From a virus, in the IMG/VR virus record IMGVR_UViG_3300022841_000027, positions 1 through 41,934 of that record: DNA of 41,934 nucleotides. One strand, given 5' to 3'. Made by a program: the position numbers and the translations under genes. Of this stretch, positions 1 through 41,934 are shown piece by piece; position 1 is the stretch's first letter; every line of letters starts with the position of its first letter. Under the pieces are notes generated by a model. That model was given only the letters and a program-made list of their open reading frames with translations, searched no databases and was not told the origin of the DNA.

Positions 1-107
1 ACGTGGGGGGTTTTAATCACGCCCGTCAAATCAAACCAATGCGTTTGAGTTGGGTCAAGGCCAGCATCAACTACAAGGCTGACCATTTCCCTAATCAAAG
101 GTGTCAT
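1..107 (-). CDS. Partial hypothetical protein (N-terminal 35 residues)
   Basis: The start codon at 107-105 is preceded by GGAG with 6-nt spacing, and the frame stays open to the left edge, so only the first 35 residues are visible (beginning MTPLIREMVS). It lies 3 nt after the stop of the Cys-rich gene and continues the same leftward operon. There is too little sequence to assign a family. Confidence 0.6.
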   Translation of the reverse strand, partial: MTPLIREMVSLVVDAGLDPTQTHWFDLTGVIKTPH

Positions 108-110
108 GTC

Positions 111-269
111 TTACTCCTCGTTGTCCAAAAACTCGTCCTGCTCATCAGGGCGCATCTCGGCAAATGTTTGAAAGTGGTTCTCACCACAGCATTGGAACCG
201 TGCATTTACCTCGCACCCGCAGTAGCAGCAGTACTGCGTACCGTCTGTCATCATTTCTTCTCGTGTCAT
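111..269 (-). CDS. Small cysteine-rich protein, putative zinc ribbon (52 aa)
   Basis: This 52-residue ORF starts with an ATG that overlaps the stop of the upstream gene (ATGA junction), which suggests translational coupling. Residues 14-28 hold six cysteines (CCYCGC, then CC about ten residues later) and a histidine follows at about 32, a spacing compatible with one structural zinc site. The C-terminal third is strongly acidic. The upstream gene's last codons supply no strong Shine-Dalgarno sequence. The zinc-binding idea is inference. Similar tiny zinc-ribbon-like proteins are common in phage early operons, where they often act as host-binding adaptors. Confidence 0.65.
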   Translation of the reverse strand: MTREEMMTDGTQYCCYCGCEVNARFQCCGENHFQTFAEMRPDEQDEFLDNEE

Positions 270-751
270 TTCACTTTCTCCTTGGCCACAATAGGCGTGG
301 CACGTTTGTGTTTAATGGTCTCGTAAATATGGTGCAGGGCATTCTCCATGTCCTTCACCGTTATCACCTCCAGCTGCGCGTCGTGCAACTCCATTGCCTC
401 GTTCAGCGCCGCCATCTCCTCGGACTTCATGATGAACTTCCCAGTGTCCGCGCCACGCGCACCAAGCGAGCGCAACGCCTGCATGCCAGCCTTAACCAGC
501 GGGCCGTGCTCCTCAACGTCACCAAAGCCTTTCTTGTACAGCGTCTCCGTCATGTTTAAAGCGGCAATCAGCACGTCAATGGTCTTGCGGTCGGCCCTTC
601 CCTGAGTCGTCGTGGCCAATGCTGCGTGGTTCTTTAGCTTTAAGTCAATAAGTATGGAGCCGTGCGCCGCCACCGGAGTCAGACTCTCAATGACATACTC
701 CATGGGATTAAGGCGCACGCCCTTGGGCCTGTAGCTGCTGCGCTTACGCAT
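266..751 (-). CDS. Conserved phage/prophage hypothetical protein (161 aa)
   Basis: I chose ATG at 751 rather than the in-frame TTG at 757 because the resulting N-terminus (MRKRSSYRPKGV) matches, from memory, a family found in phages and prophages of Betaproteobacteria. The start lies 8 nt inside the upstream gene and the stop overlaps the next start, so it is embedded in the operon. The sequence is soluble, with a very basic N-terminus and a helical C-terminal half that includes the family-like segment ELHDAQLEVITVKDMENAL. No catalytic motif is visible and the function is unknown. The pairing with the 61-residue gene upstream also appears, in my recollection, in related phages. Confidence 0.75.
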   Translation of the reverse strand: MRKRSSYRPKGVRLNPMEYVIESLTPVAAHGSILIDLKLKNHAALATTTQGRADRKTIDVLIAALNMTETLYKKGFGDVEEHGPLVKAGMQALRSLGARGADTGKFIMKSEEMAALNEAMELHDAQLEVITVKDMENALHHIYETIKHKRATPIVAKEKVK

Positions 752-929
752 TGTCAAACCAATATCTAATACGCTCCATAAACGTCATTGGTTTACCAAG
801 CAGGGCACGTTGTATGCGTAACTCTGTGGTGCTCATCTCTACACCTCTGACTGGCACGACGTACTTGCTACCGATGACTACTTTGCCAGTGTTAAATGGT
901 AAGCGGCTTAACTCTTCCGGTGCGGTCAT
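744..929 (-). CDS. Small hypothetical protein of the early operon (61 aa)
   Basis: This 61-residue protein starts at ATG 929 behind AAAGGA. It contains LPFNTGKVVIG near the N-terminus and an aromatic C-terminus (MERIRYWFDNA). The LPF-TGKV-IG segment resembles a family of short proteins found next to the 161-residue gene in betaproteobacterial phages, a match from memory that I could not verify. It starts 3 nt after the upstream stop and overlaps the next gene by 8 nt, so it is almost certainly co-translated. Its function is unknown. Confidence 0.7.
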   Translation of the reverse strand: MTAPEELSRLPFNTGKVVIGSKYVVPVRGVEMSTTELRIQRALLGKPMTFMERIRYWFDNA

Positions 930-932
930 GGC

Positions 933-1448
933 TCAGTCCTTTCCAAACACAGCGGCCAACTCGTCGTACACGGCCCGGGCTTGGCGTAGCGTTAGGTGTT
1001 CCACAATCTCTGCGGCTGGCGTAGTAAAGTCCATTTTGAACATAGCCTCTCGCTTAGATGCTGTAGGTGTAAGTGCCTGCGGAGCTGTGAGCTTTGCCCT
1101 GCTCTTCTTAGCGACCTTTACTGAGCGGTGATACTCTGGGTATAAGCAGGCGTATCTGTTCGTGGCGTAGCCGTAGATGGTATTCGCCTTGGCACTGGAC
1201 ATTAGCCCTCGCCTAGCCAACTGACCTAAAACTGCAGATGAGTCTTTAGCCCACTTAATTCCGCGAGCTTCTAGTTCGTCGCGCGCATCAACGCCAGTCA
1301 TACTGCCATGGGCCCTAATCATGTTGAACATGTACTCAGTGTTTGTGAGTGCTGTTTTTTCTATCTCGGCTGTCGATTCCACGTCACCGCTGTCGTCAAA
1401 TTTCCAAGTGCCGATAGCCCCAGTAAGGGCTTCTTTAAGTGCTGTCAT
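933..1448 (-). CDS. Putative winged-helix-like DNA-binding protein (171 aa)
   Basis: ATG at 1448 follows AGGAG at good spacing. Residues about 30-100 read like a small helix-turn-helix module: a helix (TEYMFNMIRAHG), then GVDARDELEARGI, then SAVLGQLARRGLM, then a Tyr-rich hairpin (YGYATNRYACLY). This is the pattern of winged-helix domains in which a beta wing follows the recognition helix. The C-terminal half is basic. No close family is recognised, so DNA binding is inference from the fold-like pattern. Its place downstream in the early operon would suit a regulator of the early-to-late switch, but nothing in the sequence proves that. Confidence 0.7.
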   Translation of the reverse strand: MTALKEALTGAIGTWKFDDSGDVESTAEIEKTALTNTEYMFNMIRAHGSMTGVDARDELEARGIKWAKDSSAVLGQLARRGLMSSAKANTIYGYATNRYACLYPEYHRSVKVAKKSRAKLTAPQALTPTASKREAMFKMDFTTPAAEIVEHLTLRQARAVYDELAAVFGKD

Positions 1449-1461
1449 AGTGTTCTCCTAA

Positions 1462-2133
1462 TCAAGATATTTTGCTCGCCACTGCTGCTGCAGTAAGCGC
1501 ATCGAAGTCTATATTCTCAATAACTTCCTTACTCTTAGCTGACTTGTCTACCTTTCGGTCGAGTCTTTCTAGGTCGCTTACGTGTATGTACATGCGAACC
1601 GCTGGGTAAATTTTTACAGCCTCGTTGAGCGTTGAGCACTTTGCTAAGAACTCCGACACCTTAGTACTTACTCCCTCCCACCTTTTACGTATGCTCAACC
1701 TAGCCTCGCAGTTTTTTACAGCTTGCCGTAACTCCGCTACTCCAATGATGTGGTCAGGTATCTCAGCTAACTCGGCTACTGTAATTTTGGGGATTTGGCC
1801 TCCGTATCTTTCCGCTGTCGGACGAATAAAAGCGCTGCGCATATCGAAAAGACTTATGCTGTGCAGTTGCAGTACGCCAGAATCATCGCCAGCCTCATCC
1901 GTAACGAGGATGTCGCTGATCTCTACTCTACGTATCCAACCATCTGGCATCTCTTTAATGAGGTGCATTTTGTCAGTGCCCCACGCTATTCTGTTGTACA
2001 GATCACTGGCGTCTACCCCAGATACTTTGAAATCTTTTTCTAAAAACAAACTAAGTAACTCTTTTTCTCGCATGGTATTTACTATGCCTTCGGTTCTTTT
2101 AGTAAGTTCTTTTGTAATTTTTACTGTTGCCAT
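1462..2133 (-). CDS. Hypothetical early protein (223 aa)
   Basis: ATG at 2133 is preceded by GGAG. The 223-residue product is soluble, with mixed charge and a Lys/Arg-rich N-terminus (KITKELTKRTEG). It shows no transmembrane segment, Walker motif or zinc cluster, and I do not recognise it. It lies between the tiny 50-residue gene and the putative winged-helix gene with 13-20 nt gaps and separate ribosome binding sites, so it is a normal member of the leftward operon. It could be a partner of the AAA+/VWA pair just upstream, but this rests on position alone. Confidence 0.75.
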   Translation of the reverse strand: MATVKITKELTKRTEGIVNTMREKELLSLFLEKDFKVSGVDASDLYNRIAWGTDKMHLIKEMPDGWIRRVEISDILVTDEAGDDSGVLQLHSISLFDMRSAFIRPTAERYGGQIPKITVAELAEIPDHIIGVAELRQAVKNCEARLSIRKRWEGVSTKVSEFLAKCSTLNEAVKIYPAVRMYIHVSDLERLDRKVDKSAKSKEVIENIDFDALTAAAVASKIS

Positions 2134-2152
2134 GGTAGGTTCTCCTTAGTTG

Positions 2153-2305
2153 TTACTTGGTTTCCGGCTTGATCGCATCTCGAAGTGCGTCACGCTCCTC
2201 TTGCGGTGCGTCTTCGCGAAGTGCTACGTAGCACTGAGCTATTAGCTGATCGTATGTTTTTACTAGGTCGTTTAGTTGCGTTGTAAGTGATTGTTCAGTA
2301 GCCAT
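2153..2305 (-). CDS. Small helical acidic protein (50 aa)
   Basis: The 51-codon ORF fits exactly between its neighbours. It starts with ATG at 2305, has TTTGGAG about 6 nt upstream, and begins 3 nt after the VWA gene's stop. The product (MATEQSLTTQLNDLVKTYDQ onward) is Gln/Glu/Asp-rich and predicted almost wholly helical, with no membrane segment or cysteine cluster (one Cys). The clean Shine-Dalgarno sequence, gap-filling position and operon strand argue that it is real. The function is unknown. It could be an adaptor of the VWA protein encoded immediately upstream. Confidence 0.7.
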   Translation of the reverse strand: MATEQSLTTQLNDLVKTYDQLIAQCYVALREDAPQEERDALRDAIKPETK

Positions 2306-2308
2306 TTT

Positions 2309-3418
2309 TTACTCCAAAGAAAAGTGAATGTTGTCGCCGTATGGCGCTTCGATGTCGCTGGAAATACACCAGACAACGGGGTAAGTCGGGGCTTTCGACG
2401 TGTTGAAGTCCGTGTAGCCGTCAGTGAGACACACGAATACTTCCGGTGAAATCCCCTCCTTGTCTAGGTAGTCGAAGCCTGACTCCATGTCAGTGCCCCC
2501 GCCGCTGTAGAACTCCAGTGCGAACTCCTCGCCCTGCTCAAACACTACGTGCTTTACAACACTTGAGTCTGTGTACAAGACGTGAACTCGCTCCGGCGAA
2601 CACTGCTCTACTATACGAGTCATGTGGCTGTTGTAGTAATCTAACTCGCGCTTTGTGATCGAGCCGGACACATCGACCTGCAGTACGAACTCTCCCATGG
2701 TCGCTATCTTGCCAACGCTAGGCAGGTACACATCAGTAAACCTGCGGTTAGGTCGTGCCCATGAGTAGTCACCCTTGGTGAATGCAATCATGTAGCGCTC
2801 TAGTACGTCGTACCAAGGCACCCGCACATCCAGTAGCTCAGTCACAATTTTGTCTAGGCCAGCCGTCATCTTTCCCTGTGCTTTGGCAGCCTGTGCTGCT
2901 TGTGCTACTTCCACACGAGTCTCAGCGTCGATCTGCGATGCCTCCTCGGAACTGAGGGGGTCGCCTCGCTCTATGATGTCATCACCGATACCGCCGGGGC
3001 CTGAGCCGCTACCGTCTGGCTGATCTGGTAACCCGTCGTAGATAGCGTCTACCGTGCGGTCTTTGGAGCCGGGCATGTCTACGCAACCGTCGACGAACTC
3101 GCCGATGTCCGCTGCCTTGAGCATGTCGTTAATCCATGCGTCACCGGCTGTGTTCCAGCGCTTGGCTTGGCGGGTGCCGCGACGTAGCGAGTGCTGACCG
3201 ATAACGTGACCTACCTCATGGCACAGTACGAACACTAGCTGATCGACCGACAGGCTCTCTACGAACTCTGGGTTGTAGTAAATCTGCCCGCGCTGATCGA
3301 CTGCGGCGGTCTTGATGGTGTTGTCCTCGATGAGCTTGCGCTTCATGAGTATGGATGCGAAGAACGGATGCTGTGACACAACCGATACTTTGGCGCGGTC
3401 TAACTTGGTTACTGCCAT
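2309..3418 (-). CDS. VWA-like metallopeptidase-type protein (DUF2201 family), partner of the AAA+ ATPase
   Basis: The 369-residue protein has two recognisable parts. The N-terminal half carries a zinc-peptidase-type HEXXH motif (HEVGH, residues 67-71), followed by a WN-A-DAWIND segment at 88-98 as in DUF2201_N proteins. Then comes a Gly/Pro/Ser-rich linker (about 131-145). The C-terminal half is a von Willebrand A-like domain with a MIDAS motif DVSGS at 249-253. Proteins of this family are usually encoded next to MoxR-type AAA+ ATPases, as seen here two genes away (4341-5345). The pair is expected to form a chaperone or remodelling machine in the cytoplasm. Proteolytic activity is unproven, because many DUF2201 members are known only by sequence. 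The start is supported by AAGGAG. Confidence 0.88.
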   Translation of the reverse strand: MAVTKLDRAKVSVVSQHPFFASILMKRKLIEDNTIKTAAVDQRGQIYYNPEFVESLSVDQLVFVLCHEVGHVIGQHSLRRGTRQAKRWNTAGDAWINDMLKAADIGEFVDGCVDMPGSKDRTVDAIYDGLPDQPDGSGSGPGGIGDDIIERGDPLSSEEASQIDAETRVEVAQAAQAAKAQGKMTAGLDKIVTELLDVRVPWYDVLERYMIAFTKGDYSWARPNRRFTDVYLPSVGKIATMGEFVLQVDVSGSITKRELDYYNSHMTRIVEQCSPERVHVLYTDSSVVKHVVFEQGEEFALEFYSGGGTDMESGFDYLDKEGISPEVFVCLTDGYTDFNTSKAPTYPVVWCISSDIEAPYGDNIHFSLE

Positions 3419-3430
3419 GGTGAATTCTCC

Positions 3431-4312
3431 TTATGAAAACATTGACATCTTTGATGCTACTTCCGCTAACTTACTGCGAGCTTGCTCTCTGGCATGCGCA
3501 CTTCCCTTGATAATCTCCACGTTATCTAAGTAACCCTTGGCTACGTCCTCCAACAAGGCAATCTCAGCCAACAACTCAGGCGTGGGGGACAGTGACAGCT
3601 GGCGGGCTAACTTACACCCGTCGATTACGTTCTCTACCAGACTGTTGTGGAAGCGCTCGCCCTTCTCACCTCGGTACTCGGCCAGCCTGTCTACCAGTGT
3701 CTTGATCGGCTTGAGCATGCGCTGTAGCGTATCGGTGTTGGCCATCAGTGCGGCCTCTTCCTCCGAGCGGCGGAACGATGCTAGGTCGTCTTCGGACAAG
3801 TCAAACAAAAAGTGTGACTCGCAAGGCATGGGCTGAAAGCGTAGGTCAATTGACATTGATTGTGCAAACTCCTGCGCCAATGGGTAATCAAGGGAGCTAG
3901 CCCTTACCCGCCCTGTGAACGTAGAACTGTTACGGTACGCCACGTCGTCGTCTACTAAGCTGGTGTACTGCGGCATGTAGGCGTCCAGTAGCTTGTCTGC
4001 CTTAGCTATTAGGTGTCGCATCTCCTCGGTGTAGTTTATATACCGCTCCGAAGGCAGCAGTCGGGGGCCTCCATCTATATACGGTAGTGTGTTGGTCTTG
4101 TGGTACTGGTACACCTCGTTGTACGCCGCCATGATTTGGCGAACTGGTGAGGCGGGCTGCTTGAACAACTTGGTCAGTACAGTCAGAGACTTGTCATTCT
4201 CTTGTGTTTGTAAGGTTCGCGTAAGGTACTCATCGCGCTTGGTCAATGAGACTCTACGTGTAGTGAGCTTCACAAGCATGGCCTTGTCTGCTAGTTTGGT
4301 ATGTGTTGTCAT
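3431..4312 (-). CDS. Hypothetical protein between the AAA+ and VWA genes (293 aa)
   Basis: ATG at 4312 follows AAGGAT. The product is a mainly helical soluble protein with a basic N-terminus, a Tyr-rich central segment (ERYINYTEEMRHL) and a long helical C-terminal third ending KLAEVASKMSMFS. No motif of known function was seen. Its place between the AAA+ ATPase (28 nt upstream) and the VWA/HEXXH protein (12 nt downstream) suggests that the three are made together. It may be a substrate, adaptor or third subunit of that machine. This is an inference from gene order only. Confidence 0.8.
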   Translation of the reverse strand: MTTHTKLADKAMLVKLTTRRVSLTKRDEYLTRTLQTQENDKSLTVLTKLFKQPASPVRQIMAAYNEVYQYHKTNTLPYIDGGPRLLPSERYINYTEEMRHLIAKADKLLDAYMPQYTSLVDDDVAYRNSSTFTGRVRASSLDYPLAQEFAQSMSIDLRFQPMPCESHFLFDLSEDDLASFRRSEEEAALMANTDTLQRMLKPIKTLVDRLAEYRGEKGERFHNSLVENVIDGCKLARQLSLSPTPELLAEIALLEDVAKGYLDNVEIIKGSAHAREQARSKLAEVASKMSMFS

Positions 4313-4340
4313 GGTTAGTTATCCTTTAGTGTGTAGGTTG

Positions 4341-5345
4341 TTACATCAATACTTCTGCGTTACGTGAGGCCCACTCGATAAAGCTGCGGGTGCGGCGTAC
4401 ATCTGGTGTTTTACGAATCGCGTCCTTGGTACACATCACATCGAACTCACGCGGCAAGCGGGCTGTGTATTTAGTAACTCGGTCGAAGTTGTCCTTGGTG
4501 GCCTTGTTAGCCAGTGCACCAGTCAGGGCGAACAGCGTAGCTGGGTCAGTCGGAACTTCTGCTGTATCTGGCGACAACAATACAGAATCAACGTCTGGGA
4601 GCGAAGCGTATATCTTGCGGAACCCTGTGTACTCAGCGGCTGCGCCCTCACCTACCTCGCCAGCTACGTTGTCGTAGAACAAGTCTTTAGCCAGTGACTC
4701 AGGAATCAGGTTAACCCGCTCCCATGTACGAGGCGTGGGGTTGGCGAAGCGGTTGGCGTCGAAGTCAGACAACAGCCCGGGTCGGAAGCGTAGGAACTGA
4801 ATCAGTACTGGGTCAATGTCGTTATCCAGCGCCCACACTGTCCAGTCGTCGATGTTCTCCGAGAAGTCAAATCGTCGTGTACGCCCTGCCAGCTTGCTGG
4901 TTATCCGGTTGGCTCCTGACTTGTCCTCGGTGCGGTTACCTGTGGCGATGATGAACAGCTGGTCGGACAACTGCAAGTTACCAGCGCGGCGGTCGTAAAT
5001 CACACTGCACAGCGCGTTCTGCATGGGGACAGGCGCGTCAGATAATTCCTCCAGAATGAGTGCTGATTTTCCTACTCCACTGCGCAGGTTGTAGAACTCC
5101 TCGGGTGGCGTCCAGCGTGTGAACTCACCCTTGTTACTGGGCGTGCCCATTACGTCCACTGGGTCGCGCAGTGATGCGGTGAACTCTACTACTCGCTCCG
5201 GCGGTATGTCCAGCGAGGCGATTACTTCACGGGCGCAGGCTGACTTACCGCCGCCGGGCGCACCTAGGATAAACGGCACGACCACGTTACCGCGTGGGGC
5301 CTTGAACTGTTCGATGATGGATGTTTTGATGTTCTGATATTTCAT
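4341..5345 (-). CDS. MoxR-type AAA+ ATPase
   Basis: The 334-residue protein has a Walker A motif (GAPGGGKS, residues 28-35), a Walker B-like strand with two acidic residues (LILEE, about 96-100) and a sensor-1 region (ATGNRTED). These are followed by the arginine-rich KLAGRTRRFDF segment typical of MoxR/RavA-like ATPases. The length is near the family's usual ~300-350 residues. MoxR ATPases work with VWA-domain partners to remodel or insert cofactors into proteins, and a VWA/HEXXH protein lies in the same operon at 2309-3418. The start at 5345 has AAAGGA upstream. In a phage the target is unknown. Virion assembly, a host factor or replication are all possible. Confidence 0.9.
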   Translation of the reverse strand: MKYQNIKTSIIEQFKAPRGNVVVPFILGAPGGGKSACAREVIASLDIPPERVVEFTASLRDPVDVMGTPSNKGEFTRWTPPEEFYNLRSGVGKSALILEELSDAPVPMQNALCSVIYDRRAGNLQLSDQLFIIATGNRTEDKSGANRITSKLAGRTRRFDFSENIDDWTVWALDNDIDPVLIQFLRFRPGLLSDFDANRFANPTPRTWERVNLIPESLAKDLFYDNVAGEVGEGAAAEYTGFRKIYASLPDVDSVLLSPDTAEVPTDPATLFALTGALANKATKDNFDRVTKYTARLPREFDVMCTKDAIRKTPDVRRTRSFIEWASRNAEVLM

Positions 5346-5421
5346 GATGGTTTCCTTTGGTTGTTATGTGTTCTATATTTACTTACAGGGTTCATTGTTA
5401 TTGTGTAAGCTGACAGGCGGC

Positions 5422-5508
5422 TTACGGTCGCCATACAAACATGTCCAGTGCAAGTACCACTATGGCAACTGCGTAGACAAGTAAAGTAATTCTGGTTAGC
5501 GTGTTCAT
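5422..5508 (-). CDS. Tiny single-pass membrane peptide (28 aa)
   Basis: A 29-codon ORF starts with ATG at 5508 behind a perfect AGGAG (AGGAGAAACGAC then ATG). The product is essentially one transmembrane helix (TLLVYAVAIVVLALDMFV) flanked by Arg on both sides. It sits in an otherwise gene-free gap of about 190 bp on the operon strand. The strong ribosome site plus a clean hydrophobic segment make it credible despite its size. A role at the inner membrane early in infection, such as modifying host membrane or excluding other phages, is conjecture. Confidence 0.55.
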   Translation of the reverse strand: MNTLTRITLLVYAVAIVVLALDMFVWRP

Positions 5509-5532
5509 GTCGTTTCTCCTAGGTTGTGCGGC

Positions 5533-5715
5533 TCATATTCCCTCCGTCGAGTGAGTTACCTGTTGGCCGTTTTTCTCGGCCAACACCACTGTGACCATGT
5601 GCTGCTTGGACTTCGGTGGCCGTAGTTGAGCAATGGCTGTTTTTTGTGCTTCATAGGAGGTGTCGGCATATACCTCGATTTGCTTGCCGTTGTAAAAAGC
5701 AATGTATCCGTTCAT
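5533..5715 (-). CDS. Conserved small phage protein, MNGYIAFYNGK type (60 aa)
   Basis: I placed the start at ATG 5715 because GCGGAG sits 5-6 nt upstream and it overlaps the upstream stop (ATGA). A longer in-frame ATG at 5757 lacks a ribosome site and would overlap the upstream gene extensively. The protein begins MNGYIAFYNGKQIEVYADTS and continues with YEAQKTAIAQL. Short proteins with this beta-beta-helix pattern recur in phages and plasmids with unknown function. Soluble, no cysteines. Confidence 0.75.
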   Translation of the reverse strand: MNGYIAFYNGKQIEVYADTSYEAQKTAIAQLRPPKSKQHMVTVVLAEKNGQQVTHSTEGI

Positions 5716-5909
5716 GTCATCTCCGCTTGAATTGGTTGGGCATCGGTGCATATGCACACAATGCGCTCAAAACGTGGTGCGCCCTCAAGCGTGTGAACTG
5801 TGACGTTCTTGCCTGTGTGGGTGTAGCTTTCTACTCGCATGGGCTTGCCATGCACTTCGATGATTTGCCCGATGCTGTATTGGGCTTTTGGGATAAATGC
5901 GAATTTCAT
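5712..5909 (-). CDS. Small beta-rich hypothetical protein (65 aa)
   Basis: ATG at 5909 follows TTTGGAG. The product (MKFAFIPKAQYSIGQIIEVH onward) is a string of predicted beta-strands, like a small SH3- or OB-like barrel, with two cysteines near the C-terminus (IVCICTD). It overlaps the next gene's start by 4 nt. Its function is unknown. Confidence 0.72.
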   Translation of the reverse strand: MKFAFIPKAQYSIGQIIEVHGKPMRVESYTHTGKNVTVHTLEGAPRFERIVCICTDAQPIQAEMT

Positions 5910-5926
5910 CTGAGTTCTCCAAAGGT

Positions 5927-6022
5927 TTAATGATTAAGCGGTTCTATCGGTTCATCAACGTCTGACTGCGTGTAGCCAGACAGGATTTCAGGGCGGTACT
6001 GTGCCAGCGGCTCCGCCCTCAT
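5927..6022 (-). CDS. Possible overlapping micro-ORF (31 aa)
   Basis: In the gap between the 65-residue gene and the 51-residue gene, an ATG at 6022 opens a 31-residue frame (MRAEPLAQYRPEILSGYTQS onward) that ends at 5927. Its first third overlaps the end of the 51-residue gene in another frame. No strong Shine-Dalgarno sequence is present. It could be a translationally coupled micro-protein or a C-terminal extension reached by frameshifting near 5990-6022. It could also be chance. It fills an otherwise empty stretch and its residue composition is protein-like, but the support is weak. Confidence 0.3.
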   Translation of the reverse strand: MRAEPLAQYRPEILSGYTQSDVDEPIEPLNH

Positions 6023-6143
6023 AGGCGTCCATCGCATCGGCTATCAGCCATGCGCCTATGTCACTAGGGCTTACACCCCTGCCCAACTCCTCTTGTATGT
6101 ACTCTGCGATGTATTGGGCTTGTTTTAGTTGCTCGTTTGTCAT
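5988..6143 (-). CDS. Small acidic helical protein (51 aa)
   Basis: The ATG at 6143 overlaps the stop of the upstream gene (ATGA), and the upstream gene's last codons provide TTGGGAGAAACAGA as ribosome site. The product (MTNEQLKQAQYIAEYIQEEL onward) is helical and acidic with a WLIADAMDAYEGG segment. No recognised family. Position and coupling support it as real. Confidence 0.65.
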   Translation of the reverse strand: MTNEQLKQAQYIAEYIQEELGRGVSPSDIGAWLIADAMDAYEGGAAGTVPP

Positions 6144-6319
6144 TCTGTTTCTCCCAATTCGCACCGCAGGATGCGGCAGGTCTCGTATATGTGCCCGTTG
6201 ACTTCGTCCGAGTCAACGCCGTAGGTGTCTATGGTCTCCTCGTAGTGGGTTTCTTCGGCGTCCTGCAGGTAGTTGATTACCCGCTCCAATAGTTCTTTGC
6301 TAACTACTACTTGTGTCAT
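6140..6319 (-). CDS. Small acidic hypothetical protein (59 aa)
   Basis: The ATG at 6319 is preceded by AAGGAGACGAC. The product (MTQVVVSKELLERVINYLQD onward) is helical and strongly acidic, with a YEETIDTYGVDSDEVNGHIY centre and two cysteines near the C-terminus (TCRILRCE). It overlaps the next gene by 4 nt. The function is unknown. Small acidic early proteins of phages often bind host enzymes or nucleic-acid-binding proteins, but no specific target is indicated. Confidence 0.68.
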   Translation of the reverse strand: MTQVVVSKELLERVINYLQDAEETHYEETIDTYGVDSDEVNGHIYETCRILRCELGETE

Positions 6320-6328
6320 GTCGTCTCC

Positions 6329-6502
6329 TTAGTCGGTTATGTCAATACTGTTTACTTGCCAGTCGGCGTCGTCTGAAATGCCATAGGATTCGCCTGACTC
6401 TAGTTCCTCCCATGCCAAATCTTCGGCCTCCTCTTGTGTGTTGGCCTCTACGACTATCGTCACATACGATGTGCGCTTCAGTTCTACGGCGTAGTTTTTC
6501 AT
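6329..6502 (-). CDS. Small acidic beta-alpha protein (57 aa)
   Basis: I chose ATG 6502 because GGAGATGAC lies directly before it. The longer frame to 6565 has no ribosome site. The protein (MKNYAVELKRTSYVTIVVEA, then QEEAEDLAWEELESGESYG) follows a beta-beta-helix plan, in which a helix of the A-x-EEA type follows V-V-EA. This plan is seen in widespread phage/plasmid DpnD-PcfM-like small proteins. That resemblance is pattern-level only. No enzymatic motif. Confidence 0.68.
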   Translation of the reverse strand: MKNYAVELKRTSYVTIVVEANTQEEAEDLAWEELESGESYGISDDADWQVNSIDITD

Positions 6503-6531
6503 GTCATCTCCAATGTTTCGGTTGGTTGGTT

Positions 6532-6783
6532 TTAACTGTGGAATCCGTAGTGGTCTTCGTGCCATACTGCACCAATTACGTATCCTCGCTCGCCTTCAGC
6601 GGTTATATACACCGCCGTCAATTCGTCCTTGCTATCGGAGAATATGTTTACCTCTGGGAATGTTAGATTCCATGTAGATAAGTAGCCAATTGCCTTTTCG
6701 AATTCGGCTCGGTTTGTGTTTCCAATTACGTTTGTAATATCCACAGCGTTCATGTTCAGGTTTACTTTGCGTGATTCGGTCAT
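6532..6783 (-). CDS. Small hypothetical protein (83 aa)
   Basis: Start at ATG 6783 with GGAGAAACGAC upstream. The longer open frame to 6945 overlaps the membrane-peptide gene and lacks a ribosome site. The product (MTESRKVNLNMNAVDITNVI onward) ends in an aromatic, histidine-containing tail (AVWHEDHYGFHS). Soluble, no known domain. Confidence 0.68.
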   Translation of the reverse strand: MTESRKVNLNMNAVDITNVIGNTNRAEFEKAIGYLSTWNLTFPEVNIFSDSKDELTAVYITAEGERGYVIGAVWHEDHYGFHS

Positions 6784-6794
6784 GTCGTTTCTCC

Positions 6795-6917
6795 TTACTT
6801 GGTTAATACGTCGAAGTATGTTGCCAGCGCAACAACGCCGGATACTATTAGTATGATGTAGGTCAGTAGTGCGAACAGTTTGTTGTCCCTGTTTCGCTGG
6901 TCTTGGTGTGTTGTCAC
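6795..6917 (-). CDS. Small single-pass membrane protein with GTG start (40 aa)
   Basis: A 41-codon frame starts with GTG at 6917 behind GGAG (8-nt spacing). The N-terminus is hydrophilic (TTHQDQRNRDNK) and is followed by one transmembrane helix of about 22 residues (LFALLTYIILIVSGVVALAT) and a short tail. It exactly fills the gap between two neighbours, 11 nt from the next gene. It is the second one-helix membrane peptide in this operon (see 5422-5508). The function is unknown. Confidence 0.55.
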   Translation of the reverse strand: MTTHQDQRNRDNKLFALLTYIILIVSGVVALATYFDVLTK

Positions 6918-6949
6918 GGTGAGTGCTCCATGAGTGCTGGCGCACTCGG

Positions 6950-7153
6950 TTACAGTGTTTCGGGTTGGGTTTGCTTGACTCGTATCACGTAGCCGAGTAG
7001 TTTGATGTACATGATGTGGGTGTCGGTGAGGGTCTTTGTTCCTACCAACTTGGCCATGATTTTGGCGTGCTCTGATATTGGGTAGTATTTGACTGCGCCG
7101 TAGATGGTGCGGGCTTCGACAGTGATTGTGTTGGGTTCTTCGTGGTTTTCCAT
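6950..7153 (-). CDS. First gene of the leftward early operon (67 aa)
   Basis: ATG at 7153 follows CCGGAG. The protein (MENHEEPNTITVEARTIYGA onward) has an acidic N-terminus, then a beta-rich and helical core (KIMAKLVGTKTLTDTHIMYI). It is the promoter-proximal gene of the leftward operon, with the repeat-rich non-coding region 7154-7706 immediately upstream, so it is probably among the first phage proteins made. No family recognised. Confidence 0.72.
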   Translation of the reverse strand: MENHEEPNTITVEARTIYGAVKYYPISEHAKIMAKLVGTKTLTDTHIMYIKLLGYVIRVKQTQPETL

Positions 7154-7216
7154 GAGTGTGACTCCGGTTGGTTGAAGGGGTGAGGGGGTCTGACGGGTGT
7201 GTATGGCCTGAGATTT

Positions 7217-7361
7217 TGTATTTAGTCAGAAAGTGGGGTGTATTTAGTCAGTGGTGCGCTGAATTGAAATGAGGTTAGGTGTGCGCGCTAAGTCGTTGAA
7301 AAGCTAATGATATTTTTTTGTTTTTGTGGGTGAAAACTGCCAAAAGTTTGTATTTAGTCAG
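7217..7361 (-). repeat. Spaced 13-bp direct repeats (CTGACTAAATACA on the minus strand)
   Basis: The plus-strand 13-mer tgtatttagtcag occurs perfectly at 7217-7229, 7239-7251 and 7349-7361. A 10-base partial copy (gatttagtca) is at 7553-7562. Start-to-start distances are 22 and 110 bp, and 110 is five times 22, so the sites lie near the same helical face. They look like binding sites for a repressor, activator or replication initiator in front of the leftward operon. Confidence 0.75.
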
Positions 7362-7594
7362 CGAGGAATACAGGCAGGGGGATTTTGGGGAGCTGTTTTT
7401 ATGAAGCGGATTTTGCGGGCGAAATTCTTAAGCCCAGACAGGGTGCCAAAATCTTACGAGGGGCCTGTTTCTACTGTCTTATTGTCTTATTGTCTAAATA
7501 GATAGATAGATACATAAGAAAGCCTTTAAAAACAAGCACTTATGAGCCTTGGGATTTAGTCAATCTATTCAGCCAATTTTGGGGTGCGCTGAAT

Positions 7595-7693
7595 GTAGTA
7601 CTACAAATCCGACATGCCCCTAAGAAAGTACTACACGCACTGCAAAAAGCAGTACTTAATAGAACACGTCCATTTTGATAAGCGTGTAGTACT
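7595..7693. repeat. Cluster of four AGTACT palindromic sites
   Basis: AGTACT occurs at 7598-7603 (inside the 10-bp palindrome gtagtactac, 7595-7604), 7627-7632, 7651-7656 and 7688-7693. The first two share agtactac and the last two share agtactt. They lie just downstream of the isolated leftward gene and upstream of the leftward operon. The third abuts a small hairpin (actgc-aaaaa-gcagt, 7639-7653). Operator-type sites are a reasonable reading. Confidence 0.5.
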
Positions 7694-7706
7694 TGGGTTC
7701 TTAAGC

Positions 7707-8198
7707 TCACGCAGTGATAGCGGTGCGGGTTTCGCGACCCTGCATGGCAAAGTCAGCCGCAACTGATACCAACTCAACCGAGATGGCCTTCAACTCAAGG
7801 GCTAAGGCGTGGGCGGCACTTGGCTTTTGGCCGCCGGTCTTTTTGTCAGTTACATAGCCGCCATTCTTGGCGGACTTAGCTTGCATAATACGGGCTTCCA
7901 TTTGGTCGGCAAGCGACTCGAACGTACTGCGGCTCGATATTACGAACCCTTGACCAAGGCGGGCGGCAAAGTACTCAGCGGCGGGTTTGTAGTTACCCAT
8001 ACTAGACTGCTTGGCTATACCATTCAAACCGCCATTTGCAATTCCATTACGGGCGGCGATACCCATTTTGCCAGTTGCATTGGCCAAGGCCATTCTGGTA
8101 GATGGGCTTGCGTAGTTAACTACGCTTAATTGTTTTTCTAATTTGGTTGCACCAGATACAGTGATAATTGCGGGTGCGAATTCAGTTATTTGTGACAT
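7707..8198 (-). CDS. Isolated leftward hypothetical protein (163 aa)
   Basis: I start this gene at ATG 8198 (MSQITEFAPAIITVSG), which has a weak TGGA upstream. The longer frame to 8255 has no ribosome site. The protein is Ala/Gly/Lys-rich with GIAARNGIANGGLNGIAKQS in the middle, a repeated-looking glycine segment. It ends with a helical tail (SAAHALALELKAISVELVSV). It has no cysteine, membrane helix or known domain. It stands alone between two large non-coding regions, unlike any other gene here, so it is probably transcribed from its own promoter in 8199-8300. It may be an early regulator, nucleoid-type protein or host-takeover factor. The function is not assignable. Confidence 0.75.
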   Translation of the reverse strand: MSQITEFAPAIITVSGATKLEKQLSVVNYASPSTRMALANATGKMGIAARNGIANGGLNGIAKQSSMGNYKPAAEYFAARLGQGFVISSRSTFESLADQMEARIMQAKSAKNGGYVTDKKTGGQKPSAAHALALELKAISVELVSVAADFAMQGRETRTAITA

Positions 8199-8766
8199 GA
8201 TAATTTTCCAATATAGTTTAGGCTTTATGTATGCACTGCGAATCAATACACACAATTAAGCCCACGAATCTCATAAATTCATGGACTAGGAAAATTGTTT
8301 AGGCGGGTTTTCTGTACCGCGTACCGCCGGATTATTACGCTCGTGTTCATTAGGGCTAACACTTTGCCCGCCAATGTCTTTCCATTGGGCATTCACACAT
8401 ACAAACTTTTTATGCTGTGCGGAGGGACTTTATACGGAACTACTATAGACGCTGGAATTATTTTAAGAACCCTATATGATGCGCGCCAATGCACAGAGCA
8501 TAACCAAGTTAATACATTATTCCTACACGTTACCTATTTCATTACTGATAAAGTATTCATGTCAGGTGCGCCATTATTCTAACACTGCACCATGATGAAG
8601 TTGTAAATTTCACCTATACTGATAACTGAATTTTTAAATACACTACTACTACCTAGCTCATTACCCATGCTTTGAATGTCACGCCGTAGCGCAACTGTGA
8701 CAATCCCGTAGTGCTGTCACTTCAAAAAGCAATTAACATTATTGGTAGCTAGAGAGGCGATACTCT

Positions 8767-8826
8767 CTACACTCTATGCGGGCTTGCTACTCACCAAGCC
8801 CTACACTCTATGCGGGCTTGCTACTC
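8767..8826. repeat. 26-bp direct repeat, two perfect copies
   Basis: The 26-mer starting ctacactctatgcggg and ending cttgctactc occurs at 8767-8792 and 8801-8826, separated by 8 bp (caccaagc), so the unit recurs every 34 bp. The copies are identical and lie directly before the C-rich tract. They do not form a coding frame. They may be a protein-binding site pair, part of a replication origin, or a recent duplication. Confidence 0.85.
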
Positions 8827-8828
8827 GA

Positions 8829-8963
8829 CCGCCCCCCACAGGCCCCCCAGCCCCACCCCCCCGCCCCCACCCTCCTTACGAGGCAGTCACATAGCGGGCT
8901 GAAAAATTAAGAACATACACACGTAACCGCATACACACCCTGCCCCGCAGCACCCCCCACCCC
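8829..8963 (-). other. Two C-rich tracts with G-quadruplex potential on the minus strand
   Basis: At 8832-8872 the plus strand has C-runs of 6, 6, 4, 7, 5 and 3 separated by 1-5 bases. At 8938-8963 it has runs of 3, 4, 6 and 4 with spacers of 2, 6 and 1. Both satisfy the four-runs-of-three rule for G-quadruplexes on the minus strand and i-motifs on the plus strand. They flank the region before the rightward late operon and are unlike the mixed composition of the rest of the window. Confidence 0.7.
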
Positions 8964-9016
8964 AAAAAGCACCGCGTTTTAGAAAAAAGATATAGAATAT
9001 GTACATACACACGTAA
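8913..9016 (+). repeat. 14-bp direct repeat ACATACACACGTAA before the late operon
   Basis: Perfect copies lie at 8913-8926 and 9003-9016, the second ending 10 nt before the start of the ribbon-helix-helix gene. The core ATACACAC also occurs at 8931-8938 and 8246-8253, and on the minus strand at 7197-7204, upstream of the leftward operon. The positions suit an operator, possibly for the ribbon-helix-helix protein encoded next door. Confidence 0.6.
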
Positions 9017-9026
9017 GGATTGCCTC

Positions 9027-9194
9027 ATGAGCAAAGACATGAAGCGGTGGAATGTATTTCTACCCAACGACCTACTAGAAGATATAAAAGCTTGCGCTGC
9101 CAAGAACGATGTAGCAGCTGCGGAAGTTGTACGAGTAGCGTGCGAGAAGTACTTGGCAGCAGTAAGACGCGCTGAGGCGGCAAATGGCGCTTGA
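9027..9194 (+). CDS. Ribbon-helix-helix (CopG/Arc-type) DNA-binding protein (55 aa)
   Basis: The 55-residue frame starts at ATG 9027 behind AAGGAT and overlaps the terminase small-subunit start by 11 nt. The order is a short basic strand (MKRWNVFLP, residues 5-13), a helix (NDLLEDIKACAAKN), then a second helix (AAEVVRVACEKYLAAVRR). That is the Arc/CopG/MetJ ribbon-helix-helix plan and length. Such proteins bind as dimers to short repeats, and two perfect 14-bp repeats lie just upstream. As the first gene of the rightward operon it may autoregulate late transcription. An alternative is a role in packaging-site recognition alongside the terminase. The fold call is by pattern. Confidence 0.75.
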   Translation: MSKDMKRWNVFLPNDLLEDIKACAAKNDVAAAEVVRVACEKYLAAVRRAEAANGA

Positions 9195-9690
9195 AGATAT
9201 TGATATTGGCGATGAGCCACTAGACCTACGCCCAAGAACTGTCTCGTTTCCCAAAGTAAGCGACGAGATGATCGCCAGCATTGCGCTGGGTATGGAAGAC
9301 GACGTCATCGTGGCATCACGCCACGGAATGTCAGTAGAGCAGTTCAACGAGCTGAATGGTCAGAAGTGGTTTCAACTACGCGTGGCAGCGAAACGAGCAG
9401 AGTTTGATCGTGACGGCGTAACATTCAAAGCAAAAGCAGCTTGGATGGCCGGTGATTTGCTAGATCAGGTGTACATGCAGGCCGCAGGGAGTAACGCCAG
9501 CCTAAACCAGAAGCACGACGTCCTGAAAACCTTAATTAAGGTTGGTGGCCTAGAGCCCAAAGAAGAAAAAGAGAAGCAAGAGCTCAATTTACCTACGATT
9601 ATCATCAACGGCGGTACAGTTTCGCTGTCCGGCGGAACCCAGCACGAGCCACTTATCATTGATATGCCACTGAAAGAGCTTAACGTATGA
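9184..9690 (+). CDS. terS: Terminase small subunit (putative)
   Basis: The 168-residue protein sits directly before the large terminase and overlaps it by 4 nt (ATGA), the usual terS-terL arrangement. The N-terminal half has a helix-turn-helix-like stretch (SDEMIASIALGMEDDVIVAS onward to residues about 60), followed by helices and a polar C-terminus with PTIIINGGTVSLSGG. Small terminases recognise the packaging site and recruit the large subunit to the portal. The identification rests mainly on position, length and the HTH-like N-terminus, because small terminases diverge strongly. Confidence 0.82.
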   Translation: MALEDIDIGDEPLDLRPRTVSFPKVSDEMIASIALGMEDDVIVASRHGMSVEQFNELNGQKWFQLRVAAKRAEFDRDGVTFKAKAAWMAGDLLDQVYMQAAGSNASLNQKHDVLKTLIKVGGLEPKEEKEKQELNLPTIIINGGTVSLSGGTQHEPLIIDMPLKELNV

Positions 9691-11159
9691 GTACGTATGA
9701 CCCCACAGAGACCCAAGCCGGGTATATGGCCAATGAAGCGTACGTTCGCGTGCTGGCTGGCCCAGTTGGCGGGGGTAAATCGGTCACTTGCGTGCATGAA
9801 CTGGTGAAATTAGCCTGTGGGCAGGCCCCGAATGCCAGAAATATACGCAAAACACGGGCTGTAATCGTGCGAAACACGTCCGATCAGCTGGCGCTAACGA
9901 CCAGAAAAACGGTATTCGACTGGCTGCCGCCGGGTGAAATGGGCATTTGGAAGGCCGTTGAGAAGACTTTTTTGCTAAAAGCGAAGCTCAGCGATGGCAC
10001 AGTAGTTGAATCGGAGTGGCTGTTTATCGCGCTGGATACTCCAGACGACGTTAGGAAGGCGCTGTCGCTTGAGACAACGTTCCTGTGGGGTAATGAGAGC
10101 CGAGAGCTGCACCCAGATGTTGTTGACGGCTTGTTGGGCCGACTGAACCGGTACCCGTCTATGAAAGACGGCGGGCCGACGCGGTCATGTGCGTTGTTTG
10201 ATACCAACATGCCAGACGAAGACACTTGGTGGCACGACAAGATGGAAAACCCGCCTAGTAACTGGGCGGTGTACAAGCAGCCAGCGGCAATCGTTACGCC
10301 AGATAAGTACGTAGACATGTTCGGCGAAGAGCCGGACGGCGTGTTCTTAGACAAAGAAGGCGTGGAGTGGACAGTTAACCCGAACTGCGACAACTACAAC
10401 CACCTGCCCAAGCAGTACTACCCCAACATAATCCCGGGTAAGACTGAAGACTGGCTACGCGTGTATCTGCGCTCGGAGTATGGCCGCAGTCTCAGCGGCA
10501 CGCCGGTGTACGATAAGACGTTTACGCCTGAGTTTCACATATCCGAGGAGCCGTTGAAAGTGATTCGCTCGGGGGACTACCCAGTTATTATCGGCCTTGA
10601 CTTCGGGCGTACACCAGCAGCAGTGTTTAAGCAGCGTGACCCAAGGGGGCGAGTAGTTACGCTGTCAGAGCTGACGTCAGAGAACATGGGCATCGAGACA
10701 TTCATACGAACTAAGCTGAATCCGCACATAGCGAACAATTTTCAAGGGTGTTCTTTTGTGTGTGCGCCAGACCCAGCCGGGTACGCCAAACAACAGCAGG
10801 GCGAGATGTCACTGGTGGATGTGGTTAAGCAAGCCGGATTTAAGTGCGTGCGACCGCCGACCAACGACCCAGAAAAACGTATTCAAGCAGTGGAGCGTTT
10901 GCTGGTTCAACAGTTGGAGGGTAAGGCGATGTACCTTGTAGACCCTCGTTGTACACACCTCATAAAAGGTTTTAAGTACGGCTACCGGTACAAAATTAAA
11001 AAGAACGGGGAGATGGAAGACAAACCAGACAAGAACCAGTTTTCTCACGTCCACGACGCCAACCAGTACGCCGATTCAGTTATTGACATGAACGTGCGCG
11101 GCGTGGAGCTGCAGGGAGGGCGTCGTAAAGTTGTGGCCTCCCCATACCGCTACACTTGA
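9687..11159 (+). CDS. terL: Terminase large subunit (packaging ATPase/nuclease)
   Basis: The 490-residue protein is near the typical length. It has an N-terminal ATPase with a Walker A variant (GPVGGGKS, residues 25-32) and a FLWGNESRE segment that may be the Walker B/coupling region. The C-terminal RNase H-like nuclease has a first catalytic aspartate in IIGLDFGR (D305) and a late aspartate in HVHDANQYADS (D457). The enzyme translocates DNA into the procapsid through the portal and cuts the concatemer. It begins 4 nt inside terS, and its TGA stop lies within a promoter-like -35 box (TTGACC) for the portal gene. Confidence 0.95.
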   Translation: MSTYDPTETQAGYMANEAYVRVLAGPVGGGKSVTCVHELVKLACGQAPNARNIRKTRAVIVRNTSDQLALTTRKTVFDWLPPGEMGIWKAVEKTFLLKAKLSDGTVVESEWLFIALDTPDDVRKALSLETTFLWGNESRELHPDVVDGLLGRLNRYPSMKDGGPTRSCALFDTNMPDEDTWWHDKMENPPSNWAVYKQPAAIVTPDKYVDMFGEEPDGVFLDKEGVEWTVNPNCDNYNHLPKQYYPNIIPGKTEDWLRVYLRSEYGRSLSGTPVYDKTFTPEFHISEEPLKVIRSGDYPVIIGLDFGRTPAAVFKQRDPRGRVVTLSELTSENMGIETFIRTKLNPHIANNFQGCSFVCAPDPAGYAKQQQGEMSLVDVVKQAGFKCVRPPTNDPEKRIQAVERLLVQQLEGKAMYLVDPRCTHLIKGFKYGYRYKIKKNGEMEDKPDKNQFSHVHDANQYADSVIDMNVRGVELQGGRRKVVASPYRYT

Positions 11160-11183
11160 CCTACGGCGCTTCGCGGTTAAAAT
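11156..11183 (+). promoter_or_regulatory. Sigma70-type promoter upstream of the portal gene
   Basis: TTGACC (11156-11161), a 16-bp spacer, then TAAAAT (11178-11183). The -35 box contains the terL stop codon. Transcription would start near 11190, leaving a short leader with CGGAG at 11201-11205 before the portal ATG. One mismatch in each box. Confidence 0.55.
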
Positions 11184-11210
11184 CTTAGTAATACCATATA
11201 CGGAGCCACC

Positions 11211-13295
11211 ATGGCCACAGGACTCGCACTAATCCCCGTCACCAGCGCTAAAGACCTTGAGGCGCAGGCTAAGGCGCGCAATGCGGAGCTGCAGAACTCG
11301 CCGGTTATCCAAGGGTTGAGTTCGCACGTAAGCTCACGATGGGAAGTCGCCAAGGACGGTAAGCGAGACTTGGAAGAGCGCATGCTGCAGTGTCTGCGTC
11401 AGCGCAATGGTGAGTATGACCCTGACGTGCTATCCGCCATCAAAGCGCAGGGCGGCTCAGAGATTTATATCCAGCTCACCTCAGTCAAGGCCCGTGCGGC
11501 TACAAGCTGGCTGCGCGACACACTCACCGGCTCCGGAAAAGACAAAGCGTGGAGCCTAGACGCTACGCCAGAGCCAACGCTGCCGGACTTCGTAGTTCAG
11601 GATTTGCAGGGCCAGATGGCGCAGGAGTTAGAAGCGCTGATGACGCAGGGCCAGCAGGTTCCGACGGAGTCACAGTTGCGCGAGATAGCCAGCCGCATGA
11701 AAGACGCTACGATGCGCCGCATGCAGGAAGAGGCGGAGCTTCGCGTTGATCGCATGGAACGTAAAATGGAAGACCAGCTCATTGAAGGCGGCTGGTTCAA
11801 AGCGCTGAACGAGTTTATCGAAGACATCGCAACGTTCCCGTTCGCTGTTATGAAAGGCCCGGTCAAGCGCAAGCGCAAGACCATGAAGTGGGTCGGCGGC
11901 AAGCTGCAGTCAGCTGAGATTATTCGCAACGAGTGGGAGCGGGTTGACCCGTTTATGCTGTACTGGGCACCTTGGGCCAGCAACATCCAAGACGGCTTTG
12001 TGATGGAGCGGCACAAAATGACCGCTGAGTCTTTGCAGAGTCTGCTCGGCGTCCCGGGCTACAACGACGACGCCATTCGGTCAATTCTTGCGGAGTTCCG
12101 CACAGGCGGTTTGAACGAGTGGTTGTGGACTGATACGGCCAAGGCTCAGGCTGAGGGCAAGAACACTACAGAAGCTACGTTTACGACTGACCTGATAGAT
12201 GCGTTGCAGCTATGGGACTCAGTTGAAGGCAAGCTCCTGATTGAGTGGGGCATGACCGAGAAGGACATACCAGACCCGCTGCTGTCGTACCCCTGCGAGG
12301 TGTGGCTGATAGGCAATACCGTCATTCGCGCTGCTCTGAACTACGAGCCACTGGGCCGCAAGCCGTACTACGTAACGGCCTACGAGACCATACCCGGCCA
12401 GATTGAGGGTAAGGGCGTGCCAGATTTGTGCCGCGACTCACAGGGCATGGTGAACTCCGCTGCTCGCTCACTCGCCAACAACATGGGTATTAGCTCAGGC
12501 CCGCAAGTCGGCGTTAACGTGTCTCGCCTCCCAGTAGGTGAGGACATTACACAGATGCACCCATGGAAAATCTGGCAGTTTACGCAGTCAGAGATTGCTG
12601 ACAGCTCAGCCCCAGTGCAGTTTTTCCAGCCCACCAGCAACGCCAACGAGTTGATGGCTGTGTTTGACAAGTTCTCGTCACGCGCTGACGAAGACACGAT
12701 GCTGCCTCGCTATATGTCCGGCGAAAACACACCCGGTGCTGCGCGTACCTCCTCCGGCCTGTCCATGCTGATTAGCAACGCGGGCAAGGGCATTAAGCAG
12801 GTTATTAACAACATCGACCACAACATCATCACGCCAGCCATTGAGCGCTTGTACGAAGACAACATGCGCTACTCAGAGGACGATGACCTTAAGGGCGACA
12901 TTAACGTTGTAGCTCGCGGCGCGTCAGCGCTAGTAGTTAAGGAAGCCGAAGCAGTTCGCCGCAACGAATTCATGATGCTGGTACTTAATAGCCCAGTTGC
13001 CCAGCAGATTGTTGGCATGGACGGAACTGCTGAATTGTTGCGAGACGCGGCGCGTAACTTAAATGGCAACGTAGACCGAATTGTCCCTGACCGCCAGCAG
13101 ATAAGCACGATACAGCAACAACAGCAAGTAATTGCGCAGTTACAACAGCAACTACAGCAGGTGGCAGGTCAGATGCAGCAGGGGGCGCAGCCCGGAATGC
13201 AACAAGGGCCAGCTCCACGCAATATGTTGCCAGATGGTTCGCAAGTAGGTGGGCGGGAAAGCAATATAATGTCACCACGTCCTAACGGTCGTTGA
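11211..13295 (+). CDS. Portal (head-to-tail connector) protein
   Basis: The 694-residue protein follows the large terminase and precedes scaffold and coat, the canonical portal position, and its length fits podoviral portals (about 500-730 residues). The N-terminal third is helical and charged. The core has SARSLANNMGI and the glycine/serine-rich SGENTPGAARTSSGLSML segment that recurs in podoviral connectors. The last roughly 90 residues are extremely Gln-rich (QQQQ runs), probably a disordered tail. Twelve copies form the DNA channel at one vertex. ATG 11211 has CGGAG upstream. Confidence 0.9.
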   Translation: MATGLALIPVTSAKDLEAQAKARNAELQNSPVIQGLSSHVSSRWEVAKDGKRDLEERMLQCLRQRNGEYDPDVLSAIKAQGGSEIYIQLTSVKARAATSWLRDTLTGSGKDKAWSLDATPEPTLPDFVVQDLQGQMAQELEALMTQGQQVPTESQLREIASRMKDATMRRMQEEAELRVDRMERKMEDQLIEGGWFKALNEFIEDIATFPFAVMKGPVKRKRKTMKWVGGKLQSAEIIRNEWERVDPFMLYWAPWASNIQDGFVMERHKMTAESLQSLLGVPGYNDDAIRSILAEFRTGGLNEWLWTDTAKAQAEGKNTTEATFTTDLIDALQLWDSVEGKLLIEWGMTEKDIPDPLLSYPCEVWLIGNTVIRAALNYEPLGRKPYYVTAYETIPGQIEGKGVPDLCRDSQGMVNSAARSLANNMGISSGPQVGVNVSRLPVGEDITQMHPWKIWQFTQSEIADSSAPVQFFQPTSNANELMAVFDKFSSRADEDTMLPRYMSGENTPGAARTSSGLSMLISNAGKGIKQVINNIDHNIITPAIERLYEDNMRYSEDDDLKGDINVVARGASALVVKEAEAVRRNEFMMLVLNSPVAQQIVGMDGTAELLRDAARNLNGNVDRIVPDRQQISTIQQQQQVIAQLQQQLQQVAGQMQQGAQPGMQQGPAPRNMLPDGSQVGGRESNIMSPRPNGR

Positions 13296-13320
13296 CATTA
13301 TATTTTTTCACTGGTATAAA
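13292..13320 (+). promoter_or_regulatory. Strong sigma70 promoter with extended -10 before the capsid genes
   Basis: A perfect -35 (TTGACA, 13292-13297), an ideal 17-bp spacer and TATAAA (13315-13320), with TG one base before the -10 (13312-13313). This is the best promoter in the window. The -35 includes the portal's TGA stop. The predicted start site (about 13327) coincides with the ATG of the next gene, so that mRNA could be leaderless. Confidence 0.8.
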
Positions 13321-13326
13321 CCAAGT

Positions 13327-13569
13327 ATGAAGATTTTTGTAGGGAATAAGCCCACCAGACAGCAAATGCAAGCGCTTCAACGCTGCAAGCTGCCGGAATC
13401 TGAAGCACTGCTGGATATGTTTCGAGTTCGACTCGAAGAAACTAAGACAGCTCTAATTTCCGCTGAAGAACCAGCGCGTATTAGCAGATTACAAGGGCGG
13501 GCGGAAACCCTTTTTGATTTTCTCGAAGCGGTTGAAAAATCGTCAGAGATTTATGAGCGGCTTAAGTAA
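13327..13569 (+). CDS. Small conserved head-module protein (80 aa)
   Basis: An 80-residue helical, charged protein (MKIFVGNKPTRQQMQALQRC onward) between portal and scaffold. There is no Shine-Dalgarno sequence, and the predicted transcription start falls on its ATG, so translation may be leaderless. The sequence predicts two or three helices with RLQGRAETLFDFLEAVEKSS at the C-terminal end. It contains one Cys and no known motif. Proteins of this size in this slot occur in other podoviruses, where they are of unknown function. It may be a head-assembly helper. Confidence 0.75.
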   Translation: MKIFVGNKPTRQQMQALQRCKLPESEALLDMFRVRLEETKTALISAEEPARISRLQGRAETLFDFLEAVEKSSEIYERLK

Positions 13570-13658
13570 CCGCATTTTTTGAAACCGTAAGCAAACCATT
13601 ACGTACAGGCAGACCGAAGCAGGAGCCCTAGGCGGAGTTGGAGCTAAAAGGAACGTTC

Positions 13659-14624
13659 ATGGCATTGCCAAAACAAGTCGAAGCACAGATGAAAGAGCTA
13701 GAGGCGCTCGAAAAGCAGTTGGAAGCTGGAAACAAGCCACTCGCGGATGACGCAGGTGACGACACCACACCGACAGAGCCAGAAGACCCGAAATCTCAGG
13801 AAGCTGCGCCAACAAAACCTGTTGAAGTAAAGCCAGCCCCAGTGGAGCCTGACACGCAGGAAGAGACATGGCAGCAACGGTACAAAACTTTGAAGGGTAT
13901 GTACGACGCTGAAGTGCCTCGCTTACACGGACAGATGAAGGAACTCAAAGCCGAGATGGACGCAGTCCGCAAAGCCGCAGAGACCGAAAAAGCTGAACCC
14001 ACTAAGCCCGTGCAGTTAGAGAAACTGGTTACCGATGAAGACGTCCAAGCGTTCGGTGCTGACCTTATTGAAGTTCAGCGCAAAGTTGCACGCGAAGTGG
14101 CGATGGAATTCCGTGGTGACATCGACGATCTGCGAGCTGAGAATGAGAAGTTGCGCGAGCAGCTTACCCAGACCGGCACACAAATCAGCGAGTCCTCGTT
14201 TGAGCAGCGCCTGCATCGTGCAGTGCCTGACTTCGATGCAGTTAACGCAGACCCCAAGTGGGTTGAGTGGCTGAACGAAGTAGACCCACTCTTACGCGCC
14301 CCACGAAAGACTATCGCACAACAAGCGTTCAGCCAAGGCGACGCAGAAGGTGTAGCGCATTACGTGAAGCTTTTTAAAGCAACACAAAGTGCCGCGCCCG
14401 CAGCTAACCTGAAAGCCGAAGAGCTAGAGCGTCAGATTCAACCTACGAAAGCAGCCGCCAGCGGCCAAGTAGCTAGCCAAAAAGGTCGTATTTATACGAA
14501 CACGGACATCGAAAAAATGTTCGCAAAAGCAGCTAATTTGGGTGCGAGTGGCAAGCCGGAAGAGGCTCGTAAACTTGAAGCTGAAATCGATTCTGCTTTC
14601 ACAGACGGTCGTGTTACCGCCTGA
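13659..14624 (+). CDS. Capsid assembly scaffolding protein
   Basis: I use ATG 13659 (321 residues) because AAAGGA lies 7 nt upstream. The frame also extends to a TTG at 13638 without support. The protein is acidic and Pro/Thr-rich after an N-terminal coiled coil (QVEAQMKELEALEKQLEAGN). A second long coiled coil (RLHGQMKELKAEMDAVRKAA) follows, and the C-terminus is basic (ASQKGRIYTNTDIEKM). This composition and the position immediately before the coat gene are hallmarks of scaffold proteins, which direct procapsid assembly and leave before packaging. There is no sequence homology claim beyond composition and order. Confidence 0.85.
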   Translation: MALPKQVEAQMKELEALEKQLEAGNKPLADDAGDDTTPTEPEDPKSQEAAPTKPVEVKPAPVEPDTQEETWQQRYKTLKGMYDAEVPRLHGQMKELKAEMDAVRKAAETEKAEPTKPVQLEKLVTDEDVQAFGADLIEVQRKVAREVAMEFRGDIDDLRAENEKLREQLTQTGTQISESSFEQRLHRAVPDFDAVNADPKWVEWLNEVDPLLRAPRKTIAQQAFSQGDAEGVAHYVKLFKATQSAAPAANLKAEELERQIQPTKAAASGQVASQKGRIYTNTDIEKMFAKAANLGASGKPEEARKLEAEIDSAFTDGRVTA

Positions 14625-14659
14625 TGCAGAGTTAACCAACCCTACTAGGAGTTTTTTAA

Positions 14660-15661
14660 ATGGCCGCAGTATATCCTGTCCAATCCCCCTTTAATACGGA
14701 TCCTTCGTATTCAGGTTCTTTCATCCCCACATTGTGGTCTGGCAAGTTACTTTCTAAGTTCTACCAGAACACCACGATGTCAGAAATCTTCAACACCGAA
14801 TACGAAGGTGAACTGAAGAACCAAGGCGACACCATCCGTATTCGTTTGGCACCGTCTATCAGCATTAGCGACTACGTCGCTGGTGCAAACTTGACCTATG
14901 AAGTTCCAACGCCTATCTTCCAAGATATGCAAGTGAGCAAGGGCAAGTACTTCGGCGTGCAAGTTAACGACGTGTTGGCCTACCAGTCAGACATGAACTT
15001 GATGAACATGTTTACTGAAGACGCTGCCAAGCAGTTGAAAATCTCCATCGAGAACGAAGTGTTTTTTAACAGCTTTGTGACCGAAGGCCCTTCAGCCGCT
15101 AACGAAGGCGGTACCGCTGGTGCTATCTCTGCTGCTTACAACTTAGGCACTGATATTGCCCCAATTGACCAAGCTACCCCAGAGAACGTTCTGAAGGCTA
15201 TTTTGCGCATGTCTACAGTGTTGGACGAGCAGAACGTGCCCGAAGATGGCCGCTGGCTGGTTATGAGCCCGTTTGATCGTCATCTGTTGATGCAGTCAAC
15301 CTTAGCCCAAGCCTACTTCACAGGCGACGCCTCTAGCACCATCCGCACCGGCAAAGTAGGCATGATCGACCGTTTCACGGTTTACGTGTCTAACTTGTTG
15401 CCGCGCGGTGCTGCTGCTAAAGCTTTGGTTGCTGGCTTGACCGACCCATCTACTGGTGGTGCTGTTACCGACGCTAAAGCCCGTCGCACCATGGTTGCTG
15501 GTACTAAGGCCGCTGTGTCTTTTGCCATGACCGTGAATAAGACTGAGCCTTTGCGCAACCAGACAGACTTCGGCGACATCGTCCGTGGTTTGGCTGTGTA
15601 CGGTCGCAGGACTGTTAAGCCAGAAGCTATGGTAGTCGCTCAGGTCGGCTCGGCAACCTGA
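14660..15661 (+). CDS. Major capsid protein (HK97-fold)
   Basis: The 333-residue protein follows the scaffold and has an AGGAG site before its ATG. It contains SGKLLSKFYQNTTMSEIFNT, then GDTIRIRLAPSISISDY, DMQVSKGKYFGVQVNDV and WLVMSPFDRHLLMQS. This order matches P22-type/podoviral coat proteins of the HK97 fold as I know them. The coding sequence is richer in preferred-looking codons (repeated gct, ggt, ttg, aac) than its neighbours, as expected for the most abundant protein. It is bracketed by the strong promoter at 13292 and the terminator at 15668. Shell subunit, hundreds of copies. Confidence 0.93.
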   Translation: MAAVYPVQSPFNTDPSYSGSFIPTLWSGKLLSKFYQNTTMSEIFNTEYEGELKNQGDTIRIRLAPSISISDYVAGANLTYEVPTPIFQDMQVSKGKYFGVQVNDVLAYQSDMNLMNMFTEDAAKQLKISIENEVFFNSFVTEGPSAANEGGTAGAISAAYNLGTDIAPIDQATPENVLKAILRMSTVLDEQNVPEDGRWLVMSPFDRHLLMQSTLAQAYFTGDASSTIRTGKVGMIDRFTVYVSNLLPRGAAAKALVAGLTDPSTGGAVTDAKARRTMVAGTKAAVSFAMTVNKTEPLRNQTDFGDIVRGLAVYGRRTVKPEAMVVAQVGSAT

Positions 15662-15667
15662 TAAACT

Positions 15668-15690
15668 GGGGCCCTTCGGGGCCCCTTTTT
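15668..15690 (+). terminator. Intrinsic terminator after the coat gene
   Basis: GGGGCCC (15668-15674), TTCG tetraloop, GGGCCCC (15679-15685), then TTTTT. This is a 7-bp all-GC stem with the most stable tetraloop. It starts 7 nt after the coat stop and would end or attenuate the capsid transcript, giving the downstream tail genes lower expression. Confidence 0.9.
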
Positions 15691-15704
15691 ACTTTGGAGA
15701 TAAC

Positions 15705-15995
15705 ATGACAGTCGACGAAATTATTAAAAAATTAAACGGCACATACAACGCAAATAAAGTACGCGCTATGGTGGACGGTCAAATTACTACTGTTGCTATG
15801 TTTGTTGACAGTGAACTTACGCTTACCGACGAAGGCCGACGTGCGCTTAACCAAGCTGACTCTCAGGTTGTAGACGTTGTGGAAGTTAAGAGCGCCCGCA
15901 AAACAAAAGCCAAAGCACTAACAGACTTAGATATTGACACCATAAATATCACTACTGCTGTAGAATTGGGCGACACCCAAGCTCTGGGCAAGTGA
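15705..15995 (+). CDS. Hypothetical head/tail-junction region protein (96 aa)
   Basis: ATG 15705 follows TTTGGAGATAAC. The 96-residue protein (MTVDEIIKKLNGTYNANKVR onward) has an N-terminal alpha/beta part, a basic KSARKTKAKAL stretch and an acidic C-terminus. It comes directly after the coat terminator and before the adaptor gene, a slot often used by minor head or head-completion proteins. No family recognised. Confidence 0.72.
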   Translation: MTVDEIIKKLNGTYNANKVRAMVDGQITTVAMFVDSELTLTDEGRRALNQADSQVVDVVEVKSARKTKAKALTDLDIDTINITTAVELGDTQALGK

Positions 15996-16003
15996 GGTAA
16001 ATA

Positions 16004-16681
16004 ATGGCCACCGTAAAAGTTGTAGAACTTATATCCAAAGTACAGACACTGCTACAAGACACTACAAATGTGCGTTGGCCGGTCGTAGAGTTGCAGGGCT
16101 GGCTGAATGACTCGTACCGCGAAGTAGTAAACCTGCGCCCGGACGCCAATACTCAGACAGCAACGTTTACGTGCGCTGCGGGTGCCCGGCAAGTTCTGAC
16201 CACTGGCATCACAAACGCCACCAGACTTGTAGAGGTTATACGCAATGTGTCCGCTACGTCAGATAAGCGCGCAGTTCGCTTGATAGACCGACGCATGCTG
16301 GACGAGCAGCGCCGCACATGGTATGACGAGGCGCAGGTTGCTACGGTTCAACACTATATGTTTGACCCACGCGTACCAAAAGAGTTTCTGGTGTACCCAC
16401 CAGCGACTACTGCGGCGCAGCTTGAGTTGTCTTATGCGGCGATACCTGCGGGGCACCAGCTAACAGAAACGCAGCTCCTAAACCAAGCTACGGCAGATGT
16501 AATTTCTGTAGACGACAGCTTTGCAAACGCAATACTAGACTACATACTGTATCGTGCCTACAGCAAGGACGCCGAATACGCCGCTAACGCACAGCGCGCT
16601 GTAGCGCACTACCAAGCGTTCCAATCATCACTTGGCGTTACTGCACAAACAAACGCTGCTAGCCAGCCCGGAGCCGCGTAA
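16004..16681 (+). CDS. Phage adaptor protein (DUF6682-like), head-tail connection
   Basis: The 225-residue protein has the layout of the phage adaptor (DUF6682-like) family: an N-terminal helical part with WPVVELQGWLNDSYREVVNL, a beta-rich centre, DPRVPKEFLVYPP, and a C-terminal helix around DDSFANAILDYILYRAYSKD. Such proteins sit below the portal, as T7 gp11-type adaptors do, and prepare the nozzle. The recognition is from memory of family pattern. The next gene starts at its stop codon (1-nt overlap). Confidence 0.8.
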   Translation: MATVKVVELISKVQTLLQDTTNVRWPVVELQGWLNDSYREVVNLRPDANTQTATFTCAAGARQVLTTGITNATRLVEVIRNVSATSDKRAVRLIDRRMLDEQRRTWYDEAQVATVQHYMFDPRVPKEFLVYPPATTAAQLELSYAAIPAGHQLTETQLLNQATADVISVDDSFANAILDYILYRAYSKDAEYAANAQRAVAHYQAFQSSLGVTAQTNAASQPGAA

Positions 16682-17289
16682 TGGCTAAGGTCTGGAGCGA
16701 CTTTTACTCGCTGCTAGCGCCGCACGTTCCCGGGTGCCCTGATGTATCGATGGATACCCACTTGTCTGCAGCCGCAGCTGATTTTTTGGCGCGTTCACAA
16801 GTGTGGCGGGACGTAGCTGACAAAGTCTTTCTGGTACCGAACGTCAGTACGTACGACATATCTGCAGATTTTCCCATAGAGAGAATAACCGCCGCAGCAA
16901 TAGACGGTAGCGACATTACGCAGGTAGACTCTCGGGAAATACCGGAAAAAAATCGTTCGGAAGTGGGTGAGCCTACAAAATTCTGGGTTGTTCAGGACAC
17001 AATGATCTCTGTGTGGCCAATTCCGGACAAGCGCTACACAATGTCTTTTAGGGCAGCGCTGAAGCCAAGTCGTACGGCGCTATCTGTACCAGACTGGGTC
17101 TATGAGGTTTGGGCTGACGCGCTTGTGTCAGGCGCAATAGCCCGTTTAGCGGCTATCCCGAACAAAGAGTGGTCAGACATAAACGCTGCGAGTATGCACA
17201 AGCTGATGTTTGAGCGGGCAATTACTAGCGCTCGCGTTAGAGACCTACGCGGTGTTGAGTCGACTGTAAAAATGCGACCGTTTTACTAG
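16681..17289 (+). CDS. Second tail adaptor / tubular-A-like protein (202 aa)
   Basis: It starts at ATG 16681, overlapping the upstream TAA by one base, so it is coupled. The 202-residue protein has an N-terminal helical segment (MAKVWSDFYSLLAPHVPGCP), a beta centre with KFWVVQDTMISVWPIPDKRY and a helical end (VPDWVYEVWADALVSGAIAR). This resembles the pattern of podoviral adaptor proteins and of the preceding gene, suggesting an ancient duplication or paralogous ring proteins. A structural role at the head-tail joint is likely. Confidence 0.72.
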   Translation: MAKVWSDFYSLLAPHVPGCPDVSMDTHLSAAAADFLARSQVWRDVADKVFLVPNVSTYDISADFPIERITAAAIDGSDITQVDSREIPEKNRSEVGEPTKFWVVQDTMISVWPIPDKRYTMSFRAALKPSRTALSVPDWVYEVWADALVSGAIARLAAIPNKEWSDINAASMHKLMFERAITSARVRDLRGVESTVKMRPFY

Positions 17290-17298
17290 AGGTAGGGT

Positions 17299-17631
17299 AT
17301 GGCCGATAAAATTTTACTGGTGCAGGGCGATACGCGACCGCCACTTAACGTAACCCTGACGGATACCACAACCGCCGCGGCCATAAACGTTGGGGGTGCT
17401 ACAGTACGGCTGAAATTTCGCGCCGTGGGTGACACGACAGTTCGCTCTACCCTTGTGGGTTCTGTGACTGATGGAGCTGCTGGGCAGGTTTCGTTCTTCT
17501 GGGCGGACGACCCCACGGCTTTAGCTGGCGACGCTGGTGACTACGAAGCGGAAATTGAGATTACATTCGCGGATACGACCGTGCAGACTGTGTATGAGCT
17601 GCTAAAGTTTAAGTTGCGACAGGAGTTCTGA
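17299..17631 (+). CDS. BppU_N-like small structural protein (110 aa)
   Basis: The 110-residue beta-rich protein (LLVQGDTRPPLNVTLTD, then INVGGATVRLKFR and AGDYEAEIEITF) follows the N-terminal domain pattern of phage baseplate upper proteins: GDxxPxLxxxLxD, then a xGAxVxxxFR strand, then an AGxYxAEIEI strand. In siphoviruses this domain attaches receptor-binding proteins. Here it stands alone between adaptors and fibre genes, so it may be a small peripheral tail or fibre-attachment subunit. The ribosome site is AGGTAGGG. It overlaps the next ORF by one base. Confidence 0.72.
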   Translation: MADKILLVQGDTRPPLNVTLTDTTTAAAINVGGATVRLKFRAVGDTTVRSTLVGSVTDGAAGQVSFFWADDPTALAGDAGDYEAEIEITFADTTVQTVYELLKFKLRQEF

Positions 17632-18524
17632 TGATAACCACCGCAGTGCTAAAGCCGGTGGCTTCTGCGGTGAGCAGCTTACTAGCTTCGGGCACTCAGT
17701 ACTCTAGCCCACAAGTATCGGTAGAGAGTGTTTACGCAGCGGTTGTAGCAGCGCTAGATTATTCAGGTCGAACTAAGCAAATACTGAATACTGCGCTTGT
17801 TTTAGAGCATATAAACCTAGCTATAAGTAAGACGGCCTCGGACTTTATAAGCAGCGGGGATACAGTAGTCCTGAGAGCGCGTAAAAACGCGGCTGATGCT
17901 GTCAGCGTGCCGGATGTCGTAACGATAGTCAAGTTCTTCCTACGAGTCTTTGCAGATAGCGCCGAACCGGCGGACGCAGTAGGCAAGGCATTCAACAAGC
18001 TACTTTCTGCGTCTTTGTCGCAGTCTTCATTCGCGCTGCAGGACGAACAAACTTTTGCTGTTGATTTAGCCGCTGTCGATTCGCAGCCTATAGCAGACAT
18101 AAACCAAAAGTCCGCCATTAAAGTCTTGGCGCATGCTGTCGGTGTTACGGAGGCTCTAAGCAGCGCAGTTGGTAAATCAGCTATCGACAGTGTTGCGCCA
18201 GTTGAGTCGGCGTACTCTGAAATAGCTAAAGCCGCTCAGGACAGCGTAGGAGCTCCGGATTCGCAGAGTTTTGCGTTTACGCAGGTACTAGAAGACTTAT
18301 TTGCGCTAAACGATACGTCTACTTCAGAAGACGGCTCTACGTACGCGGCTACTAAGTACATAAATAATGTGTATGCTGCTGGAGACACCGCGGCATATAA
18401 TATCAGCAAGGTTTTATTCGACGCCCAAGCTCTGGCCGAGTCTGGCAACGTCATCTCTCAGGGCTATTGTGACTTAACTTACTTTGAGTCCAACTACATC
18501 GGTGAGTACCGAGAATTTGCATAG
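17631..18524 (+). CDS. Repetitive Ala/Asp/Ser-rich structural protein (297 aa)
   Basis: Most of the protein is made of imperfect repeats of about 21-25 residues carrying a K-x-x-x-D or A-x-x-D element followed by a hydrophobic step and a second Asp/Glu. Examples are SKTASDFISSGDTV, KNAADAVSVPDVV, KSAIDSVAPVESAY, KAAQDSVGAPDSQ. It ends in an aromatic segment (GYCDLTYFESNYIGEYREFA). Similar Asp/Ala/Ser repeat proteins occur in aquatic phages as virion components. The function is unknown. A fibrous linker or head/tail decoration is plausible. It begins with an overlapping start at the upstream stop. Confidence 0.75.
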   Translation: MITTAVLKPVASAVSSLLASGTQYSSPQVSVESVYAAVVAALDYSGRTKQILNTALVLEHINLAISKTASDFISSGDTVVLRARKNAADAVSVPDVVTIVKFFLRVFADSAEPADAVGKAFNKLLSASLSQSSFALQDEQTFAVDLAAVDSQPIADINQKSAIKVLAHAVGVTEALSSAVGKSAIDSVAPVESAYSEIAKAAQDSVGAPDSQSFAFTQVLEDLFALNDTSTSEDGSTYAATKYINNVYAAGDTAAYNISKVLFDAQALAESGNVISQGYCDLTYFESNYIGEYREFA

Positions 18525-18533
18525 GAGCACATC

Positions 18534-18971
18534 ATGATTCAAGACCAAGTAACCGCCACAGGCGCAGTCAAAATCCAGATCACAGCGCCGGACGGCACCG
18601 TTAAGTCTGAAAAGACCATCAAGAACCTCGTCGTAACGGCGGGTAAAGGGTACATCGCCAGTCGCATGACTGGTACGGCTACCGCTATGAGCCACATGTC
18701 TGTTGGTTCTGGCACAACCGCCGCGAACGCTGCGGATACGGCGTTAGGTACCGAGTTGGGCCGCGTAACTCTGGCTTCCGGTGTCACGTCCGGCGCGGAG
18801 GTTACGTACGTTGCTAGCTTACCAGCGGGCACAGGCACAGGCGCTGTTACTGAGGCCGGTATTTTTAACGCATCTAGCGGCGGCGTTATGTTAGCTCGCA
18901 CTGTGTTCCCTGTGGTCAACAAAGGCGCAGACGACGGCATGACCATCACTTGGGTTGTGACTGTAAGCTAA
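18534..18971 (+). CDS. Tail/fibre-associated structural protein (145 aa)
   Basis: The 145-residue beta-rich, low-charge protein is preceded by AGGAG. The motifs KNLVVTAGKGYIASRMTG, then SHMSVGSGTTAA and VTEAGIFN-ASSGG, recur in short phage tail-fibre-associated proteins in my memory, usually directly before a fibre gene as here (25 nt upstream of the S74 fibre). It is probably part of, or a chaperone or attachment for, the fibre. Confidence 0.75.
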   Translation: MIQDQVTATGAVKIQITAPDGTVKSEKTIKNLVVTAGKGYIASRMTGTATAMSHMSVGSGTTAANAADTALGTELGRVTLASGVTSGAEVTYVASLPAGTGTGAVTEAGIFNASSGGVMLARTVFPVVNKGADDGMTITWVVTVS

Positions 18972-18996
18972 TTTAGTTTTGTATTGAGGATTTCAC

Positions 18997-20886
18997 ATGG
19001 CCACCATCGTTCTACGCAGCGGCAAGGGCTCGCCCCTTACCAACACAGAAGTCGACGCAAACTTTAGCAACCTGAACACGGGCAAGCTAGAGCTCGGCGG
19101 TACATATTCTAGCGGCACAGCCAACGGAGTCACCTACCTCAACGGCTCTAAGGTTCTCACCTCTGGGTCTGCGCTGACGTTTGATGGGACGAATTTGGGT
19201 GTTGGAGGCGCATCTACTGGCGCAAAAGTCTCCATTAAAAAAGGCGAAGCGGGGGCGATTCTTCGTTTGACTGACGGCTCCCAGCAAAGTATGGATATTT
19301 CATCCAATGCCGGTGCTGGTGGTGCTGGGGTTATTACAACTGACACGGTAAATTCAGGGGCACAGGCTTGGGCTATCAGCAACGCCGAACAAATGCGCCT
19401 AACCTCAACGGGGCTGGGGATTGGGACGAGTTCGCCTGCTTATAAGTTGGAGGTGCAAACAGGTGCTTTTGGCGCAGCGCTTTGGGCACAAACAGGCGGG
19501 ACAACAAGCAGCTATACTATTGCTGATTTTAGGACAGGTACTAACCTTTCAGCCCTCCAACTGTTTGGAGATGGTACATCAGTTTGGCGCGGTGGCGCTA
19601 TGCGCCTCGACTCCAGCGGGAATTTGCTGTTGGGGACTACGAGTACATTAGGTGCTAAGTTTGCTTTGTACGGTACACAAGGCGGCACAAACTCAAACAT
19701 TCAAATTACCAATCCGGGATACGGTACAGGGTGTATGGGTGTTAATGGAACAAGTTCAAACTTTAAAATCTACAACTGCTATTCAAACGGAACAATCGGG
19801 ACTGGCGTAGGTATTGATATTGATACCAGCGGCAACGTAGGGATTGGGACGAGTTCACCTACATACAAAGTAGACGCAACTGCCCCAAATTTGGGGAATA
19901 CGTCTGGTAACGAAGCGTACTTGTATCGTGGTACAACGTATACGGGCAACACTGACGCGTTCGAGGCGCTATACCAGCGCACAAGTAGCGTTAGCGGCTG
20001 GCCCAATGCGGATTTAATTTTAAGAAGGAACGTAGACTCGTCTGTTGGGCAGAGTCAGATTCGGTTTAATGGCAATAACTCTACTTCGTTTTGGACAAAT
20101 TCAGCCGAACGCATGCGCATCACCATCGCAGGCAACGTAGGGATTGGGACGACTTCCCCTACTGGTAAACTTGATGTGGTTGGCGGAAGAAGTTTCTTTG
20201 CTGCCAATAACGAAAATTATGCAGTGGGCGTTAGATACCACTCTAGTGGCGGCTCGATGTATTTTGGCGCAACAAGTGCTTCTAGTACGCCTGACGGTGG
20301 CATCTTTAATTCTGGTGGTTCCCAGATTATTTCATTTAATAATAACTTAAACGTAGGGATTGGGACGAGTTCGCCAGCAAAGAAGCTCGATATACGCGGG
20401 GCTAGTGATGGATTAGCAATACTTGTTCCATCCGATGACTTAAACGCGACTAACGATATATTCCAAATTACAAATGCTGCAGTTTCCAACGTATTTTTCA
20501 TAAGGAAAAACGGGAACGCCGTAAATACGAATAATAGTTACACTGGCATTTCTGACCTTAAACTCAAAGAGAATGTTGTTGACGTTTCGCCAAAATTGGC
20601 TGACCTACTCGATGTTCGCGTGGTTAGTTACAACCTAAAGCCTTCTCTTGGCTACGCTGGAGATAAACATATCGGGGTGGTTGCCCAAGAACTTGAAAAG
20701 ATATTCCCCGGCTTGATAGAGGAAAGTACAGACTACGAACAGCAAGGCGATGAAAGGGTTGACCTCGGGACTGTTACCAAATCGGTGAAGTACAGCATAT
20801 TTGTACCAATGCTCATCAAAGCCATCCAAGAACAACAAGCCCTTATCGCCTCACTAACCGCACGTCTTGACGCTGCAAATCTTTAA
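18997..20886 (+). CDS. Tail fibre with C-terminal S74 intramolecular chaperone
   Basis: The 629-residue protein has an N-terminal phage-fibre segment (RSGKGSPLTNTEVDANFSNL) and a shaft with repeats of the NVGIGTSSPxxKLDV type at about residues 141, 282, 382 and 454. The C-terminal peptidase S74 domain has the self-cleavage element SDLKLKEN at 519-526, then GVVAQELEKIFPGL and a final coiled coil (IKAIQEQQALIASLTARLDA). S74 domains assemble the trimeric fibre and then cut themselves off at the Ser. The protein is the likely host-receptor-binding fibre. The shaft repeats are near-identical at DNA level, which favours recombination. Confidence 0.92.
   Translation: MATIVLRSGKGSPLTNTEVDANFSNLNTGKLELGGTYSSGTANGVTYLNGSKVLTSGSALTFDGTNLGVGGASTGAKVSIKKGEAGAILRLTDGSQQSMDISSNAGAGGAGVITTDTVNSGAQAWAISNAEQMRLTSTGLGIGTSSPAYKLEVQTGAFGAALWAQTGGTTSSYTIADFRTGTNLSALQLFGDGTSVWRGGAMRLDSSGNLLLGTTSTLGAKFALYGTQGGTNSNIQITNPGYGTGCMGVNGTSSNFKIYNCYSNGTIGTGVGIDIDTSGNVGIGTSSPTYKVDATAPNLGNTSGNEAYLYRGTTYTGNTDAFEALYQRTSSVSGWPNADLILRRNVDSSVGQSQIRFNGNNSTSFWTNSAERMRITIAGNVGIGTTSPTGKLDVVGGRSFFAANNENYAVGVRYHSSGGSMYFGATSASSTPDGGIFNSGGSQIISFNNNLNVGIGTSSPAKKLDIRGASDGLAILVPSDDLNATNDIFQITNAAVSNVFFIRKNGNAVNTNNSYTGISDLKLKENVVDVSPKLADLLDVRVVSYNLKPSLGYAGDKHIGVVAQELEKIFPGLIEESTDYEQQGDERVDLGTVTKSVKYSIFVPMLIKAIQEQQALIASLTARLDAANL
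19417..20372 (+). repeat. Dispersed 17-bp repeat within the fibre gene
   Basis: The 17-mer gggattgggacgagttc occurs at 19417-19433, 19840-19856 and 20356-20372, and with one change (gacttc) at 20140-20156. The second and third copies share five more bases upstream (gcaac-gta). All encode GIGTSSP or GIGTTSP in the fibre shaft. The DNA identity exceeds what protein conservation requires. Confidence 0.85.
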
Positions 20887-20901
20887 CTGAAGGAAACTAA
20901 A

Positions 20902-21192
20902 ATGACTACATGGAATATTGCACAACTTGAGCGCCGTACATCTGATGGATTTGTAACTACCGCACACTGGACTTGCTCTGGCGTTGATGGTGAGTTTAGT
21001 GGTAACACATACGGCTCTATCGGGCTAGAAGGTGTTGTAACAACAGCTTACGAAGACATCACTGAAGAGCAGGCAATCGGCTGGGTTAAATCAGCGATGG
21101 GTGAAGAAACTGTTGCGGCTACTGAAGCATCGGTGGCAACTCAGATTGAAGCTCAAAAGAACCCTGTGGCGGCCTCCGGTACGCCTTGGTAA
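20902..21192 (+). CDS. DUF7936-like small protein after the fibre (96 aa)
   Basis: The 96-residue protein (MTTWNIAQLERRTSDGFVTT onward, ending AQKNPVAASGTPW) matches, from memory, a small conserved family encoded just after fibre genes in podoviruses of aquatic bacteria. It contains a repeated beta pattern with TTAHWTCSGVDGEFSG and a helix with EEQAIGWVKSAMG. The ribosome site is GAAGGAAAC. It is probably a structural or fibre-tip accessory, but its function is not known. Confidence 0.75.
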   Translation: MTTWNIAQLERRTSDGFVTTAHWTCSGVDGEFSGNTYGSIGLEGVVTTAYEDITEEQAIGWVKSAMGEETVAATEASVATQIEAQKNPVAASGTPW

Positions 21193-21203
21193 ATTAACGG
21201 GAA

Positions 21204-21225
21204 GCCACCGCCCGACCTCGGTGGC
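21204..21225 (+). other. Intergenic hairpin without U-tract
   Basis: GCCACCG (21204-21210) pairs with CGGTGGC (21219-21225) around an 8-nt loop. The following bases are gcattaaagg, so it is not a classic terminator. It lies directly before the ribosome site of the next gene and may stabilise or process the mRNA at the entry to the lysis cassette. Confidence 0.6.
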
Positions 21226-21242
21226 GCATTAAAGGAACTACG

Positions 21243-21482
21243 ATGGAAAACAAAAAAACACCCATCCAGATCGACGGCGTTGACTATCAGTTTGAGGACA
21301 TGACGCAAGAGCAGCAGATGCTGGTCAACCACGTCGCAGACTTAGACCGTAAACTCAACTCCGCACGCTTTAACGTAGACCAGCTACAGGTTGGCCGTGA
21401 CGCGTTTATGTCGCTGCTTGCCGAAGCGCTAAAGCCCAAAGCTGAGGGTGACGAACTAATCCTTGCAGATACGCCGGATTAA
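21243..21482 (+). CDS. DUF6447-like small protein (79 aa)
   Basis: The 79-residue protein (MENKKTPIQIDGVDYQFEDM, then TQEQQMLVNHVADLDRKLNS) matches the DUF6447 pattern as I remember it, with a short N-terminal beta hairpin and a long helical section able to form a coiled coil. In related phages it sits between the fibre accessory gene and the lysis genes, as here. The ribosome site is AAAGGAAC. The function is unknown. A fibre or tail chaperone is one option. Confidence 0.75.
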   Translation: MENKKTPIQIDGVDYQFEDMTQEQQMLVNHVADLDRKLNSARFNVDQLQVGRDAFMSLLAEALKPKAEGDELILADTPD

Positions 21483-21483
21483 C

Positions 21484-21930
21484 GTGCTTGCTGAACTTGC
21501 TGTTGCCAATGCTGCGTTTGCAGTTATTAAAGAAACTGTTGCTAATGGTGGAGACATCATGGCAGCGGGGCAGCACCTGTTCAGCTTCTTCGATAATAAA
21601 GCGGCGATAGCTAAGAAAGCCAACGCAAGCGGCTCGGATTCAGAAGCGTTTTTTGCACTAGAGGCTATCAAACGGAACGAACAAGAGCTGCAAGAAATAA
21701 TGGTCTACTGCGGGCGGGCGGGGTTGTGGGACGATTGGTTGCAGTTCCAAGCTGATGCAAAGCGAAAACGAGATGCAGCGGTCAAGGCTGAAGCACTAGC
21801 TAGATACAAACGTAAACAAACGATTTGGGCGTGGGTTAACGGTATTTTGATTACGGTTTCTGTTTTGTCTGGCGTGATTGTTATCGCCATATTGGTGTGG
21901 GCCATATATACAAGGGGCGGAAATGGATGA
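21484..21930 (+). CDS. Membrane-anchored lysis-region protein (148 aa)
   Basis: I start at GTG 21484 (VLAELAVANAAFAVIKETVA) because homologs I recall begin at this point (MLELA-ANAAF). A TTG 21 nt upstream is possible. It begins one base after the upstream stop. The helical N-terminal half has GGDIMAAGQHLFSFFDNKAA, the middle is basic (AKRKRDAAVKAEALARYKRK), and it ends with one transmembrane helix (ILITVSVLSGVIVIAILVWA) at about residues 120-143. It is found next to holin/endolysin genes in aquatic podoviruses. It could be a pinholin-like, anti-holin or inner-membrane spanin component. Confidence 0.75.
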   Translation: MLAELAVANAAFAVIKETVANGGDIMAAGQHLFSFFDNKAAIAKKANASGSDSEAFFALEAIKRNEQELQEIMVYCGRAGLWDDWLQFQADAKRKRDAAVKAEALARYKRKQTIWAWVNGILITVSVLSGVIVIAILVWAIYTRGGNG

Positions 21931-22420
21931 TCTTATTTCGATGGTTAAGGGCTTCGCGCCCGGTATTGCTACTGTACTTGGTGGTCCTCTGGCTGGCATG
22001 GCAGTTAGTGCGCTTTCTAAACAGCTTGGCGTCAAAGACGAAGTAGACGCTGTAATACGGGCAATTAACAAAGACCCCGAAGCTGAGGCCAAAATAAAGC
22101 AGCTCGAACATGAAAAATTTAAAGCTATTCTTGCAGATAAAAACAGTGCTCGTGAGCGCGAGATGGCTATTGCTGCAAGTGCGAATGCGCCTCTTCTTAA
22201 TAAAATCGTTACACCAGCTCTTGCTTTGGGTGTCACAGGCTTATCGTTCCTGCTGTTCGCGGTGCTCATCTTTGTGGAAGTGAAGCCCGAGGCTAAAGAC
22301 ATCCTGATCTACATCCTTGGCGTCTTGTCTGCTGCGGTGACGCAAATCCTGAGCTACTATTTCGGTAGCAGCATGGGCAGTAAAGATAAGGGCGACCAAC
22401 TACGGAACGCCGTCAAATAA
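21923..22420 (+). CDS. Holin, 3-TM GTA-holin-like
   Basis: Start at ATG 21923 with AAGGGG upstream, overlapping the preceding gene by 8 nt. The 165-residue product has a hydrophobic Gly-rich N-terminal helix (FAPGIATVLGGPLAGMAVSA), a charged helical linker (EAEAKIKQLEHEKFKAIL) and two strong transmembrane helices near the C-terminus (ALALGVTGLSFLLFAVLIFV and ILIYILGVLSAAVTQILSYY). This matches the 'holin of 3 TMs, for gene-transfer release' family pattern. It should form membrane lesions that release or activate the M15 endolysin encoded two genes downstream. Confidence 0.82.
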   Translation: MDDLISMVKGFAPGIATVLGGPLAGMAVSALSKQLGVKDEVDAVIRAINKDPEAEAKIKQLEHEKFKAILADKNSAREREMAIAASANAPLLNKIVTPALALGVTGLSFLLFAVLIFVEVKPEAKDILIYILGVLSAAVTQILSYYFGSSMGSKDKGDQLRNAVK

Positions 22421-22433
22421 TCTGGAGTACGTC

Positions 22434-22628
22434 ATGTCGTTCTGGCTGCCGGTTGTTTTTATTTGTCTCACCGGGGGCAATTGCGGGTTTGCCAACGGCA
22501 GCTTAACAGCGACAGCCAGTCAGTGCGAGAAGACGAATTACGCCGTCAGACAAAAGCTGGCCACAGACCTAGATGTTGCAAGTTTTAAACTTGTCTGCAT
22601 ACAAATAAAGAAGAACGAATTTATATGA
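22434..22628 (+). CDS. Small Cys-containing exported protein of the lysis cassette (64 aa)
   Basis: ATG 22434 follows GGAGTACGTC. The 64-residue protein starts with a short hydrophobic, signal-like segment (MSFWLPVVFICLTGG) and has four cysteines in total (residues 11, 17, 31, 55), suggesting disulfides in the periplasm. There is no lipobox, so it is not an obvious outer spanin. Similar short proteins sit between holin and endolysin in aquatic podoviruses. It overlaps the endolysin start by 4 nt. Confidence 0.68.
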   Translation: MSFWLPVVFICLTGGNCGFANGSLTATASQCEKTNYAVRQKLATDLDVASFKLVCIQIKKNEFI

Positions 22629-23089
22629 AACTAACAGCCAATTTCTCCCTTGTGGAGATGACCAAAAGCGAAACCGCCCTGCGTCATGACATTGACAATA
22701 CCCCCGATGCCGACCAGCTAGAGAACCTGACCACCCTGTGTGAGTGTGTGTTGCAGCCCGTGCGGGAGCGGTTTGGTATGCCCGTTAAAGTCAATTCAGG
22801 CTTTCGCAGTGTTGAGGTAAACACTAAAGTGGGCGGCTCTAAAACGTCAGATCACTGTAAGGGTATGGCTGCGGACATCGAGATTCCCGGAGTGGCTAAC
22901 GCTGAGCTGGCGCAGTGGGTCGTGGACAATTTGAACTTCCGCCAAGTAATTCTTGAGTTTTATACCCCCGGCGTCCCTGATTCAGGTTGGGTGCATGTCA
23001 GCTACAACCCCGGCGACAACAAGAAGCAAGTCATGACCGCGGCAAAGGAAAATGGTAAAACAGTGTACTTGCCCGGCCTGCACGCGTAA
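22625..23089 (+). CDS. Endolysin, peptidase M15 family (L-alanyl-D-glutamate or D,D-peptidase type)
   Basis: The 154-residue protein carries the M15A zinc-site pattern: VNSGFRS at 56-62, SDHCKGMAADIE with His77 and Asp84 as zinc ligands, and GWVHVS with His124 as the third. It cuts peptide crosslinks of peptidoglycan at lysis. There is no signal peptide, so it depends on the holin at 21923. The length equals a single catalytic domain without a cell-wall-binding module, usual for phages of Gram-negative hosts. Confidence 0.92.
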   Translation: MKLTANFSLVEMTKSETALRHDIDNTPDADQLENLTTLCECVLQPVRERFGMPVKVNSGFRSVEVNTKVGGSKTSDHCKGMAADIEIPGVANAELAQWVVDNLNFRQVILEFYTPGVPDSGWVHVSYNPGDNKKQVMTAAKENGKTVYLPGLHA

Positions 23090-23098
23090 AATACCTCC

Positions 23099-24721
23099 AT
23101 GACTACGCTATCCATCAAAACATTCGGCGGAATAGCGCCAAAAACTCCAGCTCGCTACCTGCAAGAGAACCAAGCGCAAACGGCGCTAAACGCTCCTAGG
23201 TTTAATGGGTCTTTGCAGGCCATGTATGGGCTTAGCGCGTCGCTTACGACGCTGACAAAAGTAGGTACCCCGCTCACTATTTATCGGTTTGGGCAGGAAG
23301 CGCCATCAGACACAAACTACTGGTTTCACTGGACTACAGATGTCGATGTTTGCCGCAGCCAAATCGCAGGCGATACTAGCGAGTGGACTTTTTTTACTGG
23401 TGATGGAGTTCCTAAAGCCACTTACTCTACGATCGCACTGAGCGGGTCGGGGTATCCAACTGTGGCTAGACCATTAGGTGTTGCTGCTCCAGACTCAGCT
23501 GCCACAGCAGCTGAAGGGTCTACGACGGGGGTCGACACCGATGCCTTGCGAGAAACTCGCGTATACGCCTACACAAGCGTATCTAAGGAATCTGGTTTTG
23601 AGCGAGAGTCTGCGCCGTCCCCTGCCTCGAACTCGGTTGACGTATACCCCGGACAACCGGTGTCTGTTTCAAGCTTTAGTTCACTGCCGTCCGGGTACAA
23701 CATAACACACCGCAGAATTTACCGCTCTACATCAGGCACTTTTTTGTTTGTGGCTGAGATAGCCGCCGCGGCAGCGTCGTACTCAGACACATTGTTGGCA
23801 GAAGACTTGGGCGAGGAAATACTCAGTTTGACGTGGGCGGAGCCGCCCGAGACTTTGGCCGGGCTTACAAACTTACCAAATGGCATTGTGGCGGGCTTTA
23901 CAGGCCGAGACATATACTTTTGCGACCCGTACAGACCTTTTGCGTGGCCTGTGGAGTACAGCCAGACACTTGACTACCCTGTGGTTGGCCTTGGTAGGAT
24001 GGACACCACACTGGCGGTGCTCACAACAGGGACGCCGTACTTCATACAAGGCTCGCATCCCGACTCCATGGTCGCCGTTCAGGCCGACCTACAGCAAGCC
24101 TGTGAGTCCAAGCGCAGCATAGTTAGCATGGGGGGCTCCGTTTTTTACGCTAGCCCTGATGGTTTGGTTATGCTTTCTAGTAACGGCTCCAAGGTTGTCA
24201 CAGATGCTATGTTTACGCGCAAGCAGTGGCGCGAGCAGTTTTTGCCGTCGTCAATACACGCCTACCAACACGACATGAAGTATGTGGCGTTTTACGACAA
24301 CGGGTCTACGCAAGGTGGTTTTGTATTTGACTTACTTACGGGGCAGTTCGCGATGCACAGCGTTTACGCTACTGCTGGCTACTCCGACTTGGTAGTAGAT
24401 AAGTTGTTTTTAGCGTTTGCAGACCGGTCTATAAAGGCTTGGGGGTACGGCGCTGAGCTAGACTATGTGTGGAAGTCCAAGAAGATTTCGCTTCCAGCCC
24501 CCTCTACTATGGCGTGCGCGCAGGTAGAGGCAGAGTCGTACAGTGTTGTGGCTAAGTTTTATGCGGACGGCGTGCTTATTCACACACAGACGGTCGCCAG
24601 TCGTGTACCATTTAGACTGCCTGCCATTACCGCAAGAGACTGGGAAATTCAGCTAGAGGGCAACAAGGAGATTTTTTCCGTGGCAATTGCGCAATCTATG
24701 GTCGAACTAGCGAATGTCTAA
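23099..24721 (+). CDS. Tail structural protein, probable nozzle/tubular-B-like (540 aa)
   Basis: The 540-residue beta-rich protein (MTTLSIKTFGGIAPKTPARY, then LQENQAQTALNAPRFNGSLQ) belongs by pattern to a podoviral structural family that starts with an I-TFGGIAPK-PARYL element. The middle looks like a beta-propeller with repeated W/Y-rich blades (FCDPYRPFAWPVEYSQTLD, KYVAFYDNGSTQGGFVFDLL). In several podoviruses such proteins form the tail nozzle. A T7 gp12 equivalent is inferred, not shown. There is no obvious ribosome site. The start lies 9 nt after the endolysin stop. It overlaps the next gene by 8 nt. Confidence 0.75.
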   Translation: MTTLSIKTFGGIAPKTPARYLQENQAQTALNAPRFNGSLQAMYGLSASLTTLTKVGTPLTIYRFGQEAPSDTNYWFHWTTDVDVCRSQIAGDTSEWTFFTGDGVPKATYSTIALSGSGYPTVARPLGVAAPDSAATAAEGSTTGVDTDALRETRVYAYTSVSKESGFERESAPSPASNSVDVYPGQPVSVSSFSSLPSGYNITHRRIYRSTSGTFLFVAEIAAAAASYSDTLLAEDLGEEILSLTWAEPPETLAGLTNLPNGIVAGFTGRDIYFCDPYRPFAWPVEYSQTLDYPVVGLGRMDTTLAVLTTGTPYFIQGSHPDSMVAVQADLQQACESKRSIVSMGGSVFYASPDGLVMLSSNGSKVVTDAMFTRKQWREQFLPSSIHAYQHDMKYVAFYDNGSTQGGFVFDLLTGQFAMHSVYATAGYSDLVVDKLFLAFADRSIKAWGYGAELDYVWKSKKISLPAPSTMACAQVEAESYSVVAKFYADGVLIHTQTVASRVPFRLPAITARDWEIQLEGNKEIFSVAIAQSMVELANV

Positions 24722-27311
24722 CGCAAAACTACCGCACGTAAAATCCCAGATACCCCAAGACCTTCGGTTTTTTATAGACCGTTTGCGGGACGTACTGGGC
24801 GGCACGGGCTTCACTAAGCTTCTGACTGTAGGCGACCTAGTATCTTCGGGTTTAGCGTCAACAAACAGTGCAGGTTTTTTGTCTCCGGTAGCGATGTATT
24901 TAGCGACGCCGCCTGCACCAACTAACGTGGAAGCTTCCGCAGCTATACGGAACGTAATTGTAACTTGGGGTGCACCTGCTTACGCAGGGCACGCATACGC
25001 CGAAGTTTGGGGGGCTAGCACTAATACTTTTTCTAGCGCGGTTTTGTTGGGGCTATCCCCCGGTGCTATATACGTTGACGCGCTAGGCCCGTCAGCCACT
25101 CGGTACTACTGGGTCCGATTTGTAAACACCCAAGACACACCCGGGTCGTATAACGCTACGGAGGGTACTTCCGCTACAACTGGCGGCGATATCGCGTATA
25201 TACTCGGCGTATTGTCGGGCGCTATTACTGACAGCCAGTTGTCTACAGCCCTTAACAGCCGCATAGACTTAATTGACGGAGACTCCGCCACAGTTGGGAC
25301 AATTCCCTACTACTTAGCGCAGGTTCAGGGGCAGATAGACGCGATTAACTCGTACCCCGACTACGACGCCGCGGCAGCGTACGCAATAAACGACATTGTT
25401 AAGTATGACAGCGGACTGTATAAAGCCACCGCAGCTACGACGGGCAACTTGCCGACTAACACCAGCTACTGGGTAAAGATAGGCGATTACACATCAATTG
25501 CGGACGCGGTTGTAAGTATAGCTAGCGATGTTTCTCAACTGCTAACGGACTTGGGCGCTGAGGTTACTAGCCGGGAGACACTGGCGGCTCAGATGCGGGG
25601 TACCTACACCGGTACAGACATCACCAGTATTACGGCTGGCCTTTTGTTCTCTGAGCGAACAGCTCGGGCGACCGCAGATAGCTCTTTAGCTAGCCAGATC
25701 AGCACGGTTTCGGCTACGGCTAGCGGTAAGAACACAATATACAGGCAGACTACAGCGCCCACGTCCCCAGCGGTTAATGACATATGGGTAGACACGCGTG
25801 TTAGTTACGCAGAGACTTACTTTGACACAGACTTTTCAGTTCCTAAGTACAAGCAATACCAGTGGGATGGTAGCGCATGGCTAGATATTACCGACACAGA
25901 TGTCTCAGACAACTTTGCCATTGTTAGCCGCGAGCAGTTGGCCCGAGCCGACGCTAACTCCGCGCTTGCGCAGGACATCCTCACCCTAGGCGTCAGAGTA
26001 AATGGCGACATAGCTACCCTAAATGCGACTTTAGTAGAAGACTACTACACCGCAGCGGATACAAATAGCGCAATCTCTGCGTCCAGCACGTTTTTGCGCG
26101 CTTACGCCGACGTAGCCTCCAAAGTGTTTCGTCAAGCTAGCGCGCCTACAAACCGGGGTACAGACCCCGAGACTTCAGCAACCTTGCCGCTACGGCAAGG
26201 CGACGCGTGGGTAGACACTGATGATAGTAATAAGCTGTACTTGTGGAGCGGCACGGCTTGGGTGTATTCACCCGATGGCGTTATTCAAGGTGCTATAACC
26301 GCGGTAGACGCTAGAGTTACAAACGTAGAAACTGCTCAGATCGGATATTGCACGCTAGGCGGGGTAGCTACTGACTCTAGAAATAAGACAGCCTGTGAGG
26401 CCTCTGGTGGTACGTGGAACGTAGGCATTCCCTTTGCTTCTGCAGTTAAGCAAGTATCCATCTCAGACGGCGACGAGTCTATCGCCCTAGAGCAGCGCTT
26501 CACAGCGCAGCGCGGCGTGAACGAAGAGCTAGCGGCCTCTTACACAGTCAAGATTGACGACAACGGCTCTGTTTCCGGTATCGGCCTGTTTAGTGAGGCT
26601 GGCCAGTCTAAATTCATTGCCTCAGTAGATCAGTTCGGGGTTGAGGCTCCGCTGACATCAGTGCCTGTTCGCGCCAACTCTACTGCGTACACTGTTCATC
26701 AACTCGTCCGGTTATCTACCAACAACAGCAAAGTCCTTGTGTGTAAATCGTCTGGTACGACCGGCACGACTGCGCCATCACTAGGCGCGATTGGGACTAT
26801 GCTAGCGGACGGGTCTGCGCAGTGGCAGATTGCTAGCCGAGTACCTTTTGCTGTTCAGGCAACCCCCGCCAATATCAATAACGTGGTCGTACCTGCAGGG
26901 GTCTATGTAGACGCCGCGTATATAGTCAACGCCACCATTAACGGCGCGCAGATTGGCAACGCTGCAATAGACAACACCAAGATAGCAGATGTCAACGTCG
27001 GCAAACTAACCGCTGGGTCGCTGTCGACAGATACGTATATACGCTCATCTAACTATGTAGCGGGCACGCAGGGCTTTAATATTAACGCTGACGGCACGGC
27101 GGAATTTAGCAACGCGGTTGTTCGCGGCTCTGTGTACGCCACGACGGGGGTTTTTTCCGGAGATATTTCTGGTGCTAACGGTACTTTTTCAGGCGCGCTA
27201 GATGTAAAAAGCTCAGAGTCCGGGGAGCGCATGGAGATAACAAGCGCAAGCATAAAGGTTTTCGATAGCAGCGGCGTCCTTCGCGTAAAAATAGGAGACC
27301 TTTCATCGTGA
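24714..27311 (+). CDS. Tail tip / fibre protein with lambda J-like C-terminal region
   Basis: The 865-residue multi-domain protein begins with a short anchor, then a fibronectin-III-like domain at about 65-150 (PPAPTNVEASAAIRNVIVTW). Next come CBM5/12-like aromatic modules at about 215-255 (NDIVKYDSGLYKAT) and again near 660-700. Two copies of a GDxWVDT-x-LYLWSGTAW element and a long DUF1983-type C-terminus follow (DVNVGKLTAGSLSTDTYIRS, GTAEFSNAVVRGSVYATTGV). Lambda J-like tails of this kind carry receptor specificity. The modules with Tyr/Trp in NDIV-Y-SGLYKA layout suggest glycan binding. Confidence 0.82.
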   Translation: MSNAKLPHVKSQIPQDLRFFIDRLRDVLGGTGFTKLLTVGDLVSSGLASTNSAGFLSPVAMYLATPPAPTNVEASAAIRNVIVTWGAPAYAGHAYAEVWGASTNTFSSAVLLGLSPGAIYVDALGPSATRYYWVRFVNTQDTPGSYNATEGTSATTGGDIAYILGVLSGAITDSQLSTALNSRIDLIDGDSATVGTIPYYLAQVQGQIDAINSYPDYDAAAAYAINDIVKYDSGLYKATAATTGNLPTNTSYWVKIGDYTSIADAVVSIASDVSQLLTDLGAEVTSRETLAAQMRGTYTGTDITSITAGLLFSERTARATADSSLASQISTVSATASGKNTIYRQTTAPTSPAVNDIWVDTRVSYAETYFDTDFSVPKYKQYQWDGSAWLDITDTDVSDNFAIVSREQLARADANSALAQDILTLGVRVNGDIATLNATLVEDYYTAADTNSAISASSTFLRAYADVASKVFRQASAPTNRGTDPETSATLPLRQGDAWVDTDDSNKLYLWSGTAWVYSPDGVIQGAITAVDARVTNVETAQIGYCTLGGVATDSRNKTACEASGGTWNVGIPFASAVKQVSISDGDESIALEQRFTAQRGVNEELAASYTVKIDDNGSVSGIGLFSEAGQSKFIASVDQFGVEAPLTSVPVRANSTAYTVHQLVRLSTNNSKVLVCKSSGTTGTTAPSLGAIGTMLADGSAQWQIASRVPFAVQATPANINNVVVPAGVYVDAAYIVNATINGAQIGNAAIDNTKIADVNVGKLTAGSLSTDTYIRSSNYVAGTQGFNINADGTAEFSNAVVRGSVYATTGVFSGDISGANGTFSGALDVKSSESGERMEITSASIKVFDSSGVLRVKIGDLSS

Positions 27312-27595
27312 GTTACGGCTTTGATCTAGGCAGAATCCGTAGCGATAGCGTAGGCGTATCGTACATAGATGAGTTTACGCATACTGGGGAAACAACTACC
27401 AAGTTGTACTCATCACCCGTATTTGAATTTGTCACGCAAGTGCAGACTTTTATCGCTCCAGTGGAGGATATTAACGCAGATTTTATTGTAGAGTTTCCCG
27501 CTATAACTACGGCGTTTTCTAATGAAGCTAAGTCTATAAGCGTCGAAGTTTCAGGTGGCAATGTTGCGGCGTCAATTTTAGTTTTTGTGCGGTAG
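27308..27595 (+). CDS. Hypothetical tail-region protein, GTG start (95 aa)
   Basis: GTG at 27308 overlaps the upstream stop by 4 nt and has GGAG about 10 nt upstream. The 95-residue product is a beta-rich, weakly acidic protein (SYGFDLGRIRSDSVGVSYID onward, ending GGNVAASILVFVR). It probably belongs to the tail-tip complex with its neighbours. No family recognised. Confidence 0.68.
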   Translation: MSYGFDLGRIRSDSVGVSYIDEFTHTGETTTKLYSSPVFEFVTQVQTFIAPVEDINADFIVEFPAITTAFSNEAKSISVEVSGGNVAASILVFVR

Positions 27596-27597
27596 CC

Positions 27598-28677
27598 ATG
27601 ACTACTTTTGGTGCTATTTTTAGGGCTAGCGATGGCTCACTGCTTGTAACTTCTGAGACGCCATGCTACGAACTCGTAGCTACAAAAAATCCAAACTCTA
27701 GGGTAGGCAACGTAAGTACATATACATCCGACGTTGGTAGGTTTCCTTTAGTGTTTGTGAATTGCGGAGTCGGTAATTCTGCAGGTGTTCTGTCTGTAGT
27801 AGGAGAGCCGGGGGATTGGACGATTACCGTGCTGGCTACAAACAACTGCCCAATAAATATTTTTATCCCATTAACTGCGGCTTCTACTAGCGGTTATGGG
27901 GTTTCGGTGTTCGACTCTGCCGGTAATCCGGTCTTTGACTCCGCTAAAGATGTGCTTAACGCCCGCGTAATAGGACTATTGTCAGAAAGCGCCGCTAGTT
28001 TTTATTCTGCGTCTGGTACAGATATGGTTGCGTACACTAGCGGCCCAGTGTTCCCACAAAAAACGGACTCGGTTGCAACCGTATTGGTAGATGTTTTGCC
28101 TGTTGAAGGTTCTGAGTTCGTATGCTCGAACAACCTTGAATATGTTTGCGAAGACCAGTGGTTCTTCCGGTATGAGACGCGGTGCGGATACGAGGATGTT
28201 TGCACCTTTGTGGGCTTTCAAACTGTTTGTTCTACGCAGTATGTGTGTAGACAGGTTCCAGTGTATGGCTATGAGCAAGTTTGTACCTATCGGTATGTAC
28301 AGCGATGCATATATACCTATTATTTCGGCAATATTTATATCTACGCAACCATAAAAACAACTAGCTGGGAGGTTAGCAGAGGGGTAGCGCGAATAAACGC
28401 CGACGCATCCGTGTTTTTTGATTGGCTTTTACACGAGTCGGGAGTCTATAGAGACGTTTTGTCGTACGAGTCCGTTACCGTAATCTTCGGGTTTAGCCAC
28501 TGGGGCTCCACCGCAGCGGGCTTGCCCTTCGGCTTTACCCCGCCCGAGTCTTTTTTTATTGAGTTTTCTGGCTATGAAGGGCGGTTTACTTCGGAAAACA
28601 CCTTCCCATACACAACTGACCGCGCTAATATCGGGGTATTACCTTGTATAACAGCAGTAAGGAGCGACTATGAGTAA
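27598..28677 (+). CDS. Tail-region protein with mirror-symmetric eight-cysteine array (359 aa)
   Basis: The 359-residue protein lies 2 nt after the upstream gene. Residues 1-170 are beta-rich (GRFPLVFVNCGVGNSAGVLS). Residues 176-237 hold eight cysteines with spacings 7, 11, 5, 8, 5, 11, 7, most preceded by an aromatic- or acidic-x-x-C element (EYVC, YETRC, YEDVC, QYVC, YEQVC). After residue 240 the protein becomes beta-rich and aromatic again, with FFDWLLHESGVYRD and GFSHWGSTAAGLP. The Cys region may bind metal or form disulfides outside the cell. The protein is probably part of the tail tip, by its position between the J-like protein and the GNAT gene. Confidence 0.75.
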   Translation: MTTFGAIFRASDGSLLVTSETPCYELVATKNPNSRVGNVSTYTSDVGRFPLVFVNCGVGNSAGVLSVVGEPGDWTITVLATNNCPINIFIPLTAASTSGYGVSVFDSAGNPVFDSAKDVLNARVIGLLSESAASFYSASGTDMVAYTSGPVFPQKTDSVATVLVDVLPVEGSEFVCSNNLEYVCEDQWFFRYETRCGYEDVCTFVGFQTVCSTQYVCRQVPVYGYEQVCTYRYVQRCIYTYYFGNIYIYATIKTTSWEVSRGVARINADASVFFDWLLHESGVYRDVLSYESVTVIFGFSHWGSTAAGLPFGFTPPESFFIEFSGYEGRFTSENTFPYTTDRANIGVLPCITAVRSDYE

Positions 28678-28879
28678 ACCATTTAGATTTCACCCGGTTG
28701 ATGCTGGCCTTAGCACCCAGCGAATTTCGCTCACATTTGAGGGGGAAGCAGCTACCGAGTTTCCAGCTGCGGACTTATCACTGCCGGAAGACCAAACTGC
28801 TCGTTTTTGGGCGGTCTACAACTTTTTGGTGTCTGCGCAGGCTATACCAAACGATACACCGGTCTATACTGGTGGTTAG
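28670..28879 (+). CDS. Small tail-region protein (69 aa)
   Basis: The 69-residue protein (MSKPFRFHPVDAGLSTQRIS onward) overlaps the Cys-array gene by 8 nt and has AAGGAGCGACT before its ATG. It has a beta-rich N-terminal half and an aromatic helix (TARFWAVYNFLVSAQAI). The position suggests a small structural or chaperone partner of the preceding protein. Confidence 0.68.
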   Translation: MSKPFRFHPVDAGLSTQRISLTFEGEAATEFPAADLSLPEDQTARFWAVYNFLVSAQAIPNDTPVYTGG

Positions 28880-28897
28880 CTGTAAGCGGCGAAGCTC

Positions 28898-29314
28898 ATG
28901 GCAGACCTAGTGTTCGATCAAAAAGAGCGCGTAGGCGCTTGGGTGGCAGCTAAGGTCGGGCAGAAGGCTGACTGGGGTAGCTTCTACGCTATGGGCGTGG
29001 AGTCAGGCGGCAATATCATCGCGGGGGTTGTGTTTAACAACTTTAACGGGTCTAATGCTACCTGCCACATAGCCATATCTAAATATACGAAGGCTATTAT
29101 CCCGCTGTTTGAGGCTGTCTGTGACTACGCGTTTAACCGATGCAAACTAAAGCGCCTGACCGGCATGGTTCCATCTAATGAACCCGCTGTACTGGCGTTT
29201 GACAAGCACCTCGGCTTTGAAGAAGAGTTTATAATGAAGCACGGCGCACCAGACGCCGATATGCACGTTCTTGTGATGTGGCCAGACAAATGTCGCTGGC
29301 TACGTAAGGAGTAA
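28898..29314 (+). CDS. GNAT-type acetyltransferase-like protein (138 aa)
   Basis: The 138-residue protein follows a GNAT pattern: a strand with GGNIIAGVVFNNFNGSNATC, then a helix region with CDYAFNRCKLKRLTGMVPSN and a later AVLAFDKHLGFEEEF element that resembles the usual GNAT C-terminal strand-helix (N-x-A-x-x-xx-x-x-GF). Its place between tail and internal virion genes matches acetyltransferase-like genes seen in other T7-like podoviruses. The acetyl-CoA-binding P-loop is not clean, so it could be a structural GNAT-fold protein. The substrate is unknown. Confidence 0.78.
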   Translation: MADLVFDQKERVGAWVAAKVGQKADWGSFYAMGVESGGNIIAGVVFNNFNGSNATCHIAISKYTKAIIPLFEAVCDYAFNRCKLKRLTGMVPSNEPAVLAFDKHLGFEEEFIMKHGAPDADMHVLVMWPDKCRWLRKE

Positions 29315-29317
29315 ATT

Positions 29318-30265
29318 ATGGGTGGTAAATCTAGTCCTCCGCCTCCAGATTATAGCGGTATGGAGAGGGTTGCTAACAGGCAACTAGACTTCTCCGAACG
29401 CCAGTATGAAGAGATGAAGCCAACACTTACGGGGCTGGCGAACACTATGCGTGACGCGCAAGAGCAGCAGATGACTCAGGCGCAGGATTACTTTCAGTAT
29501 CAGCAGGATACATTCCGGCCACTGGAGCGAGGGCTCGTAGCGGACGCGGAGAATTTTAGTACTGCGGGGTACCGAGAGGGCTTGGCACGCGACGCATCTG
29601 CCGCCGCCGGACGCGCATTTAGTAACACCGAGGCGTCCAACTCTAGGTCTTTAGCCTCCATGGGTATTAACCCCAACTCCGGACGTGCTCTGGCTATGAG
29701 AAACGCCAGTAATTTGGGTTTGTCGGCACAACGCGCAGGCGCTATGACGAGCGCCCGAACACAAGCCGAAGGCATGGGTTTTGCCCGCCGCGTGGACGCT
29801 GCCGGGCTTGGTCGAAACTTAGCCACAAACTCTACTGCTGCGTATCAGGGCGCAACGCAGGCCGGTACTTCCGCTGGAAACATGTACCAAGCGCCGGGCA
29901 ATCAATACCAAGCAGGGCTTTCTAACGCAGGAAGCACATACGGAAATATGGCTAATACGCAGGCTGGCGTATACAACGCCGGTATGAACGCTAGTGGTGA
30001 ATTCTACGGGGCATTAATTGGCGCTGGCGCAACTGCGTACGCGTCTGACGCCCGCCTCAAGAAGAACATAACTCAGGTTGGCCTGTACGAGTCTCTTGGT
30101 TTACCTATGTATGAATTCGAGTACATAGGCGGTGACGGCAGGGTGTTCCGAGGTGTTATGGCTCAGGACGTAGAGATTAAATACCCAGATGCGGTAATTA
30201 CTAAAGATGACGGATATAAGGCTGTCAACTACTCAATGCTAGGCATAGAAATGATGGAGGTCTAA
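29318..30265 (+). CDS. Virion protein with a second S74 self-cleaving domain (315 aa)
   Basis: The 315-residue protein begins MGGKSSPPPPDYSGMERVAN, then a long Gln/Glu/Ala-rich helical body with a Gly/Asn/Ala/Thr-rich stretch (AYQGATQAGTSAGNMYQAPG). From residue about 240 there is a short S74-type domain with the cleavage element SDARLKKN at 243-250 and GVMAQDVEIKYPDAV, ending NYSMLGIEMMEV. The N-terminal part resembles phage internal/ejection-like virion proteins rather than a fibre shaft. A chaperone-peptidase domain in that context is unusual. It precedes two more internal virion genes. The ribosome site is AAGGAG. Confidence 0.82.
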   Translation: MGGKSSPPPPDYSGMERVANRQLDFSERQYEEMKPTLTGLANTMRDAQEQQMTQAQDYFQYQQDTFRPLERGLVADAENFSTAGYREGLARDASAAAGRAFSNTEASNSRSLASMGINPNSGRALAMRNASNLGLSAQRAGAMTSARTQAEGMGFARRVDAAGLGRNLATNSTAAYQGATQAGTSAGNMYQAPGNQYQAGLSNAGSTYGNMANTQAGVYNAGMNASGEFYGALIGAGATAYASDARLKKNITQVGLYESLGLPMYEFEYIGGDGRVFRGVMAQDVEIKYPDAVITKDDGYKAVNYSMLGIEMMEV

Positions 30266-30266
30266 T

Positions 30267-31622
30267 ATGGGATGGGCATCAGGTTTTCGCGCAGGCTCTG
30301 ACATTGCGCAGCGCATAATAGATGGCCGAGAGAAGCGCCAACTAAAAGAGGGCTTGTCCCGCGCTGCAGATCAGTATCGAGTGACTGAGGGTGAGTACGG
30401 CCCCCAGCTAAGTGATAACGTAACACAAGTTCAAGGGCTAAAGCAGCAAGCTATTCAGGGTGGTATGACCCCCGAGATGGCTGCGCAGCAGTACGACCCA
30501 TCTATAGCGGAACTTCAACGCCGCCAAGGGTTGACAGCCCCAGACTTTTCTGTTGGTAGCAGAGGCATAAACTACGGCACTCGCCAAGAAGCCAGCGTGG
30601 TGGCGCAGCCGCAGGTTATGCAGGCGCAAGCCCAAGCCTACGAATCCATGGGGCAGCCAGAAAAGGCTGGAAGTTTGCGTGCTGATGCGCAAAGAATGGA
30701 GGCCACCGGCCTAGAAATCAAAGGGCTGCAGCGCGGGCAGAAGCTCGCCGATAGTATCGAAGTCGCAAATAAAACTACCGCCGATTTTGCCAAGGGGCTT
30801 TCTACTGACGCAGAGGGTAACCCCCGCAACCTTAGCACTGAAGACTTATTAGCCATCATGCAAAACCGAATTGGTGCGTTCCAAAGTGCTAGTTTGTTTG
30901 ATGAGGCGAACAAAGTAACTGATTCGTACTTTAAGATGCAGGACAACGTTTTTAAAGCTAACGAGCGAACCTTGGGGGCTGATTTGCGAAAAACCATAGC
31001 TAGCGGCAGCTTAGACGCTTTCGGCCGGTTCTATGATAAGTATGTTCTAGACGGCGCTAAAGTAACGTCCGTCACGCAGGGTAAAGACGGCGCTATTACC
31101 GTCAGTCGCCAGACCGACGACGGTAGGGCGCTACCCCCAATTAAAGTTGGCAGCCTTGATGAGATGCGCGCCACCTTGGAGACGTTCCAAGACTCAGCGG
31201 CGCTACGCAACTTTAGCCAGCAGTCTTTTAGCAACAACATGGAGACTGCACGTCTAGCCCAAGGTGCGCAGAGTATGGCGGAAACCGCACGAAGTAACCT
31301 AGTTACTGAAGGCCAAGGTGCGCAGCGTATTGGCTTGGCCGAAGACACAGCCGCATTAGATAAGTGGCGGACGATGCAAACTGCGCCGCTACAGGAAGCT
31401 ATTCTGAAAGAGGAGCTGAAAATTAAGCAGCTACAGGCGTCCGGTAAAATAACGGAAGCTGACTATCTAAATGCCGCCTCTCGCATCATGGCTGTAGACC
31501 CCTCAGCAGACCCAGCGGAAGTTGGAGCAGCAGTTCGGGCCATGGCGGCGGCAGTAACTGGTCGCGCCGCGCCGGAAGACAACATTAGTAGGCTGATAAA
31601 ATTGATGCAGCAAAACCAATAG
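30267..31622 (+). CDS. Internal virion (DNA-ejection) protein (451 aa)
   Basis: ATG 30267 has a perfect GGAGG upstream and starts 1 nt after the previous stop. The 451-residue protein is Gln/Ala-rich and almost fully helical (RQLKEGLSRAADQYRVTEG, AQAYESMGQPEKAGSLRADA, ETARLAQGAQSMAETARSNL). This is the composition of podoviral internal core/ejection proteins (analogues of T7 gp14-gp16), and it lies between the S74 protein and the giant protein. No enzymatic motif. It is probably ejected with the giant protein to help cross the envelope. Confidence 0.8.
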   Translation: MGWASGFRAGSDIAQRIIDGREKRQLKEGLSRAADQYRVTEGEYGPQLSDNVTQVQGLKQQAIQGGMTPEMAAQQYDPSIAELQRRQGLTAPDFSVGSRGINYGTRQEASVVAQPQVMQAQAQAYESMGQPEKAGSLRADAQRMEATGLEIKGLQRGQKLADSIEVANKTTADFAKGLSTDAEGNPRNLSTEDLLAIMQNRIGAFQSASLFDEANKVTDSYFKMQDNVFKANERTLGADLRKTIASGSLDAFGRFYDKYVLDGAKVTSVTQGKDGAITVSRQTDDGRALPPIKVGSLDEMRATLETFQDSAALRNFSQQSFSNNMETARLAQGAQSMAETARSNLVTEGQGAQRIGLAEDTAALDKWRTMQTAPLQEAILKEELKIKQLQASGKITEADYLNAASRIMAVDPSADPAEVGAAVRAMAAAVTGRAAPEDNISRLIKLMQQNQ

Positions 31623-31654
31623 CGCAATGGCTGCAGGTCTGACACAATAGGGCC

Positions 31655-31663
31655 TGTTATAAA
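31655..31663 (+). promoter_or_regulatory. Possible extended -10 promoter before the giant gene
   Basis: The sequence tgttataaa fits TG-n-TATAAA (TG at 31655-31656, TATAAA at 31658-31663). No -35 at proper spacing was found, so it would act as an extended -10 promoter. Transcription would start near 31670, just before ATG 31675, like the capsid promoter. Confidence 0.4.
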
Positions 31664-31674
31664 AAGGCTCCCCG

Positions 31675-34600
31675 ATGGCAAATATTGATCGCTTACGACA
31701 GGCTTTTCCCAACTTAAAAAACGCTGACGACGCCACGGTGATAGGAGAAGCTGCTAGGCTCAGTGGGGCTTCCTACTCTCAGGTTGCGGAAATGCTAGGC
31801 GTGGCCCCTGAAGGAGGCTTGGCCGGTTTTGGTAGGCAGTTTATGGGCGGTCTTACTGTAGATGCCCCCGAGCAAGTAGGCAAAGCCTTCCTAGACTTGC
31901 AGTCCCGCGCAAAGGGAGTTGCGGACACTATTGGAATTGACCGGTTTTTCCCGTCTGCCTATAGTGATGCGGAGTCAGCCGCTACAACGGCTAGAGGGCT
32001 AGTAGACTCCGCCCAAAAGCGCCAGTCTAGATTTGAGCCAGATACTAGAGATCAAGGTGTCGTGTCGGAAGTACTCGGTATGGGTGCTAGAGGCTTGGGC
32101 GCGGCGCTGCCATCCCTAGTTACTACTATTGCTAACCCCTACCTTGGGGGGGCCCTAGCGTTTGGGCAGTATGGCGGGTCTTCTTCCTTTGACACACGTA
32201 AAAAAGTACTGGAGGCTGGCGGTACGCAAGAAGAAGCAGACCTTGCGGCCACTAAAGTTTTTGGTATTCAGGGCGGTCTTGAGGCCGCTACTAACGTAGT
32301 TACTGCTGGTTTAGCTAGACCAGTCAAAGACCTCAGCGTAGGTCTTGCAAAGTCTCTCGGGGTAACTGGGCAAGCCGTGACAACTAAGGGCGTAGCAAAA
32401 GCGCTAGCCAACCCAACCGCGTGGAAAGACGCCGGTAAGGCGTACGTTAAGTCTGTTGCGCTAAACACAATTACTGAGCCAACTCAGGATTTACTCACTC
32501 GCGCCGTTGAAGTAGACGCTGGCGTAACCCCGGATTCTTCGGCGTTAGAAACCGCCATTGAGTCCGCCAAAGGTGGCTTTGGCATGGGTGTTTTGTTAGG
32601 CCCGCTGTTCGTTGGCCAAGCCAAGTCCCGTACAAACCGCGCTAAAACTTTTAAAAATGCACTGGAAAATCCGGATGCTCCGCCAGAAGCTAAGGCCTTG
32701 GCTCAGGATATGGTTATGTCCGCCGCTCGGGAGCAGGGTGTAGCGGATGCTGACGTAGGTTCTTGGTTTAACGAACAGTTAACTGCCGAAGATGCGCGCA
32801 ATGATGCGCTGTCTGAGTTGGAAAAGTACGCTAATTTGAGTAAAACTTATGGCAGCGAAAGCGCCATGGGTAGGGCTGAGGGTGTGTCTCTAGAACAGCA
32901 AATCAACCAGCTAGTTGCGGCTGCTAGACTTGAGGAAATGGGTGTCCCGGCAGGAGAAACCGAAGTAGGTCTGTCAGAAGCAAGCAAAAAAACTAAGGCA
33001 AAATCATACGCGGCTCAGTTTGAGGAAGCTTTTGCTGAACCCAGCGGGCAGTTTGCCAATGACCCCGCGACCGGTGTCGAGCGCGAACTCAGCGTTGGTG
33101 AAGCCATGCTTATGCAAGCTGGCGTACCTTTCTCGCCCCCTAGCACAGAGACAGAAGCTAAGCCTAACGCCGCCAAGCAAATTCTTACGCCAGCGCAGCA
33201 GCGCCTGATTGACGCCGGAGTAAACCCATACCAGCGTGGTGCATCCAAGAAAGCTACCGACGTACTAGACAAGATTTCAGCTAGTGGCTTGCCGGAGGAT
33301 GTTACTGCGCCAGTTCTTACGCTGCTGCAGGATTCTAAGTTCAAAGCCGCCGACGCCATGCTTACAAAGCTGTACGCAGAGGCGGAATTAGCAAAGGTAC
33401 GGAATGTCAGCCAAACAACTACCCCTGTCTCTGGAGCTGCAGGATTGCTACCTACTGGGGGCGTTGACGTTCTCGGAGGCGTGGGAGCTGCAGGACTTGC
33501 TCCTGCTGGAGTCGGACAATCTGGAGCTGACCTCGGAACAGTACCCACAGCTGGAGAAGCTAATGTTGTATCAACTGTGCCCCGTAAACGAGCTCCCACT
33601 GTAGCGCCTACCGTTTCTTCTACTACCCCTACTGTTGCTGTAGCACCTACTAACACTGCGGCTCCATTTGAAGCCGACACAGTAGACGAGAACACCCTAG
33701 AAATTGCCCGTATGACAGGCCAAGAGGGGTTAGCCAACGTCGTTGCTCAAGAGCAGGAGGGTAGCCGTGCAGATGAAGTGGAGCTGGACGAAGCCGCAGT
33801 ACAAGCTGTAATTGAGGCTAGGCTTGCGTCTTCGCAGAATAAAGACCGTGATCGCGCCATTATTAACGAGTACCTTGCGGTGCTTCGCGCTCCTAATTCT
33901 GTGGGTAAGGCGGCGCTAAAAGAGGCAATAGCCAGTAAATATGGAATAAAAGACAAGGATTTGGCCAAGATAGGCAATCCCACTGAATTGGTAAAAGCTG
34001 CTGGCGCTATGGGTTTTAGTGCGGAGCAAGCGCGCTTAGCATTTAACGTGCGAGACACTACCAAGGCTGCAGCCGGAGCTGACGCTACGACGACCAGCCA
34101 ATTAAAAGAGCGCCTGAAGAAAGTAAACGCAAAGATTACTAAGGCTACTGCAGTAGGGGCTACAACTACTCCTGAAGTTAGATTAGAGCTACAAAACCAA
34201 AGAATCTCCCTAGAAAGCGAAATCGCTGACGCTACTAAGGCGCAGGGTGCGAATATGAGTGCTGAGCTAGCTACGGCTGGTTTTACTGCCGACGAGAAGG
34301 GCAACGGTGGTTTTGGTATGGACGACAGTCGCTACTGGGCTGAACTAGAAGATGACGCTACGCCAGCCACTCAGATTATTGCGCTTGCTGATAAGTTGGA
34401 TGCCTTAGAAAATGCCTTGGCAGAGTTTGAGGCCCTAGGTAATGCAGAAGCTGTAGCCCAAATACGCGGTGAGCTAGATAAAGCACAAACTGCCCTAGAC
34501 GCTAAGATGGCGCAAGTCAACGCGCAGGCGCTCGCTGCCAAAAAAGGAAAACCGACGGATGCTAAAGCAGCGACACCAAAGGTAGTAACTAGGAAACAAG

Positions 34601-37600
34601 TTACGGCCCCCAAGAAAGGAGCGCAAATAATTGACTTGGCCGCTAAGCTAAAAGAAAAAGCTGACGCCGCCGAAGACTTGGCTGGCTTTGATGAGCTGGC
34701 TAAGGCTGTAGCTGCAGAAAATATCTCTGCGGTGAGGGAAGCGGCCGCTAAGCTGCGCGGTCTAAGCATGCTCATGGAGCGTGCGGATAAATCTTTGGAG
34801 TCCGCAGCTAGAGACCCCCAAGGTCGAGTTGCTGGCCTAAGCATTGCTGTTCAGTTAGATAGCTACTTGCGGGAGTACATAGCTATTTCTGAAGACGCCG
34901 ACGCGGCGTTAGCCGGGGAGCGAGAGGGTGCCGATTTGGTAGCCAGAGCAGAGGCTATCTCCAACGAAGAAGCCCTTTCTGATATTAGAGAGCTATCGTC
35001 CCTCATGGAGGATGTCAATAAACAACGGGCGGAGATGGCTAACTTCGTGGAGACGCCATTTATGGCGGCGGAGCGCGCGTGGGACGCTGAAGTACAGACG
35101 TACGATAGCGGCCCTCTGTTTGAAAACTTGACTAGAGACCAACAACAAGACTTTATTGAGTTTGGTGAGGCTAACTGGGGCCCTGCAGACGTAACGTTAA
35201 TGCTGGCGAAAATCCAAAACACGACAATACCGGTAGCTAACGACGCAGATATGCGTAAAGTGCAGGTAGGAGAGCGTGTAGGCATTACGGCGGATGACAT
35301 TAGTTTCAGTGGTGTGCGGACTACGCCAGAGCTCCTTCGCCGCTACCCCGGAATTGATCGCTCGCTATCTGCATTTGAGAAAGACGGTATGTCTCACCTC
35401 ATGGACGCAGTAGACTACTGGCTTGTGGTGGACAACTCTGTAGACTTCGACGCGGCTGTATTCCCCTTGGACGGTAAGCGAGTCTTGGCGTTCCGTCTCG
35501 GCGTGCTGGGTGTAGAGAACAGCGCGTTCTTATCCGCCAACCATGAGATAGGCCACGTAGCCGACAACGTATACGACGACGCCGGTGTTTACTCTGGCGT
35601 AGCTCAGCTAAACGTGCGCATAGTTGAGGGCAAAGCCCGTGGCATGGGGGCCGTAGCTAGAGACATCATTACTGCCGTAGAAAACAACACCAGTGCTGCG
35701 CTAACTGCGCACTTCGCTTACCCGCTGGGCAGCAACATTACAAAAACAGACCGCATGCGTGAAGAGCTATTTGCTCAACTGTGGGCTGCGCGTTCCGACC
35801 CAGTACTCCGCGAAGAGCTAGCTAATACAATGCCATTCGCATTTGATTTTATAGAGGATGTATATGAAGCAGAGAAATCAAAAGCTAGTAGACCAGCTAG
35901 CACAGCGAGCGCTACAGCAGCGCCTGAAGCAACAACGCAACCCAAAGCCAATCAAAGCGATATTCGAGCCCCGAGGAACGTTCCTGCGGGAAGCATCCGA
36001 CGCAAAGCCAGAACAACCAAGCGCAACATAGACAAACTACCAAAAGCGCTACAAGACCCGGTAAGGAATTCTGTTGACGCGCTTATGGATTTCGGAAACA
36101 AAACGCTCGATACCCTAGGTTTTACTAGCGACCTAATCGAGCGCGCTGTGAAAGCCGGTGTTGGTTCCGCAGAGCTTATTGGCCGGCACCTCAAAGACAC
36201 CAAGACACGTACGGGCGAACTCACCTCCAACATTAACAAAATTTTGGAGATGTACTTAGACCTTCCAGAAGTAGACCGAGGCACTGGTACGCGCAGCGTT
36301 AACCGCTTTTTGTTTGACTCTACTAGAGAAGGCAAGTGGGGCTACGGAAAATTTGCTGACCCAGAGATGGCAGCTAGGTTCGCACTACTGTCCCCGGAAA
36401 GTCAGGCATTTGTTAAGGCTGTGTTTGCTCATGGCGACAAGATGCTGGCGCTAAAAAAGAAAACTGTGCTTGACGCCACCCAGACTTCATATGACGGTCG
36501 TATTGCCGACGCTGTAGCCGCTGGAAACACCACCAAAGCGGCTAGTCTTACAAGAGACAAAGCTGCCGCTCTCAAAAAGTACGAGTCGCTGTTTAAGATA
36601 AGCGAAGGCAAGCCGTACGCTCCTATAAAGCGTGCAGGTAACTACGTGGTAGTGGCCAAGTCAAAGGCTTACATTGCCGCCGAAAACGCAGAGGTTAAAG
36701 ACGCTAAGGCGATAGCGCAACTGGAATCTAGTGGAGACCACTACCACGTAACCTTTACCGACAGCAAAGGCGAGGCTCGCGCACTCCAGCGTCAACTAGA
36801 TGAGCAGGGTTCGTTCGACACCATAAACATTGGTGCGCTAGACCAGCAGGTCGACAACCTCTACAACAACACTAGTTCGCTGAAGGAGCTTCTCAAGCTG
36901 AAAGAAGCAGCTAGGGACTTAGACGATGTAGACGCAAAGGCGGCGGGCAAACTATCCGGCGTTATTGCGGACTTGTACTTGAACGCTTTGGCCGACGGCG
37001 GCGCTCGCAAATCTGAGATGCGCCGCAAGGGTGTTGACGGCGAGGTAGACATGGTTCGCTCCTTTGCTTCGCAGGGAATGGCGGATGCGTCCTTTATAGC
37101 TAATGCGGAGTTTGGCCCTAAAGTCCAAGCGGCGCTACGACGCGCCAAGACTGAGTCTACTAGCGGCGGGGACACCCTGCGCAAAACTGAGCTGCGCAAC
37201 GAACTGGTTCGCCGCTACCTGCAGACTATGGACTACACATCTAATCCGTGGATAAGCAAGCTGCTCAGGATGTCGTCAATTCACTACTTGGCAACTAGCC
37301 CTGCCTACTACCTCCAAAACGGTACCCAGCCATGGCTAATGTCTCAGCCACTAATGGCGGGTAGACATGGGTACTTCAAGTCTGCAAAGGCGCTTTCAGA
37401 CGCGTACGGAGAACTTGGGGAGATGATAAAAAGCGCTAGCGTGTTTACTCAGCAGTTTGACTTTGACAAAGTACCAGCTGATGTCCGTCCTGCCATTAAA
37501 GAACTGGCCAACCGGGATATGATCGACTTGGGTATTGACTCCGAAATGGGCGAGTTCCGAGTTGGTGGCGAGGGTAAAGTAGCCGAGAAATGGAACGCCG

Positions 37601-38766
37601 TGGATAAGGGCTTGCGCCTGATGGTGCAAAAAGTTGAGGCCATAAACCGCGTGTCTACTGCTGCTGCTTCGTACAGGTTGGAGTTTGCAAAAAGCGGAGA
37701 CGTAGCGCAGTCCTTGAAGTACGCAGAAAAAATCCTGCAGGACAGCCACGGGGATTACTCTTCGTTTAACGCGCCGCGTGTCTTCAACACCAACTTTGGG
37801 CGGATAGCTCTGCAATTCCGAAAGTTTCAGCTTATACAGATGGGCTACTACGCGAAGCTGCTCGACAACTCTTTTCGCGGGGACGATAAAATTGCTGCGA
37901 GACAAGCCCTTGGGTATTCTCTGGCCCACACTGCCGCGTTAGCCGGTGTAAAAGGCGTTCCGCTGTTCACCACTATAGCTTGGGCGATAGGTGCTTTGTT
38001 TGGGGACGATGACGATGAGACCCCCACCGAGTCTAAAGTGCGCAACGCACTCGTAAGCAACTTTGGGGAGACCGTAGCCGACTTGATTATGTACGGCACT
38101 CCTACGCTTGTTGGCGCAGACATCTCCGGCAAAGTGGGAGCTGGTAACGTACTGTCTCTAATGCCTTATAGTCGCGCTGACCTGACGACTACATCCGGCC
38201 AAGCTCAGGCGGTCGGGGAGTTTTTCTTGGGTGCTTCTGGCGGCATGACCGTGAAGATTGCTGACGGTGTCGGCTTGATGGCGCAGGGTGATTGGTACAA
38301 GGGTGTTGAGCAGACAATGCCCAAGGGTATCGCCGACATGTTGAAAGCCGGTCGCTTTGCTTTCTCAGGCCTAACTAGGCGCAACGGCGATATAACCATG
38401 TCTGCCGAAGAAGTAAGCGCTTTGGACACTTTGTGGAAATCCATAGGTATCTCGCCAGTTAAACAGTCTGTTATGTATCAGAAACAGCAAGCCCTGCGCG
38501 ACATGGAGAAGAGCTTGAACTCTGAGTCGTCTCGCATCAAGTCTGACTACGCTAAAGCGGCCCGCGAAAAAGACAAAGGTGGTATGGCAGAAGCTAGGGA
38601 AGAGTGGAAGAAGTTGCAGGACAAGCGCGACACAAATGGTTTCCGTAGGCAAGCAATCTCCGGACTCTTACGCGCCCCTCTGAGGCAGGTTGATCGTGAG
38701 CGTCGAACTGTGGGCGGCGTACAATTTAACAAGAGTAACCAGCGCGCAGCTGAATCGCTACTGTAA
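31675..38766 (+). CDS. Giant polyvalent internal virion protein with metallopeptidase and LPD38-like C-terminus (2363 aa)
   Basis: The protein is one uninterrupted 2,363-residue frame. The N-terminal 330 residues include a hydrophobic Gly-rich segment (ALPSLVTTIANPYLGGALAF), possibly membrane-active. Residues about 577-667 are a low-complexity Pro/Thr/Val/Ala linker. A zinc-peptidase motif HEIGH is at 1290-1294 (in SANHEIGHVADN). A second Ala/Ser/Thr linker is at about 1401-1455. The region about 1820-2100, with SSIHYLATSPAYYLQNGTQP and AHTAALAGVKGVPLF, resembles the large-polyvalent-protein domain LPD38. The end is basic (SGLLRAPLRQVDRERRTVGG). Polyvalent proteins are packaged with the DNA and ejected into the host. 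The peptidase may open the envelope or cleave host proteins after entry. Start ATG 31675 with AAAAAGG upstream. Confidence 0.9.
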   Translation: MANIDRLRQAFPNLKNADDATVIGEAARLSGASYSQVAEMLGVAPEGGLAGFGRQFMGGLTVDAPEQVGKAFLDLQSRAKGVADTIGIDRFFPSAYSDAESAATTARGLVDSAQKRQSRFEPDTRDQGVVSEVLGMGARGLGAALPSLVTTIANPYLGGALAFGQYGGSSSFDTRKKVLEAGGTQEEADLAATKVFGIQGGLEAATNVVTAGLARPVKDLSVGLAKSLGVTGQAVTTKGVAKALANPTAWKDAGKAYVKSVALNTITEPTQDLLTRAVEVDAGVTPDSSALETAIESAKGGFGMGVLLGPLFVGQAKSRTNRAKTFKNALENPDAPPEAKALAQDMVMSAAREQGVADADVGSWFNEQLTAEDARNDALSELEKYANLSKTYGSESAMGRAEGVSLEQQINQLVAAARLEEMGVPAGETEVGLSEASKKTKAKSYAAQFEEAFAEPSGQFANDPATGVERELSVGEAMLMQAGVPFSPPSTETEAKPNAAKQILTPAQQRLIDAGVNPYQRGASKKATDVLDKISASGLPEDVTAPVLTLLQDSKFKAADAMLTKLYAEAELAKVRNVSQTTTPVSGAAGLLPTGGVDVLGGVGAAGLAPAGVGQSGADLGTVPTAGEANVVSTVPRKRAPTVAPTVSSTTPTVAVAPTNTAAPFEADTVDENTLEIARMTGQEGLANVVAQEQEGSRADEVELDEAAVQAVIEARLASSQNKDRDRAIINEYLAVLRAPNSVGKAALKEAIASKYGIKDKDLAKIGNPTELVKAAGAMGFSAEQARLAFNVRDTTKAAAGADATTTSQLKERLKKVNAKITKATAVGATTTPEVRLELQNQRISLESEIADATKAQGANMSAELATAGFTADEKGNGGFGMDDSRYWAELEDDATPATQIIALADKLDALENALAEFEALGNAEAVAQIRGELDKAQTALDAKMAQVNAQALAAKKGKPTDAKAATPKVVTRKQVTAPKKGAQIIDLAAKLKEKADAAEDLAGFDELAKAVAAENISAVREAAAKLRGLSMLMERADKSLESAARDPQGRVAGLSIAVQLDSYLREYIAISEDADAALAGEREGADLVARAEAISNEEALSDIRELSSLMEDVNKQRAEMANFVETPFMAAERAWDAEVQTYDSGPLFENLTRDQQQDFIEFGEANWGPADVTLMLAKIQNTTIPVANDADMRKVQVGERVGITADDISFSGVRTTPELLRRYPGIDRSLSAFEKDGMSHLMDAVDYWLVVDNSVDFDAAVFPLDGKRVLAFRLGVLGVENSAFLSANHEIGHVADNVYDDAGVYSGVAQLNVRIVEGKARGMGAVARDIITAVENNTSAALTAHFAYPLGSNITKTDRMREELFAQLWAARSDPVLREELANTMPFAFDFIEDVYEAEKSKASRPASTASATAAPEATTQPKANQSDIRAPRNVPAGSIRRKARTTKRNIDKLPKALQDPVRNSVDALMDFGNKTLDTLGFTSDLIERAVKAGVGSAELIGRHLKDTKTRTGELTSNINKILEMYLDLPEVDRGTGTRSVNRFLFDSTREGKWGYGKFADPEMAARFALLSPESQAFVKAVFAHGDKMLALKKKTVLDATQTSYDGRIADAVAAGNTTKAASLTRDKAAALKKYESLFKISEGKPYAPIKRAGNYVVVAKSKAYIAAENAEVKDAKAIAQLESSGDHYHVTFTDSKGEARALQRQLDEQGSFDTINIGALDQQVDNLYNNTSSLKELLKLKEAARDLDDVDAKAAGKLSGVIADLYLNALADGGARKSEMRRKGVDGEVDMVRSFASQGMADASFIANAEFGPKVQAALRRAKTESTSGGDTLRKTELRNELVRRYLQTMDYTSNPWISKLLRMSSIHYLATSPAYYLQNGTQPWLMSQPLMAGRHGYFKSAKALSDAYGELGEMIKSASVFTQQFDFDKVPADVRPAIKELANRDMIDLGIDSEMGEFRVGGEGKVAEKWNAVDKGLRLMVQKVEAINRVSTAAASYRLEFAKSGDVAQSLKYAEKILQDSHGDYSSFNAPRVFNTNFGRIALQFRKFQLIQMGYYAKLLDNSFRGDDKIAARQALGYSLAHTAALAGVKGVPLFTTIAWAIGALFGDDDDETPTESKVRNALVSNFGETVADLIMYGTPTLVGADISGKVGAGNVLSLMPYSRADLTTTSGQAQAVGEFFLGASGGMTVKIADGVGLMAQGDWYKGVEQTMPKGIADMLKAGRFAFSGLTRRNGDITMSAEEVSALDTLWKSIGISPVKQSVMYQKQQALRDMEKSLNSESSRIKSDYAKAAREKDKGGMAEAREEWKKLQDKRDTNGFRRQAISGLLRAPLRQVDRERRTVGGVQFNKSNQRAAESLL

Positions 38767-38775
38767 GGAACTAAG

Positions 38776-39060
38776 ATGGCAACTAAAGACCCACGCCTAG
38801 CAAAAGTAGGCGTTGCAGGCTACAACAAGCCTAAAGCAACGCCTAGCCACCCTACCAAAAGCCACGTTGTTGTGGCAAAATTGGGGGACGAAGTGAAGAC
38901 AATTCGTTTCGGGCAGCAAGGTGTAAAAGGTGCGGGTGCAAGCCCCACGTCTGAGAAAGACAAGGCGCGTAAAAAGTCATACTACGCCCGCCATAACGCG
39001 CAAGACTCCAGCCCAGATAAGTTGTCCGCACGCTACTGGTCGCACAAAGTAAAGTGGTAA
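38776..39060 (+). CDS. Small basic conserved protein, KVKW C-terminus (94 aa)
   Basis: The 94-residue basic protein ends with KKSYYARHNAQDSSPDKLSA and RYWSHKVKW. A C-terminal K-x-R-x-x-Y-ARHN...SAxYWxxKVKW pattern is widespread in marine and freshwater phages, near the virion genes. The ribosome site is AAGGAAC. It may be a virion nucleic-acid-binding or decoration protein; function unknown. Confidence 0.75.
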   Translation: MATKDPRLAKVGVAGYNKPKATPSHPTKSHVVVAKLGDEVKTIRFGQQGVKGAGASPTSEKDKARKKSYYARHNAQDSSPDKLSARYWSHKVKW

Positions 39061-39066
39061 CCCTAA

Positions 39067-39318
39067 ATGGATTTAATGATCTGGAACGTAATTCTTAGTG
39101 CGGTAGTAGCAGTCATGGGGTTTTTACTTAAAAGCAGATTCGATGAGATCGACCGCTTGGGTATTTTGCTTAACCGCACCCGCGAAGAAGTAGCCAGAGA
39201 CCACATTACCCGTTCAGAATTCCGCGCGGATATGCAGCAGCTAATGGACAGGTTTGATCGCCTAGACCGTAAGCTGGATAGACTTAATAACGCCACGAAG
39301 CAGGCCCATGACGACTAA
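39067..39318 (+). CDS. Membrane-anchored coiled-coil protein (83 aa)
   Basis: The 83-residue protein starts with a transmembrane helix (IWNVILSAVVAVMGFLLKS, about 5-23) and continues as a charged amphipathic helix able to form a coiled coil (RADMQQLMDRFDRLDRKLDR). The pattern resembles inner-membrane spanins and phage holin accessory proteins. It is far from the other lysis genes (21484-23089), so its role is uncertain. It begins 6 nt after the previous stop without a clear ribosome site. Confidence 0.7.
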   Translation: MDLMIWNVILSAVVAVMGFLLKSRFDEIDRLGILLNRTREEVARDHITRSEFRADMQQLMDRFDRLDRKLDRLNNATKQAHDD

Positions 39319-39490
39319 AAAATCTACGGTTAATTCAGCGGGTGTTTACACCAAGCCAACAATGCGCAAGGCGCTGTTTGAGTCTATCAAAGCGCGAGCT
39401 GTGCAGGGTACGGGTGCAGGGCAATGGAGCGCTAGAAAAGCACAGCTACTGGCAAAAAATTACAAAGCAAAAGGCGGAGGCTATAAATGA
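39308..39490 (+). CDS. Small basic protein, GQWSARKAQLLAKNYK type (60 aa)
   Basis: The 60-residue basic protein (MTTKKSTVNSAGVYTKPTMR, then GAGQWSARKAQLLAKNYKAK) overlaps the preceding gene by 11 nt. The NSAG-YTKPTMRK and GQWSARKAQ-LAK-YKA elements belong to a short protein family frequent in aquatic phages. Rich in Lys, no acidic patch. Probably nucleic-acid-binding or virion-associated. Confidence 0.75.
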   Translation: MTTKKSTVNSAGVYTKPTMRKALFESIKARAVQGTGAGQWSARKAQLLAKNYKAKGGGYK

Positions 39491-39633
39491 GTAAGAACCA
39501 AACACACTACACCCCAGACGGCAAGCTGTACAAAGGCGGCACCCACAAGGTGGGCGGCACGCTAATGACTGGTGCCAAGCACACACCGACCAGCAAGGTG
39601 TTGACACATACGCCGCCAAAGAAAAAGAAATGA
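39487..39633 (+). CDS. Small basic protein (48 aa)
   Basis: The 49-codon frame starts with ATG 39487 overlapping the upstream TGA and ends in the next gene's ATG (ATGA), so it is tightly coupled on both sides. The product (MSKNQTHYTPDGKLYKGGTH onward, ending HTPPKKKK) is rich in Gly, Thr, His and Lys. Pattern-wise it belongs with the surrounding basic mini-proteins. Confidence 0.72.
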   Translation: MSKNQTHYTPDGKLYKGGTHKVGGTLMTGAKHTPTSKVLTHTPPKKKK

Positions 39634-39863
39634 AAACCCCCCAGAAATCCCTGAAAGACTGGGGCAATCAAAATTGGGGAACCAAAAGTGGTAAAAAATC
39701 TTCTGACACTGGTGAGCGGTACCTTCCTGAGTCTGCGATTAAAAGCCTCAGCCCTGCTGAGTACGCTGCGACAACACGCGCAAAACGCGCGGGTACTGCC
39801 AAGGGTAAACAGTTTGTGGCTCAGCCCAAAAAGGTTGCTGCAAAAACCGCGAAGTATCGCTAA
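39630..39863 (+). CDS. Small basic conserved protein, GERYLP-type (77 aa)
   Basis: The 77-residue very basic protein has DWGNQNWGTKSGKKSSDTGE, then RYLPESAIKSLSPAEYAATT and a Lys-rich C-terminus (KGKQFVAQPKKVAAKTAKYR). A (T/S)GERYLP-x-AIK-LS-xEYAATT-xKR pattern with K-rich tail is common near the virion genes of podoviruses. The function is unknown. The extreme charge suggests DNA or RNA binding, perhaps packaged in the capsid. Confidence 0.78.
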   Translation: MKTPQKSLKDWGNQNWGTKSGKKSSDTGERYLPESAIKSLSPAEYAATTRAKRAGTAKGKQFVAQPKKVAAKTAKYR

Positions 39864-39881
39864 CTAACCTAGGAGTATGTA

Positions 39882-40052
39882 ATGATGTACGGCAAGAAAG
39901 TAATGGTGAAGGCAGCTAAGAAACCAAACCCGTTCGGCAAGGGCGAGTCTAAAAAGATGGAAGCCGCCGAGAAGAAAATGGCGCCATCTAAAAAAGCTTA
40001 CGCCGCAATGGAGAAGCGCTTCGAAGGTAAGAAGTCTACTTCTAAGAAGTAA
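39882..40052 (+). CDS. Small Lys-rich protein, last rightward gene (56 aa)
   Basis: The 56-residue ORF starts at ATG 39882 (a second ATG at 39885) with AGGAG upstream. It contains 18 lysines (MMYGKKVMVKAAKKPNPFGK onward, ending STSKK), the most basic composition in the window. It lies just before a convergent terminator. No family recognised. It may be a nucleic-acid-binding minor virion protein. Confidence 0.72.
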   Translation: MMYGKKVMVKAAKKPNPFGKGESKKMEAAEKKMAPSKKAYAAMEKRFEGKKSTSKK

Positions 40053-40082
40053 AAAAAGCCCCCACCTTTTTAGGGGTGGGGG
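40051..40082 (-). terminator. Terminator between the convergent late and leftward genes
   Basis: CCCCCACC (40059-40066) pairs with GGTGGGGG (40075-40082) around an 8-nt loop. On the minus strand the hairpin is followed by C and a run of seven T (plus-strand A40051-A40057), a textbook intrinsic terminator for the leftward transcript ending at 40135. On the plus strand it is followed only by TTAAGGTTTTC, a weaker stop. Confidence 0.85.
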
Positions 40083-40134
40083 TTAAGGTTTTCTCAACCA
40101 AGGGAGAACCCGTCCATGACAACGAGTAAGCTAA

Positions 40135-41934
40135 TCATACTGCAATCTTTGCGTCGTGCGCAAGCCCGTTGGTAGGGGGCACTAGGCTAATAGCCTCACG
40201 GTCAATTTTATTGGCGTCTACCACAATACACCTAGCCTGAACTACCGGTATATCCGTGCCGCGAGTGATAGTTATGCGGTCTGACTTCTTAATCAACGCG
40301 CCGTCACTCTCCAACTGACCGATCATGGCGTTGTAATCTACCCGGTTCTTCATGCACCAGTCTTTGACTTCCTTCTGGTTCAGGATGATGTGCCCGGCAA
40401 ACTCCTTGCTGGAGGGTGTACCTAGTACGTACCGACCAACAATATCGCCAAATACGCGATTACGCGGCGTCTCGGGGCCGTTCTTATGGCGCTTGTCACG
40501 GAACTCTGACGTTACCAGTATGCGGCTAGACAGCGTTGCCATCATCTGGCTGAATGCGTCGGCGCTAGACACGCTGTTGGTAGTCGTAACGGTCTGGGCT
40601 AGCTCAGTTAGTAAGGTGACTGTGTACTCTCGCAGAGCAACTAAATCGAAGTCGCATATGCCTAAGTCCTTGGCTATCTTCGCAATAACGTTTGTGCAAG
40701 CCCCATGGCTTCGGTAGAAGCGGTACTTGGTGCCCGGCAGGGAAGCCGCTAGCTCACTGGCCGTCTTGCGTACAAGGTCAGCCACTTCAGCTTGGTGTGT
40801 CACTACGTACTTAATCATCGCCTCGCCAGCGCTTCCGTTGTTAGCTTTTAGCGCGTCCGCAGCTTCCTGAACCAAAAGGGCTTCCTTTTGTGGGTTTGGG
40901 TGCAGTGGAATTACTGGGTAGCTGTCGATGTTAATTTGTATTAGGCGCACGGCTTCAGCTTGTGAGTTAGCCTGAGACGTAGCTAGCAGGCCGTGAAAGT
41001 CGCGGTTGCCGGTTAAAAACGGGGAAAGTCTCCACTCGGCGCTGTCCGCAAACATCACGGTGCCACCTTTGGAAGTCAGCCGAACCTTCTCTTCACCACG
41101 GGATACGCCGTACGCCACGTTACTAAACTCGCTGGCGTCCATGTTAGTGAACTCGTCTAGTAGCACTGGTACGTTTTTGTAGACGCCTAGGAAGGCCCAC
41201 AGCGCATTACTGGTAGAACCGTCCTTAGACTTAAGGGTCATCTTCTCAGCGTCGCCAAAGGCGTACAGAGACGCGTAGCAAGCAGTAGTTTTGCCCTTAC
41301 CGGTGTCTCCGCCAGACAGCGCCAGCAGCAAGCCCTTAAACAACTCTTCGCAGAACGGCGTAAGGACTGAGCCCCACCCAGAACATACAGCGTACTGCCA
41401 GTGCTCGCGGTGCGGGCGGTTGTACATAAAGTTGAGGGCGTCCGCGTATCCTTGGATTGTTCCACGGGGGGGAGACATCGCCGTTGAGTACTTGGCTGCG
41501 CCGTTACTCACCAATACATTCTTGACCGCGCCGTCCTTGCAGTACAGACGGTCTCCTAGTAAGAACGAGCCGTCGTCTTTCCAACCAAAGTTGGTCATGG
41601 TGCTCACTTCCTCTACCTTGCGCTTGAGGTCTTCTAACTGGTCTCTTAGGTACGCTGACATGTGGACTCCTGCGTCTTTGTTGTTGCTCTGCATCAGCTC
41701 ATACTTGGCCATGCCACGGAGCATGTCGGTCTGCGATGCCATAGACTCGGCGGGGATTTCAAAATCTCTCACCTTCTTGTTGGGTAAGTGCATGCGCATG
41801 CCGATGCGGTACGTTCCGTCTTCGGTGCGAATACGGCTAGTTGGGTAGAACAGGATGTTGCAAAAAGGCAGCACCTGAAGTACACCTTCGCGGTCGGGCA
41901 GCAAGCGGGACAGTAGGTTGTTATCCCACTGGTA
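40135..41934 (-). CDS. DUF927-type P-loop ATPase (probable helicase), C-terminal part
   Basis: The frame is open to the right edge, so the N-terminus is missing; 599 residues are visible. It has a Walker A motif GDTGKGKT at visible residues about 209-216, a Walker B DE (VLLDEF, about 260-261) and an LTGNRD sensor-like motif near 310. This is the DUF927-family ATPase pattern seen in phage and plasmid primase-helicase proteins. It probably unwinds DNA in phage replication, either alone or with a primase encoded beyond the window. It is leftward, opposite to the late operon. Confidence 0.88.
   Translation of the reverse strand, partial: YQWDNNLLSRLLPDREGVLQVLPFCNILFYPTSRIRTEDGTYRIGMRMHLPNKKVRDFEIPAESMASQTDMLRGMAKYELMQSNNKDAGVHMSAYLRDQLEDLKRKVEEVSTMTNFGWKDDGSFLLGDRLYCKDGAVKNVLVSNGAAKYSTAMSPPRGTIQGYADALNFMYNRPHREHWQYAVCSGWGSVLTPFCEELFKGLLLALSGGDTGKGKTTACYASLYAFGDAEKMTLKSKDGSTSNALWAFLGVYKNVPVLLDEFTNMDASEFSNVAYGVSRGEEKVRLTSKGGTVMFADSAEWRLSPFLTGNRDFHGLLATSQANSQAEAVRLIQINIDSYPVIPLHPNPQKEALLVQEAADALKANNGSAGEAMIKYVVTHQAEVADLVRKTASELAASLPGTKYRFYRSHGACTNVIAKIAKDLGICDFDLVALREYTVTLLTELAQTVTTTNSVSSADAFSQMMATLSSRILVTSEFRDKRHKNGPETPRNRVFGDIVGRYVLGTPSSKEFAGHIILNQKEVKDWCMKNRVDYNAMIGQLESDGALIKKSDRITITRGTDIPVVQARCIVVDANKIDREAISLVPPTNGLAHDAKIAV

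Follow-up and report, generated by a model that had tools for sequence, protein, structure and literature searches.

A gene in the tail operon of the viral contig IMGVR_UViG_3300022841_000027 encodes eight cysteines whose spacing is mirrored about its centre, and the best reading of this array is that it probably forms a disulfide-stapled beta-hairpin stalk in a tail-tip adhesin. Our analysis covered the whole contig of 41,934 nucleotides, referred to here as the window.

Genomic setting of the array gene

The array gene, for which the coordinates, frame and residue numbers of the original prediction are right, is the second gene after that of the central tail fibre and precedes the gene of a GNAT-like acyltransferase (start at 28898). 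The features of this region are as follows.

24714..27311, plus strand: 865-aa central tail fibre with a Phage_Tail_Tip domain (PF09327, E = 1.3e-12; tail fibre matches phrog_37064, phrog_19394 and phrog_496)
27308..27595, plus strand: 95-aa cassette protein (VSYGFDLGR..), an ORF syntenic with L258 and PP9W2
27598..28677, plus strand: ORF with the cysteine array, 359 aa, 12 cysteines in all
27598..27891, plus strand: N-terminal module, aa 1-98 (FGAIF..DGSLLVTS..), from the phrog_3370 match and likeness to PP9W2 ULG00139.1
27892..28110, plus strand: start of the second module, aa 99-171 (GYGVSVFDSAGNPVFDS..), from a profile match to the A3 family
28111..28320, plus strand: predicted long beta-hairpin, aa 172-241 (AlphaFold2, single sequence)
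28123..28308, plus strand: mirror-symmetric eight-cysteine array, aa 176-237 (pairs 176:237, 184:229, 196:217 and 202:211)
28321..28674, plus strand: C-terminal part, aa 242-359 (..YPYTT.RAN.G.L.CIT.V.SDY), kept in L258 by alignment with the window protein
28898..29314, plus strand: GNAT-like acyltransferase, far border of the variable slot (phrog_4470, E = 1.5e-29)

The ORF is a conserved coding gene, with a 45% identical protein of 330 aa on the independent viral contig L258/L410, where the gene order (tail fibre, 95-aa, array, GNAT-like, 345-aa, 455-aa and 2473-aa proteins) is that of the window's neighbours. In L258, too, the 95-aa gene immediately precedes the array gene, and it is in place in Pseudomonas phage PP9W2. 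Further upstream, the gene at 23099-24721 has a match to phrog_511 (E = 3e-153), and its product is 31-36% identical to virion proteins of podoviruses such as Burkholderia phage BcepIL02, Erwinia phage PEp14 and related Stx phages, to which the structural cassette of the window is related.

In environmental relatives, the slot between tail fibre and acyltransferase holds different proteins, several with the motif MS[FYH]G....G...D and none with such an array. Across relatives L124-L204, different small genes fill the slot that spans 24714-29314 in the window, and in L177, L203 and L204 it holds an unrelated-looking protein of 581-586 aa with a Cys-containing insertion of its own. Genes of the A3 family (L234, L272, L273 and L275, described below) lie downstream of J-type tail-fibre genes: in L272 and L275, one or more short genes separate the array gene from that of an upstream phrog_31 protein, and in L234 it comes after the gene of a phrog_5616 tail-fibre protein, for which phrog_31 is a match as well. 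Wherever the flanking sequence is long enough, the array gene is located in the tail-tip region and comes after tail-fibre or J-type genes.

Within the array protein, matches to phrog_3370 (E = 1.4e-7, aa 3-121) and phrog_425 (E = 3.4e-5), together spanning aa 1-127, identify the N-terminal module; PHROGs matches stop at about aa 121-134 and leave the array outside, and a blastp alignment to ULG00139.1 of PP9W2 (27% identity) covers aa 3-177 and then ends. The protein so reads as a known kind of tail-operon module carrying an extra, long Cys-rich insertion. Neither Pfam nor NCBIfam gave a match to the array protein, and a PDB sequence search gave none to the array itself and nothing useful; the original label of candidate new domain suits the array in this respect, and suits less well the first ~120 residues, which match known, unnamed phage families.

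The stapled hairpin might belong to something other than an adhesin and either serve as a structural strut or act on the infected cell, as in superinfection exclusion. We consider this unlikely: the gene sits in the tail operon beside the central tail fibre, in a hypervariable slot, and the N-terminus of the protein (MTTFGAIFRASDGSLL) shows by eye no obvious signal or lipoprotein sequence, although its phrog_425 relatives are filed as moron or membrane associated proteins. The exclusion lipoprotein Rtp45, whose long hairpin reaches into LptD (PMC12685063), offers a precedent for such a role.

Several other features of the window were observed. In the tail fibre, at about aa 545-575, the motif YCTLGGVATDSRNKTACEASGGTWN holds 2/3 of the protein's cysteines and looks like a small disulfide-closed loop. 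An ejection-type protein at 29318-30265 has a C-terminal Peptidase_S74 (endosialidase chaperone) domain, to which the end of a 629-aa protein at 18997-20886 is similar by eye, and a 2363-aa DarB-like protein at 31675-38766 is devoid of cysteine, unlike the Cys-rich array protein nearby. On the minus strand (2309-5345), an AAA ATPase-like gene (4341-5345) adjoins, again by eye, a VWA/metallopeptidase-like gene (2309-3418), the two resembling a MoxR/VWA pair inside a phage.

The array is predicted to form one long hairpin

Recomputed from the translated ORF, the gaps between the cysteines at positions 176, 184, 196, 202, 211, 217, 229 and 237 are 7-11-5-8-5-11-7, the exact palindrome originally reported. 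Under random placement of eight cysteines in the same span, a mirror arises with P = 8.1e-5 and a mirror with same-parity arms with P = 9.1e-6, and P is ~0.01 when the observed gaps are put in random order; these values describe a single array picked after being seen, so the other mirrored arrays described below are the stronger evidence. Position -3 is E or Q for seven of the eight cysteines and position -1 is V or R for every one of them, a pattern better written [E/Q]-x-[V/R]-C than as the aromatic- or acidic-x-x-C first proposed. This motif runs in the N-to-C direction on both arms, and the mirror is one of spacing only, not of residues. Tandem duplication was rejected as the origin of the symmetry, since it would yield 7-11-5 repeated in the same direction rather than reversed.

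The geometry of the array is that of paired strands. Opposite cysteines keep one register (i+j = 413 in 4/4 pairs), same-arm distances are even (8, 12 and 6), and the central distance is odd (9). Side chains alternate along a beta-strand, such that evenly spaced cysteines of one arm share one face; given even arm distances and a single register, the cysteines of both arms would therefore face each other in an antiparallel hairpin. Cross-strand disulfides fit the non-hydrogen-bonded sites of antiparallel strands, by established protein geometry, and all four pairs fall on such sites when counted from the two-residue turn G206-F207. The Cys face also carries 13 of the 14 aromatics in the arms.

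Run on the single sequence of the window protein, AlphaFold2 predicted strands at 172-205 and 208-241 with the turn (206-207) at the mirror centre, and with mean pLDDT of 88-90 over aa 190-220 against about 25 elsewhere, only the hairpin region being confident. L275, with a different and irregular array, was picked for a second run as a test. Its mirrored cysteines sum to 191, placing the mirror centre at 95.5, and the model has strands at 60-94 and 97-129 around a turn at 95-96 (pLDDT 79-92 in the confident block). Both runs were single-sequence, and the alternating Y/C/V could favour strands trivially, though without explaining the turn positions. Register, parity, turn position, AlphaFold2 and the compensated spacing of homologs (below) agree, as they should for a cystine ladder, and strongly support the nested disulfide ladder of a beta-hairpin that was one of two readings offered originally: one long antiparallel hairpin is well supported, and the array would be closed by four cross-strand disulfides.

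The other original reading, two metal sites, is disfavoured. Along the strand, neighbouring rungs are separated by 6 residues (about 20 angstrom) or more, which makes a four-Cys site within one hairpin impossible, and a four-Cys zinc or Fe-S site in one chain was likewise rejected on same-arm distances of 6-12 along the predicted strand and the lack of any CxxC; one-chain metal sites are thus ruled out by distance, provided that the hairpin is right. A version that spans chains, in which the hairpin is real and its cysteines are reduced or bind metal, with each rung of a trimeric spike offering six cysteines that could hold a metal as histidines do in other phage spikes and tips, strikes us as quite improbable. 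Metal or Fe-S sites are known in phage tail tips, as in the P2 spike with its iron and lambda gpL with its cluster, tail-tip proteins are often trimers, and synthesis in the cytoplasm keeps cysteines reduced; the array, however, has no His pairs, its Cys face is shared with aromatics, and the model is of a single chain only.

Searches of both models with Foldseek gave no significant match, as expected where most of each model is of low confidence. The closest PDB shapes were stems of beta-barrel pore-forming proteins, and the two faces of the hairpin differ strongly (aromatic/Cys vs. V/E/Q/R), which could suggest a membrane-inserting stem, with the amphipathic hairpins of several copies forming an outer-membrane beta-barrel at genome ejection. 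We regard this as very improbable, as the best hit (E = 0.26, TM about 0.1) is not significant, any long hairpin would resemble such stems, and the face opposite the cysteines has many E, Q and R besides V. Disulfide rungs every 6-12 residues are, to our knowledge, no feature of pore-forming stems.

Related arrays change their spacing and stay mirrored

The IMG/VR scan for the exact spacing, as the original prediction had proposed, returned >120 hits, and all those inspected were low-complexity TGY-rich DNA. We searched IMG/VR and bacterial genomes at the DNA level for repeats of [acid/amide]-x-V-C, with no mirror required. Arrays were found in long phage ORFs of tail-operon type, and all are mirrored about a central loop: 7-7-5-7-7 in L258, the syntenic homolog of the window protein; 5-5-5-5-10-5-5-5-5 in L234 and, among prophages, in its relatives L364 and L411, and again in L272/L277 at about 35% identity; 5-5-12-5-5 in L273; and 5-5-7-5-8-5-7-5-5 in L275. 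In L234, L272 and L275, additional outermost unpaired cysteines stand outside the mirror and break the symmetry; most of these were left out of the gap-order test, in which the product of probabilities over five different spacings was ~3e-6, for arrays with outer cysteines thus trimmed and, being related at the domain level, only partly independent of each other.

Other properties of the window hairpin recur in these arrays. Over six arrays pooled, the Cys face holds 51 of the 55 arm aromatics and the opposite face 4, and the residues at the mirror centres (GF, GG, NG and SSG) suit tight turns, as do the four-residue central loops FSLG and VVTG, with G at the fourth position; in L234 and L272, the rungs reach non-hydrogen-bonded sites only if a four-residue loop is assumed. 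Profile-profile comparison matched the window/L258 alignment (query 101-316) to the A3 family with a probability of 97.5% and E = 8.5e-12, a score to which the arrays themselves add, and blastp aligned residues 102-234 of the window protein with 10-127 of L234 (E = 1e-9). By these sequence comparisons, the second module of the window protein appears to be the same kind of module as a whole A3 family protein.

Variable spacing and missing cysteines among homologs, which had been named as evidence against the array, did occur, yet Cys pairs were lost or moved symmetrically on both arms, and this variation supports the hairpin because each new spacing is again mirrored. Compared with the window, L258 keeps the outer C-x7-C on both arms and is shorter in the distal part of both. 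Between L234 and L411, flanks are 88% identical and the array 57%, with all cysteines and gaps the same; pN is 0.272 in the array vs. 0.071 in the flanks (3.8 times) at similar pS (0.455 vs. 0.422), and pN/pS stays below 1 and so does not demonstrate positive selection. Changes concentrate around the centre (13/18 within 10 residues vs. 13/32 elsewhere, P = 0.04). A stapled stalk with a variable end would be expected to evolve in this way. In this pair of phage/prophage proteins (L411, reverse strand; L234, 10331-11179), the array is a candidate hypervariable host-range region.

That the mirror is a coincidence, in ordinary low-complexity or repeat sequence that is rich in cysteine and belongs to a tail-operon protein absent from the virion, is scarcely credible when further distinct arrays with other spacings are also mirrored, turns fall at the mirror centres in two models and cysteines are strictly kept while their neighbours change, even though the exact spacing is otherwise found only in low-complexity DNA, bacteria have uniform C-x5-C repeats (e.g., L331) and one PHROG relative is the moron or membrane associated protein noted above.

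Further searches delimit the distribution of these arrays. With the array protein as query, viral contigs, genome contigs and plasmids yielded no array relative, and its N-terminal module alone was found, in Pseudomonas phages and plasmids. Searching annotated phages by tblastn with the array half, L234, L258, L272 and L275 gave nothing convincing; one candidate, H53, was rejected as antisense to its annotated gene. The window/L258 alignment recovered only L258's contig again among viral contigs and nothing in 369 genomes of one class. Among the hits of a genome pattern scan, a single one, L364 on a contig of a Pseudorhodobacter genome, was a genuine prophage array; the other long-ORF hits, rejected, were mostly uniform tandem repeats or Cys-rich repeats of myxobacteria. 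Separately, the 651-aa ORF of L331 (Bacillales MAG, reverse strand) is not a phage array: it repeats C-x5-C uniformly over a long stretch, as CQGGxVC, and its aromatics are on the same side as the cysteines. The A3 alignment found L364 alone, with short matches containing stops, in 385 genomes of its class, and L411 in addition to L364 in 397 genomes of the family.

A probable stapled stalk at the tail tip

Taken together, we propose that the hairpin, with about 34 residues per strand and a length of roughly 11 nm, would be an insertion in an accessory protein of the tail tip that is rich in beta structure, and that its eight cysteines would pair across the strands on one face, with all four pairs at non-hydrogen-bonded positions. 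Aromatics line the same face, and the resulting stalk would be rigid and display a variable loop at its tip. Most likely, the protein would be a virion adhesin at or next to the central tail fibre, a placement suggested by gene position, and the tip of its stalk may meet the host surface and contact a receptor. Phage proteins are made in a reducing cytoplasm, which counts against disulfides; the cysteines would presumably oxidise to a ladder after lysis, once the virion is outside. Disulfides do form in the virions of tailed phages, as in the Milano tail (PMC10811340) and the T1 tail tube (PMC11945409).

More broadly, there is about an even chance that the arrays represent an undescribed class of tail-tip adhesin in podoviruses, siphoviruses and prophages, with a hypervariable tip on a disulfide-laddered hairpin (3-5 rungs, up to ~11 nm) and with arm length set by symmetric gain and loss of rungs. 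Spacing that changes yet stays mirrored amounts to a readable hairpin-register code, in which pairing is legible from sequence alone. The ladder, if true, would be a new way for phages to make a long, stiff tail-tip probe, a scaffold on which residues between the fixed rungs can change quickly, and possibly a supply of long stapled hairpins for use in protein design, and it bears on how phage proteins made in the reducing cytoplasm gain disulfides.

Comparison with known systems

A literature search, with few subscription papers and preprints in its scope, found no long ladder hairpin described for a phage protein. A ladder-like loop is known from an algal fusion protein, and smaller ladders from the theta-defensins (cyclic cystine ladder) and disulfide-cyclised beta-hairpin antimicrobial peptides (PMC6327110, PMC13001179). 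The array would share with theta-defensins antiparallel strands and parallel cross-strand disulfides, and hence a mirrored Cys spacing. Theta-defensins, however, are cyclic peptides of 18 residues with closely spaced cysteines, whereas the array is a linear insertion of about 70 residues in a 359-aa ORF, with gaps of x5, x7 and x11 and, across the arrays, 3-5 rungs 6-12 residues apart.

Among phage proteins, the phrog_3370/phrog_425 family (PP9W2 ULG00139.1) has the same N-terminal module in the same place, after the tail-tip gene and the 95-aa gene, but the likeness does not extend over the whole protein, as the members examined have 228 aa and, unlike the window protein, no array. Tentaclins, among other diversified receptor-binding proteins of phages (PMC10743442), likewise expose a variable beta-hairpin at their surface; tentaclins are built from C-type lectin and Ig domains, neither of which Pfam detected in the array protein, are varied by diversity-generating retroelements and have no Cys ladder described. 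The extracellular tail disulfides of Milano and T1 are mostly between subunits, while those proposed here would lie within one hairpin. As an analogy only, the bovine ultralong CDR-H3 (PMC8602281) also combines a long stalk, a variable end, a beta-sandwich domain and disulfides, the latter being in the knob, whereas those of the array would be in the stalk.
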